A DNA stretch of 40,955 nucleotides from a virus. Every line of letters starts with the position of its first letter. Within the stretch, counting starts at the first letter, position 1. The position numbers and the translations under genes were made by a program. Under the pieces are notes generated by a model. It saw only the letters and a program-made list of their open reading frames with translations, was not told the origin of the DNA and did no database searches. Positions 1 to 40,955 of the stretch are shown one piece after another. The stretch spans positions 1 through 40,955 of the IMG/VR virus record IMGVR_UViG_3300020129_000647; one strand, written 5' to 3'.

Positions 1-1
1 C

Positions 2-1627
2 TACCAGAAGCAGTTGGCACAGGACGGGCTCGACCAGCACGCCCAGGATCTCGCGTACGACAGCCACACCGAGCACCTCAAGTTGAGCCTGCCGTACCCC
101 ATCGCCACCACCGACGTGCCGCCCGAAACCTTCTATTACACGAAGAACGAAAACGGCTACACCTCCGTCGTCGAGATCAAGGACGTGCCCTACATGGAAG
201 CCCTCGAGCGCTTCGGCGCCGGGCTCGACTCCAGCGGCAACGTCCGAACCAACCCAGGCGGTTCGTTCGATCCCAGAGCTGCTCAGCTCGCTCGACCCGA
301 GTGGGCGCACGTCATGAAGACCGCCGGCTCCACCAGCCTCCGCTGCATCGAGGCCTGGGACGAGGACGTCCAGGTCATCTGTCTCGCCGGGCCTAACCAG
401 ATCGCCAGGGGCTCCGACAAAGCCACCCTGTGCAAGGTCGTCGAGCACACCTACGGCGATCCGTACCTGCACACTCTGAAGGGCCCGTACTTCCACGCCC
501 TCGGCATCACCACGGCGTCCCGGCTGCCGGAGCACGCCGGGCTGTCGGTGCTGTACGGCTACCTCGAGTTGTTCCGCCTCATCGACAGTTTGCTGACCAT
601 CCAGGCCAACAGCGCCTTTCTGACCGGCTTCCCGACGTGGAAGCAAACTACCAATCCCAACGCCATCCCCGGCCTGCCGTGGGGCAACGACGGGAAGGAA
701 GCGGCAAGCCAGCCGCGGGTCGAGCCGGGCAAGCTATACCCCTTCGACATCGCACCCGTCGACCAGCCGCGCAGCGGCGCCGACGCGAGCACGCTCCTGA
801 CCAACATCCAGCAACTGGTGGAGCGCGCCATGCCCGCGGCCTTCAGCGGCGCGGTCGGCGCCGACCAGTCGGGCTACGCCCTCAACCAGGCCGCCTATCT
901 GGCCGGGCTCGCGTTCAACCCGATCGTCGCCAACGCCGAGGTCGCACTCGCCGAACGGACCGGTTTCGAGTCCTGGCTGATCGAGAACAGGATCAGCGAA
1001 ACGGTTTACGCGTGGGGCGACCAGCCGGGCAAGCCCGGCGGCCGCGGCGCCGGCCAGACCAAGGGCTCGTGGCTGCAGATGGACCCGGACGAGCTCAACG
1101 GGATCCACCGCTACACCGTCAAGCTCAGCCCCAGCACTCCGTCCAACGAGATCATCCAGATCCGCAGCATCGGCGAGAAGATGCAGTTGAAGCTCATCAC
1201 CTACGAGGACGCGGTCACCGAGGCCGGCGGCAACCCCGACGAGGTCGAGCAGTCCTGGCTGCTGCACGAGCTGAAGCAGTCGCCTGAGATCCAGCAGCAG
1301 TTGAAGACGGCCGTCTTCCAGAAGCTCGGCACCATCCAGATGGCCCAGTTGAACAAGCCCGGTACGCCGAGCCTGGCCGAGATGGCCGGCATGCAGACCG
1401 GCGCGGTCACCAACGTGCCCGGCACGCCGGGGACGCCGCCCTCCGGACCGATGCCCGGCGGCATGCCCGGCAATCCCGTGCCGTCGCCGGGTCAGGGTCT
1501 GCCCCTGGCGCCGCCTCCCCCCGGCGGTGGCGGGCTGGCCATGCCACCCGGCGGAGCGCCCGGCGGCAACGTCGTGGTCCCCAACCCGCCGCCCAACTCC
1601 CTTCCGCTCATGCCCGGGGGCCGCTAG
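2..1627 (+). CDS. Portal protein, C-terminal part (5' end cut by the window)
   Basis: This is the C-terminal 541 residues of the portal, the dodecameric ring at the capsid vertex through which DNA is packaged and ejected. The frame is open from base 2 with no convincing start: a TTG at 14 lies inside the conserved region and has no ribosome site. The first 35 codons match the last 35 codons of the window (YQKQLA.GLDQHAQDL), so this continues the gene that begins at 40385, giving about 696 residues. The body resembles large portals of podovirus type, with a helical region around 730-1300, and ends in a Gly/Pro/Met-rich disordered tail from about 1360. It stops with TAG directly before the GTG of the next gene. 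The portal call rests on position after the large terminase and on length; no short signature motif is decisive. Confidence 0.8.
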   Translation, partial: YQKQLAQDGLDQHAQDLAYDSHTEHLKLSLPYPIATTDVPPETFYYTKNENGYTSVVEIKDVPYMEALERFGAGLDSSGNVRTNPGGSFDPRAAQLARPEWAHVMKTAGSTSLRCIEAWDEDVQVICLAGPNQIARGSDKATLCKVVEHTYGDPYLHTLKGPYFHALGITTASRLPEHAGLSVLYGYLELFRLIDSLLTIQANSAFLTGFPTWKQTTNPNAIPGLPWGNDGKEAASQPRVEPGKLYPFDIAPVDQPRSGADASTLLTNIQQLVERAMPAAFSGAVGADQSGYALNQAAYLAGLAFNPIVANAEVALAERTGFESWLIENRISETVYAWGDQPGKPGGRGAGQTKGSWLQMDPDELNGIHRYTVKLSPSTPSNEIIQIRSIGEKMQLKLITYEDAVTEAGGNPDEVEQSWLLHELKQSPEIQQQLKTAVFQKLGTIQMAQLNKPGTPSLAEMAGMQTGAVTNVPGTPGTPPSGPMPGGMPGNPVPSPGQGLPLAPPPPGGGGLAMPPGGAPGGNVVVPNPPPNSLPLMPGGR

Positions 1628-2059
1628 GTGCCGCCGCGGCAAACGCTCCTCGACAGTGTGGCGAACGACCTCGCCGTGTGGCTCGACCAGGAATCAACCA
1701 GGATCGCCGCGGCCATGGCGCCCCAGGGCGTGGCGCCGTTTTCGGCCGGGCTGAACGAGGAGCAGAAGCTCGAGTATTACCGCGCAAAACTGTTCAATCC
1801 CGACGGCAGCCCCAACCTGCAGGGACGTCAGGAGGAGATGCAGCGGTTGGGCCCGCAGTCCTTCACCATGGTCTACAAAGCGGTCATCAAGGCCTACCCG
1901 CAACTGCGGCTGCCGACACCGCCCGGTATGCCCGGCGGCGACATTACCCAGGCCACACCACCGCAGGCGCCGTCAGGGGTGCCGGTTCCCAACGTGCCCC
2001 GCGGCATGCTCACCCCGAACGTGCCGCAGATCACGCCCATCGTGCAGCCCGGTACGTAG
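1628..2059 (+). CDS. Small virion-associated protein, hypothetical
   Basis: This 143-residue protein starts with GTG immediately after the portal stop codon, so it is probably translationally coupled to it. The N-terminal 95 residues look folded (MPPRQTLLDSVANDLAVW, then a charged helix around EEQKLEYYRAKLF). The C-terminal third is Pro/Gly-rich with repeated PNVP units, much like the tails of its neighbours. I do not recognise the family. Its place between portal and the Gln-rich protein suggests a minor head or internal virion component. GTG at 1628 is the only start that uses the full conserved-looking N-terminus. Confidence 0.6.
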   Translation: MPPRQTLLDSVANDLAVWLDQESTRIAAAMAPQGVAPFSAGLNEEQKLEYYRAKLFNPDGSPNLQGRQEEMQRLGPQSFTMVYKAVIKAYPQLRLPTPPGMPGGDITQATPPQAPSGVPVPNVPRGMLTPNVPQITPIVQPGT

Positions 2060-2075
2060 GAGGAAAGACTGACTG

Positions 2076-3659
2076 ATGTCGTTTACGGCCGATCCTTCCC
2101 AGACCCAGAACCTGCTCAGCGGCATGCAGAACGCCGCGCAGATGGCCTACTACCAGTCCAAACTGGCAGGCGACGCCGACACGCTCGCCTTCCAGAAGGC
2201 CCAGGCCGCGATGCAGCAGGCGATGCAGCAGACCAACTCCTTCGGCTACGCCGCCGCTGGCAACTGGGCTGACCTGAACTCGCTGGCCGCCAACGCCCCG
2301 CCGCCGGGCACGCCTACGCTTGCGGCCGGTCAGGCCACCGGCGGCATCGGCTACATCCCCGGCTACACCGGGACCGACGCCGGCCAGACGATGGCTCAAC
2401 TGTCGGGCGCCCAGGGTATGGCCAGCAATGCGGCCGGGCTCACGGGCTTCTACCAGGCACCCAGCCAGTCGCAGTTCTCGCCGGGCACCTTCGTGCGCCT
2501 CGACCCGAAGACGTACGACACCGCCACCTACGGCGATACCCAGATCAGCTACGTCCTGCCCTCGGGCCAGTTGCAGCGGGTCAGCATCCCCCAGGCCAAA
2601 GCCATGGGCTGGAACGGCGACCTGTCGAGCATGAACACGCTGGCAGCCCAGCAAGCGCAAGCGCTCGAGCAGGCGCCGCCGAGCCAGCTCCCCACCCAGA
2701 CGCTCGCCGGGCTGAGCGGCTACAGCAACCTCAACAGCGCGGCGCAGAACCAGGCCATCGCACAGTCGGGTGCCACCGGCATGTACCAGGCGCCGGCCCA
2801 GATCTACGCGCCCGGCACCGACCTGACCGGGCACACCTTCCAGCAGCTCGACCCGCAGACGCAGCGCAACTACTACGTCTCGAACGGCGGCGACTGGAAC
2901 GCCGCCATGCAGAAGTGGGTCAACGACTCCAATACCCAGATCACGCAGTGGTCGCAGGCCAACGGCGTGCCAGTTCCCAACCAGCAGGGCACGCCCCAGG
3001 AAACGCTTGCTGCCCAGCAGCAGTACTTCCAGCAGGCCAACGCGCTGGCGACCCAGTACGGCCAGTACTACGCCCCCGGTGCGCCGGGCCAGGCCGGCCA
3101 GGCCGGCGTCAACATGCCGCAGCAAGGTCAGCAGACGCTGGCGGGCAACGAGCAGAACTACACCCAGTGGCTGCGCAGCCAGCAGGCCGCGCTCGCCCAG
3201 TGGCAGGCCCAGCAAACCGACAGCCAGAACTACTTGACTCTGCTCAGCGGACTCCGAGGTCCGGCCGATTACGCCCAGTATCAGAAAGTCCTCGGCGCTA
3301 CCCCGGGCGGCATGAAAGACCTCGTGGCCGCTGCCGCGGGCCAGTACATCCCCGGCGGCGGAGCCACCACCGGCGTCGCGCCGACACCCGTGACGCTACA
3401 GAACTTCGTCGGCAGCGCCACCGGCCAGCAACCCGGCGCGGCCGACACTTCGGGCCAGGCCGCCATGAACAGCCTGGTGGCGCCCAACCAGATGGCGCCA
3501 CAGACCTGGAATGCGCTCACGGATTCGCAAAAGCAGATGCTCCTGGGAACCTGGGAGTCGCAGGGCTACACCAAGGAAGACGCGCAGTCGCTCTTCAATC
3601 AGAGCCTGCCGAAGTACGCCACGCAATCCGCCGGCGCCGGCACCTTCAAGTTGCAGTAG
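2076..3659 (+). CDS. Gln/Ala-rich internal virion protein, hypothetical
   Basis: A 527-residue protein very rich in Gln, Ala, Gly, Tyr and Ser and poor in charge. It begins with ATG behind a good AGGAGG-type ribosome site (2059-2065). Two related units are visible: one around residues 105-180 (a YQAPSQSQFSPGT motif followed by RLDPKTYDTATY) and one around 225-275 (YQAPAQIYAPGTDL followed by QLDPQTQRNYY). This indicates an internal duplication. No enzyme motif is seen. Composition and its place between portal and the giant ejection protein suggest a virion structural or internal protein that is ejected or lines the core; that is inference from context. Confidence 0.6.
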   Translation: MSFTADPSQTQNLLSGMQNAAQMAYYQSKLAGDADTLAFQKAQAAMQQAMQQTNSFGYAAAGNWADLNSLAANAPPPGTPTLAAGQATGGIGYIPGYTGTDAGQTMAQLSGAQGMASNAAGLTGFYQAPSQSQFSPGTFVRLDPKTYDTATYGDTQISYVLPSGQLQRVSIPQAKAMGWNGDLSSMNTLAAQQAQALEQAPPSQLPTQTLAGLSGYSNLNSAAQNQAIAQSGATGMYQAPAQIYAPGTDLTGHTFQQLDPQTQRNYYVSNGGDWNAAMQKWVNDSNTQITQWSQANGVPVPNQQGTPQETLAAQQQYFQQANALATQYGQYYAPGAPGQAGQAGVNMPQQGQQTLAGNEQNYTQWLRSQQAALAQWQAQQTDSQNYLTLLSGLRGPADYAQYQKVLGATPGGMKDLVAAAAGQYIPGGGATTGVAPTPVTLQNFVGSATGQQPGAADTSGQAAMNSLVAPNQMAPQTWNALTDSQKQMLLGTWESQGYTKEDAQSLFNQSLPKYATQSAGAGTFKLQ

Positions 3660-3665
3660 GTCTGC

Positions 3666-6600
3666 ATGCCCGATCTGCCCGACGTTCCGCAGCAAGCCTG
3701 GAACACGTTCGCGGCAGACCGCTGGTTCACGAGCTCGAGCGATCGCATCAACAGTTTGCCGACCGCGGCAACTCCGCCCGGTACGGGCTTCTTCAACTCG
3801 TCGAGCGCGCGCATCAACGGGCTGCAGGCGCAGATCCAGCCGCCGATGCCCATCCCGGCACCGGCGCCGCCGGTCACGCTGCCGCAGCCGACACCACTGC
3901 CGGTCCCGCAGCCGACACCGCTTCCCACTCCCGCGCCGGCACCGCTGCCGGGCCCGCTCCCGCAACCTGTAGCGCCGCCGCAGTTCCAACCGGGCCTGCC
4001 GCCGACGCCACCACCGGTCACCTTGCCGCAACCGGTGGCGCCTCCAGTTCAAGATCGCCCGGTCGAGCTGCTGCCCCAGACACCGACGCTGCCCATGCTC
4101 GGTGGCGATCAGCCGCAGTTGCCAACGCCCCCGGTGTACGCCCCGACGCCGGCGCCGACGCCCGTCCAGAGCCCCTTCGGCGGCGAGGCCACGGGTCCGT
4201 TCGCACCCGGCACGACCGAGAAGTACACGCCGCCGGGCACGACGACCACTACCACCACGACGACGACCACGCCTGCTCCGGCCGCGGCTCCTTCTCAAAC
4301 CGGTCCCATCGACAGTTCTACGCCTGCGGCATTCGCCCAGAGTTTTGCCCCGTATGCGCAGTACGCGGCGCAGCAACTTGGTGTCGACCCGAGCTGGGTG
4401 ACGGCCATGGCGGCGTCCGAGTCGAACTACGGTAAAGCTGGCGGTAACGAGCTCTTCGGCATCAAGGCGCTGCCCGGTCAGGCAGGCACGAGCATGATGA
4501 CCCACGAGGGTGAGTACGGCGGGACGAACGTGGCACAGACGTTCGCCAGTTACGACACGCCGCTCGACGCGGTGAAGGCCTACGTCAACCTGATCAAGAA
4601 CCACTATCCGGGCGCGGTCGGCGCGACAGACCTCGGCACGTTCGTCCACGGGCTCAAGCAGGGCGGCTACTTCACGGCGGCCGAACCGGAGTACCGCGGC
4701 ATTCTGAACGCGATCGCCAATCGCGGCGACATCCAGCAAGGTCTCCAGCAAGGTCTTGGTAACGCCGCGCAAGCCGTGGGGAATGCCGCGTCGACTGTGG
4801 GCAGCCAGGTCAGGGCTACCGCGAATACGGTCAGCCAGTTCGGCGACAAGCAGCTCTCGAGTGACGAGGCGTACGCCGCGTGCGGACCGGCGGCCGCGGT
4901 GCGTTTCGCCCAGGCCTACGGTCGCAATCCGACGCTACGAGAGGCGACCGATCTGGCAGCCACGGTGGGCTGGACTGCGGGCCAGGGCATGGCCGGCATC
5001 AACAGCGAGCAGCAGCTCCTCCAGAAACTGGGCGTCCCGACGAAACTGGTGGGGGCCGACACGCAGGCGATGGCGCACGAGGCGCAGACCGGCAACCCGG
5101 TCACGATCTCGACGCCCGGGCACTATTTCTACGCCGACGGCTACAACCCGCAGACCGGCGCGTTTCACGTCGGACAGTCTGGTCTCGACCTCCGCGGCGG
5201 CAGCGAGTGGATGACGCCCGAACAGATGTCCGCGCGTATGGGTCCGATCCAGGGCGCGCTCTTCGCCGATAACCCACAGGCGCCGGCCGTGTCGACCTCG
5301 GCACCGGTCACCGATCAGCTCTCTCAGACCCGCGACACCCTGAGCGCTGCATTAAGAGGTAAGGCGCCACTAGCACCGACGATCCCGCGTCAGGCCATGA
5401 CCCAGTTCGGCAGCAGCCAGGACACCCAGGTCCAGCAATTGGACCAGGCGGTCCAGACCGCGAACCAGCCGCGCCAGCGGCCGAATCCCCTGTCGGTCTT
5501 CGATACCAGCACACCAACACCCGGCGACATCTCGAAGAGCGATAACCCGATCGAGAACCTGGGCAGTCTGATCGGCAACGCCATTCAGAGCGCACTGCAG
5601 AGCGCGCTCGGTGGTGGACCCCCCGGTGGCGGCAACCAGCGCAGGACGCCACCCGACGAGAACCAGCCGAGCTCGCTCGACCTGAGCCTCGACAGCACGC
5701 CGATTCCGCAACCAGAGGACGTCGGTACGCGCACCCGTCAGATGATCGAGCAGTTGCAGACGCTCCCTGGTGGCCGCTCGCTGTCGTCGGTCGTCGGCGT
5801 CCCGGACCTCTTGCCGCCGGATACCAAGAACATGTCGCTGGCCGATCTGCTGCGCGAGGCGGTCACGAAAGCGGGCGAGACGGCGACGAACCTGCCGCGA
5901 CCGAGCATGGGGCCGGGCGGGCTGGGCATCTTCGACCCGCGGCTCGGCAACGACCCGCGCATGGAGGTTCCCGACCTGGTCGAGCCGATCGGACGCGCGG
6001 GCGAGTTCCTCGGCGAGCTCAGCGGGCTGAACCGCGGTGCACCCGAACGCGTCGCCAGCGCACTGGATCAGACGTTCGCCCGCGAAGCGGCGCTGCAGGG
6101 GCGCGGCCTCGCGGGCGGCGTCAGTCAGACCGCACTCGACGAGCTCACCCGTCCGCTGACCGGCGAGGTGCTGCCATCCAACGTCAGCGACGTCTTCAGC
6201 GGCGGCGACAGCCCGCTCCAGCAGATGACCACGCAGGGCCAGCAAAGCCTCGCCAGCGGACTGAGCCGCACCCGTGCCCAGCAAGCCTGGGACACGGTGG
6301 TGCGCAACCTGACTGACTCTGGCACCGACCTGAACAACATCGAGAAGGCGCTCTCGGAAAGACTGGGGCGGCCGCTGAGCGATACCGAACGTGTCGGGCT
6401 GCTCGCGCGCGTGGACCCCACCCACCAGGCCGAGACCATGGTGGAGCACCTGATCGGCCCGCAGTTGCGCCAGATCGGCGACCAGGCGCTTCCCGATTTC
6501 TACAATCTCGTCGAACACCGCACCAACCAGTCGGTCGCCGAGGGTCTCGCGAAGCGAGCCGAGTCGGACTATCTCGCGGGCGGTATCGCGCCGAGCACCG

Positions 6601-9600
6601 AGGAGCGCTTGAGTGCCGCGATGCAGGACTGGACCGCGGCCAGAGACGCCCACGACGAGGCCGTGGCAGCCGCGACGAACCCGCGTACGCGCGACCAGAT
6701 CAGCATCAGCGCCGCTCAGCGCAGAGTCGACGAGTCACGCGCGCAACTCGAGGCCGCGGCCGAAGCCGCGCGGCAAACGGCCGCCGAAGCCGCGCACGAG
6801 CAGGTGCTCGCCTCGCCCACCGCGCGCGTGGTGACCCACCCGGAACTGCGCGACCTGACCATCGCCGAGAACAACGCGAAGGTGCTCAACCAGCGCTACG
6901 AACGGCTGTTCGGGACCAATCCGGACAATCCCTACCTCGAGACGTTGGGCAGACAGGTGGGCCGCGCCGAGGACCGGGCGGCACAACTGCGCGCGCAGAT
7001 GGGCGAACGCTCCGCCACCAGGGGCGCCACGCTCGAAGGTCGCGCGCAGGCCGCGGCGGATGCCGCGTACACGACCCAGCCGAAGTACAACCCGACGCCC
7101 GAGTACGCCGGCGCCAACGTCAAGTTGCGTTACGAGCAGCAGAACCTGGACCGTCTGCAGCGCCAGCAGGCGCGCGGTATCCAGGGTCTGTCCGACGACG
7201 TGGCGCGTGCCGAGAAGCGTGTCAGCAACGCCTTCGCCGACGTCCAGCAGGCGCAGCAAGATCTGCCCGCGGCCGCGCGCGCACAGGGTCAGGCCCAGCT
7301 CCACGGCCGTGAGTTCGCCGGGCCGAACGGCGAGACGCTCCACTACGACGACGTGATGCAGCAGATTGCCAGTTTGCGCGACAAGTACGCCAGCCAGCCC
7401 GAGAAGTGGGCGCAGATGCAGGAAGGCCTGAGCCAGATTCAGGGTCTGCGCAAGCAGATGCTGCAGGAGAAGGTGGATCACGGGCTCATCAGCCAGGACG
7501 CCATGAACGGCTTGCTCGACCAGTACGACTTCTGGTCGCCCACCAACATGACCGACTACATGACCGACGAGCGACCGGGCATGGGCCTGTCGCGCGGCTC
7601 TTCCTTTAACGTCGGCACGTCCGGGCTGCACAGCTACACGCCCGAGGGCTCGTCGCTGCAGCATGAGAACCACGTCGCGGCGATGATCCGCGAGGTGTAC
7701 GCCCACAAGGGCGGCGTCGCGAAGAACGACGTCACCTCGGCGCTGGTCAAGGGCTTCGGTAACGACAGCACGGTCATGCGCCGGGTCGCCAACAACGTCA
7801 AGGAGTACGTCGACGCGGGCGGCAAGGACGGCAACCTGCTGCATCCGGACTATTCGCCGCGCGGCAACGAGCACAAGATCGTCGGCATGATCGACGGCAA
7901 GCGTCAGGAGTACGTCACTGACAACAAACTGCTCAAGACCGCGCTCGACCAGATGACCCCGACTGGCGATCCGAGCATGCTCGCGAGCATCCTGCAGGCG
8001 CCGGCGAAGATCGTGCGCATGACCGCGACCGAACGCAACCCCGCGTTCCAGCCGGTCAACCTGGTCCGCGACGCTTACACCTACGCGGCCCGTCAGGTTG
8101 CCGCGGGCGGTGCGCGCGGCGTCCCCGGCAACCTCGTCAGCGCCGGCATCCACCTGGGACCGGCAGCGGTGGTGGCGGCCAACACGTCGGAGGATGACCC
8201 GAACCGCAATCAGAAGATCATGGCCGCGCTGGCGCTCGGCACCGGGACGCGTATCGGCATCGGCAAGAACCTCGGTCTCGGGCCGAGCGCGGCCGGGGCG
8301 TACCTGCGCGCGTTCGCCGACGCGATGAGCGGCGTCGGCAGCGGACGGGTTACCGGCGAAGGCGCGCGTGCGCTGGAAGCATCCGGCGGCGCCATGCGCG
8401 GTGGTGGGGTGACCGGCCGCATGACCCAGACCCAGGCGCCGGAACAGTTGAGAAAGCTCACCCGCAGCACCGCCTTCGTGGTGCGCAACGGCGCCGACCT
8501 GAAACAACTGCTCGGCGACGTGGCCGCGTTCGGCTGGGTCAAGGCGCTCGGCAACCGTTTCGAGCAGGTGCCGCGCATCGCTACCCGCGAGCTCGCGCTC
8601 GCTCGCGGGGAGAGTCCGCTCGAGGCGATGCGCCAGGCGCGCGAGGTCACCACCGACTTCAATCGCGGCGGCCGCTTCACCAAGGAGATCAACCGCTACG
8701 TGCCCTTCTTCAATGTCGGGGTGCAGGCCTCGGCGCAATTGGGCCGCTTGCTCAAGGAGCATCCCGCTGGCGCGGCGTACGCCGGGCTCACCCTGCTCGG
8801 TGCGCCCGCGTCGGCGTCCGAAGCGTGGAACTATGCGGATCCGCAGCGCGCCCAGGATTACGAGGACGTGCCCGACTACCTGAAGAAGCAGGGCGTGGTG
8901 CTGATGCTGCCGGGCGAAGCGCCCGTGGACAAAAACGGCAACCGCGTGCCGCAGAAGATCGTGCTGCCCGTGCCGAACGAGTTCATGCCGTTCGTCGAGG
9001 CCGGTCGCGAAGCGTTTCATCACATCTCGGGCCAGGGTCTGACACGTGGCGCGGGCGAGATGGCGGGAACGCTCGCGCAGGAACTCAGCCCGATCAACGC
9101 GGGCAGTCGCAACGCGGTAGCCAGCGGCGTGTACGGCCTGATCCCGCCGCCGCTCAGCACGGTCGCTTCGCTCAACGCCAACAAGGACTGGTTCCGCGGC
9201 AGCACGATCGCCAACCAGTTCAGCGACGAGAACGCCTCGACCCTGGCCAAGGGCATCGCCCCGACCCTCGAGCAGGTGGTGACACAACTGCCAGGGTTGT
9301 CGTCAGCGCGCGTGCGTCCGTCGCAGATCGACTTCGCGCTCAAGGACCTCGGCAACGGCATGGCGCAACAGGGTCTCAACCTGAGCGACCTGGTCGCGGG
9401 CCGCGCACCGCGTGTACCCGATACGGCCTCAGAGTTGCCGGTCGTGGGCAGTCTGGCGAGCCGCTTCGTGCGCGGCACCGGCGGCGCCCAGTGGGAAGAC
9501 GTGCGTCAGCCGGACCAGATGCTCGCACCCGATGTGCGGCAGCAGATTCGTTCGCTCGGCGGCAAGACGCAGTACTACGAGCCGACCCCGGTGCCGTCCG

Positions 9601-9854
9601 ACATCAGCAAAATTCCGCTGCGGCAGTCCGAGCAGGTGGAGTACCAGCGGCTGACCAACCAGTTCTTCGACGAGCAGATCCGCAAGTACATGGCGACCCC
9701 GAGCTTCTCTGGTCGCGACGTGGTGCGCGAGCAGATGATCAGCCACGCCATGGACGCGGCGCGTTCGCGCGCACAAGCGCAAGTGCTGAAGCAGATCCGC
9801 GCCGGCGGCAGCAGCGTGGCGCAACGGCTCAAGCAACAGTCGTCGGCATTCTGA
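3666..9854 (+). CDS. Giant polyvalent virion protein: glucosaminidase-like, C39-like peptidase and LPD38-like domains
   Basis: This 2062-residue protein is probably packaged and ejected with the DNA. Residues 1-220 are a Pro-rich linker with a Thr tract (about 191-202). Residues about 225-360 look like a FlgJ/glucosaminidase-type muramidase: VDPSWVTAMAASESNYG with Glu252 as likely catalytic residue, then ELFGIKA and a Y/F-rich end. Residues about 398-530 look like a C39/papain-fold peptidase: Cys406 in YAACGPAAA and His486 in PGHYFYADGY. Residues 970-1290 are Ala/Gln/Arg-rich coiled coil. Residues about 1450-1720 carry NPAFQPVNLVRDAY and RYVPFFNVGVQAS, typical of large polyvalent protein-associated domain 38 (LPD38). 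Such proteins of other short-tailed phages carry cell-wall and host-takeover activities. The start is the ATG six bases after the previous stop. Domain limits are estimates from motifs. Confidence 0.75.
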   Translation: MPDLPDVPQQAWNTFAADRWFTSSSDRINSLPTAATPPGTGFFNSSSARINGLQAQIQPPMPIPAPAPPVTLPQPTPLPVPQPTPLPTPAPAPLPGPLPQPVAPPQFQPGLPPTPPPVTLPQPVAPPVQDRPVELLPQTPTLPMLGGDQPQLPTPPVYAPTPAPTPVQSPFGGEATGPFAPGTTEKYTPPGTTTTTTTTTTTPAPAAAPSQTGPIDSSTPAAFAQSFAPYAQYAAQQLGVDPSWVTAMAASESNYGKAGGNELFGIKALPGQAGTSMMTHEGEYGGTNVAQTFASYDTPLDAVKAYVNLIKNHYPGAVGATDLGTFVHGLKQGGYFTAAEPEYRGILNAIANRGDIQQGLQQGLGNAAQAVGNAASTVGSQVRATANTVSQFGDKQLSSDEAYAACGPAAAVRFAQAYGRNPTLREATDLAATVGWTAGQGMAGINSEQQLLQKLGVPTKLVGADTQAMAHEAQTGNPVTISTPGHYFYADGYNPQTGAFHVGQSGLDLRGGSEWMTPEQMSARMGPIQGALFADNPQAPAVSTSAPVTDQLSQTRDTLSAALRGKAPLAPTIPRQAMTQFGSSQDTQVQQLDQAVQTANQPRQRPNPLSVFDTSTPTPGDISKSDNPIENLGSLIGNAIQSALQSALGGGPPGGGNQRRTPPDENQPSSLDLSLDSTPIPQPEDVGTRTRQMIEQLQTLPGGRSLSSVVGVPDLLPPDTKNMSLADLLREAVTKAGETATNLPRPSMGPGGLGIFDPRLGNDPRMEVPDLVEPIGRAGEFLGELSGLNRGAPERVASALDQTFAREAALQGRGLAGGVSQTALDELTRPLTGEVLPSNVSDVFSGGDSPLQQMTTQGQQSLASGLSRTRAQQAWDTVVRNLTDSGTDLNNIEKALSERLGRPLSDTERVGLLARVDPTHQAETMVEHLIGPQLRQIGDQALPDFYNLVEHRTNQSVAEGLAKRAESDYLAGGIAPSTEERLSAAMQDWTAARDAHDEAVAAATNPRTRDQISISAAQRRVDESRAQLEAAAEAARQTAAEAAHEQVLASPTARVVTHPELRDLTIAENNAKVLNQRYERLFGTNPDNPYLETLGRQVGRAEDRAAQLRAQMGERSATRGATLEGRAQAAADAAYTTQPKYNPTPEYAGANVKLRYEQQNLDRLQRQQARGIQGLSDDVARAEKRVSNAFADVQQAQQDLPAAARAQGQAQLHGREFAGPNGETLHYDDVMQQIASLRDKYASQPEKWAQMQEGLSQIQGLRKQMLQEKVDHGLISQDAMNGLLDQYDFWSPTNMTDYMTDERPGMGLSRGSSFNVGTSGLHSYTPEGSSLQHENHVAAMIREVYAHKGGVAKNDVTSALVKGFGNDSTVMRRVANNVKEYVDAGGKDGNLLHPDYSPRGNEHKIVGMIDGKRQEYVTDNKLLKTALDQMTPTGDPSMLASILQAPAKIVRMTATERNPAFQPVNLVRDAYTYAARQVAAGGARGVPGNLVSAGIHLGPAAVVAANTSEDDPNRNQKIMAALALGTGTRIGIGKNLGLGPSAAGAYLRAFADAMSGVGSGRVTGEGARALEASGGAMRGGGVTGRMTQTQAPEQLRKLTRSTAFVVRNGADLKQLLGDVAAFGWVKALGNRFEQVPRIATRELALARGESPLEAMRQAREVTTDFNRGGRFTKEINRYVPFFNVGVQASAQLGRLLKEHPAGAAYAGLTLLGAPASASEAWNYADPQRAQDYEDVPDYLKKQGVVLMLPGEAPVDKNGNRVPQKIVLPVPNEFMPFVEAGREAFHHISGQGLTRGAGEMAGTLAQELSPINAGSRNAVASGVYGLIPPPLSTVASLNANKDWFRGSTIANQFSDENASTLAKGIAPTLEQVVTQLPGLSSARVRPSQIDFALKDLGNGMAQQGLNLSDLVAGRAPRVPDTASELPVVGSLASRFVRGTGGAQWEDVRQPDQMLAPDVRQQIRSLGGKTQYYEPTPVPSDISKIPLRQSEQVEYQRLTNQFFDEQIRKYMATPSFSGRDVVREQMISHAMDAARSRAQAQVLKQIRAGGSSVAQRLKQQSSAF

Positions 9855-9864
9855 GGAGGCAAGT

Positions 9865-12057
9865 ATGGGTCAACCTACACAACCGGGCGGCTACGTTCCC
9901 CCACCGTGGGGCGGGCCGAAGGACGCACGCGGCAACCAGATCGTCCCCAATCCGCCTGCGAGCGGGCCGGCCTTCAATCCGGCGCCCGGTCCGCTCGGCG
10001 ATACCCCACTGGGTTCGGCTCCGCCGGCGACTCCCGAGCCCGGTCCGACACAGGGACCGTCACCGCTCCAGCCGGGCAGCGACCTGTACGACTGGCACTC
10101 CGTCAATACCGCGCTCATCAACGCGAACCTGAACGGGTGGCAGATCGCGGGGAGCAGCCACAGCCCGATCAACCAGGGCAAGTGGGTCTCGAACCCCTCG
10201 TACAACAAGCTGCTCACGCCGCAGGAGAACAAGGACGCGGGCAACGGCGAGGAGTACACCTACCAGCAGGATCCCAACGGCTACGTCGTCGGCGTCACCA
10301 ATCCGGCCACGGGCCAGATGCTCAAGGTCACGCTGTCGAAGCAGCCCGATGCCTCGGGCGGCTACACGTGGGCAGTCACCGGCCGCGAGAACCAGGGCAC
10401 CCTCGACAAGGCGCAGCCCGGCTACACCAGCGTTACGCGGCTGCCGTTCGCCGACGGACACGAGGAGCTGTTCGGTACGAACACGGCAACCGGCGCCTAC
10501 GAGAAGATGCCCAACCAGCCGGCCAACCTGGGCAATCTCAAGGGCTGGAACGACATCCGCCAGATCGAGCAGAACGGCCAGCTCGTCTGGGTCGGTACCA
10601 ATCCCCAGGGCCAGCCGCTGCAGCCGATCCCGAACGCGCCTTCGGTCAACACCGCCAAGTACGTCCCCGGCAGCGTCAAGCAGATCAACCGCAACGGCAA
10701 GCTCGTCTACGTCGGGACGAACGCTCAGACGCAGGCCATCGAGGACATCCCCGAGTACGGCACCGAGACCGCGCCGATCAAGACCACGACGGTGGGCGGC
10801 ACCACCTATAAGGAGAACCCCAACGCCGGTCAGCCCGGCCAGCCCGATTTCGTCCGGGCGACGGGTCTTGCTTCGGCGAACGAGGGCGACACGCAGTGGG
10901 CTGATGCCACCGGCGGCTACCTCAAGCACCAGACCTATCAGAACGGCGCCTGGCACGACGACCCGGACATCCCCCAGCGTCCGTTCAGCCCGGCTTCGCA
11001 ACGGGCCGAGGGCGCGCTCAAGGCCAAGGGCGAGAAGTACTTCACCCCGCTGACGGGCAGTCCCGACACGCTGGTGGAGGTCACTGCCGACGGCAACGGC
11101 GGCTACACGTACGAGATGGGACCGAACGGTGAGCCGCCGCGGACCCAGCGCATCCCCGGTATCCAGCAGCCGCAGACGGTCACCGGCGCGGGTGGAGAAG
11201 AATTTCTGCCGCAGCGACGCGACCCGTATACCCAGCAATTGCTGCCGCTCGAGAAGAACCCGAACTGGTCACCTGCCAACGCCGGCGATCGCGTGCGCCA
11301 ACTGCAGGACCAGGCACGCGCCAAGCAGCAGGAGCTCCACGCCCAGGTCGTCGGCGGTGCGCTGACCGAGGACCAGGCCGACAAGCAGTTCAACGACTGG
11401 TGGGGCACCAGCATCGACCCGTCGATCAAAGAGATCCAGTTCGCCCAGCAGAGCAAGCAGCAGGACCTCGCGCGTTCGAACCTGGCGACGGCCCAGACTG
11501 CCGCGAACGCGATCACGACGGCGACGGCCGGCGAGCACCGTGTGGGGCCCGGTTTCGGTGCCGCGCTGGCGAACATCCAGAACTCGTTCGCCACCGGCAA
11601 GTTCCCGACGCCGATGAGCGCGCAGGATATGACCAACGCGCTGGTCACGCCGGCGCCGGATTACAGCAAGATCTACGAGCAGGCCACGGCCCAGGCGCTG
11701 GCACACATCAGCCCGACCGCGGCCCAGATCGCCACGGGGCAGCCGACGCCGACGGGCCTGCCCCAGAACCTGGACGTGACCGCCCAGTTGAGTCCGAACC
11801 GCTACCTGTTCGGCGGCGGCGCTCAGCCGCCGATGCCGAATCAGCCGGGCCCACCGCCAGTCCCGCAACCGATGCCGAACCCTGCCGCGGCGCCGCCCCC
11901 AGTACCCACCCCGATGCCGATGCCCACGGGGCCGGCAGGAGCGAGCTACGACTGGAATGCCTTGCTGGAGCGTATGAACAGGGACCGGCAGCTCCAGGCG
12001 CAGCAGGCCCAGGTGATGGCCAACTATCAGCCCGCCCCGTACCAACCAGCCTTCTGA
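9865..12057 (+). CDS. Large Gly/Pro/Trp-containing virion protein, hypothetical
   Basis: A 730-residue protein preceded by GAGGAGG (9853-9858) and ATG. The N-terminal 65 residues are Pro/Gly-rich. Residues 70-400 contain aromatic beta-rich repeats: NGQLVWVGTNPQGQPL (about 235) recurs as NGKLVYVGTNAQTQAI (about 272), so there is an internal tandem unit. Residues 470-560 are helical and Gln-rich (QDQARAKQQELHAQVVGG). The C-terminus is again Pro-rich (PMPNQPGPPPVPQP). No catalytic motif is seen. It sits between the ejection protein and the scaffold, so an internal or ejected virion protein is the likeliest role; family not recognised. Confidence 0.6.
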   Translation: MGQPTQPGGYVPPPWGGPKDARGNQIVPNPPASGPAFNPAPGPLGDTPLGSAPPATPEPGPTQGPSPLQPGSDLYDWHSVNTALINANLNGWQIAGSSHSPINQGKWVSNPSYNKLLTPQENKDAGNGEEYTYQQDPNGYVVGVTNPATGQMLKVTLSKQPDASGGYTWAVTGRENQGTLDKAQPGYTSVTRLPFADGHEELFGTNTATGAYEKMPNQPANLGNLKGWNDIRQIEQNGQLVWVGTNPQGQPLQPIPNAPSVNTAKYVPGSVKQINRNGKLVYVGTNAQTQAIEDIPEYGTETAPIKTTTVGGTTYKENPNAGQPGQPDFVRATGLASANEGDTQWADATGGYLKHQTYQNGAWHDDPDIPQRPFSPASQRAEGALKAKGEKYFTPLTGSPDTLVEVTADGNGGYTYEMGPNGEPPRTQRIPGIQQPQTVTGAGGEEFLPQRRDPYTQQLLPLEKNPNWSPANAGDRVRQLQDQARAKQQELHAQVVGGALTEDQADKQFNDWWGTSIDPSIKEIQFAQQSKQQDLARSNLATAQTAANAITTATAGEHRVGPGFGAALANIQNSFATGKFPTPMSAQDMTNALVTPAPDYSKIYEQATAQALAHISPTAAQIATGQPTPTGLPQNLDVTAQLSPNRYLFGGGAQPPMPNQPGPPPVPQPMPNPAAAPPPVPTPMPMPTGPAGASYDWNALLERMNRDRQLQAQQAQVMANYQPAPYQPAF

Positions 12058-12086
12058 AATTGCAGTACGCCTGAAGAGGATCTACG

Positions 12087-12842
12087 ATGCAGCCAACAGA
12101 ACCTTCGAACGTCGAGCCAGCGACGGATGCAGCGGTTACGACCGAGGCGTCTCCCGATCTGAGCGTTCAGCCTTCTCGAGTTTCGTCGTTCCTTCAGCGC
12201 TTGTGGCGTGGTCGGGACGGACGAGCAACTGGAGAAGGGGAAGATGGCCAGACCGAAGGGACCTCGCAGTCACCCGAGACAGCCCGCACGCTCACGCTGA
12301 CGCAGGAGGAGCTCGACAAGCGAATCGACGCGGAGACGCAGCGGCGCGAAGCCAAGCGAGCGCAGCAGCAAACCGCGGAACGACGTCGCAAGCTCCGTGA
12401 CGAGGATCCGTGGGCATTCGCGGAAGAAGAGCGCAATGCCGAGAAGATTGCCGAGATCGACGCGCAAAATACGCAGTGGTTCGGCAATGTCGGAGCAACC
12501 CACGATCGCTTCACGGTCGATCCCGTCGTCCTGGCGTTACCGGAAGCCGAACGCCAGCGCATCCTCAGTCTCGAGGGTGCCGGGCTCGGACTCGACGGTC
12601 GCAAACTGATCGTCGTTGAAAGCTTGAAAGCGCTGGAGAAGCACTGGAAAGCCGAAGGCGAAAAAGCAGCCGAAGGCAAATTGCGGCGCAACCCGGCGTT
12701 CCGCAAGCAAGTTCTGAACGAATTCCGCAGAGGTGTGAGCGAGCCCGAGTTCATCGGGAGCGGGACGCCCTCCGCGGCTGATAGCACCGTCTCGAATCTC
12801 CTTCGAGGCCAGTTGCAAGCACGACACAACGGCATGGGCTGA
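12087..12842 (+). CDS. Probable capsid scaffold/assembly protein
   Basis: A 251-residue, highly charged protein directly upstream of the major capsid gene, the usual place for a scaffold. Residues 1-60 are disordered and acidic/Ser-rich. Residues 65-130 form a long Arg/Glu/Gln coiled coil (TQEELDKRIDAETQRREAKR) followed by DEDPWAFAEEERNAEK. The C-terminal 100 residues are helical with a basic patch (RRNPAFRKQVLNEFRRG), as expected for a capsid-binding helix. Scaffolds guide procapsid assembly and leave before or during packaging. The ATG has GAGGA upstream (12075-12079). No maturation-protease motif is visible. The call is based on composition and synteny. Confidence 0.6.
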   Translation: MQPTEPSNVEPATDAAVTTEASPDLSVQPSRVSSFLQRLWRGRDGRATGEGEDGQTEGTSQSPETARTLTLTQEELDKRIDAETQRREAKRAQQQTAERRRKLRDEDPWAFAEEERNAEKIAEIDAQNTQWFGNVGATHDRFTVDPVVLALPEAERQRILSLEGAGLGLDGRKLIVVESLKALEKHWKAEGEKAAEGKLRRNPAFRKQVLNEFRRGVSEPEFIGSGTPSAADSTVSNLLRGQLQARHNGMG

Positions 12843-12879
12843 GCCAGCAGGCCGGCCCCGTTCATAGAGGGCCACTCTC

Positions 12880-13887
12880 ACGCCATACAACTCCGTCGCC
12901 GGCCGCACCACCCCCGGTGCCTCCCCGCTTATTCCCGAGGACGTCCAGAAGGACATCGTCCAGTCCGTCGAACAGAAAAGCGCCGCGATGCAGCTGATGC
13001 CGCACGTGACGATGAAGCGCGCCCAGCAGCGCATCCCCGTGCTGACCCAGTTGCCGATTGCCTACTGGCTGACAGGTGCATCCCTGGACGCCCGCGACCG
13101 CGGCATGAAGCAAACCACCAGTCTGCAGTGGGACAACGTGTACCTGAACGCCGAGGAAATGGCGGTCATCATCCCGGTCGCCAAATCGTTGCTCGACGAC
13201 CTCGACTACGATTTCTGGACCCAGGTCAAGCCGAAGGTCACCGAAGCCTTTGGCGTGGCACTCGACGAGGCCATTTTTTTCGGTAACGGCGCTCAGGCGA
13301 CGTTCCCCACGGCGATCGTGACGGCCGCCGCCGCGGCGGGCAACCTGCTGGTGGTGGGCGCCACGGCCGGCCAGGACTACGTCGGCGACGTCAACGCGGC
13401 GATGGGCCTGGTCGAGGCCGATGGCTACGACGTCAGCGGCTTCTGGGCACGCAAGCAAGTCAAGGCCAAACTGCGCGGCATGCGCACCACCACTGGCGCG
13501 CTGCTGCTGATGGGCGACGACGCCGGCCCGCAGGCGGCGGTCAATACCGGCACGCTGTTCGGTGAGCCGATCGTCTTCAGCAACGCCGGCCTGGTCGAGT
13601 ACGCCACCGGCGCGACTGGCTACTCGATGATCGGCGGCGAGTGGGACCAGGCGATGCTGGCCATTCGCGAAGACATATCGATGGAAATGTTCGACACCGG
13701 TGTCATCACGGACGCCTCGAACGTGATCCAGTTCAACCTGATGCAGCAGGACATGGTGGCCTTGCGCGTGATCGCTCGCTTTGCCTGGGCCGTGCCCAAC
13801 CCAGTCAACCGCCAACAGCAGACGACTGCGAGCCGCTATCCATTTTTCGCGCTGCAACAGAAGGCGTCCACAGGGGGCGAGACGTAG
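12880..13887 (+). CDS. Major capsid protein, HK97-type, apparent ACG start
   Basis: This is the main shell protein, about 335 residues. The body is typical of the HK97-fold phage capsid family: N-terminal LIPEDVQKDIVQSVEQ, then KRAQQRIPVLTQLP and AYWLTG, a middle ALDEAIFFGNG, and near the end REDISMEMFDT and ALRVIARFAWAVPNP. The first in-frame ATG is only at 12988, which would remove the conserved N-terminal arm. The frame is open back to a TAG at 12865. The best start is ACG at 12880, giving T/M-PYNSVAGRTTPG, with the ribosome site AGAGGG at 12866-12871 eight bases upstream. An ACG start, or an ATG-to-ACG variant or error, fits better than the internal ATG. Confidence 0.85.
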   Translation, partial: TPYNSVAGRTTPGASPLIPEDVQKDIVQSVEQKSAAMQLMPHVTMKRAQQRIPVLTQLPIAYWLTGASLDARDRGMKQTTSLQWDNVYLNAEEMAVIIPVAKSLLDDLDYDFWTQVKPKVTEAFGVALDEAIFFGNGAQATFPTAIVTAAAAAGNLLVVGATAGQDYVGDVNAAMGLVEADGYDVSGFWARKQVKAKLRGMRTTTGALLLMGDDAGPQAAVNTGTLFGEPIVFSNAGLVEYATGATGYSMIGGEWDQAMLAIREDISMEMFDTGVITDASNVIQFNLMQQDMVALRVIARFAWAVPNPVNRQQQTTASRYPFFALQQKASTGGET

Positions 13888-13931
13888 TTGACCGTAATCG
13901 TGTCAATTACGAAGAACGGCGAGGGCTAGCC

Positions 13932-14099
13932 ATGCCGGGTGGGCGAGCTTACAAGAAGCCTGTCAGCAAAGCCCAGGCCAGGTTCTTTGGCGCCGCAGCC
14001 GGGGGCGAGGTCCCCGGCTTCGATCCCAAGGAAGCCCAGAACAAGCTCAAGGGTGTCAGCGAGAAGAAGCTGCCCGAGCGCAAGAAGGGCAAGAAGTAA
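13932..14099 (+). CDS. Small basic head-region protein, hypothetical
   Basis: A 55-residue Lys/Gly-rich protein, MPGGRAYKKPVSKAQARFFG at its start, ending in KKLPERKKGKK. The motif SKAQARFFGA occurs in small proteins of many phages and is often found near head genes; no biochemical role is known to me. ATG is preceded by GAGGG (13921-13925), and the stop TAA overlaps the next ATG (TAATG), indicating coupled translation. A nucleic-acid or capsid-interior contact is possible from the basic charge but is not shown. Confidence 0.6.
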   Translation: MPGGRAYKKPVSKAQARFFGAAAGGEVPGFDPKEAQNKLKGVSEKKLPERKKGKK

Positions 14100-14512
14100 T
14101 GTCCCGCGTCATCTTTCTGACTGATGTGCCCGATGCGAGCGTGCCGACCACGATTTACGGCAAGGACCACCAGGCCGACATCACTGACGAGGCCTGGGTT
14201 CAGGCACGCGTGCGCGAAGGCAAACTGGCGCTGATGGGCGCCGCGATCCGCCAGTCGAGCGTCTCGCCCCTGGGCACCACCACGGCCACGGTCAACTGGT
14301 ACGTCGATCAGCCGTGTACCGCGATGAAAGTGGATTACGGCACAACGACTGCCTACGGTTCGTCCCAGGCCGCCACGCCGGCGGCTGGTAGCGGTGCGAT
14401 CCTGGCCAACCTGACGGGTCTGACGACGGCCACCACGTACCACTACCGCATCTCGGTCACGGTCGGTACGGCGGTCACCCTGTCGGCTGACCTGACGTTC
14501 AGGACGAACTAG
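14099..14512 (+). CDS. Small head protein with C-terminal fibronectin-III-like domain
   Basis: A 137-residue protein in two parts. Residues 1-50 (MSRVIFLTDVPDASVPTTIY, then ITDEAWVQARVREGKLALMG) resemble the start of the two following gene products: an M-x-x-V-x-x-L strand followed by an acidic helix with Trp and R-x-GK. Residues 50-137 look like a fibronectin-III/Ig-like sandwich: TATVNWYVDQP, KVDYGTTTAYG, ANLTGLTTATTYHYRISV, ending LTFRTN. Such domains are common as add-ons on capsid decoration, connector or tail proteins and often bind carbohydrate. This suggests a surface-exposed head or neck protein. Start overlaps the preceding stop by one base. Confidence 0.6.
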   Translation: MSRVIFLTDVPDASVPTTIYGKDHQADITDEAWVQARVREGKLALMGAAIRQSSVSPLGTTTATVNWYVDQPCTAMKVDYGTTTAYGSSQAATPAAGSGAILANLTGLTTATTYHYRISVTVGTAVTLSADLTFRTN

Positions 14513-14521
14513 GAGGCAGAC

Positions 14522-14809
14522 ATGCCAGAAGTTCGATTGTTGGTCCCGATCGCCGATCAGAAGGGCAAGGAGCACGCGGCTGGCTAGGTCATCCACGTCG
14601 ACGACGACACCGCCGAGGCCTGGCGCGCGGCGGGCAAGGTTTCCTTCACGAGCGAGGAGAAGGCCCAGATGAACCAGGCCGGCCACTACTCCGACGTGGT
14701 CGGCCGCTCCGACGTCGGTCAGCCGAACCCTGGCGGCAAGATGCCAGGCCCCCAGGCCGAGACTGAAGACGACGAGGACGACGACAAGCCCAGGAAGGGG
14801 AAGAAGTAA
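14522..14809 (+). pseudogene. Small head protein interrupted by an amber codon
   Basis: The reading frame from ATG 14522 (ribosome site GGAGG at 14512-14516) gives MPEVRLLVPIADQKGKEHAA, then an in-frame TAG at 14585-14587 (codon 22), then continues uninterrupted for 73 codons (VIHVDDDTAEAWRAAGKVSF and an acidic DDEDDD tail, ending KPRKGKK) to a TAA that overlaps the next ATG. The reconstructed 95-residue protein parallels its neighbours, with M-x-x-V-x-x-L at the N-terminus and D-D/E plus W/R and GK motifs. TAG serves as a normal stop elsewhere (1625, 2057, 3657), so codon reassignment is unlikely. It is probably a nonsense variant (GAG or CAG to TAG) in part of the population, a sequencing error, or a leaky stop. 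Confidence 0.6.
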
Positions 14810-15048
14810 TGGCCAGAGTCCGATTCCTGGCGCCAGCCGGCGACCCGCGCCCTGGGCAGGAGGGCATCGTGTATGGGCCGCAGCACGAGACCGACTTCGG
14901 TGACGAGGACGTCGACTACGTCATGTCCTTGTGGCGCGAGGGCAAGGTCGAGATCCTCGACAGCACCGGTCTCACCCCGCCCGCTGGAGACGCGTCAACG
15001 ACGCAGACAAAGGCGAAAACTGAGGAGAAGCCGAAGGCCAAAGAGTGA
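14809..15048 (+). CDS. Small acidic/basic head protein, third of a tandem family
   Basis: A 79-residue protein (MARVRFLAPAGDPRPGQEGI, then DEDVDYVMSLWREGKVEIL) with a Lys/Glu/Thr-rich tail. It shares the plan of the two genes before it: an M-A/x-R-V-x-F/L-L strand, an acidic segment, an aromatic helix and R-x-GK. This suggests local duplication and divergence. It begins one base inside the preceding stop (TAATG) and ends overlapping the GTG of the next gene. A minor head, decoration or head-completion role is possible; family not recognised. Confidence 0.6.
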   Translation: MARVRFLAPAGDPRPGQEGIVYGPQHETDFGDEDVDYVMSLWREGKVEILDSTGLTPPAGDASTTQTKAKTEEKPKAKE

Positions 15049-15962
15049 GCACCACCCTCGCGCAGCTCGAGCAGGAGGTCGCACGCCGCGTCGGTCCGTA
15101 TTACCGTCACTTCACGGACCGCCAGGTGCCGAACACGGCGCAGTTCACTTTCGTCAACGTGCCGACGCTGCGCAGCGAGATGGACCTTGATTCGGTCACC
15201 CACCTGTGGATGCTGCGGCGAGGGATCACCTCGGACGGCACGCCCGTCGTGCTGGACGTCGTCGATCGACTGCGACTGGTGGCCAACTACGACCCCGAAA
15301 TGGGTCGCGTCTACCCGGACCGGCCCTGGAGCGGGATTCCCGTACCCGGTGAGGTCATCGAGTTCCACCATCTCGAGCCCGACCAGGAGCTCCGTCAGAG
15401 TGTGTACGCGGGCCTGCGGCGGTGTTACCTCCCAGACACCGTCCAGGCCCAGCCTACGTCGCTGTACGGGGCCGTCGACTTGACCGCGCAATTCCCCTGG
15501 CTGACTGACCCGTGGCAAATTGCCCAGGTGCGCTACGGCTGGCTGTATCCGTATTCGCACGCGCCGTTCGATACGTACACCAGCATGGGCCATTTGATCC
15601 TGACGGGTGCTTACCCGATGACTTCGCCCATGGCGACCTGGATCGATGCATGGCGCCCGGCCTGGTCATGGGTCAACGGCGCCGAGTCCACGACGGGGCC
15701 GGTGGCGGATACAGACGTGCTCGATGTCGACCTCGACTACGCCGCGAGCGCGGGCCATATCGAGGCGTGGCACCACTTCCCCGCGCGTATGGCTGCTGCA
15801 GCGTCGGCCACGTTGCAAGCGACACGCGAACAAGCGGCGGGCGAGTTCAGCCGGTTGGCGAACGTCTTCGGGCCGCAACGCCCCCAGGAGGTTGGCTTCC
15901 AGCGCATGACCATGGTGGGGAGCTACGGGCGTGGCGGACACGGGGGTTGGGTAAACCGATGA
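15045..15962 (+). CDS. Probable head-tail connector / adaptor protein
   Basis: A 305-residue protein starting with GTG (overlap of four bases with the previous gene). The N-terminal part is helical (TTLAQLEQEVARRVGPYY), the middle mixed alpha/beta with many Trp, Tyr and Pro (VTHLWMLRRGITSDG, YDPEMGRVYPDRPW), and the C-terminus helical (ARMAAAASATLQATREQA). Helical ends around a small barrel, in a gene between head proteins and fibres, fit the adaptor proteins that bind below the portal in short-tailed phages. No sequence signature proves this; a minor tail protein is the alternative. Confidence 0.45.
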   Translation: MSTTLAQLEQEVARRVGPYYRHFTDRQVPNTAQFTFVNVPTLRSEMDLDSVTHLWMLRRGITSDGTPVVLDVVDRLRLVANYDPEMGRVYPDRPWSGIPVPGEVIEFHHLEPDQELRQSVYAGLRRCYLPDTVQAQPTSLYGAVDLTAQFPWLTDPWQIAQVRYGWLYPYSHAPFDTYTSMGHLILTGAYPMTSPMATWIDAWRPAWSWVNGAESTTGPVADTDVLDVDLDYAASAGHIEAWHHFPARMAAAASATLQATREQAAGEFSRLANVFGPQRPQEVGFQRMTMVGSYGRGGHGGWVNR

Positions 15963-16234
15963 TCGACCCGACCATCATCAACGGCCCCGTGCCAATGCTC
16001 GCGCCGGTGGGGCCACCATCATGGTCGCAGGGACCACCCGGCCCACCGGGTCCACAAGGCACGCCAGGCGCACCCTCCACGATCCCCGGCCCTCCGGGCA
16101 CGAATGGCACCAACGGGGCACGCGGCTCACTGTGGTTTCAGGGTTATGGGCCGCCGACCGGGGCGATTGCCGGGGCGCTGCCACAGGACCAGTACCTCGA
16201 TATCTCGACGGGTGACGTGTATGTGTATAGCTGA
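15959..16234 (+). CDS. Collagen-like fibre protein, small
   Basis: A 91-residue protein with a central run of Gly-X-Y triplets (QGPPGPPGPQGTPGAP, then GPPGTNGTNGARG), flanked by a 24-residue head and a tail (DQYLDISTGDVYVYS). The C-terminal GDVYVYS strand is typical of phage tail-fibre modules that end a collagen-like stalk. Such stalks form trimeric triple helices and act as fibre shafts or linkers. ATG overlaps the previous stop (ATGA). It may work together with the fibre gene 10 bases downstream; the pair could be a split fibre. Confidence 0.7.
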   Translation: MIDPTIINGPVPMLAPVGPPSWSQGPPGPPGPQGTPGAPSTIPGPPGTNGTNGARGSLWFQGYGPPTGAIAGALPQDQYLDISTGDVYVYS

Positions 16235-16243
16235 GAACGCCTG

Positions 16244-17086
16244 ATGCCCTGGACGCAGGTAAGCAACCTCAAGGGTCCGGCGGGGGCAGTGGGTGCGAAC
16301 GGCGTGGGCGTCCCGGTGGGTGGCGCCTCGGGCCAGGTGCTGGCGAAAGTGACGGCCACCAACTACGACACCGGCTGGATCACGCCGAGCAGCGGCGTCA
16401 CCATGCCACTCACCCAGCCGATCACGTTCTCGCCCGACAACACCTACGACATCGGCGCGAGCGGAGCCAGCAGGCCCAGGAATCTGTTCGTGGGCGGCAC
16501 GGCTACGGTGGGCAGCACCCTGACTTGCAATGGCAATGCGTCGGTGGCTGGCTTCCTTGATGTACCTACTGTTGGCGGACTGAACGGCGCGGTTGGGTTG
16601 ATGTCTGTTGGAACGGTGCGCTGGCAGATTCCCACCGCCGGCCATTTCCTTGCTGGAGCCGACAACACCTACGACATCGGCGCCAGTGGAGCCAGCAGAC
16701 CCCGCACCATCTACGCCGGCACCAGCGTGGTCACGCCACTGCTGAGTGCAGGAGATGGTTCAGCAGCAGCACCGAGCTACTCGTTCGCTACTTCCCCAAA
16801 TTCAGGGATCTATTGGGGATCGGGTGCCATCCTTACTTTCTCGAATGGAGGCGTCGCACGTTGGGGCGTCCGTAATACCGGGCAGTTCATCCCCTATGGC
16901 GACAACCTGTTTGACATTGGAGATTCACCAACAGTCAATCGCCCCCGCACCATCTACGCCGGCACGTCAGTGATCACGCCCGCGTTAGTGGTTTCTGCTC
17001 CGTCAGCGTTTGCCTCCGGCGACAAGTACCTCGTAGTCTATGCCTCCGGGAACGTCCACAAGAGTGCCATCGGTCCCGCCTCGTGA
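16244..17086 (+). CDS. Tail fibre protein with DIGASGASRPR repeats
   Basis: A 280-residue fibre. A short Gly-rich collagen-like start (NLKGPAGAVGANGVGVPVGG) leads into at least three repeats of the form NTYDIGASGASRPRxxxxG (residues about 65, 145 and 225; the last is diverged as NLFDIGDSPTVNRPR). Between them lie beta-strand rich segments. This type of repeat is common in trimeric beta-helix fibre shafts. The first two repeats are also near-identical at DNA level around 16440-16480 and 16664-16700, giving a substrate for recombination between units. It ends four bases past the GTG of the next gene. Confidence 0.75.
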   Translation: MPWTQVSNLKGPAGAVGANGVGVPVGGASGQVLAKVTATNYDTGWITPSSGVTMPLTQPITFSPDNTYDIGASGASRPRNLFVGGTATVGSTLTCNGNASVAGFLDVPTVGGLNGAVGLMSVGTVRWQIPTAGHFLAGADNTYDIGASGASRPRTIYAGTSVVTPLLSAGDGSAAAPSYSFATSPNSGIYWGSGAILTFSNGGVARWGVRNTGQFIPYGDNLFDIGDSPTVNRPRTIYAGTSVITPALVVSAPSAFASGDKYLVVYASGNVHKSAIGPAS

Positions 17087-17472
17087 CGTTTCCTGCACTG
17101 GTGACCGCCGGCCTGCTGCTGCTGGCGCAGTCGCGCCCCGACCTGTACGACGAGGCCAAACTCGTGTCCATCCGGCCAGCCGACGCGAGCAGCCCCTACG
17201 CCGGCTTCTTCGACCTCGCCCATCCCGAGATCGTCTGGATCAATGCCGAGAACGTCTACAACCCCGAGATGATGCGCGGCCAGTTGGCGCACGAACTCAC
17301 CCACCACCACGACTGGCGCGTGGGCACGCTGACGATGCAGACGTGTGGCGAGGACTACGTCCAGGCTGAGCTACGCGCGTTCCGAGCGCAGTCGGACTGG
17401 CAACCCTGGCAGGAGGGCGTGATGCTCGGTTACGTGCGCGGCAACTACGGAACACTGAGGCCCTGCCCGTGA
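17083..17472 (+). CDS. Small HExxH zinc metallopeptidase-like protein
   Basis: A 129-residue protein with a possible N-terminal signal or membrane segment (FPALVTAGLLLLAQ). The motif GQLAHELTHHHDW gives HELTH with His70, Glu71 and His74 as zinc ligands and catalytic base. A downstream GEDYVQAELRAFRAQ offers Glu90 or Glu96 as third ligand, the gluzincin plan. Cys88 and Cys128 could form a disulfide. It lies among fibre genes, so it might act on host envelope proteins, mature a fibre, or be a virion component. The start is GTG overlapping the fibre stop. Similar small HExxH proteins occur in phage tail regions, with no known substrate. Confidence 0.6.
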   Translation: MTFPALVTAGLLLLAQSRPDLYDEAKLVSIRPADASSPYAGFFDLAHPEIVWINAENVYNPEMMRGQLAHELTHHHDWRVGTLTMQTCGEDYVQAELRAFRAQSDWQPWQEGVMLGYVRGNYGTLRPCP

Positions 17473-17774
17473 AGTCGATCCCGCTGAAGAGCTTGCCCGA
17501 CGAGCGATTCCCCAACGATCCTGCAGGGACCATCGAGTACGCCCAGGTGTTGCGCGACGTGGTCAGGCGCCCTCTCAACCCGCAAGCCGGGGTCAACATC
17601 GCGGAGATGCGCCAGTCACTGCGCGTGCTGGACGCAATCGAGGCGGCCAGCGGCACACTCGAACTGGAGGACGCGGACTACGCCCACCTCACCGAGAAGC
17701 TCGCGGCCATGCAATGGAGTGTCGTTGATCGACGCATTCTCCAGTTGATCGAGGACGTGAGTGCTGCTTCCTAG
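17469..17774 (+). CDS. Hypothetical tail-region protein
   Basis: A 101-residue soluble, acidic-helical protein (IAEMRQSLRVLDAIEAASG, then LELEDADYAHLTEKLAAMQW). The GTG start overlaps the preceding stop by four bases (GTGA). It ends at TAG 17772-17774. No recognised domain. In size, helical content and position it resembles small assembly factors encoded beside tail genes, but this is only context. Confidence 0.55.
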   Translation: MKSIPLKSLPDERFPNDPAGTIEYAQVLRDVVRRPLNPQAGVNIAEMRQSLRVLDAIEAASGTLELEDADYAHLTEKLAAMQWSVVDRRILQLIEDVSAAS

Positions 17775-17929
17775 AGGTCCGGGATGACCCTGCGGCGTAA
17801 CTGGTCGACAGCCACAGCCAGATCGAGCAGCAATCTGGCGTCTTGCTCGTCGCTTTCCCCGATGTGGGCGAGCAGTTGCTCGGCGGTACGCAGCAGGGCA
17901 GTACACGGGTGTTCGGTCATCTCAGCCAT
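17771..17929 (-). CDS. Possible reverse-strand microprotein inside the late operon
   Basis: On the minus strand an ATG at 17929 opens a 52-residue frame (MAEMTEHPCTALLRTAEQLL, ending QLRRRVIPDL) that stops with TAG overlapping the end of the rightward gene. It fills almost exactly the gap between 17774 and the likely GTG start of the next late gene at 17945. Composition is protein-like: an amphipathic helix with Leu/Ala/Asp. The ribosome site is weak (GGA about 5 bases upstream). If the downstream gene instead starts at 17843 this frame is an overlap artefact. Confidence 0.3.
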   Translation of the reverse strand: MAEMTEHPCTALLRTAEQLLAHIGESDEQDARLLLDLAVAVDQLRRRVIPDL

Positions 17930-17944
17930 GAGGTTCCGAGTCTA

Positions 17945-20089
17945 GTGCCCACGCGCAGTAGCAGGGTGCGTCCTTGGCCGTGGGATCTCCGCCTTGCGCT
18001 GGAGGACCTCCCACTTACGGGGCCGCACACGATCGGGGACTTCCGCCCGCTGACCATCGGCCAGTTACGGCCACGGCTGATCGGCAGCACGCGCCAGGCC
18101 AGCCCGCACAAGATCTTCCGCCAGGGGCTGATGCTCGTCCCGACCCAGGCCGGCCTGCTGGTGGGGAAGAAGCAAACCCCACTCAGCCCGTACTTTCCGC
18201 CGGCGCAGGACTACGACTCGGCGCCGCTCTACCACGAGCGGACGTTCATGTTCCGCCCCACGGGCGGTATGGGCGAATCGGTCCAGAGCTCGGCGTCGGA
18301 TCGGCGCTACCACTACGCCATGGACTGCTGGGTCACCGGTGGCCTGTTCGGCAAGGGACCGCTCACCCACCAGATCGTGCCGCCCGCGACCGGGCCGATT
18401 CGGCGTTTCAACGAGGCATTGAACGCCTCGGGCACGCTCGCGCTGTTCGTCCTGGCCGGGCCGAGCGTGCTCGTGCGCGCCGACGACACCAACGCTGGCC
18501 AGACCGCGGTGATCACCCGTGCGGGCCAGGTCGCCACCGACGCGCAACGTTTCAAGGGGGCCTACGCGGGCGCGGTGGACGCGCTCTACGTGGCGTGGAG
18601 CGACGGCACGTTGCAGGAGTACGCCAGCGGGACGACCACGACCTGTGCGCTGCCGTCGGGCTTCAAGCCGAACCTGCTCGAGATCGTCGGCGACGAGCTG
18701 TGGGCGGCCGACTCGGCCGCGTGCATCATTCGCAAAGTCACCAACGATCCCAAGGTCGCCGGCTCGTGGTCGGGGCCGATCCTCGTCGGCAATCCCAGCA
18801 TTCAGATCACCGCGATCCGCCAGACACAGAACCGCCTGGTCATCTTCAAAGCCGACGGCGACCTGTTCACGATCAACGGCGACGGCTCGGACAACGACCT
18901 TTATCCGGGCTTGCAGACCACCGTCGACGTCGACAACGCACGCACTGCCGCGGCCTGGCAGGGCAGCCTGTGGTTCAGGACCGGCAGCGCGTTCTGGCGC
19001 GTGGACATGCAGGGCGGCGCCGTGCTCACGCCCGAGGGGCCCGGCCGCGCGCTCAGCAACCTGTCCGAGGTGCGCGGTCCGGTCCAGGCCTTCGCCGGCT
19101 GGAACAGCCAGATGGCCTTCGGCGCGGTCTTCAACACCAGCACCAACACGAGCTACCTGCTGACCTACGGCAACTGGGAGCCGAACCAGGGCGATACGGG
19201 TACCAGTTACGCTTTCAACAACCAGTGGGACGGCGCGATCGCCCACTGGCCGGGCCGCAGGGTTACCGCGTTGTGGGTCTCGAACATCCCTTCAGATGCA
19301 CGGCTCTACATCGGTTTCGCCGACGGCGGCTACGACTGGATCAAGCTGGTGGCGTTCCCGCTTACGCCCGATTCGGGTGCGGAGTACACGCTGACCGAGA
19401 GCTACATCGTCACTCCGCTCAACCATTTGATGTTCCAGGCGGATAACAAGCAGATCATCGGGGCATCCGTGTTCGGCCCGTTCTTCCCAACCAATGCCGA
19501 GGTCGATTTGAGCTATCGCTTGCGGAGCTCGGCCGGTGCGCCGCCGTCGACGTCCACCGGCGACTTCGTTCCCTGGCCGAACCCGTTTACGTTCAACGGA
19601 GAACGGCTCGACCTGGGCAATGCGGTCGCCAGCACGGCGGTGGAAATCAAGATCAACCTCGACTCGGCCGACACGGTCACCTCGCCCATCCTCGAGGGCA
19701 TCGGGCTGCACGAGCGACTCGTGCCCGCGTTCAAACGCGACTTCACCTTTACCGTGAACGCCCAGGACTACGTGGCGCGCTACGACGGTGCAAGCATCCG
19801 CCAGAGCGGCCGCTCGATTCGGGACATGGTCATGCAGGCGGCAGCCGCGCCGGCTACGGTCGCACTGGAGTTTCCCGACGAGACGGTCTCCAACGTGGCG
19901 CTGTTCGACTACACCGAGCACATGGTCCCGCATTTCGGTCAGGGCGGGCAGGCCGGTCAGGGGTGGAGCCTGGAGATCTCGGCTACCCAATTTAGCGTGA
20001 TCGAGACGCTCGGCATCATCGGTCGTACACGCGGTACGCGCATCGGCGACCTCCGCGGTTTTCACATTTCGCAGACGCGCTTCCTGTAG
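17945..20089 (+). CDS. Large tail protein, probable propeller-type nozzle
   Basis: About 714 residues from GTG 17945; a longer form from 17843 is possible but its first 34 residues (including GGTQQGSTRVFGH) overlap a reverse-strand frame and look non-coding. The middle (residues about 130-420) repeats beta-rich blocks of the type VGDELWAADSAACIIRKV, QNRLVIFKADGDLFTING and WQGSLWFRTGSAFWRV, as in beta-propeller tail proteins. The C-terminal third is jelly-roll-like. Podoviruses use such propellers as the tail nozzle or needle-binding tube (P22 gp10/T7 gp12 analogues). Similarity is structural guesswork from motif rhythm, not a database match. Confidence 0.55.
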   Translation: MPTRSSRVRPWPWDLRLALEDLPLTGPHTIGDFRPLTIGQLRPRLIGSTRQASPHKIFRQGLMLVPTQAGLLVGKKQTPLSPYFPPAQDYDSAPLYHERTFMFRPTGGMGESVQSSASDRRYHYAMDCWVTGGLFGKGPLTHQIVPPATGPIRRFNEALNASGTLALFVLAGPSVLVRADDTNAGQTAVITRAGQVATDAQRFKGAYAGAVDALYVAWSDGTLQEYASGTTTTCALPSGFKPNLLEIVGDELWAADSAACIIRKVTNDPKVAGSWSGPILVGNPSIQITAIRQTQNRLVIFKADGDLFTINGDGSDNDLYPGLQTTVDVDNARTAAAWQGSLWFRTGSAFWRVDMQGGAVLTPEGPGRALSNLSEVRGPVQAFAGWNSQMAFGAVFNTSTNTSYLLTYGNWEPNQGDTGTSYAFNNQWDGAIAHWPGRRVTALWVSNIPSDARLYIGFADGGYDWIKLVAFPLTPDSGAEYTLTESYIVTPLNHLMFQADNKQIIGASVFGPFFPTNAEVDLSYRLRSSAGAPPSTSTGDFVPWPNPFTFNGERLDLGNAVASTAVEIKINLDSADTVTSPILEGIGLHERLVPAFKRDFTFTVNAQDYVARYDGASIRQSGRSIRDMVMQAAAAPATVALEFPDETVSNVALFDYTEHMVPHFGQGGQAGQGWSLEISATQFSVIETLGIIGRTRGTRIGDLRGFHISQTRFL

Positions 20090-20097
20090 GAGGAGAC

Positions 20098-21195
20098 ATG
20101 AGCGGAACGACGGTAGAACTGAACCTGGCGACGGCGGTCGACGCGGACGACAACGCCGACTATCTGACGATCAGCCTGGCCAACTCACTGCGCACGGTGG
20201 ATGGGCTGTTCAACAGCGTCACTGGCCACACCCACGGTGGCGCGCACCAGGGCGGCCCGGTCGCCATTCCGGATGGCTCGATCCAGGCGGTGGATATCGC
20301 CAATGGCGCGGTCACCAACGCCAAGCTCGCCTCCGACACCGCGCGCTTGAATCTGCTCACCAACGGTGGCTTTGAAGTGTGGCAGCGGGGCAACGGGCCG
20401 TTTACGGCCAATGCGTCGGGGGTGTATGGAGCAGATCGTTGGTCCGGAGTAGCAATTGGAACCGACACGCTGAGTGTTTCACGCCACACTACGGCGGGAA
20501 ATCTCGACATCGGTAGTAGTGCCTGTGCTGCTGTGACGTTCACGCTGGGCACCGGAGCCGGAACCAGCCAGTTGTATCAGGACTTTTCGTTTGACGGAAT
20601 TCAACTCGCCGGTCGGACCGTCACGCTATCGGTACGCGTCAAGTGCTCGACGCCGAACGCGGTCCGCATTGCTTTGAATGGCTTCGATGCATCGAGCCAC
20701 TACACCTATTCGGGGTTCCACTCGGGTGGTGGCGCGTATGAAACGCTCACGGTGACGGCCACGATGAGCGCGACTCTGACTCGGTGCCAGACGGCGATCT
20801 TCTTTGCGGCTTCCTGTACGGCCTATATCGATAACGCCATGCTGGTGGTCGGCTCGGTGCCCGCTGACTACGCGCCGCTGCACGCGGCGGATGAGTTGCA
20901 CCGCTGCCAGCGGTATTTCGAATTGATGGGCGGAACATCAGGTGGTGGTCCTGACATCCTCGGGTACGCCGGGACTGCTGGAGAAGTCTGGGGCATGACC
21001 GCTTTTTTCAAAGCAACGAAGCCAGTGACTCCAACGCTCACGAAGATAGTCACTTGGGCTACGACGAACTGTGGCCAGCCAACGATTGATCATCCTTCTT
21101 CAGCCGCATGTCGTGTCTTCACAACTGTGACTGGAATCGGAGCCTTTGCTCTGAGTGCCGATGTCGGGCAACTCAGTGCGGAAGCCAACGTCTGA
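20098..21195 (+). CDS. Tail fibre / receptor-binding protein
   Basis: A 365-residue fibre behind an AGGAGGAG ribosome site (20087-20094). N-terminal residues 1-75 contain a phage-stalk region ending in VDIANGAVTNAKLASDTARL, the usual linker before a fibre head. Then LLTNGGFEVWQRGNGPFTAN and YGADRW begin a carbohydrate-binding jelly roll (QLYQDFSFDGIQLAGRTVTL and ending SVPADYAPLHAADELHRCQR YFELMGG in two parts). This arrangement is common in fibres of many phages and prophages and likely binds cell-surface glycan. It is the best candidate host-recognition protein of the window. Confidence 0.75.
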   Translation: MSGTTVELNLATAVDADDNADYLTISLANSLRTVDGLFNSVTGHTHGGAHQGGPVAIPDGSIQAVDIANGAVTNAKLASDTARLNLLTNGGFEVWQRGNGPFTANASGVYGADRWSGVAIGTDTLSVSRHTTAGNLDIGSSACAAVTFTLGTGAGTSQLYQDFSFDGIQLAGRTVTLSVRVKCSTPNAVRIALNGFDASSHYTYSGFHSGGGAYETLTVTATMSATLTRCQTAIFFAASCTAYIDNAMLVVGSVPADYAPLHAADELHRCQRYFELMGGTSGGGPDILGYAGTAGEVWGMTAFFKATKPVTPTLTKIVTWATTNCGQPTIDHPSSAACRVFTTVTGIGAFALSADVGQLSAEANV

Positions 21196-21593
21196 TGCCA
21201 GTTACGATTACGACACTCGATGTTCCAGGTGCGTGGGCATACGTGCATGCTGACGCGCCCGGTGGCAGCCACGGCGGCACGCTCGATCCGGCCACGGTTA
21301 CCTACGGCACGCACGCCGACGGCTCACCCAACTACGACACGGTGGTCGTGCCGTGTCCTGAAGGCGACGCGGTGTCGTACTGGCCGCCCGGTGGCGGAGC
21401 CGACGCGCTCAACGGTCAGTTGCTGCACGTCCAACTCGCCATGCGCCCCGGTCTGGGCCGCGAGGCCAAGACGCTGGAGCAAGCCGCGGCCGAGGTCAAG
21501 GCGCGCGTGGTCGCCACCGACGGCGAGGAGCGCTGGATTTTGGACGACGCCGCGCTGAGTGCGCTCGAGGCGAGGCAGGGCGCGCGTGTCTGA
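21195..21593 (+). CDS. Small fibre-associated protein, hypothetical
   Basis: A 132-residue protein whose ATG overlaps the fibre stop (TGATG). The first 75 residues are beta-rich (VTITTLDVPGAWAYVHADAP, then YDTVVVPCPEGDAVSYWPPG). The last 55 are a helical, acidic segment (EAKTLEQAAAEVKARVV). It could be a fibre chaperone or capping protein because of its position; no family recognised. Confidence 0.55.
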   Translation: MPVTITTLDVPGAWAYVHADAPGGSHGGTLDPATVTYGTHADGSPNYDTVVVPCPEGDAVSYWPPGGGADALNGQLLHVQLAMRPGLGREAKTLEQAAAEVKARVVATDGEERWILDDAALSALEARQGARV

Positions 21594-21768
21594 GTATTCG
21601 ATCGGACCAGGTGTTGCACAGGCGATCGCCGACAACGGCGATGAGCCGAGGTCGGACGAGCAGTTCATCATCCTGCGCGAGGGCGACAAGATCAGCGAAA
21701 CGTTTGGTCGCGACGCTGTCTATCACTGGATTGAGAGGGACAACCTCGTCAAGAGGTCTCCGTTTTGA
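21586..21768 (+). CDS. Small protein before the cysteine peptidase, possibly its detached N-terminal domain
   Basis: A 60-residue product from GTG 21586 (VSEYSIGPGVAQAIADNGDE, then SETFGRDAVYHWIERDNLV), overlapping the preceding gene by eight bases. The pattern IGPGxAxAxxxNGDEPxSDE looks like a compact domain. The downstream peptidase frame opens within this gene and lacks a clean start, so the two may once have been one protein separated by a frameshift, or they may be translationally coupled. I do not know a function. Confidence 0.5.
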   Translation: MSEYSIGPGVAQAIADNGDEPRSDEQFIILREGDKISETFGRDAVYHWIERDNLVKRSPF

Positions 21769-22252
21769 GACGGATGATGCAGAGGGCGTCGGTTGGGACC
21801 CGTGGACTTCGCAGCCATCCCAACTCTATGACTGGACGTGCTCGGCGTGTGCGACGGAGTGGACCGAGCGCGCCGTCGGCGCTAGCCGCTCCGGTGACGT
21901 CTACGCGAACCGTGAAGCGGTCGTGTACCACATCGGCTACCCGCACAACATCAGCAGCGCGGTGGGGCTGCACGATGGCAGCGGCGCCCAGTTGCAGCGT
22001 GTGCTGCGCGAGCACGCCGGCCTGGAGACGGAGCAGGCCTGGCTGAGCTTCGATGAGGCGTACGAGATCTTCAGCCAGGGCCTGGGGCTCGGCAGCGGAC
22101 AGGAGTATTACCACTGGGTCGCGTTCCGCGGCGTGAGCGGCTCGAGCCTGTGGATCAGCAATTCGGCGCCAGGCTACCGCGGGATCTACGACGAGTTGAG
22201 TCGCTATGACTACGACCGGCTGGGACCCTGGTCCTGCCTCTGGATCGTGTGA
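21731..22252 (+). CDS. C39/papain-like cysteine peptidase, candidate endolysin
   Basis: About 173 residues from TTG 21731; TTG 21704 is an alternative and neither has a good ribosome site. A papain-like triad is visible: Cys37 or Cys40 in LYDWTCSACATEW, His in EYYHWVAFRG and Asn in LWISNSAPGYRG. The aromatic VYHIGYPHNIS and AVGLHDGSG segments fit the C39-like fold found in phage and bacterial exported peptidases. Lying directly before three small membrane proteins, it is the best candidate for the peptidoglycan-cleaving endolysin (NlpC/C39-like amidopeptidase). A virion peptidase is the alternative. Confidence 0.6.
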   Translation: MRGTTSSRGLRFETDDAEGVGWDPWTSQPSQLYDWTCSACATEWTERAVGASRSGDVYANREAVVYHIGYPHNISSAVGLHDGSGAQLQRVLREHAGLETEQAWLSFDEAYEIFSQGLGLGSGQEYYHWVAFRGVSGSSLWISNSAPGYRGIYDELSRYDYDRLGPWSCLWIV

Positions 22253-22479
22253 GCGCGTCAGCCGAGGTCGGCAATGTCGAGGACTGGCACGAGGCGCCGT
22301 CGGTCACGATCGTCCGCCTGGTCTGTCAATTGCTCTTATCGGTGGGCGTGCTCGCCGGCTGTCTGTGGGTGATGGTCAACAAGCCCGAGGACACTGCCGG
22401 CGCAGCGCTCGCGGCGGGCGTCGTCCTGGGTAGCTGGTTCACTGGTGTTCGCGAGCCAGTCTTGCGCGCGAGGCGCTGA
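22249..22479 (+). CDS. Membrane protein, candidate holin
   Basis: A 76-residue protein with GTG overlapping the previous stop (GTGA). Two hydrophobic segments are visible: about residues 20-42 (VTIVRLVCQLLLSVGVLAGC) and 50-67 (TAGAALAAGVVLGSWFTG), and a basic C-terminus (REPVLRARR). Size and topology match class II holins, which form membrane lesions that let the endolysin out or trigger lysis timing. Adjacent to the cysteine peptidase, it probably starts the lysis cassette. Confidence 0.6.
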   Translation: MSASAEVGNVEDWHEAPSVTIVRLVCQLLLSVGVLAGCLWVMVNKPEDTAGAALAAGVVLGSWFTGVREPVLRARR

Positions 22480-22491
22480 GGGGAGAAACGC

Positions 22492-22653
22492 ATGCAACTC
22501 GGAACTGTCGGAACGGTGCCGGTGACGATCGGCTGGATACTGGCTGTGCTGGTACTGCTGATTGCGGTGCTGGGCCTGATCAACGTGGTCCCGTTTACGG
22601 CTACGGTCGTGTTTGGGCTGGTCGCGGCGCTCGCCATAGCGAGGTTGATCTGA
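22492..22653 (+). CDS. Small two-helix membrane protein of the lysis region
   Basis: A 53-residue protein from ATG 22492 with GGGGAG seven bases upstream. Nearly the whole chain is hydrophobic, with two segments (TIGWILAVLVLLIAVLGLI and FTATVVFGLVAALAIARLI). It may be a second holin, an antiholin or a helper of the preceding gene. No charged tail that would separate these options. Confidence 0.55.
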   Translation: MQLGTVGTVPVTIGWILAVLVLLIAVLGLINVVPFTATVVFGLVAALAIARLI

Positions 22654-22654
22654 C

Positions 22655-22732
22655 GTGGTCTATGGCGTCGGCGGCCTCATCATTACGATTTTGATCATCG
22701 TCGTCCTGCTCAGGCTTCTCGGCCTCGTCTAG
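22655..22732 (+). CDS. 25-residue hydrophobic microprotein
   Basis: From GTG 22655 the frame encodes MVYGVGGLIITILIIVVLLR and five more residues, a single transmembrane helix with one Arg near the end, similar in feel to the short hydrophobic peptides (such as Lmo0937/DUF5670 type) common in bacterial and phage genomes. It is one base after the previous stop and its own TAG is followed by the AGGAGG ribosome site of the next gene. Being so short it needs protein evidence, but it fits tightly into the gene string. Confidence 0.45.
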   Translation: MVYGVGGLIITILIIVVLLRLLGLV

Positions 22733-22745
22733 TCAGGAGGATGGC

Positions 22746-22958
22746 GTGGTCGTCGCGGCAATCTTCCGCGGCGACAGAGCGCAAGTCCGTGCGCTCATGC
22801 TGGCGGTCGAGCACAACTGCTCGTGCGAGATGTCACCTGAAGGGCTGATCAGCGGGACCTGCTTCGCCCACCAGGCACTCCTGGATCAACGCTTTTTGGA
22901 TGGCTGCCTCTTTGCGCGGTGGATGCACGAGCGGCTCGAGGCCGAGGAGGAGACGTAA
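22746..22958 (+). CDS. Small cysteine-containing protein, last gene of late operon
   Basis: A 70-residue soluble protein from GTG 22746 with a strong AGGAGG at 22736-22741. It contains four cysteines (HNCSCEMSPEGLISGTCFAH and GCLF) and a charged helical C-terminus (ARWMHERLEAEEET). The CxC and C/H spacing could bind a metal. No known family. It stops right at the start of the terminator hairpin. Confidence 0.55.
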   Translation: MVVAAIFRGDRAQVRALMLAVEHNCSCEMSPEGLISGTCFAHQALLDQRFLDGCLFARWMHERLEAEEET

Positions 22959-22998
22959 AAGAACCTCCGCCACCCCTGTCAAGGTGAGGGAGGTTCTT
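22959..22998 (+). terminator. Hairpin terminator of the late operon
   Basis: AAGAACCTCC (22959-22968) pairs perfectly with GGAGGTTCTT (22989-22998), and an inner CACC/GGTG (22971-22974 with 22983-22986) extends the stem. It begins within the stop codon of the last late gene. The T-tract is short (TT then CC), so the hairpin may also act in the reverse direction, where the arm is followed by a run of A/T (TTTTACG on the minus strand). A second hairpin, GCGGCG/CGCCGC at 23013-23035 with a CAT/ATG extension, follows. Confidence 0.7.
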
Positions 22999-23012
22999 CC
23001 GCGCAAGACTGT

Positions 23013-23230
23013 GCGGCGTCATCCCGATGCGCCGCCCGCTTGAGTGTAAGGGTGCTGGCAGGCATACGGCGGAGTGACGTTTCGTTGCGCACGGGCGCCG
23101 TACCTGCCAGGTGGTCCACTCCCCTTCGGCGCCAGCGTAACGTAACGAGGTGAAGGGAGCGCCATCTGGCAGGGTGCGAACGACATCACTCGTTACGACA
23201 CAACCGGTGAACCCTGCATGCCTGCCAGCA
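23013..23230. repeat. Gene-free convergent region with hairpins and four TGGCAGG repeats
   Basis: Between the late operon and the leftward genes about 270 bases hold no gene I can support. They contain a GC hairpin (23013-23035), four copies of TGGCAGG in alternating orientation (23056 forward, 23103 reverse, 23167 forward, 23221 reverse), a perfect 13-base inverted pair TGCTGGCAGGCAT (23053-23065) and ATGCCTGCCAGCA (23218-23230), a GGCGCCG/CGGCGCC pair (23095-23134) and GTAACGAG/CTCGTTAC. This is too much structure for a plain spacer. It could be a bidirectional terminator, a structured RNA, an origin or a protein-binding array. Confidence 0.6.
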
Positions 23231-23271
23231 TTCCCTTACTTCCGCTAACGGCACTTAGGTCTACCAAGCGC

Positions 23272-23880
23272 TCAGGCAGCCCACAGCTGGTGCTGCCAGC
23301 GGTCCCAGGAATGCGACACGGCGCCCGAGCCAGGGAACAGATCTACGAGCGTATCGCCCTGTTTCAGGTTGAGCACCTGGAACAGCCAGAAGCAGAATGT
23401 CTCGGGCTTCTGGCCCTTGGTCTGCACTCGACTCTGCGAGCGCATGACCGCGTTCGCCCGGACCCAGTCTCGGATCGTGTCTTGCTTCCGCGTGCGTTTG
23501 CGACCGCCGCGCCAGATGACCGGCTCCCAGGCGTACCCGACGCCGACGCCTGGCTTCATGACAAACCAGTCCTTGACCCAGGCGCCGACGCGGACGTCGC
23601 TCGCGCCGAAGGCGTGGCAGGTGTTGAGTAGCGTGGGGAGTGTCGGCGCGCTCAACGACAGTGCCCATCCATCGGGATACTCAGTCACGAGGCGACGCAC
23701 CAGCGCGACGTGATCGACCTCGCCCGCATAGTCCGGGTGGTCACCGTAGATTGCCTTTGCGCGTCCGATATACGGCGGATCGGCATAGGCCACAGTGATC
23801 GGCTCGCGCACGTCGAAATTTAAACATTTCGCGCGCCGCAGAACTAGTGGCACTGCGGGCGAAGCCTGGTGGGCGCTCAT
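23272..23880 (-). CDS. DNA methyltransferase, beta-class (N6-adenine or N4-cytosine)
   Basis: A 202-residue methyltransferase. The catalytic DPPY lies near the N-terminus (ITVAYADPPYIGRAKA, residues 34-37), and the S-adenosylmethionine loop FPGSG is at the C-terminus (VDLFPGSGAVSHSW, from about residue 182). That order, DPPY before FxGxG, is the beta class. A middle EPVIWRGGRKRTRKQDTIRD fits the DNA-binding region. There is no partner restriction gene, so it is an orphan phage enzyme that may protect phage DNA from host restriction or influence transcription. It is the last gene of the leftward block; the start at 23880 is the most upstream ATG. Confidence 0.8.
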   Translation of the reverse strand: MSAHQASPAVPLVLRRAKCLNFDVREPITVAYADPPYIGRAKAIYGDHPDYAGEVDHVALVRRLVTEYPDGWALSLSAPTLPTLLNTCHAFGASDVRVGAWVKDWFVMKPGVGVGYAWEPVIWRGGRKRTRKQDTIRDWVRANAVMRSQSRVQTKGQKPETFCFWLFQVLNLKQGDTLVDLFPGSGAVSHSWDRWQHQLWAA

Positions 23881-23937
23881 ATGGGTGCGCGTCAGACCTC
23901 GCCACTGACAGGCAGTGCCAGAGCACGTTTGATCATC

Positions 23938-24243
23938 CTAACCATCTTTAGCGTGACCAAGCGCGGTGAGGCTAGCGTGCAGATCGGCCATTGCTTGAAT
24001 CTCGATATCACACGGCGGCTCATGCTTGTGGGCGGTAGCACTCCACACTGATCGTGCAGCCGTGACTACCGCTTGCATGGCGGCCATCTTCCCCTGGTAG
24101 TCCTCGCACTCGGCCTCACGGGCGAGCAAGAATCTGCGTAGTTCGTCACGCTCGCGCTCGGTGCGTTGCTGAACGCGCACCATGTCGTCAAACACGACCA
24201 CCCATTCGTCGGGCAGTGGTTGCTCAGGCTTGATCATATCCAT
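23938..24243 (-). CDS. Coiled-coil microprotein, hypothetical
   Basis: A 101-residue helical protein (MDMIKPEQPLPDEWVVVFDD, then RVQQRTERERDELRRFLLAR and ECEDYQGKMAAMQAVV). The central heptads of Leu/Val/Met with Arg/Glu suggest a dimeric coiled coil. No metal or enzyme motif beyond an isolated CD. It belongs to a run of similar charged helical genes on this strand. Function unknown. Confidence 0.5.
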   Translation of the reverse strand: MDMIKPEQPLPDEWVVVFDDMVRVQQRTERERDELRRFLLAREAECEDYQGKMAAMQAVVTAARSVWSATAHKHEPPCDIEIQAMADLHASLTALGHAKDG

Positions 24244-24251
24244 CTATATGT

Positions 24252-24596
24252 CTAGCAAAGCTTGTTTTCTTCGAGCGCCCGAGCCTGCCAGGCGACCTCT
24301 TTGATTGCGTCCAGCACCTCTCGCAGTCGCTTGACTTCAACACGCAATTCGTCACGTTCGGCTTCGTACTGGTCTGCTCGCATCTCGGCTAGTTCCAGTT
24401 GGAGAGTTAGTTCGTAGGTGCGCCCGGCGATCAATGCCTCGAACCGCTGGTTGCCTTCACGTATTTGCGCCTTGAGTCGCGCGTTGTCGGCAAGCAACGG
24501 GATCGAGCCTTCGGCCACGACACCGCGTCCGCAGTTGCAATGTAGGCATCCGTCTTCATCTACGAAGTCCCAATGCCGCTCTTGTTCGATGGTCAT
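24252..24596 (-). CDS. Coiled-coil protein with Cys cluster, hypothetical
   Basis: 114 residues starting at ATG 24596, which has GAGGGAG about five bases upstream; a longer start at 24617 lacks this. The N-terminus has a Cys cluster (DEDGCLHCNCGRGVV) that might bind zinc. The rest is a long coiled coil (ADNARLKAQIREGNQRFEAL and QYEAERDELRVEVKRLREVL). Its plan, a Cys motif plus coiled coil, resembles the next gene (24627-25277) and may be a distant paralogue. Function unknown. Confidence 0.5.
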   Translation of the reverse strand: MTIEQERHWDFVDEDGCLHCNCGRGVVAEGSIPLLADNARLKAQIREGNQRFEALIAGRTYELTLQLELAEMRADQYEAERDELRVEVKRLREVLDAIKEVAWQARALEENKLC

Positions 24597-24626
24597 GTTT
24601 GCTCCCTCTAACAACAACTAGGTCTA

Positions 24627-25277
24627 TCAAAGAGCCCGACGGGCGATGCTGGCTAACTCGGCGGCGGACATCCGCATGTGGAATCCCGCTTCGATTTGCT
24701 CCAGTGCTGTCCGGAACTGCTCGGCCGCTTTGGTCGCCTCGCTCAGTTGCCACTCCAGCGTGGCGACCTGGGATTCGGCGTCATGCATTCGGGCGGTACG
24801 TCCGCGCAGTGCTTCAGAGCCGAGGGCGAGTTTTGCCTGACGGAGATCGGCGCAAGGAATACATCCGTCATCGTGTTCTCCATTGCAGACATTCTCAAAC
24901 CTGCTCACGTAAGTCTGAAGCGCCGCCCGCAGCCGCTCGGCTTCGTCCTCAGCATCTCTGTATCGCTTGTTGAATCGCTCGTTCTGTGCCAGCGTTTCAT
25001 TGAGCGCCTCGGTGCGCTCGCGCAGCTTCTCCTCGGCCAGCGCATACGTGCGCGCCAGGGCGCCGTTCTCGCGTTGGAGCCGCTCGACTTCGACCTCAGT
25101 ACCGTGCAAGAGTTTGCTGAGTGCGTGCAGGTCATTGCTCGTGGTCATGTGAGCAGAGACGCGGTCCGCGATTTCTTCATGCAGCCGCTCGACTTCGGCT
25201 TCGAGCACGGCGATAGCCGCGCGCAACTCGTTTTCGATAATGCCGGCGGCCTCGCTGTCGTTGGTAGAGCTAAGCAT
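24627..25277 (-). CDS. Long coiled-coil protein, hypothetical
   Basis: 216 residues from ATG 25277, which overlaps the stop of the HNH gene (CATGCTTAG). Nearly continuous heptads (AAIAVLEAEVERLHEEIADR, GTEVEVERLQRENGALARTY, EKLRERTEALNETLAQNERF) are followed by a Cys region (ENVCNGEHDDGCIPCADLRQ) and another helix. C-x-x-C with an upstream Cys and His could bind zinc. The layout of coiled coil with a Cys motif recurs in 24252-24596. No known family; structural or DNA-binding roles are guesses. Confidence 0.5.
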   Translation of the reverse strand: MLSSTNDSEAAGIIENELRAAIAVLEAEVERLHEEIADRVSAHMTTSNDLHALSKLLHGTEVEVERLQRENGALARTYALAEEKLRERTEALNETLAQNERFNKRYRDAEDEAERLRAALQTYVSRFENVCNGEHDDGCIPCADLRQAKLALGSEALRGRTARMHDAESQVATLEWQLSEATKAAEQFRTALEQIEAGFHMRMSAAELASIARRAL

Positions 25278-25746
25278 GATTATTTTTCGCAAGCATCGCT
25301 TCGTAGGTGAAGTTGTCGCCTTTGACTGAGTTGCAATGAACGCAGCAGGGGACGACGTTTTCGATGCTGTAGGGTCCGCCGGCGATCTTCCGATCAAGCC
25401 CTGCACCAGTCGCCGCGATTGGACCGCCGCAATAGTGGCAGGGCTGACTGACTAGCGCCGCGTACTGGTCAAGCGTCAGCGTGCAGGGCACCGGTTTCTT
25501 CAGCACGTGCCTACCGCCCACTCGGGCCGCGTATTGCAATCGTGAGAAGCGCGCCGCGATCTGCTCGTTCATTGTTCGCTTGCCTTGTCGGCCGAGACGT
25601 TCTCGCTGTCGTCGTCCATACTCGCGGCAGCGCGCTCTGAAACATGACGAGCAGACATTGCGCCGGCCAAACCTCGACGCGGCATTCCTGGCGAAGTCTT
25701 CGGGCAGCCCGGTGCGGCCACAGTCGAGACACGTCCGCTCACCCAT
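25270..25746 (-). CDS. HNH endonuclease with N-terminal zinc ribbon
   Basis: 158 residues starting at ATG 25746, which overlaps the stop of the upstream gene (TAATG). An N-terminal four-Cys ribbon (CLDCGRTGLPEDFARN and NVCSSCFRARCRE) precedes an HNH core: PCHYCGGPIAATGAGLDRK, SIENVVPCCVHCNSVKGDNF, with the D, N and conserved C-x-x-C pairs expected. Such phage HNH nucleases include free-standing homing enzymes and packaging helpers next to terminases. This one is not beside terminase, so a homing or recombination role is more likely. Confidence 0.75.
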   Translation of the reverse strand: MGERTCLDCGRTGLPEDFARNAASRFGRRNVCSSCFRARCREYGRRQRERLGRQGKRTMNEQIAARFSRLQYAARVGGRHVLKKPVPCTLTLDQYAALVSQPCHYCGGPIAATGAGLDRKIAGGPYSIENVVPCCVHCNSVKGDNFTYEAMLAKNNHA

Positions 25747-25955
25747 TAGCGTCGCCACAGCAGTTGTCTGAGCAGCTCTATGTCTGGATCTTTTTCCTTC
25801 GTACCGTGCAACCAGTTATGGAATTGGTGCGCGATGATCGTCCCTTGCGACGTAAAGCATTCGGGGTGGGCGATGCGAACCTGACGCAGCAGATAGTTCA
25901 TCACGAGGCGCAGTCCCCAATCGTCTAACTCGGCCTGCGAAGGTTGTCGGTTCAT
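25746..25955 (-). CDS. Small protein, hypothetical
   Basis: 69 residues (MNRQPSQAELDDWGLRLVMN, then YLLRQVRIAHPECFTSQGTI and a Trp/His-rich LLRQLLWRR end). It is coupled to genes on both sides: its ATG overlaps the stop of 25952-26176 (ATGA) and its own stop overlaps the HNH start. It looks like a helical DNA-binding or regulatory peptide, but no motif confirms this. Confidence 0.5.
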   Translation of the reverse strand: MNRQPSQAELDDWGLRLVMNYLLRQVRIAHPECFTSQGTIIAHQFHNWLHGTKEKDPDIELLRQLLWRR

Positions 25956-26176
25956 GGCTCGTCGTGGTCGAGCGCGTCCTCGAGCAATTGCGCCCAGTGC
26001 TGCGTTACCCGCGGTACCTCGCCGAGGGCGTCGGCGTAGCGCATCAGGCGTACGACGTCGGCGACCTGGAGACGCAGCAACTGGTGGCGGTGGGTCAGCT
26101 TGACCAGCGGGTCAACGCCGTGGCTGGTGGCCTGCTGCAGGCGCCGAGCACGGTTGATCACCGTGTAGATGTCCAT
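25952..26176 (-). CDS. Small helical protein, first gene after the integrase terminator
   Basis: 74 residues from ATG 26176 (MDIYTVINRARRLQQATSHG, then LRLQVADVVRLMRYADALGE). A longer frame reaches 26257 but would run through the terminator hairpin and the inverted repeat, so 26176 is preferred. Basic N-terminal helix and acidic C-terminal helix. A plausible promoter (TTGGGG and TACACT, 17 bases apart) lies over the terminator stem. It leads the short operon down to the methyltransferase. No family recognised. Confidence 0.5.
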   Translation of the reverse strand: MDIYTVINRARRLQQATSHGVDPLVKLTHRHQLLRLQVADVVRLMRYADALGEVPRVTQHWAQLLEDALDHDEP

Positions 26177-26257
26177 TTGGGTGCCAGCGGTCAGTGTACG
26201 AAAAAGGCGCCCGGTCCCCAAGAAGACCGAGCGCCCGCAGCGAGGATTGGCACCCAA
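26177..26257 (-). repeat. 11-base inverted repeat around the terminator
   Basis: TTTGGGTGCCA (26177-26187) and TGGCACCCAAA (26247-26257) form a perfect inverted repeat that encloses the integrase terminator and lies flush against the ATG of the next leftward gene. The outer repeat could pair in RNA and so reshape the terminator or hide the start, as an attenuator would, or it could bind a dimeric regulator. Confidence 0.6.
26201..26235 (-). terminator. Rho-independent terminator downstream of integrase
   Basis: On the minus strand GGCGCTCGGTC (26235-26225) pairs with GACCGGGCGCC (26216-26206) with one mismatch, followed directly by TTTTT (26205-26201). That is a typical intrinsic terminator, placed about 30 bases after the integrase stop codon. 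Confidence 0.8.
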
Positions 26258-26267
26258 ACACTGCGCG

Positions 26268-28124
26268 TCAAACTATGCCATACGCCGCGGCCAGTCGGGA
26301 AACCTTGCGCGGTCCGGGCGTCCCAGCCGGGATCGCAATCTCCGTGACGATGATCAGGTCGTTGTCTTCCTGTTGTTCATTGTCCGTCGCTTCTTGAGAA
26401 GTCCGTGATCGGACCGTCAACATCCCGCCGAGGCGCAGGAACACGCGCAGGTGGGGCAGCTTGTCCTCGCCCGTTCGTACTTCGATACGCGTGACGGCGC
26501 CCTGGATCTGGGCAGCCTTCAGCGCACGCGCCTTGCGGCGCTCCACCGGGCTGGCGGAGGCGCAGCCGGCGTTGATCAGATCCAACTGCTCGGCGATGTC
26601 CGCGGCGCCAATGCTGGCGAGCTCGGCGTGGTTGGCGAGACGGCTGGCTGAACGGAACTGCATGTCTAACGCGGCTTTCTGATTGCGCGGTCCCACCATC
26701 TCTGCGTCGATCTCGGCGAGGCGCTGATCGACCTGGGCTTCTGTCCTCAGACCCTTCTCGCCGTTACGGATCACGCGCGCTCTTTCGGCGTCCAGCCGCG
26801 CCAGGGTCTCGAGCACGACCGCCATCTCGGTCCGAATCTGACGGAGCGTCTCTTCCTGGCTGCGCTGGTCGAGTGCTTCGGCGAGTGCGGTTTGCGGGTC
26901 GCGCAGCATCGTCTCCACTGCCTGCCACACCGCGTCCTCGGTCTCGGTGCCGCGGAGCATCTTCGCGGTACAGCCCTGCCGCGAGCAGTAGTAGTAGACG
27001 TAGGTCACGTCGTACTTCTGGCGCCGCTCGATCCGTCCAGCGAACAGGCGGCCGCACAGGCCGGGCGTCTTGACCGGGCGACCCCACGTCACCCCGTCGT
27101 CGTCGACCACGGCGGTGTGCTCGTGGGGCTCACAGCACACCAGCAGGCGTGTCAACAGGTAATCGTAATGACGATTGCGGCTCGAGTTCTTCTTGTTCTC
27201 GATCAGCGCCGACTGGGCCAATTCCCACGTCTCGGGTGAGACGATGGTGGGCGGCGGGTTCTTCTCCGCGGCTACCCACTCGGTGCCGCCGCTGATCATC
27301 CCGCCCTCGCCCTTGTAGCGAGGGTTGTGGAGCATCAACTGCACGCGGCGGTCAGTCATGCCCCAGCGCTGTGCTTCGCGGAACGCCGACGAGCCGTGGT
27401 AGGCCACGTTGTCGAAGATCTGCTGCACGATCTTGTAAGCCATTTCGTTGGCGCCGGCGACCAGGCTGTCGTCCACGATCAGGTGGCCGTCCTCGTCGGT
27501 CTTCAGTCCGAATGTGCGGCGGCCTCCCACGAACTTGCCCTCCGAAGCCTTCTGACGGCGGCCAGCGGTGGTGCGCTGGAGGATCGCCTCGCGCTCCCAC
27601 TGGTTGATGGCGCCGAGGATGGTGAAGATCATCTGGCCCATCGGCGTCGAGGTGTCGACGTTGAACTCGAGCACTCGCAGGGCTACGCCGTGCGCGCGGA
27701 GAAAGCCCTCGATCTGGATCAGGATCTGAAGCTTGCGCGCCAGGCGATCCAACTTGGTCGCCCACACCACGTCGACCTGGCGGAATGTGCGGCACTGGCC
27801 TTCGCAGCGGATGTCGCCGCGTTCGCAGACCATGCTGACGAGCTGGCGGCCTTCGGGTCGCTGCTCGAGCGGGACAGTGCCGCTGACGCCGTCGTCCCAG
27901 AACTGGGCGACGAGCCGGCGTTGCTGCGCGATCGGCAGGTTGGGATCGTCGCGCGCGTTGATGTCCTTGAGCAGGATCGTCTTCTGCGCGTTGATCGTCT
28001 CGGCTTCCTTCTGGGTCTCGCTGCTGACGCGGCCATAGGCGGCGTCGCGTTCAGGCGACTCGACGAGCACGAGAGGAACGGGCCGCACACGCTGCGCGGC
28101 AGCAGATGTCAGTCTGGGTGCCAT
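26268..28124 (-). CDS. int: Large serine recombinase (phage integrase)
   Basis: A 618-residue integrase. The N-terminal resolvase domain carries the nucleophile Ser34 in AAYGRVSSETQ, and further catalytic features DVVWATKLDRLARKL and LGAINQWEREAILQRTTAGR. The recombinase domain (about 215-330) includes RRTFGLKTDEDGHL and NPRYKGEGGMISGG. A zinc-ribbon follows (LLVCCEPHEHTAV, LCGRLF, YYCSRQGCTAKML), then a coiled coil (ETLARLDAERARVIRNGEKG) as in other large serine integrases. It joins attP and attB without host factors. An unusual N-terminal insertion contains CERGDIRCEGQC. No directionality factor is recognised nearby; the short upstream genes are candidates. It has its own leaderless-type promoter and a terminator. 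Confidence 0.92.
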   Translation of the reverse strand: MAPRLTSAAAQRVRPVPLVLVESPERDAAYGRVSSETQKEAETINAQKTILLKDINARDDPNLPIAQQRRLVAQFWDDGVSGTVPLEQRPEGRQLVSMVCERGDIRCEGQCRTFRQVDVVWATKLDRLARKLQILIQIEGFLRAHGVALRVLEFNVDTSTPMGQMIFTILGAINQWEREAILQRTTAGRRQKASEGKFVGGRRTFGLKTDEDGHLIVDDSLVAGANEMAYKIVQQIFDNVAYHGSSAFREAQRWGMTDRRVQLMLHNPRYKGEGGMISGGTEWVAAEKNPPPTIVSPETWELAQSALIENKKNSSRNRHYDYLLTRLLVCCEPHEHTAVVDDDGVTWGRPVKTPGLCGRLFAGRIERRQKYDVTYVYYYCSRQGCTAKMLRGTETEDAVWQAVETMLRDPQTALAEALDQRSQEETLRQIRTEMAVVLETLARLDAERARVIRNGEKGLRTEAQVDQRLAEIDAEMVGPRNQKAALDMQFRSASRLANHAELASIGAADIAEQLDLINAGCASASPVERRKARALKAAQIQGAVTRIEVRTGEDKLPHLRVFLRLGGMLTVRSRTSQEATDNEQQEDNDLIIVTEIAIPAGTPGPRKVSRLAAAYGIV

Positions 28125-28131
28125 GTTGTGG

Positions 28132-28161
28132 ATTGTACTACGAATACTTTTCGGCGAGCAA
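28132..28161 (-). promoter_or_regulatory. Promoter of a leaderless integrase mRNA
   Basis: On the minus strand TTGCTC (28161-28156) and TACAAT (28137-28132) are 18 bases apart, and the TACAAT ends seven bases before the integrase ATG at 28124. Transcription would start at or within a base of the ATG, and no ribosome site is present. The promoter lies over the last codons of the upstream microgene (28138-28308), so integrase can be made separately from that operon. Confidence 0.55.
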
Positions 28162-28308
28162 GCGAAGGCCGCGGTAGTCGCTCAGCAGGTGGAGTCCCCA
28201 GTAGTGGAGGACGGGGTGGTCAGACTCCACCAGGCGCAGTCCCATCACGCGCATGGCTTCGATGACGTCGAGGTCGAGATCGAGCGTCTCGACCGTCGGC
28301 TCGTTCAC
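28138..28308 (-). CDS. Small protein upstream of integrase, hypothetical
   Basis: 56 residues from GTG 28308 (overlapping the previous TGA): MNEPTVETLDLDLDVIEAMR, then LVESDHPVLHYWGLHLLSDY and a basic end. Acidic N-terminus, helical and Leu-rich C-terminus. It ends 13 bases before the integrase start. Small genes directly beside serine integrases sometimes encode recombination directionality factors, and this is one of two candidates here; there is no motif to prove it. Confidence 0.5.
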   Translation of the reverse strand: MNEPTVETLDLDLDVIEAMRVMGLRLVESDHPVLHYWGLHLLSDYRGLRLLAEKYS

Positions 28309-28463
28309 GCTGCCGGCGTCTGTTCGCGTTCGGCCGCGCGCCGTTCGAGGATCGCGTCGATCAGGAGCTGCAGACAGGCGATGTACGCCCGCCGGCCTTC
28401 CTCAGGGTCGGGGTTGAGGACGACCTCGTCGATGACCGGTGGCGGCGCCGGCTTCCTGGGCAT
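28305..28463 (-). CDS. Small protein, first gene of the integrase operon
   Basis: 52 residues from ATG 28463: MPRKPAPPPVIDEVVLNPDP, then GRRAYIACLQLLIDAILERR and AAEREQTPAA. A Pro-rich N-terminus and an amphipathic helix. Its stop overlaps the next GTG. It faces the control region with the phased TGACGA repeats. Candidate directionality factor or regulator; family not recognised. Confidence 0.5.
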   Translation of the reverse strand: MPRKPAPPPVIDEVVLNPDPEEGRRAYIACLQLLIDAILERRAAEREQTPAA

Positions 28464-28467
28464 GCCG

Positions 28468-28490
28468 CAAGTGTGCGCACGGCACGCTTG
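28468..28490. promoter_or_regulatory. Inverted repeat upstream of the integrase operon
   Basis: CAAGTGTGC (28468-28476) and GCACGCTTG (28482-28490) form an inverted repeat with one mismatch around GCACG, just upstream of the ATG at 28463. Its outer arm touches the TGACAA box at 28488. It could be an operator for the leftward operon, or an RNA hairpin blocking translation. Confidence 0.45.
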
Positions 28491-28515
28491 TCACGGTTCG
28501 TCATCCACGTCGTCA
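28488..28515 (-). promoter_or_regulatory. Phased TGACGA array facing the integrase operon
   Basis: On the minus strand TGACGA (28515-28510), TGACGA (28503-28498) and TGACAA (28493-28488) have starts spaced 12 and 10 bases, the same spacing as at 29388-29415. The sequence ATGACGAACCGTGACAA matches 14 of 17 positions of the rightward copies. Direct repeats one helical turn apart are the usual sign of a regulator binding one face of the DNA. Confidence 0.65.
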
Positions 28516-28583
28516 CGTATTGAGGGGGGGCATGCATTGTGCTTTTGTTTTATCGTTAGCATTCTGATTCTCAATCGTGTCCC

Positions 28584-28634
28584 TGACACCCTCGTGAGAC
28601 ATCGGTCTGACGAGCGGTTGACGAACGCTGACAA
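28584..28634 (+). promoter_or_regulatory. Phased TGACGA array, rightward control region
   Basis: Five related hexamers, TGACAC (28584), TGAGAC (28595), TGACGA (28608), TGACGA (28619) and TGACAA (28629), have starts spaced 11, 13, 11 and 10 bases. The last 17 bases, TTGACGAACGCTGACAA (28618-28634), recur exactly at 29399-29415. The end GACAAT also resembles a -10 with CTGACG 17 bases upstream, so the array may overlap an early promoter. It lies 170 bases upstream of the first rightward gene. Confidence 0.65.
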
Positions 28635-28804
28635 TCCTGGAGGCACACACTACAGAACAGGCGTCCGGGGCTCGGGTTGGAGTAAACGAGGCCTGGTGCT
28701 AGCGATATAGGCAACAGGTTCCTGGGCAGTAGCGAGGACGCTGGGCGGGAAGCGGTGACCCTGGCTACGTCTGTGAGCGCAGTTCGTCTCTGGGGAGGGT
28801 TTCC
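28635..28804. other. Leader of the rightward early operon, no gene seen
   Basis: 170 bases between the phased repeat array and the first early gene. I see no convincing gene on either strand. A TATAGG-like box occurs near 28707 and a strong ribosome site GGGGAGGG at 28792-28799. Just upstream, 28515-28580 is unusually AT-rich for this genome (TTTTGTTTTATCG), which may ease melting at the divergent promoters or contain the attP site. Confidence 0.4.
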
Positions 28805-29398
28805 TTGGAGCCGTTTGATGCATTCGACCAGCCGCACATGTTCCCCGAGCTACGCCTCGAGCTCACTCCACGCGCGCTGCGTGACCAGCTCGAGACGTTA
28901 CCAATGCACGAGCGCAAGATCATCGAACGCGCGTGGGAGTGTGTGGAGCAGCACTACCGCAGCACACGGACACGTCTCGAGCGATTCGATCTCGAGTACC
29001 TGCTCGGCAAGTACATCGACAAGCCGAAGAGCCTGAGCACGTTCGACCGCGCGCATCGCAAGTACCCGCTGCTGTTACCGTGGCCGATCGAGTACGGCAT
29101 GGGTCGTCCGTGGGAGCAACCCGACGTGACGCCGCTGGTGATGAAACCCGAGGACGAGATCGCGGCCGGCCAACTGATCCTCGACGAGCATGGCGCGCAC
29201 GTCCTGGAACAGGACGGGACGAAGCGGCCGGCGCGGCTGATCGCCGGCAGCAACGGCACGGTGCGGTGGATGACCTCGTCGCTGGCCGCGGCGATCTCAG
29301 GCTTTGCGCTGCTCGACGGCATGGACGGCAAGCTCGACGGCGCCATCCACTGGTGCCACGTGCTCGCCGAGATGCTGGCGCCCCATTTGACGATGTAA
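28805..29398 (+). CDS. First early gene, hypothetical
   Basis: A 197-residue protein from TTG 28805, five bases after the ribosome site GGGGAGGG. N-terminus MEPFDAFDQPHMFPELRLEL, then helical (PMHERKIIERAWECVEQHYR, RTRLERFDLEYLLGKYID), a proline/aromatic middle (YPLLLPWPIEYGMGRPWEQP) and an alpha-helical Ala/Leu end. No motif recognised. The end of its coding sequence carries part of the next TGACGA array (TTGACGATGTAA). As the first early product it may help host takeover or gene control. Confidence 0.55.
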   Translation: MEPFDAFDQPHMFPELRLELTPRALRDQLETLPMHERKIIERAWECVEQHYRSTRTRLERFDLEYLLGKYIDKPKSLSTFDRAHRKYPLLLPWPIEYGMGRPWEQPDVTPLVMKPEDEIAAGQLILDEHGAHVLEQDGTKRPARLIAGSNGTVRWMTSSLAAAISGFALLDGMDGKLDGAIHWCHVLAEMLAPHLTM

Positions 29399-29415
29399 TT
29401 GACGAACGCTGACAA
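29388..29415 (+). promoter_or_regulatory. Phased TGACGA array before the RHH-like gene
   Basis: TGACGA (29388), TGACGA (29400) and TGACAA (29410) repeat at 12- and 10-base spacing and include an exact copy of TTGACGAACGCTGACAA. It overlaps the end of 28805-29398 and precedes the ATG at 29440 by 25 bases, so it is well placed to control that gene and those after it. Confidence 0.65.
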
Positions 29416-29439
29416 GTCGGGCCTGCGCACACTCGGCGC

Positions 29440-29661
29440 ATGCCCGCAGTCAAGCCCGTCATCACCGAGTACGACCTCGGATCCGCAGGGTGGAGGACGC
29501 TGCACGAGCTGGCTCGTCAGCGGCGGCGTTCTCCGAAAGACCAGGTCCGCGCGCTGGTGCTGTACGCGCTCGAGCGCGCGCTCGCCGGCGTCGACGTCGA
29601 GCTGAGCCAGCACAAGCTCGAGACGCTGCTCGAGCGTCCCGACCTCGAGCCGGTGGCATAG
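29440..29661 (+). CDS. Ribbon-helix-helix-like small DNA-binding protein
   Basis: 73 residues. WRTLHELARQRRRSPKDQVR followed by ALVLYALERALAG fits the RHH helix pair, L..LA...GRS..DQ.RALLL.AL, as found in Arc/CopG/FitA-like proteins; the preceding strand (VKPVITEYDLG) is less clear. RHH proteins often bind direct repeats spaced by about one turn, which is just what lies 25 bases upstream of this gene. So an autoregulator and switch protein is a good hypothesis. It is followed immediately by the Gp157-like gene. Confidence 0.55.
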   Translation: MPAVKPVITEYDLGSAGWRTLHELARQRRRSPKDQVRALVLYALERALAGVDVELSQHKLETLLERPDLEPVA

Positions 29662-30213
29662 ATGTCGACCGACGCCATCATCGAAGCCTCGCGCGCGTTC
29701 GCGGCAGCCGCGGAGCACAGCACCACGCTGTACGCGCTGTCGGCTGACTACGTCCGCATCCTCGGGCTGCTGGAAGATCCCGAGGCCGACACCGAGTACC
29801 TCGAGCAGCAACTCGACGCCATCGGCGGGCTGATCACCCACAAGGCCGAGGCGATCGGCGGATTGATCAAGCAGTGCGAGGGCATGGCGACGATGCGCAA
29901 GGCCGAGGCCGACCGCATGCGCGACCTGGCCGCGGCCGATCAACGCCACGCGGAGCAACTGCGGGCGTACGTGCTGCGGCACATGCAGGAGTTGGGTACC
30001 GAGCGCATCGACACCGCTCGTTTTTCGCTTCGCCTTCGAACCAACCCGCCGGCCGTGCAGGTCCTCGAGGAGGTGCTGGTGCCCGCGGAGTACGTGCGCA
30101 GGGTGACCACGACCAGCGTTGACAAGCGGGCCATTCTCGAGCATCTGAAGGCCACCGGCGAGGTGGTGCCGGGCGTCGAGATCACCCAGAGCACGCGACT
30201 GGAGGTGCGCTAG
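29662..30213 (+). CDS. Siphovirus Gp157-like protein
   Basis: A 183-residue protein with the Gp157 layout: an N-terminal helix bundle (LEDPEADTEYLEQQLDAIGG, then IGGLIKQCEGMATMRKAEAD), a long Arg/Ala/Glu helix with LRAYVLRHMQELGTERIDTA, then a beta-rich end (FSLRLRTNPPAVQVLEEVLV, PAEYVRRV, DKRAILEHLKATGEVVPGVE). This family sits in phage early replication operons; it was named from a phage-resistance study, and its biochemical role is not settled. It starts at the base after the previous stop. Confidence 0.8.
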   Translation: MSTDAIIEASRAFAAAAEHSTTLYALSADYVRILGLLEDPEADTEYLEQQLDAIGGLITHKAEAIGGLIKQCEGMATMRKAEADRMRDLAAADQRHAEQLRAYVLRHMQELGTERIDTARFSLRLRTNPPAVQVLEEVLVPAEYVRRVTTTSVDKRAILEHLKATGEVVPGVEITQSTRLEVR

Positions 30214-30491
30214 TGCGGACCGATCCACAGACAGCCTGGCGCGCGTGGCGTTCGCGTTCGGCGCTGCGCTTCGACCCGCTGGCGAACTACGAGTTCGGCC
30301 TGAAGGTCGGGCAGCGCATGGCGTACGAACGCGCGACAGAACTGGTGCCGTTGCTCGAAGGCGTGCTCGAAGGCATGGGCAGCAGGGCCGACCTGACAGG
30401 TGTGGACGGAAGCGGCCACGGCGGAATGCAGACCGCCCATGCCGTACCGGACCTGACGGTGGGGAGCTCTGCTGCCCAGGTGGGCAACTAA
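30213..30491 (+). CDS. Small early protein, hypothetical
   Basis: 92 residues from GTG 30213 overlapping the Gp157 stop. N-terminal helix (TAWRAWRSRSALRFDPLANY), then a helical ATELVPLLEGVLEGMGSR and a Gly/Ala/Thr-rich tail. Its TAA overlaps the next ATG (TAATGG), so it is coupled. Family not recognised. Confidence 0.5.
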   Translation: MRTDPQTAWRAWRSRSALRFDPLANYEFGLKVGQRMAYERATELVPLLEGVLEGMGSRADLTGVDGSGHGGMQTAHAVPDLTVGSSAAQVGN

Positions 30492-30955
30492 TGGCGCGCT
30501 TTGCCGTGGGCGTCGTGTTCGGTCTCGTCGTGGGTGTGGTCGGCGCCGCGGCGGCATCGATTCACGCGGAGCCTGACGACGTCGAAGCGGCTGCAATCGA
30601 GGCGGGTGTGGATCCCGTCGATCTGGCCGGGGCTGTGAACAGCACAGGTTCCAGTCCAAGGGAATATCTGGTTGCGGTGGGCGAACTCGTCAGGACGCCC
30701 ACCGCACCAGTCCCAGACGCTCTGGATCGCGTGGTGGACTGTCTCGAGCGCTACGAGTCGCACGGCGTGGCGTCGGCGGTCAACCCGAGGTCCGGCGCGA
30801 GCGGGCCGCTGCAGTTCCTCCCGTCGACGTGGCGCACGACGCCCCAGGGCAAAGCCGGGCTGAGCGTGTTCGACCCGGTGGCGGCGCATGCGGCGGCGAA
30901 GTGGATGCTCAGCGTTGGGCGCGGCCGCGAGTTCTCGACGCGCGGACTGTGCTGA
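30491..30955 (+). CDS. Transglycosylase/lysozyme-like membrane protein
   Basis: 154 residues. An N-terminal signal anchor (FAVGVVFGLVVGVVGAAAAS) is followed by a linker and a lysozyme-like core: ALDRVVDCLERYESHGVASA with Glu89 as likely catalytic acid, NPRSGASGPLQFLPSTWRTT, and HAAAKWMLSVGRGREF. That is the transglycosylase/resuscitation-factor type motif set (E..., S-x-x-G-x-x-Q/L-F-x-x-T/W). It would act on peptidoglycan outside the membrane. Its place in the early, not late, operon is odd: superinfection exclusion, DNA entry or lysis are all possible. Confidence 0.65.
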   Translation: MARFAVGVVFGLVVGVVGAAAASIHAEPDDVEAAAIEAGVDPVDLAGAVNSTGSSPREYLVAVGELVRTPTAPVPDALDRVVDCLERYESHGVASAVNPRSGASGPLQFLPSTWRTTPQGKAGLSVFDPVAAHAAAKWMLSVGRGREFSTRGLC

Positions 30956-31101
30956 TGCGTTACCCCGCGACCGAGCGCGTCACGCTCGGCGAGTGGGTGA
31001 TGTTCGCCGCGATCCTGGTCGCCTTCGCGCTGAGCACGGTGCTCGTGTTCGGGCTGATCGTCGCCAGCGTCGTCTTTGTGATTCGCGCCCTACGGGGCTA
31101 G
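30955..31101 (+). CDS. Single-helix membrane microprotein
   Basis: 48 residues starting at ATG 30955, which overlaps the preceding TGA. After MRYPATERVTLGEWV comes one hydrophobic segment (FAAILVAFALSTVLVFGLIV) and a short basic end (RALRG). Perhaps it partners the membrane-bound transglycosylase-like protein just before it. Confidence 0.5.
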   Translation: MRYPATERVTLGEWVMFAAILVAFALSTVLVFGLIVASVVFVIRALRG

Positions 31102-31138
31102 TGGCCGCGGCCTATCCGCGGAGGGCAGGAATCCCCAC

Positions 31139-31645
31139 ATGCCACAGCAACCCGACGCCACGTTCATGCCCGACGTCGACATCGACGACTCCGAGAAGTG
31201 GATTCTGAAACTGGTCGGCTTCGAAGAAAAAGAGAGCAGGTATCGCGACAAGAACCCGAACGCGATGATGCTCATCCACAAGTGGCTCGTCTACAACTTC
31301 GAGACGGGCGTCGCGGTAACCGACAACACCAGCGGCGAGCCGTTCGAACTGTGGCAGTTCACGGGCGATCAGACGTTCGACAACCCGAAGACGGGCAAGA
31401 TCGCGCCGGCGCGCGAGATCGCCAACGCGCTGCTGGGGCATCGGCTGACTGACGACGAGGTCAAGGAGATGCTCGAGGACGGCTGGTCAGACGTGTTGAT
31501 CAACCACTCGGTGCAGGCCGACCTGGAGTGGTACGCGGACCAGAACGGGACGCAGAAGCTGCGCGTGCTGCGGGTCAAGCCGTACGTCAAGCCGGAGCGC
31601 AAGAAGGCGAAGGTGGCGGCGCGCGTGGACGACGACGATGAGTGA
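31139..31645 (+). CDS. Possible single-stranded DNA-binding protein
   Basis: 168 residues, mixed beta/alpha (WILKLVGFEEKESRYRDKNP, HKWLVYNFETGVAVTDNTSG, then KLRVLRVKPYVKPERKKAKV) with an acidic end (DDDDE). A beta-barrel-like N-terminal part plus an acidic tail is the plan of phage SSBs, where the tail binds partner proteins. It lies just before a nuclease and the primase-helicase. The OB fold is not proved by any motif. ATG 31139 follows a GGAGG site at 31120-31124, about 14 bases upstream; ATG at 31166 is an alternative. Confidence 0.4.
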   Translation: MPQQPDATFMPDVDIDDSEKWILKLVGFEEKESRYRDKNPNAMMLIHKWLVYNFETGVAVTDNTSGEPFELWQFTGDQTFDNPKTGKIAPAREIANALLGHRLTDDEVKEMLEDGWSDVLINHSVQADLEWYADQNGTQKLRVLRVKPYVKPERKKAKVAARVDDDDE

Positions 31646-31916
31646 CCGGGTTCTGGAGTATTCCGAGGAGACGGTGACGTCCCGCGAGTTGTTCGCGATG
31701 GCCATGGCGATGATGGCGCGCATCGAGCGGCTCGAGTTGCTGGTGGGCAACCTCGCCAACGTGGTGCTGTGCACGCTTTCGGACGAGGATCCGCCGCGGG
31801 ACAAGTTCGAGGCGGCGTGCGAGGTCCTCGAGGACTTTCTCAAAGACCTGAAAGAAGAGGTCGAGGCGCACCAGCGCATCCGCGCGCGGCTCGACTTCCT
31901 GCACACGCCCGAATGA
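31638..31916 (+). CDS. Acidic helical protein, hypothetical
   Basis: 92 residues from ATG 31638, overlapping the end of the previous gene by eight bases. Mostly helical: RELFAMAMAMMARIERLELL, then DKFEAACEVLEDFLKDLKEE and HQRIRARLDF. Heptads suggest a coiled coil. It ends overlapping the next ATG (ATGA). No known family. Confidence 0.5.
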   Translation: MSDRVLEYSEETVTSRELFAMAMAMMARIERLELLVGNLANVVLCTLSDEDPPRDKFEAACEVLEDFLKDLKEEVEAHQRIRARLDFLHTPE

Positions 31917-32128
31917 ACAGCAACTGGCTGCTGGTCGAGCTCGTACCGGATCTCGCCGCGGCGCAGACCACGCGTTCGGGGGTCTTCGCGCAGATCAAGC
32001 AGTGCGCGGGGGTGGTGTGCGTGATCGACGCGTCGTCGGTCGCGCGCGAGACGCTCGACCAGTGGCTGTTGCCGCCGGACATGGTGTGGAGGGAGCCGAA
32101 GAAGGCACGTGGTCGGAAGGCGAGCTAA
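31913..32128 (+). CDS. Small protein, hypothetical
   Basis: 71 residues: MNSNWLLVELVPDLAAAQTT, then FAQIKQCAGVVCVIDASSVA and a basic end (KKARGRKAS). The VVCVIDASSVA strand might be part of a small alpha/beta fold. Its end overlaps the VRR-NUC gene by 20 bases. No recognised function. Confidence 0.5.
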   Translation: MNSNWLLVELVPDLAAAQTTRSGVFAQIKQCAGVVCVIDASSVARETLDQWLLPPDMVWREPKKARGRKAS

Positions 32129-32534
32129 GCAAGAGCTCGCCCAACCTCCGCTCGATGGGCAAGCCATTCGGAAGTTGATGGATGGCAAGCTCAGCGAGCG
32201 CGAGTGGCAGAAGCAGGTAGAAACCCACCTCACCATCTTCGGCTGGTGGTGGATGCACATTCCGCCCAACGTGGTGGTGTGTCCGCGGTGCCACACCAAG
32301 ATCTATCGCGGCATTCGGAAAGGTTTCGTCGACATCTGGGCGATCAAGCCGCCGTACATGTTGTGGCTCGAGTTGAAGACCGAACGCGGCCAGCTCGAGC
32401 CCGAGCAGCGTGAGCTCATCGACCTGTTGCGCGCGTGCGGCCAGACGGTGCTCCACGCCCGGCCGCGCGATCGCGCCGCGGTTCTCGAACTGATCACGCA
32501 TCCAGAAAGAAGGCCTCCTCATGTCGACGACTGA
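32109..32534 (+). CDS. VRR-NUC nuclease
   Basis: 141 residues with the PD-(D/E)XK-type VRR-NUC core: RGIRKGFVDIWAIKPPY (Asp in GFVDIW), LWLELKTERGQLEPEQRELI (E-x-K) and ACGQTVLHARPRD. An N-terminal extension includes EREWQKQVETHLTIFGWWWM and a Cys pair VCPRCHTK that may hold zinc. Family members cut DNA branches or nick DNA in repair and replication; phage versions are found beside primases and recombinases, as here. GTG 32109 lies inside the previous gene; translation is coupled with both sides. Confidence 0.75.
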   Translation: MVGRRAKQELAQPPLDGQAIRKLMDGKLSEREWQKQVETHLTIFGWWWMHIPPNVVVCPRCHTKIYRGIRKGFVDIWAIKPPYMLWLELKTERGQLEPEQRELIDLLRACGQTVLHARPRDRAAVLELITHPERRPPHVDD

Positions 32535-34569
32535 CACCAGTCCGCAGCTTGCGGCTGCTCTCCTGTATGGCGCATTGGGCTGGCCGGTCGTGCCGTTATT
32601 CACGCCGACCGACGGTGTGTGCGACTGTCCGCAATCCTGGAAGGACGCGGACAAGTGCACGCCGGGCAAGCATCCGCGGACCAGGAACGGGCTCGACGAC
32701 GCCTCCACCGACGAGGCGGCCATCCGCCGCTGGTGGGGAATGTGGCCGCACGCCAATATCGGGGTCGACCTGGCGCGTGCGGGCCTGGTGGACATCGCGC
32801 CGGACTCGCTCGAGTGGTTCGCCGAGTTCACCGCGCGTGGCCTGCCGAAGACGCTGAGCTTCGCCTCGGGCGGTGGCGAGGGGCATGCGCACCACCTGTA
32901 CGCGCGTCCCGAGGGCTGCGCCATCCATCGCAACTGTCAGACGGGCAAGTACGACGTGATGAGCAACGGGTATGCCGTGATGCCTCCGTCGCTGCACTCC
33001 AGCGGGCGACGCTACACGTGGCTGGAACCGGCCGACGGCGTCGTGCTGCACACGGCCCAGGTCGGCGCCCCCGACTGGGGGCAGGCAATGCTCACGCACA
33101 GGCCTCGCACAGCCCCGTCAGCGCACGAGCGCGACGAGGATGCGCCACCGGTCACGCTCAGCAGCGACGGGCTGGAGCGCTGGTACGGGCGGCTGTACGA
33201 AACGAAGCCGGACGGCAGCGTCGACCGCAGCTACAGCCTGTGGTGGCTTGCCGTGTTCCTGCTCGAGGCGGGGTGCCGCGCGCCGTTCGTCGAGGATCTG
33301 CTGGCCGAGCGCGACCTGGCGCTTGGCTGGGGAAAGTTCAGCCAGCGCGACGACGCGATCGAACGCTACTCGGTCATCGTCGAGCGTGCGCTCGAGAGCC
33401 AGGGGCCGGGCCGCGTGCGGCTGAACGGCAAGCCTGCACAACCAAAACCTGAGCCGCCGGTTGCAAGCGGCTTCACGTTCACGTCGCTCGAGGACTTGCT
33501 CGCGGAGCCGCCCGAGGAGGTAGCGTACCTGGTCGACGGGCTGCTGCCGAGCGGCGGCGTGTCGCTGTGGGGCGCCAAGCCGAAGGTGGGCAAGAGCGTG
33601 GCGGTACGCAACCTTGCGCTGGCGGTCGCGCGCGGGGAGATGTTCCTGGAGCGCGCGTGTCACCGCGGCGGGGTGGTGGTGCTGGCGCTCGAGGAGAAGC
33701 GAGCCGAGGTCGCCAATCATTTCCGCCAACTTGGCGGTATCGACGAGCTGGTGCACATTCACGTCGGGGCGGCGCCGACGAACAGCAAAGAAGGCATGGC
33801 CGCGTTGCGCAACGCGATCACGCTGTATCAGCCGGTGCTGGTGATCGCCGACCCGGTGCTGAAGCTGGTACGGGTACGCGACTCGAGCGACTATGCCGAG
33901 CTGACGCGTGAGCTCGAGCCGGTGATCGAGCTGGCGCGCACCACGGGCTGCCACATTGCGGTGACGCATCACCTGGGCAAGCAAGCGCGCGAGGGTGGCG
34001 ACGACGTGCTGGGCTCGACGGCGATCTTTGGGGCGGTCGACACGTTGGTGCTGCTCAGACGTCGCAAGGATAACCAGCGGGTGCTGCAAACGATCCAGCG
34101 CTACGGCAGCGACCTGGCCGAGACGCTCGTGCCGATGGATGCAGAGACCGGGCGGGTCATGCTCGGTACGCAGTTGGCGCAAGTCAAGTTGGCCGAAGCA
34201 CGCGTGGCAGTCCTTGACATGCTGGGCAAGCTGGGCGAGGGGGCAAGCCTGCAGCAGAAGACGATCCGCGAGCAGTCCGGGGTGGATTCGGCGGACGCGT
34301 ACAGGGCTCTCCAAGAACTGGTTGCCGAGGGCATTGTCGGACGCAGCGGCATGGGCAAACCCCACCATCCCTTCCTGTACTGGCTCGTCGAGAAGAACCC
34401 CGGAGGGGATCCAGAAAGTCTTGTTTTCTTGTTTTCTCCTACTAGTAATGAAAAACAAGAAAACAAGACAAACAAGAGTCCTTTTGAGAACGAAACCGGC
34501 CCGCGGGCCGAAGATCAGGCGCCGCTGTCAGAAAACAACATAAACGGGGCTGAGGAGCTGCCCTGGTGA
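32521..34569 (+). CDS. Primase-polymerase / RepA-type helicase fusion
   Basis: 682 residues. Residues 1-200 look like a prim-pol domain (ALGWPVVPLFTPTDG, WWGMWPHANIGVDLARAG, GGGEGHAHHLYARPEGCAIH, and a C-rich insertion CDCPQSWKDADKCTPGKHPR). Residues about 315-560 are a RepA-like AAA ATPase: Walker A GAKPKVGKS (351-359), PVLVIADPVLKLVRVRDSSD, and VTHHLGKQAREGGDDVLGST. The end has a winged helix (QQKTIREQSGVDSADAYRAL). It would prime and unwind phage DNA. The usual DxD catalytic pair of prim-pol appears here as Asp91-x-x-x-Asp95 (VDIAPD), which is unusual. ATG 32521 has an AGGAGG-like upstream region. Confidence 0.8.
   Translation: MSTTDTSPQLAAALLYGALGWPVVPLFTPTDGVCDCPQSWKDADKCTPGKHPRTRNGLDDASTDEAAIRRWWGMWPHANIGVDLARAGLVDIAPDSLEWFAEFTARGLPKTLSFASGGGEGHAHHLYARPEGCAIHRNCQTGKYDVMSNGYAVMPPSLHSSGRRYTWLEPADGVVLHTAQVGAPDWGQAMLTHRPRTAPSAHERDEDAPPVTLSSDGLERWYGRLYETKPDGSVDRSYSLWWLAVFLLEAGCRAPFVEDLLAERDLALGWGKFSQRDDAIERYSVIVERALESQGPGRVRLNGKPAQPKPEPPVASGFTFTSLEDLLAEPPEEVAYLVDGLLPSGGVSLWGAKPKVGKSVAVRNLALAVARGEMFLERACHRGGVVVLALEEKRAEVANHFRQLGGIDELVHIHVGAAPTNSKEGMAALRNAITLYQPVLVIADPVLKLVRVRDSSDYAELTRELEPVIELARTTGCHIAVTHHLGKQAREGGDDVLGSTAIFGAVDTLVLLRRRKDNQRVLQTIQRYGSDLAETLVPMDAETGRVMLGTQLAQVKLAEARVAVLDMLGKLGEGASLQQKTIREQSGVDSADAYRALQELVAEGIVGRSGMGKPHHPFLYWLVEKNPGGDPESLVFLFSPTSNEKQENKTNKSPFENETGPRAEDQAPLSENNINGAEELPW
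34418..34469. repeat. Perfect 18-bp inverted repeat, AT-rich, in the helicase gene
   Basis: GTCTTGTTTTCTTGTTTT (34418-34435) and its exact complement AAAACAAGAAAACAAGAC (34452-34469) flank a 16-base loop containing ACTAGT. Each arm is itself a near tandem AAAACAAG repeat, and a further ACAAACAAG follows. The segment is AT-rich within a GC-rich genome, yet the reading frame stays open (residues about 633-652, NEKQENKTNK). Cruciform DNA, an origin or a terminator are candidate roles. Confidence 0.85.
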
Positions 34570-35309
34570 GCGTCATGCCGCACTGGTCGGCTTCCCGGTT
34601 CATGCTGTGGGACCAGTGCCCTGGCAGTTTCAAAGAGCGCTACGTCGACGGGCAGCCCGCGGTGGTGACCGAAGCGATGGCGTTCGGTCAGGCGGTGCAT
34701 ATGGGGCTCGAGGCGCACTACCGCGGCGACGACGGCATCCGCGCGTATCGGGCGGCCTGGAAGCACTTCGCGAGCGAACTACCCAACGTCGACAAGAGCC
34801 TGACCGGCACCGGGCTCACGCTGATCGAGCAGGTACAGGAGCTCAACCTCGAGGGCTTGCCGGAGCGGGGCTTCAGCATCGATACGGAGGCCGACCTGGA
34901 CGCGCCGATCGTGGGCGCCATTGACCTGTGGGGCAGCGACGGCGTGATCTACGACTTCAAGACGACAAAGGGTCTCTGGTCCCAGGCGAGAGCCGAGGCC
35001 GAATTGTGGCAGCCGGCGCTGTACACGTGGGCCAGATGGAACGAAGAGCCCAGCTACGCGGGCCAGTTCGAGTACATCGTGCTGAATCGCGTCCTGGGGA
35101 CGCTGCAGCGCTTCCGGAGGCAGTGGACCGTAGATCAGGTGCTCGAACAACAGAACGAAGCCTGGGGCCGCATGCGCGCGATAGCGGCCAACGTCAAGGC
35201 CGACAGGTATGTCTGCCATGGCAAGCACGGCTTCTGTCCCGAGTGTGGCGACCGCTGGAGCCACGACCATGCGTGCTCGCCGGAGGTGCGCAGGTTTGGC
35301 GGCGACTGA
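34566..35309 (+). CDS. PD-(D/E)XK nuclease, Cas4/RecB-like
   Basis: 247 residues starting with GTG overlapping the helicase stop (GTGA). N-terminal WSASRFMLWDQCPGSFKERY, AFGQAVHMGLEAHYRG, then DLDAPIVGAIDLWGSDGVIY and YDFKTTKGLW: G-x-I-D followed by D-x-K, the catalytic core. The C-terminus has a Cys/His set (CHGKHGFCPECGDRWSHDHAC) that may bind zinc or a Fe-S cluster with the N-terminal CP. RecB/Cas4-like nucleases of phages process DNA ends in recombination. It is coupled to the primase-helicase. Confidence 0.75.
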   Translation: MSVMPHWSASRFMLWDQCPGSFKERYVDGQPAVVTEAMAFGQAVHMGLEAHYRGDDGIRAYRAAWKHFASELPNVDKSLTGTGLTLIEQVQELNLEGLPERGFSIDTEADLDAPIVGAIDLWGSDGVIYDFKTTKGLWSQARAEAELWQPALYTWARWNEEPSYAGQFEYIVLNRVLGTLQRFRRQWTVDQVLEQQNEAWGRMRAIAANVKADRYVCHGKHGFCPECGDRWSHDHACSPEVRRFGGD

Positions 35310-35526
35310 GCTCAACGCGCAGCAGCAACTCGAGATTCGGTACCTCGGGCACGAGATGGTGCGGCTCGAGGACGCGGCCGGGGCCGAAGAGCGGCGGCTG
35401 AACCTGGCGCGGACCGGGAAGGAAGCGCGTCGGATCTGGGCTCGGCTCGAGGAGCTGGAAGCGATCCGACGAGACACGCGCGAGCGCCGCTCGGCTTTGC
35501 TCAGGGAAGTGTGGGCGCGTGCCTAA
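35296..35526 (+). CDS. Coiled-coil small protein, hypothetical
   Basis: 76 residues; the likely start is TTG 35296 (LAATELNAQQQLEIRYLGHE), 14 bases inside the nuclease gene. Long Arg/Glu/Leu helix (DAAGAEERRLNLARTGKEAR, then ELEAIRRDTRERRSAL) typical of a dimeric coiled coil. It overlaps the next GTG by eight bases. No family recognised. Confidence 0.45.
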   Translation: MAATELNAQQQLEIRYLGHEMVRLEDAAGAEERRLNLARTGKEARRIWARLEELEAIRRDTRERRSALLREVWARA

Positions 35527-35761
35527 GCGGTGTGCGTTGGGGTGCCGCATGCTCAAAGTCATAGACGAGCTGTGGTTGTGTCCGCACAGCGCGTGGGGCC
35601 CGGCTGCGCACATGGACGACGTCGTGGCGGAAGCGAGAGCCGATCTGGACGCGGAAGGCGGCTACGGAATGGCACTGGCTCGGCTCGAGGCCGACGAAGC
35701 GGCTCGAGCCGAGGTACAGCGACTACGGGTAGCGCGACGCAAAAGTGCGGGAGCTAACTGA
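35519..35761 (+). CDS. Small cysteine/helix protein, last early gene
   Basis: 80 residues from GTG 35519: VPKRCALGCRMLKVIDELWL, then CPHSAWGPAAHMDDVVAEAR and a helical basic end (LRVARRKSAGAN). Cys/His spacing (C..C..CPH) might hold zinc. It runs to 35761 and overlaps the end of the reverse-strand HTH gene, so the two operons meet tail to tail there. No known family. Confidence 0.5.
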   Translation: MPKRCALGCRMLKVIDELWLCPHSAWGPAAHMDDVVAEARADLDAEGGYGMALARLEADEAARAEVQRLRVARRKSAGAN

Positions 35762-35996
35762 AACCGAGCGCACTTGCCAGAGGTGCGACTGGTTCGGCTT
35801 CGAGCTGACGCTCGAGCTCGCGCAGGGTCAGGTACAGGAACGCCGGCATCGCTCGCGTACCGAGCTCCCAACGTGCCACGGTGAGCCGGGTAACGCCGAG
35901 CTCTTCTCCGAGGGCACGTTGAGACAGACCGTGGCGGAGGCGCCACTCACGTAAGTCCGCGCGCTGTTCCGCGGGGGTGGTGGGTAGCATCGTCAT
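35754..35996 (-). CDS. Small HTH transcription regulator (Cro/CI type)
   Basis: 80 residues from ATG 35996, overlapping the stop of the membrane gene (ATGA). The HTH_3/XRE pattern is clear: LREWRLRHGLSQRALGEELG, VTRLTVARWELGTRAMPAFL, the second helix ending in the recognition helix RLTVARWE. Last gene of a leftward operon whose promoter overlaps the palindrome TATCCGaCGGATA, so it likely represses its own operon and may set lysogeny. Too short for a peptidase-type CI repressor. Confidence 0.75.
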   Translation of the reverse strand: MTMLPTTPAEQRADLREWRLRHGLSQRALGEELGVTRLTVARWELGTRAMPAFLYLTLRELERQLEAEPVAPLASALGFS

Positions 35997-36214
35997 GGCC
36001 GGGCGAGCCATTCTCCGAAGCGGCACAGGCCGGGCCACACGAACATGCTGCAGACGACCCAGAGCACGGTACCGATGAACAGCGCTGGCAGCATCCACGT
36101 AAAGACGCCGACGAACACGGAACCGGGCGGCCAGTCATTTGCGAACAGATGCCAGACGATAGGCCAGGTCCAGAACGCTACGCCAACGATCAAGGCGAAT
36201 CGTTGAACGGTCAT
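35993..36214 (-). CDS. Two-helix membrane protein
   Basis: 73 residues: MTVQRFALIVGVAFWTWPIV, then PPGSVFVGVFTWMLPALFIG and TVLWVVCSMFVW. Two transmembrane segments and a short soluble Trp/Arg-rich end. Coupled to both neighbours by ATGA overlaps. Prophage-encoded small membrane proteins in a repressor operon often mediate superinfection exclusion; that is conjecture here. Confidence 0.55.
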   Translation of the reverse strand: MTVQRFALIVGVAFWTWPIVWHLFANDWPPGSVFVGVFTWMLPALFIGTVLWVVCSMFVWPGLCRFGEWLARP

Positions 36215-36420
36215 GACCGTGCGTCCTCGCCGGAGGTGACTGGGACGACCGTATGCGCCAACACGATCACGCCGGTACCGTCGGGACGGCTGCAGACGAG
36301 CGCTGGCTCGACGCGTACGACCGTAAGCACGGTATCGACGTCGTCGATCACACAGCGCACGGTGGCGCCCGGCCTGAGCACGGCCGGGTCGACATACGCG
36401 GGCAGCTCGTACGTTGTCAT
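36211..36420 (-). CDS. Small beta-rich protein, hypothetical
   Basis: 69 residues from ATG 36420: MTTYELPAYVDPAVLRPGAT, then VRCVIDDVDTVLTVVRVEPA and PDGTGVIVLAHTVVPVTSGE. Beta-rich, small-barrel-like. Overlaps both neighbours (ATGA). A longer start at 36516 lies in the upstream gene. No family recognised. Confidence 0.5.
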   Translation of the reverse strand: MTTYELPAYVDPAVLRPGATVRCVIDDVDTVLTVVRVEPALVCSRPDGTGVIVLAHTVVPVTSGEDARS

Positions 36421-36620
36421 GACGCCACCGTGTAGGGTTCGGTCGTCTTCCATTCGGCCGGCTTGACTCCCTGTTGGATAGCCGAGAGCCGTTCCGTGTG
36501 GAAGTGACGAATGCACAGGATGGCGTTCCCTTCACTGAGCGGGTAGCGCTTGACTGTTGAGCCGATGCATACGCTGGTGCTGGCGGCGTCGCACGCCGGG
36601 TTCTCGTAGACGTAGTTCAT
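36417..36620 (-). CDS. Small protein with Cys/His, hypothetical
   Basis: 67 residues from ATG 36620 with a ribosome-like AGAGG about 11 bases upstream: MNYVYENPACDAASTSVCIG, then PLSEGNAILCIRHFHTERLS and AEWKTTEPYTVAS. C, C, C and H-x-H could make a metal site. It follows the large Cys-rich gene by 37 bases. No known family. Confidence 0.5.
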   Translation of the reverse strand: MNYVYENPACDAASTSVCIGSTVKRYPLSEGNAILCIRHFHTERLSAIQQGVKPAEWKTTEPYTVAS

Positions 36621-36657
36621 TGGTTGCCAATCCTCTAAGAAGTGAACGCTCCGGGCC

Positions 36658-37593
36658 TTACGCGGCCCGGGCAATGTGAGGGGTCGTGCACGCTACGGAC
36701 GGATCCGTCGACGAGCACGCGTCCGAATAGGTATCGACGACGAATCCGGAGGTGTCCGTACGCGCCCGGCCTTTCGCCTTCAGGCCGATCACCACACCGG
36801 TGGGGTCCAGGAACCGAAGGTCGTCGTGATCGCCGGAGACGACCGGGCGACCAAAGTACGACAGCCCGGAAGGCGTCTCATGCTTGCATGTACGTTTGCA
36901 CGCGCAGAACTTGAGCACTGCAGTCACGTTCCCGCCGGCTGACAGAACAGACTCACAATCGAGCTCGTTTGTCTCTGAACGCGAGAACGTGAGCGCGTAA
37001 TTGGCCGGATGTAGACCAGCAGCATTCGAAAGTGCTCGCCCGGCGTGTTTCGTGTAGTCGTAGAACTGCACTGTCGGGAAGGTTTCCAGAATGGTCCGGC
37101 CATCGTTCAGCCGGAGCGTTTCCCACGGAAGATCGCTCGTCCCGTTCAGGCGAATGCAAGGAACGCGACCCTTCTTGACCGCCCGGGCAATGAAACGCGA
37201 AACCTCGCGAACGAGCAATTCGTTCCACAGAAAACGGTTCAAAAAGAACAGCCGGGTTCGGGCAATCCGAGCGCGCTGAACTGCGTTCAAGCCGTTGACG
37301 TCGAGAGCCATGCCACCATGTCCGGCCGTGTTCAAACACGCCGCAGTACAGCCGTGAGAGCGGTACTGGCAAACGTTGTAGCCGCTCAGGTTCGCCGGAG
37401 CGAAATACATAATCGCGGTGCTGTAGCCACGCGCCCGGCCCTTGTCCGTTTTGGGCGAGTAGCCCTCCGGCGTCAAGAGCGCTTGAAATCCAAACTCTCG
37501 TTTGATGCCGGCCATGCTGCGAGGCAGAACCGTGGCGGAGACGATACGCATATCGTCTGCAGACAGCCCGGACTGAACAACGGTGAGGTTCAT
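36658..37593 (-). CDS. Phage Cys-rich protein, Gp88/DUF7227-like (tentative)
   Basis: 311 residues from ATG 37593 (MNLTVVQSGLSADDMRIVSA), overlapping the upstream stop. The central Cys-rich pattern NLSGYNVCQYRSHGCTAACL followed by NTAGHGGMAL, then RARIARTRLFFLNRFLWNEL and RLNGTSDLPWETLRLNDGRT, resembles a phage protein family named after mycobacteriophage Gp88. Later Cys (KFCACKRTCKHETPSGLSYF) adds to a possible metal centre. The function of the family is unknown to me. As the biggest protein of the regulator operon it is probably the main effector of that operon. Confidence 0.55.
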   Translation of the reverse strand: MNLTVVQSGLSADDMRIVSATVLPRSMAGIKREFGFQALLTPEGYSPKTDKGRARGYSTAIMYFAPANLSGYNVCQYRSHGCTAACLNTAGHGGMALDVNGLNAVQRARIARTRLFFLNRFLWNELLVREVSRFIARAVKKGRVPCIRLNGTSDLPWETLRLNDGRTILETFPTVQFYDYTKHAGRALSNAAGLHPANYALTFSRSETNELDCESVLSAGGNVTAVLKFCACKRTCKHETPSGLSYFGRPVVSGDHDDLRFLDPTGVVIGLKAKGRARTDTSGFVVDTYSDACSSTDPSVACTTPHIARAA

Positions 37594-37832
37594 GACCGCG
37601 CCTTCCGGTGGCAAGTGCAATTGCAGCAGACCGCTGTGGTGCTGTACGTACCGCATGGAGCGATGACTCCGAAGCCGGGCAGTACATGCGCCATCGAACA
37701 CGCGTGTCCAATGATTTCAAGCGTTGAGCGGTCGTACACACTCAACGTGGCCGGGGCGAGACAGGTAGCGCTACGCAGCGATTCGTCGTAGCCGTCCGCG
37801 CTCAGAGAGCAGCGGGTAGGTTCAGGTGCCAT
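37590..37832 (-). CDS. Small Cys-rich protein, first gene of the regulator operon
   Basis: 80 residues from ATG 37832: MAPEPTRCSLSADGYDESLR, then STLEIIGHACSMAHVLPGFG and VCCNCTCHRKARS. Cys/His residues at the C-terminus (CCNCTCH) suggest zinc binding. There is no ribosome site; the promoter's -10 ends six bases before the ATG, so the mRNA is probably leaderless. Confidence 0.55.
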   Translation of the reverse strand: MAPEPTRCSLSADGYDESLRSATCLAPATLSVYDRSTLEIIGHACSMAHVLPGFGVIAPCGTYSTTAVCCNCTCHRKARS

Positions 37833-37838
37833 GGAACC

Positions 37839-37867
37839 GTTATATCCGACGGATACAGCGACTTCAA
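37839..37867 (-). promoter_or_regulatory. Promoter with palindromic operator for the regulator operon
   Basis: On the minus strand TTGAAG (37867-37862) and TATAAC (37844-37839) are exactly 17 bases apart, and TATAAC ends six bases before the ATG at 37832, so the mRNA should be leaderless. Inside the spacer and touching the -10 lies the perfect palindrome TATCCG-A-CGGATA (37843-37855). A protein bound there would block the promoter; the operon's own HTH protein (35754-35996) is the natural candidate. Confidence 0.7.
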
Positions 37868-37881
37868 GGCATTTTCTGTAA

Positions 37882-37903
37882 CCGGCCAGTAACAGCCGGG
37901 AGG
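37882..37903 (+). promoter_or_regulatory. Hairpin and ribosome site before small terminase
   Basis: CCGGC (37882-37886) and GCCGG (37895-37899) form a short hairpin with loop CAGTAACA, next to the ribosome site GGGAGG (37898-37903). The ribosome site suits an ATG at 37910 (six bases) better than the terminase ATG at 37920 (16 bases). Hairpin and wide spacing may limit terminase translation. Confidence 0.45.
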
Positions 37904-37919
37904 TTTACAATGCCAGTCG

Positions 37920-38351
37920 ATGCCACGCGGTCTGCCACGCCGAACCGTCGTACAGACCGTACGTGCCAAACAGGCGTTTCTGACCAGCTACGCGCAATGG
38001 GCGAACATCTCGTACGCGTGCGAACAGTCTGGTGTCGCTCGTCAGAACGTGTATGACTGGCAAGAGCATGATCCGGACTTCTCTGCAGCGTTTCACCGTG
38101 CCGAGTCCGCAGCTACCGAACGTCTAGAACGTGAAGCATGGCGCCGCGCTACAGAAGGTAGTCCCTACACACGTACGTCTTACTATCGCGGTGAACCGGT
38201 CGGAACCGATCATAAGATCGAATACTCAGACCAGTTGATGATGCTGCTCTTACGGGCTCGGAAGCCGGATATTTACCGTGAGAAGGTAGACGTCGCTGTG
38301 ACGCAAGTCGTCAAAGCGATCGCGGGTATCGAGCCCGCTTCTGTCCTCTAA
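37920..38351 (+). CDS. terS: Terminase small subunit
   Basis: 143 residues. An HTH (TSYAQWANISYACEQSGVAR, QNVYDWQEHDPDFSAAFHRA) is followed by ERLEREAWRRATEGSPYTRT, and a C-terminal DQLMMLLLRARKPDIYREKV, the usual small-terminase arrangement of DNA-binding N-terminus and large-subunit contact. It recognises phage DNA for packaging. Start ATG 37920 has the ribosome site 16 bases upstream; ATG 37910, better placed, opens another frame (MPVDATRSATPNRR) that soon ends, so a frameshift near the start is possible. It lies upstream of the large terminase, separated by a 547-base gap. Confidence 0.8.
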   Translation: MPRGLPRRTVVQTVRAKQAFLTSYAQWANISYACEQSGVARQNVYDWQEHDPDFSAAFHRAESAATERLEREAWRRATEGSPYTRTSYYRGEPVGTDHKIEYSDQLMMLLLRARKPDIYREKVDVAVTQVVKAIAGIEPASVL

Positions 38352-38373
38352 GTAACACGCGCGCGCGCGAGGA

Positions 38374-38631
38374 TCATTGGTACCTGCGACGGTACTGCAC
38401 ACAACCGTTGTTGCCATCCGAGCACTGCCCTTTACCGTGGCGGCCCCGCGCTCTTAGCGGTAGCACACGCGTTCGTACCTGGTCACCTGCTCGTACCGCG
38501 GGGGTGGCAGTACCACGTGCCCCTGCCAGCTCGCGTGCCCGGTTTCCTAAACGTCCAGAATCGGATATCCCGCGGAGAGCGAAAAGTGATTCTGGGAACG
38601 CCCGATTCGCGGCACACCCCACACTGAGCAA
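38374..38631 (-). CDS. Possible reverse-strand protein in the terminase gap
   Basis: A minus-strand frame of 85 residues from TTG 38631 (LLSVGCAANRAFPESLFALR, ending GQCSDGNNGCVQYRRRYQ), with Arg-rich middle. The two Cys pairs at the ends (GCAAN and CSDGNNGC) look like a metal-binding protein, but the start is not supported by a ribosome site and other frames are also open here. The surrounding DNA contains an alternating CG run (about 38357-38369). Low confidence. Confidence 0.25.
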   Translation of the reverse strand: MLSVGCAANRAFPESLFALRGISDSGRLGNRARELAGARGTATPAVRAGDQVRTRVLPLRARGRHGKGQCSDGNNGCVQYRRRYQ

Positions 38632-38691
38632 AACCGTTTCTGGAACAGCCGTTCGATCAGCGACTGGTGGAGATCGGTGCTCGACGGTCGA

Positions 38692-38847
38692 CTACCGAGG
38701 ATCGGGCGGCGGGGCGTCCTTCGCGGAGCAGTACACGGGCGGTGGTGGTCGGTAGCCGTGGTTCCGGCGGTCGATGCTGCGTTGTACGCAACGAGGACAG
38801 GGAGGCCAACGGAAGTAGGTCCGGCACTTCGGACATACCCTCGCCAC
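38692..38847 (-). CDS. Zinc-ribbon microprotein on the reverse strand, between terminase genes
   Basis: 51 residues from GTG 38847: MARVCPKCRTYFRWPPCPRC, then VQRSIDRRNHGYRPPPPVYC. CPKC followed by CPRC is a classical zinc ribbon with a basic helix and a Pro-rich end. A perfect -10 TATAAT lies just upstream with TTGACT 14 bases further, so the mRNA would begin at or a few bases before GTG. It runs opposite to the packaging genes that flank it. A regulator or nuclease inhibitor are only guesses. Confidence 0.55.
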   Translation of the reverse strand: MARVCPKCRTYFRWPPCPRCVQRSIDRRNHGYRPPPPVYCSAKDAPPPDPR

Positions 38848-38856
38848 TGAGCGGCC

Positions 38857-38882
38857 ATTATAGGTCCCCTTTTGAAAGTCAA
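38857..38882 (-). promoter_or_regulatory. Promoter of the reverse-strand zinc-ribbon gene
   Basis: TATAAT (38862-38857, minus strand) is a perfect -10, and TTGACT (38882-38877) a near-perfect -35, but they are only 14 bases apart, which is short. The -10 ends nine bases before the GTG, so the transcript would be leaderless or nearly so. It is also just upstream of the large terminase ribosome site on the other strand, giving a chance of interference. Confidence 0.5.
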
Positions 38883-38898
38883 GTAGCCTACAGGGGAA

Positions 38899-40251
38899 AT
38901 GCCGCCTTCGAAGAAGCTTTCTGCGTCCAGTACGCCGGCAGTGATCGAGAAGGGGACGGCTGGTGGGGTGGACGAACGTCCGTATCAGCCGTTCGGCAGT
39001 GCTCTGGAGCTGTTCCGGAGCAGACAGAGGGAAGTGCTGCTGGCGGGCCCGGCTGGGACGGGGAAGAGCCGAGCTTGTCTCGAGAAGCTGAATCTGATCT
39101 GCATGCAGAAGCCGATCAGAGCGGCCATCGTCCGGAAGACCCGGAAGAGCCTCACACAAAGTGCGATGACGACGTTCGAGACGAAGGTGCTGCCCCAGCC
39201 GAACCAGGTCAGGTTCCACGAGGGGGACCAGGAGTACCGCTACCCCAGTGGTGCCCGGATCATGGTCGCGGGCCTGGACGATCCGGAGAAGATCGGCTCC
39301 ACCGAGTTCGACGTCGTGTACGTCCAGGAAGCTACTGAGCTGGACGAGGACGACTGGTCCATGCTCCTTCGCGGGCTCCGAAACGGCGTGCTTTCCTATC
39401 AGCAAATTATCGCTGATTGCAACCCTTCTAGCCCTGACCACTGGCTCAAACAACGCTGCAATCGAGGCGAGTGTCAACTGCTCGAATCGGCACACGTCGA
39501 CAACCCCCTGCTGTACGACGTTCGGGCTCAGAATTGGACCCCGTTCGGGACCGAATATATGGCCACGCTGGACTCCTTGAAAGGGTTCCTGCACCAGCGT
39601 CTGCGGCTCGGTTTGTGGGTCGCTGCCGAGGGCATGTATTTCACCGATTGGGATCCCCAATTGCACGTCGTTCCGGCCTTCGAGATACCGTCGCATTGGC
39701 CCAGATGGCTGGCCGTGGATTACGGGTTCGCGGCACCTTGCTGCGTCCTGTGGTTTGCAAGAGAACCCGAAACACGGACAATTTTTGTCTATCGTGAGCT
39801 CTATGCCGCGGGCTTACGCGACGAACAACAAGCGCAGCGAATCGTCGAGTTGACAGGTAGTGAGATACTCAACTTGAGGATTCTCGATCCCAGCATGTTC
39901 AACCTCCGGACCGAGCAGCAGCGCCCGTCCATTGCGGCTGTCTACTGGTCTCACGGCGTCAATCCCGTCTATCCGGGGATGAACAATCGCAAGCAGGGCT
40001 GGGCCATCGTCCGCAGAGCCCTCGCCCACGACGAGGGCCCACCCCGCCTGAAGCTGTTACATTCGGCCGCGCCCAATTTACAGAGGACGCTGCCGGCCAT
40101 GGTGGTGGACCCCCTCGATCCCGAAGACCTCGCCGACGCGGTCCGTGGACAGAAAACCGAAGATCACGCTCCGGACGCCCTGAGGTACGGGCTGTGCGCG
40201 GAAGCGCAGCCGCCCCGACCGACGCAACCGGTTGCGTTGAGGTTTGGTTGA
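38899..40251 (+). CDS. terL: Terminase large subunit
   Basis: 450 residues, the packaging motor and nuclease. Walker A is GPAGTGKS (residues 50-57), followed by AAIVRKTRKSLTQS; Walker B region FDVVYVQEATELDEDDW (about 135-150); motif III IIADCNPSSPDHWLKQRC; nuclease RWLAVDYGFAAPCCVLW (Asp about 273) and DHAPDALRYG near the end. Order and spacing are those of terminase large subunits. ATG 38899 has GGGGAA a few bases upstream. It is followed without gap by the zinc microprotein and the portal. Confidence 0.93.
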   Translation: MPPSKKLSASSTPAVIEKGTAGGVDERPYQPFGSALELFRSRQREVLLAGPAGTGKSRACLEKLNLICMQKPIRAAIVRKTRKSLTQSAMTTFETKVLPQPNQVRFHEGDQEYRYPSGARIMVAGLDDPEKIGSTEFDVVYVQEATELDEDDWSMLLRGLRNGVLSYQQIIADCNPSSPDHWLKQRCNRGECQLLESAHVDNPLLYDVRAQNWTPFGTEYMATLDSLKGFLHQRLRLGLWVAAEGMYFTDWDPQLHVVPAFEIPSHWPRWLAVDYGFAAPCCVLWFAREPETRTIFVYRELYAAGLRDEQQAQRIVELTGSEILNLRILDPSMFNLRTEQQRPSIAAVYWSHGVNPVYPGMNNRKQGWAIVRRALAHDEGPPRLKLLHSAAPNLQRTLPAMVVDPLDPEDLADAVRGQKTEDHAPDALRYGLCAEAQPPRPTQPVALRFG

Positions 40252-40385
40252 TGGCGACGGCGCTCGAGCGGATCGGCGCCCGGCGCGTGTGCGCCACGCT
40301 GCGCTGTCCGAATCCGCCCCAGGAGCGTCGACATTTCTGTCTCCAGTGCCTCGCGCTTAAAAGGTTAAGGAGGCCGCGTCGCTGA
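40251..40385 (+). CDS. Zinc-ribbon microprotein between terminase and portal
   Basis: 44 residues from ATG 40251 (TGATG overlap with the terminase stop): MATALERIGARRVCATLRCP, then NPPQERRHFCLQCLALKRLR. C-x4-C with C-x2-C about ten residues later looks like a small zinc ribbon with a basic end. The stop overlaps the portal ATG (TGATGG). Both overlaps suggest a real, coupled gene that could help packaging; function unknown. Confidence 0.55.
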   Translation: MATALERIGARRVCATLRCPNPPQERRHFCLQCLALKRLRRPRR

Positions 40386-40955
40386 TGGCCATGCTGCAGG
40401 CGAAGACCGACGAGGGCATGGAACGCCTCACGTGCGAGCTCGCGGACCAGATGCAGCGCGACTTCCACGATCGCAACGTGCTGTATCGCGACATCGACTC
40501 CACCCTCTTTTCCCAGTTCCCCATCGAGATCCCCGAGGCCTACCGCAAAACCGCGATCGAGGTCCGCGCCCCACTCGCACTGCACATCGCCCAGAACGTG
40601 GCCGCCGCCCTTTCGGTGAACGCTCCCACGGTCGGCTTCCGACCGGTGGGGTTCGGCGACGTCTATCAGGAAAACTCCACCAGACGAGAGCGCTTCTTCG
40701 AAGCATCATGGCAGCGCCAGGAGCAGGAAGCTCGCCGCCAACTGGCCAGATTGTTCATGTGGAGCCTCGCCGTCAAGGGCGAGGGCATCCTCAAAACCTG
40801 CGAACGGGCGAATGCCGTGTGGAGCACCTACACCGACGCCTCGGACGACTACCAGAAGCAGCTCGCCACCGAAGGCCTCGACCAGCACGCCCAGGACCTC
40901 GCGTACGACAGCCACACCGAGCACCTGAAGCTGAGCCTGCCGTATCCGATCGCGA
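40385..40955 (+). CDS. Portal protein, N-terminal part (cut by the window end)
   Basis: The first 190 residues of the portal, from ATG 40385 which overlaps the previous TGA. A charged helical N-terminus (EGMERLTCELADQMQRDFHD) leads into TLFSQFPIEIPEAYRKTAIE, PLALHIAQNVAAALSVNAPT and an Arg/Gln-rich helix ending MWSLAVKGEGILKTCERANA. It runs off the window at 40955. The last 35 codons match the first codons of the window, so the full gene continues at base 2 and is about 696 residues. Confidence 0.8.
   Translation, partial: MAMLQAKTDEGMERLTCELADQMQRDFHDRNVLYRDIDSTLFSQFPIEIPEAYRKTAIEVRAPLALHIAQNVAAALSVNAPTVGFRPVGFGDVYQENSTRRERFFEASWQRQEQEARRQLARLFMWSLAVKGEGILKTCERANAVWSTYTDASDDYQKQLATEGLDQHAQDLAYDSHTEHLKLSLPYPIA
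40849..40955 (+). repeat. Near-identical copy of window bases 1-107
   Basis: Bases 40849-40955 align without gaps to 1-107 with 14 mismatches (about 87 percent identity). Seven of the 8 differences near the start change codons QD to TE (two residues); the rest are silent. Both copies encode the same portal segment. This is the mark of a circular or permuted genome closed across two strain variants, not of a duplicated gene. Confidence 0.85.

Follow-up and report, generated by a model that had tools for sequence, protein, structure and literature searches.

Phased TGACGA repeats before the integrase, early and small-protein genes of a soil phage: candidate operators of a small RHH-like protein

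Which protein reads a set of near-identical repeat arrays at the regulatory locus of a soil phage, and does it switch the adjoining genes on or off? The window, i.e. the whole stretch of DNA analysed, is a single IMG/VR phage record of 40,955 bases, described as that of a soil phage. It carries three arrays with the pattern TGACGA-N5/6-TGACGA-N4-TGACAA, all of them exact matches. A preliminary description had proposed that they constitute an operator system for a lysis-lysogeny switch, with the ribbon-helix-helix (RHH)-like product of the gene starting at position 29440 (the 29440 gene) as a possible switch protein. The features on which the argument rests are the following.

26268 to 28124, minus strand: large serine recombinase (integrase; phrog_95, 8.8e-57; Pfam Resolvase, 2e-26)
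28305 to 28463, minus strand: 52-aa ORF (MPRKPAPPPVIDE...) with which the integrase operon begins; relatives have an MPRKxxPP-type ORF in this position
28470 to 28475, minus strand: -10-like CACACT, separated from array 1 by 12 bp and from the following ATG by 6 bp; relatives have CACACT or CAGACT here
28488 to 28515, minus strand: array 1, TGACGA-N6-TGACGA-N4-TGACAA, exact match, putative operator of the leftward (integrase) operon; G026 and G028 have a counterpart in the same position
28608 to 28634, plus strand: array 2, TGACGA-N5-TGACGA-N4-TGACAA, exact match, preceding the rightward early operon; counterparts in G026 and G028
28646 to 28651, plus strand: -10-like CACACT, 11 bp after array 2; at the same distance CATAAT in G026 and AACAAT in G028
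28655 to 28666, plus strand: GAACAGGCGTCC, tentatively a degenerate form of the LexA-box-like palindrome TAGAAC-N4-GTTCTA known near the early promoter of most relatives
28805 to 29398, plus strand: P0003, first early gene, 197 aa, no family match; the 3' end of the gene runs into the first unit of array 3
29388 to 29415, plus strand: array 3, TGACGA-N6-TGACGA-N4-TGACAA, exact match, putative operator of the 29440 gene; counterparts in G026, G028 and G011
29428 to 29433, plus strand: -10-like CACACT, separated from array 3 by 12 bp and from the ATG of the 29440 gene by 6 bp
29440 to 29661, plus strand: 73-aa RHH-like protein, best candidate for binding the arrays; homologs in all type-A phages (see below), other small RHH-like genes at this locus elsewhere
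35754 to 36098, minus strand: XRE-type regulator with a clear HTH, oriented opposite to the rightward genes; weak CII-like PHROG match (E 0.008)

The rightward genes follow in the order P0003, the 29440 gene, a Gp157/Gam-like gene, primase/helicase and exonuclease, and leftward a further short ORF lies between the 52-aa ORF and the recombinase. In nearly all relatives that share this integrase, the integrase operon begins with a leaderless-looking 52-aa ORF of the MPRKxxPP type, which may possibly encode a recombination directionality factor or a small regulator. Two genome scans gave no close relative of the integrase by which a host could be identified, and megablast with bases 1-20000 of the window against phage records returned no matches.

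All nine main TGACGA/TGACAA units that had been proposed were confirmed, with strands and spacings: 28515, 28503 and 28493 on the minus strand in array 1 (spacing 12 and 10), 28608, 28619 and 28629 on the plus strand in array 2 (11 and 10), and 29388, 29400 and 29410 on the plus strand in array 3 (12 and 10). When up to three mismatches were allowed the three arrays were the sole matches in the window, compared with 0.02 and 0.03 matches expected from dinucleotide shuffles for the two spacings. Lone TGACRA hexamers showed no clear enrichment (43 in the window versus about 36 expected), and two-unit forms with at most one mismatch all fell inside the arrays, apart from one site at 39167, so that the signal is the phased triplet and not the hexamer. 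A matrix trained on the relatives G026 and G028 alone, with the window left out, scored 33.6 bits for each window array and 10.6 for the next-best window site; with the same matrix, 200 shuffled windows gave a mean maximum of 11.6 and a largest value of 30.2. A chance origin of the arrays is ruled out by the shuffles together with the conservation described below. Two weaker units had also been proposed. The sequence at 28584 is TGACAC and that at 28595 TGAGAC; by eye neither has a counterpart in the two closest array-bearing relatives, and they are therefore probably outside the operator. A scan of the collection found the exact pattern in five viral contigs, at apparently unrelated places and without the downstream promoter pattern, and the reading of a widespread motif was therefore rejected.

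A terminase search yielded 77 loci, and 35 related records were examined for the arrays. The pattern TGACGA-N5/6-TGACGA-N4-TGAC was present in two of the 35, G026 and G028, with two copies in each, one before the homolog of the 29440 gene and one before the primase gene; looser copies precede the integrase operons and the early operons of both. Across the window the phased arrays are confined to three sites, with counterparts in related phages. The proposal is supported in that the arrays are conserved operator-type elements and in that the integrase operon, the early operon and the 29440 gene are each marked by one of them. In G011, where the small protein is 60% identical to the 29440 protein, three-unit sites occur with the order of spacings reversed (10 then 12). 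L007, found via its Gp157-like gene, has a different integrase and no array. A 50% identical homolog of the 29440 protein in G021 (L092; 817-996, minus strand) lies in a different gene setting without arrays, so the pairing of small protein and operator is not universal.

To what extent operator and small protein change together was seen in ten phages with both promoters readable, namely the window and nine relatives (records of the same integrase family, plus G011 and L138). The same layout is kept in all ten: the integrase-operon and small-gene promoters carry a common, phage-specific operator at an equal distance from the start codon. The in-register similarity of the two promoters averaged 14.8 within a phage and 5.0 between types, and none of 20,000 permutations was as good, a result which is not a strict probability because the phages are related. 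In a free offset scan from -25 to +25 the best offset was within 2 bp in 10/10 phages, of which G006 and G024 are near-identical; G005 was weak in offset scan and operator sharing (score 7 versus 6). The small proteins at the locus, of 54-74 residues, fall into at least four unrelated-looking types, all with a strand-helix-helix pattern by eye:

Type A: the window, G026, G028 and G011
Type B: G006, G024, G002 and L138
Type C: G005
Type D: G003

The operators are TGACGA triplets in type A and CTGRC-N4-CTGRC pairs (such as CTGAC-N4-CTGAC) in type B, and types C and D have different ones. An eleventh phage, the 28.6-kb fragment G036 (L174), has a type-B small gene preceded by GCACTGACCAGACTGACGAC-N20-CATACT-N6-ATG, to be compared with GCACTGACCGGACTGACGTC-N20-CAGACT-N7-ATG upstream of the small gene of G006. 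The genes preceding the small gene differ from those of G006. The PAS-like gene that comes first among the early genes in type B was not detected in the fragment, which may not include it. Since G036 has the type-B operator and small gene without a detectable PAS-like gene, the operator goes with the small gene, and this case together with the change of operator with small protein makes the small RHH-like protein the best candidate binder. From the sequence comparison the arrays are very probably binding sites of the 29440-type protein, which would coordinate early genes.

The suggestion that the 29440 product is an RHH-like regulator thus stands in part: the relatives, G036 included, point to it as the cognate regulator, but no RHH family or structure match was obtained. 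The protein had no meaningful match in Pfam, PHROG, NCBIfam or PDB, and neither a family model nor a solved structure placed it significantly in the RHH (MetJ/Arc) group. An AF2 model of the monomer, of low confidence (pLDDT 62.6), has an N-terminus without helix followed by helices at residues 10-27 and 32-48, and a fold search with it gave nothing significant. The type-B small protein matched RHH_4 at E 0.13 only. An RHH fold of the 29440 protein is hence unproven. For P0003 the AF2 model was likewise of low confidence and the fold search uninformative.

Other regulator-like genes occur in most relatives, namely a leftward RHH or XRE gene and an XRE gene of the 35754 type; some reading frames of the latter have internal stops. 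In type-B phages the stretch from the integrase operon to the early promoter contains a further small RHH-like gene, oriented leftward (L117, L118, L119 and L120; MLDAVVGEK... or MIEELVGEK...), the product of which had CopG as best PDB match (E 0.1). At the corresponding place G005, G011 and L138 have an apparent XRE-like gene, and none is found in the window, G026 or G028. The first early gene of type-B phages (L131:3547-4368, minus strand) matches PAS_9 with E 1.8e-05, which falls below Pfam's cut-off; this PAS-like domain may represent a sensor encoded among phage early genes.

An element that was absent from the preliminary description, the -10-like CACACT, lies 11 or 12 bp downstream of every array. 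Arrays 1 and 3 are followed by N12-CACACT-N6-ATG, where the ATG is that of the 52-aa ORF (at 28463) and of the 29440 gene, respectively, and array 2 by N11-CACACT without an ATG. The two former arrays thereby occupy -52 to -25 relative to their ATGs, and the ATG placed 6 bp past CACACT suggests leaderless transcripts from the promoters of the 52-aa ORF (integrase operon) and the 29440 gene. CACACT also forms the putative -10 at the small genes of G026 and G028 and at the G026 primase gene, and the CATAAT and AACAAT found at N11 of the early promoters in G026 and G028, respectively, support the -10 assignment.

Counted from the putative -10, the units of type A start at -40, -28 and -18 (about -38/-39, -27 and -17 with the 11-bp spacer). 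The operators of type B extend from about -51 to -33 relative to the proposed start, as compared with -52 to -25 for the type-A arrays. A -35 element at 16-18 bp from the -10 showed no excess (2.06 matches versus 2.20 at random, with a consensus that may not be that of the host). TTGACG or CTGACA as canonical -35 was rejected, the spacers to CACACT being 23 or 13 bp, which is not an ordinary sigma-70 pair. At the type-B early promoter the operator lies a few bp closer to its putative -10; a CTGACG placed like a -35 stands 18 bp from the -10-like element, adjoined by the TAGAAC-N4-GTTCTA palindrome.

This palindrome, with a GAAC-N4-GTTC core resembling the Gram-positive/actinobacterial LexA box, lies beside the early promoter in most relatives (L121:2709; L118:2305; L122, 2533 on the reverse complement), also in the more distant L007 (2202) and in degenerate form at 28655 in the window. 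Through it the early genes may be coupled to the SOS response of the host.

The reading that we favour, with a probability of about 0.5, is that the arrays are operators of a phage regulator, most likely the 29440 RHH-like protein, which acts as a class-II activator of leaderless promoters. At the integrase promoter and at that of the 29440 gene it would occupy, in head-to-tail orientation and perhaps cooperatively, the region from -52 to -25, where the three units follow each other at about one helical turn. Thus placed it would adjoin a weak -10 (CACACT) without a -35 and recruit RNA polymerase from the class-II position, giving rise to leaderless transcripts. Its targets would be the first early operon, the integrase operon and, together with the genes that follow, its own gene; in G026 and G028 the primase gene would join this regulon. 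The expected outcome is a positive feedback that commits early transcription and the integrase/excision functions. The rigid spacing at two promoters across unrelated operators, combined with the weak -10, suits a class-II activator, and a -35 not above chance favours activation. A lysis-lysogeny switch, as originally suggested, is a plausible reading.

Repression comes close behind activation, though it is the less probable of the two. Here the same operators and the same RHH-like protein would form a multi-promoter repressor system: by covering the -35 region the protein would repress its own promoter and those of the early, integrase and replication genes, either as a lysogenic repressor or as a Cro-like autorepressor. 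Sites before early lytic genes, the integrase and the candidate's own gene suit such a role, as does the CTGACG/palindrome layout of the type-B early promoter; the window, G026 and G028 are, unlike other relatives, without another repressor gene between the integrase operon and the early promoter; and characterised phage RHH proteins, e.g. Arc and Mnt, are repressors. On the other hand, neither identical base-pair-level geometry at two promoters across unrelated operator types nor promoters without a -35 are expected of a simple repressor.

That a different phage protein binds the arrays, either P0003 or the 35754 XRE protein, appears improbable. P0003 relatives and the type-A small protein occur in the same phages, and P0003 co-varies with the operator type where both promoters are present, so that within type A the two are indistinguishable as binders; however, in G036 the type-B operator accompanies the type-B small gene with no PAS-like preceding gene detected. 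The 35754 protein has its clear HTH in its favour, but relatives of it are present in 25 of the 35 records, most of them without an array, as against the exact array in two, which makes it the weaker candidate.

It is very unlikely that the arrays serve an excisionase-like (Xis/Cox/Apl) protein with a double role in DNA bending for recombination and in the regulation of early promoters, even though three head-to-tail units at 10-12 bp resemble the Apl repeats of phage 186 (PMC7498355). The arrays stand at three promoters, one of them 0.8-0.9 kb from the others, and neither the 29440 nor the P0003 protein matched an Xis/Cox excisionase family. The integrase is moreover a serine recombinase, and the directionality factors of serine recombinases usually act on the integrase, not on arrayed sites. 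Least probable of all is binding by a host protein of the OmpR/PhoB or SARP kind. Such regulators read 11-bp direct repeats just upstream of the -10, and their pho-box and SARP promoters are matched here in repeat spacing and position, but the operator sequence varies among related phages and tracks a phage gene.

In the arrays and the 29440 protein, a group of temperate soil phages known without cultures offers a candidate pair of regulator and operator that is directly testable. The four operator types, with partner proteins of 54-74 residues and one pair in another gene context in G036, provide a natural series for co-changing specificity. Tentatively, these may be exchangeable specificity modules: a group of soil siphophages would use a tiny, fast-diverging RHH-like class-II activator of leaderless, -35-less promoters (its own and those of the integrase operon, early and replication genes), with a matching operator for each type, to carry out a CII-like task by an unrelated fold. 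If activation holds true, the system would be an unrelated-fold counterpart of lambda CII at leaderless promoters.

How does this arrangement compare with known systems? In lambda the CII-activated promoters pI, pRE and paQ contain TTGC-N6-TTGC direct repeats, and CII is a helix-turn-helix tetramer. Both systems have direct repeats with a period of 10 bp on either side of the -35 position of weak promoters, among them the one that drives the integrase gene, and a regulon of three promoters. As in CII-type promoters the repeats here flank or overlap the -35 position at a fixed distance from the inferred -10, with the same offset at both promoters of each phage. The differences are three TGACRA units, a small RHH-like candidate, putative leaderless starts and an operator also before the candidate's own gene; neither the 29440 nor the P0003 protein matched CII homologs.

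The Apl protein of phage 186 binds cooperatively to direct repeats with 10-11 bp spacing between the early promoters and represses them (PMC7498355). The sites of Apl, P2 Cox and lambda Xis (PMC7498355) likewise consist of direct repeats in head-to-tail order, spaced by about one turn and located at early promoters of the phage; the spacings here are 12/10, 11/10 and 12/10 bp, and 10/12 in G011. Those proteins, however, are winged-helix excisionases of tyrosine-integrase phages with their att sites, whereas the present locus has no such family match, a serine integrase and a fixed distance from operator to -10.

Among RHH proteins AmrZ illustrates that both activation and repression are within reach of the family (PMC3325190). 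The 29440 protein is like Arc, Mnt, CopG and AmrZ in its small size, its apparent N-terminal strand pattern followed by two predicted helices and the site before its own gene; however, it gave no significant sequence or fold match, and three-unit direct repeats at -52 to -25 differ from AmrZ sites. Cluster A mycobacteriophages possess stoperators, single asymmetric 13-bp sites with up to 30 per genome, at which the repressor also stops elongation (PMC6550527). They resemble the present group in that many phages each have their own regulator with a matching operator variant (PMC6550527), and differ from its three triple arrays, which are found at promoters only. By analogy, the closest parallels would thus be lambda CII for the geometry, Apl/Cox/Xis for the style of the repeats, and the cluster A stoperators for the diversification of regulator and operator.

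Follow-up and report, generated by a model that had tools for sequence, protein, structure and literature searches.

A candidate iteron-type replication origin within the 3' end of a viral AAA_25 primase-helicase gene

Introduction

The helicases of SaPI and SCCmec elements bind, through their C-terminal domains, iterons just downstream of their own genes; these proteins (SaPI Rep and SCCmec Cch2) belong to a helicase family other than the one considered here and have a separate primase, and Cch2 recognizes 5-nt direct repeats, inverted repeats being dispensable for its binding (PMC7581432). A closer domain arrangement is that of pRN1 ORF904 (and phages BIP-1/BPP-1), in which Prim-Pol, helicase and a C-terminal wHTH are followed by an inverted repeat 3' of the gene; pRN1 requires this stem-loop, which is conserved in symmetry only, but its helicase is of the SF3 type and the ~100-nt structure, has a 58-nt loop, with pRN1 stated to lack an iteron structure (PMC4234260). 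In phage P4 a single protein, alpha, primes, unwinds and binds origin repeats via a winged helix (PMC4234260), and in phage Lambda the origin bound by O lies within the coding sequence of the initiator itself (PMC6022878). In the PLE RepA protein the DNA-binding domain and the origin covary, and the protein is active on its cognate origin only; it has a RepA_N domain, and its semi-palindromic iterons, of ~30 bp, occupy a non-coding region of their own (PMC8263062). Lastly, Prim-Pol proteins with a RepA-type helicase and a winged helix, for which a role of the latter in origin recognition was proposed, have a domain order identical to that of the protein described below; the available text of that survey describes no cis-acting site, for which the element reported here is a candidate (PMC5862659).

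The stretch of DNA analyzed here (the window) is a complete IMG/VR virus record of 40,955 bases. It shares with SaPI Rep and Cch2 short iterons by the helicase's own gene, here with predicted binding, and differs from them in having a RecA-type AAA_25 helicase fused to Prim-Pol and, within the gene, inverted pairs of iterons that flank a TA core. Like pRN1, the window and its relatives keep a symmetry of varying sequence by the 3' end of a Prim-Pol gene; unlike in pRN1, the helicase is AAA_25 (RecA-type) rather than SF3, and the arms are tandem iterons whose sequence tracks the wHTH. P4 alpha has a Toprim-type primase in place of Prim-Pol and a helicase of another family than that of the window, and, unlike in the window, its iterons are not known to lie within the gene. 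Lambda O is neither a helicase nor a primase and has a different fold, and its origin is located mid-gene.

Results

A preliminary description of this DNA reported a perfect 18-bp AT-rich inverted repeat with a 16-base loop, and our analysis confirmed it: the arms (34418-34469 with their loop; Table 1) are 18 nt each, 100% complementary, and enclose 16 nt (CTCCTACTAGTAATGA), although the ACTAGT singled out in the loop proved to be only the center of the longer core TACTAGTA. Each arm, described as a near tandem repeat, was indeed built by tandem duplication of CTTGTTTT or, on the opposite side, AAAACAAG. By composition-weighted scoring the repeat reached 40.8 bits; the next best in the 40,955 bp had 22.2, and the best in 20 dinucleotide shuffles of the window 25.4. 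The arms had no other match in the window with three or fewer mismatches (0.00 expected from shuffling); on these grounds we judged the repeat to be real. There were five copies of AAAACAAG in the window, four of them within the element. The sole outside copy is at 24261 on the minus strand.

Table 1. Coordinates of the element, its host gene and the neighboring gene in the window.
Feature	Position	Strand	Remarks
Primase-helicase gene	32521-34569	+	Prim-Pol, AAA_25 helicase, wHTH, low-complexity tail
C-terminal wHTH	34198-34398	+	aa ~560-626
wHTH recognition helix GVDSADAYRALQEL	34279-34320	+	protein segment with best covariation with repeats
Left arm GTCTTGTTTTCTTGTTTT	34418-34435	+	two tandem iterons CTTGTTTT (34420-34427, 34428-34435)
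TA-rich palindromic core TACTAGTA	34440-34447		no strand; single copy in window
Right arm AAAACAAGAAAACAAGAC	34452-34469	-	two inverted iterons AAAACAAG (34452-34459, 34460-34467)
Degenerate fifth iteron AAACAAG	34470-34476	-	directly after right arm
PD-(D/E)XK nuclease gene	34566-35309	+	downstream; overlaps helicase stop

The host gene encodes a protein of 682 aa with profile matches to a Prim-Pol domain (aa 14-186, E=7e-26) and an AAA_25 RecA-type helicase domain (aa 321-489, E=1e-26), and its frame, as previously described, continues uninterrupted through the element. In a search with the full-length protein the wHTH was weak, with HTH_IclR under the cut-off; with the isolated wHTH and a 21-member alignment we obtained matches to GntR, MarR, TrmB and IclR-type HTH domains, and the second HTH helix aligned with the GntR recognition helix. 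The element sits just past this wHTH, in the low-complexity C-terminal tail and ~100–150 bp ahead of the stop codon, so that its reported location at the end of the helicase gene is correct but it is the tail, not the helicase domain, that contains it.

Clear relatives of the primase-helicase were found at twelve viral loci, and scans of genome contigs added none in a first and six in a second round. An exact-arm search of viral contigs returned 19 chance matches, mostly in AT-rich genomes and in no case as an inverted pair, so that conservation does not extend to the arm sequence as such. Nearly all relatives nevertheless have an inverted repeat at the same location, with arms that differ from those of the window (arm words include CTGTATTGCTGTATT, CTGTCTTGCTGTCT, CGGTTTTCGGTTCC and CCGTATTCCGTATT; for instance, the L034 element reads CTGTATTG and that of L079 CCGTATTC). 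We aligned 28 elements on their cores, after automated detection and curation by eye, and these revealed a common plan: two tandem iterons of 7–8 bp are directed into a TA-rich core, with their mirror image on the opposite side. Nearly all curated elements have the TA-rich core flanked by repeats (L090 is without a core), and the core reads TACTAGTA, TATATA, CTATAG or alike; TACTAGTA is retained in the window and five group-1 relatives (L034, L035, L037, L043 and L032), other TA-rich cores taking its place elsewhere. The same plan extended to distant relatives, including Thermomicrobia, Nitrospira and Methylomirabilis bin contigs, with words such as TTGTTCCC, CTGTTCCC, GCTCCACC and ACCATTGAT, and no such repeat was found near the gene in at least four distant relatives, among them L062, L066, L067 and L069.

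The placement and number of the elements varied among the relatives. The element lies past the stop codon in L033, L040, L054, L055 and L076, and ~200 bp further on in L029; tandem copies were present in four loci, with two elements each in L022, L023 and L029, and two complete and one partial in L032. In L041, L048, L053 and L093 the iterons are kept out of register, pairing at just 12–14 of 20 positions, and in L056, L090 and L091 the repeats are mostly direct. In the latter two, which are Thermomicrobia contigs, five to six AGCTCCACC direct repeats (L090:4480-4760 and L091:5920-6060) lie within coding sequence and translate to a Ser/Thr-rich peptide; their helicases are relatives at 54–55% identity, which hints at a Chloroflexota bacterium as the host of the window virus. 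Dense arrays of ACCATTGAT, five in one direction and three to four in the other, were observed at L073:4462-4560 and L074:4587-4690, directly after a helicase gene with a C-terminal domain other than this wHTH.

Using composition-weighted inverted-repeat scoring, a replacement chosen after a generic iteron-count score had discriminated poorly between the region and other parts of the loci, we found that the 350 nt past the wHTH held the top inverted repeat of the locus in 10 of 10 close-clade loci (window included; 0.52 expected), in three of five second-clade loci (0.20 expected) and in 16 of 24 other loci (1.37 expected). A held-out set of 42 clusters of distant AAA_25 helicases, fetched afterwards and unused in forming the origin idea, was scored by the same statistic as the other loci but with the stop codon as the anchor of a 500-nt region; here the gene-end region ranked top in 16 clusters (4.2 expected, Fisher p 0.005).

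Comparison of the loci further revealed concerted variation of the iteron sequence and the wHTH recognition helix. With helicase-core similarity removed, arm similarity was correlated with recognition-helix similarity across 25 non-redundant loci (partial Mantel r=0.36, p=0.0002) and in disjoint subsets of ten close relatives (r=0.51, p=0.004) and ten distant ones (r=0.54, p=0.0004), in tests that are possibly anti-conservative under shared ancestry, which is not fully removed; conversely, given the helix, the helicase core added no explanation of the arms (r=0.06, p=0.22). A sliding 14-aa scan over helicase and wHTH placed its top five of 293 windows over the recognition helix (partial r 0.33–0.36), the best value outside the wHTH being 0.18. 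GTAT iterons were present in six of seven loci with helices starting DR or ER versus one of 18 others (Fisher p=0.0003, an optimistic value as the pattern was spotted ahead of testing). For instance, L039 has the recognition helix ELDRNVTIRALKEL and CCGTATT iterons, and L038/L039 and L079, which belongs to a different helicase clade, have CCGTATTCC arms and a DR-type helix in common despite barely similar helicase cores; for L075 we predicted GTAT repeats from the helix prior to reading its DNA. There were also counter-examples, the window having arms similar to those of L092 and L093 and dissimilar helices. The arm alignment in relatives proposed with the preliminary description was thus positive for covariation, and this covariation supports the view that the arms behave as protein-binding iterons and are putative wHTH sites; GC skew, which had also been proposed as a check, showed no turn at the element and is a weak test here.

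Many of the distant AAA_25 clusters have a CCCC-TATA/TAAA-GGGG core. In L126, L133, L139, L171, L222, L223, L226 and L257 this palindromic core, with flanking repeats, lies shortly past the gene, and it may represent a generalized version of the core in the window. In Caenibius sp. WL plasmid p1 an iteron array of about ten TGCGGAAG words comes after the AAA_25 gene, as does one of GGGGACA words in Salicola phage CGphi29; in Caldicellulosiruptor bescii pATHE01 the array, of CTCTATTCA words, is intragenic. As the shuttle vector for C. bescii is based on the other plasmid, pBAS2, it is no test of the pATHE01 array as an origin. No clear element was found past the AAA_25 gene of four distant relatives, Gordonia phages Cozz and SteamedHams, Manatee Spring ctVRi840 and Microcystis phage Mae-JY30.

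Discussion

The comparisons establish the placement, architecture and covariation of the element at the level of sequence, and we consider it a strong candidate for the replication origin of this phage, or the core of one. The best reading is that of an iteron origin bound by the wHTH of the phage's own primase-helicase, akin to those of SaPI Rep, P4 alpha and pRN1, in this case with a RecA-type AAA_25 helicase. As in initiator-helicase iteron origins of the SaPI Rep/P4 alpha type, there is a helicase gene with a predicted C-terminal DNA-binding domain, there are multiple short repeats beside the gene, and an AT-rich segment is flanked by the repeats. We propose that the wHTH, as a putative origin-binding domain, would bind the iterons in the double helix, and that the two inverted iteron pairs would load two helicase assemblies in opposed orientation; the TA-rich core, as the presumed melting and loading site, would then melt, the AAA_25 helicase would unwind outward both ways, and the N-terminal Prim-Pol domain would make the first primers. 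That the element codes for a portion of the protein tail would be incidental. Of the interpretations offered in the preliminary description, that of an origin where the replication helicase ends is the best supported, the arms covarying in relatives, and a cruciform, a terminator and selection on "DNA shape" fare less well.

A different role for the same binding is that the wHTH recognizes the iterons for autoregulation, copy-number or incompatibility control, or partition rather than for origin firing. Control through similar sites is common among Rep proteins, the tandem copies in L022, L023 and L032 suit either role, and covariation speaks to binding specificity and not to function; however, the element is at the 3' end of the gene rather than at a promoter, with no sigma-70-like promoter found nearby, its TA-rich core between inverted sites resembles an unwinding element, and it is the sole such site in the window. 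We therefore regard a purely controlling role as unlikely.

We give still less credence to an origin recognized by structure, in which a cruciform or hairpin would be extruded, as proposed for pRN1, or as at the ssi sites of RSF1010, and the protein would read its shape or prime on its loop. The stem is perfect in the window, with a predicted folding z-score of -3.7, and pRN1 is a precedent for a structure that is kept while its sequence is not (PMC4234260). Yet a reader of shape needs neither tandem repeats in the arms nor an arm sequence that tracks the recognition helix, and the cruciform is disfavored by the several relatives that keep directional 7–8 bp repeats without a perfect palindrome (L041, L048, L053 and L093) or with mostly direct ones (L056, L090 and L091). 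The earlier proposal that DNA shape rather than peptide is selected is supported in its preference for DNA over peptide, as the element is within the gene, past its stop or ~200 bp on depending on the relative, and is disfavored in its appeal to shape.

An RNA hairpin acting as a terminator, or in translation or decay control, between helicase and nuclease is highly improbable. The predicted RNA fold is strong; however, the stem is AT-rich and without a T-run, a promoter/terminator scan made no terminator call at it, no Rfam match was found anywhere in the window, and, since helicase stop and nuclease gene overlap, a terminator at the stem would cut both genes. Folding as RNA is also disfavored by the non-Watson-Crick pairs, in which G-U (22) is not in excess of A-C (31) on the coding strand, so that there is no strand-specific wobble tolerance. 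A recombination, resolution or packaging site (a tyrosine-recombinase core, protelomerase site or cos/pac) has inverted arms and a short core of similar outline, but can be given hardly any weight when the arms track the wHTH of the adjacent helicase, the site remains by the helicase in viruses, plasmids and genome contigs alike, and the terminase gene is 4 kb from the element.

Returning to the iteron origin, we speculate that it may be general: the origins of phages, plasmids and integrated elements with AAA_25 primase-helicases would share one plan at the 3' end of the gene (inward-pointing iterons, a CC-TA core-GG and their mirror image), with a helix-iteron code that is readable, a specificity that is predictable from the protein and an apparent switching by one helix. 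We see the arguments for and against this broader proposal as evenly balanced. Our literature search, with incomplete coverage of subscription papers, found no description of this element or of an AAA_25 cis-acting site, and the origins of most phages known from sequence only are unmapped. If the proposal is true, a large family of replication proteins, from phages and plasmids, bears its own origin at the gene end, such origins could be found by inspection and minimal replicons tested in laboratory hosts, and the coevolution of initiator and origin could be traced across natural diversity; the element would also be a case of a coding sequence overwritten by a DNA-binding array.

Two further features of the window were observed away from this locus. 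An inverted repeat of 16 nt with an 8-nt loop (AAGAACCTCCGCCACC/GGTGAGGGAGGTTCTT) at 22959-22998, the third strongest in the window, could be a terminator, and a single open reading frame of 2062 aa occupies 3666-9854 on the + strand.
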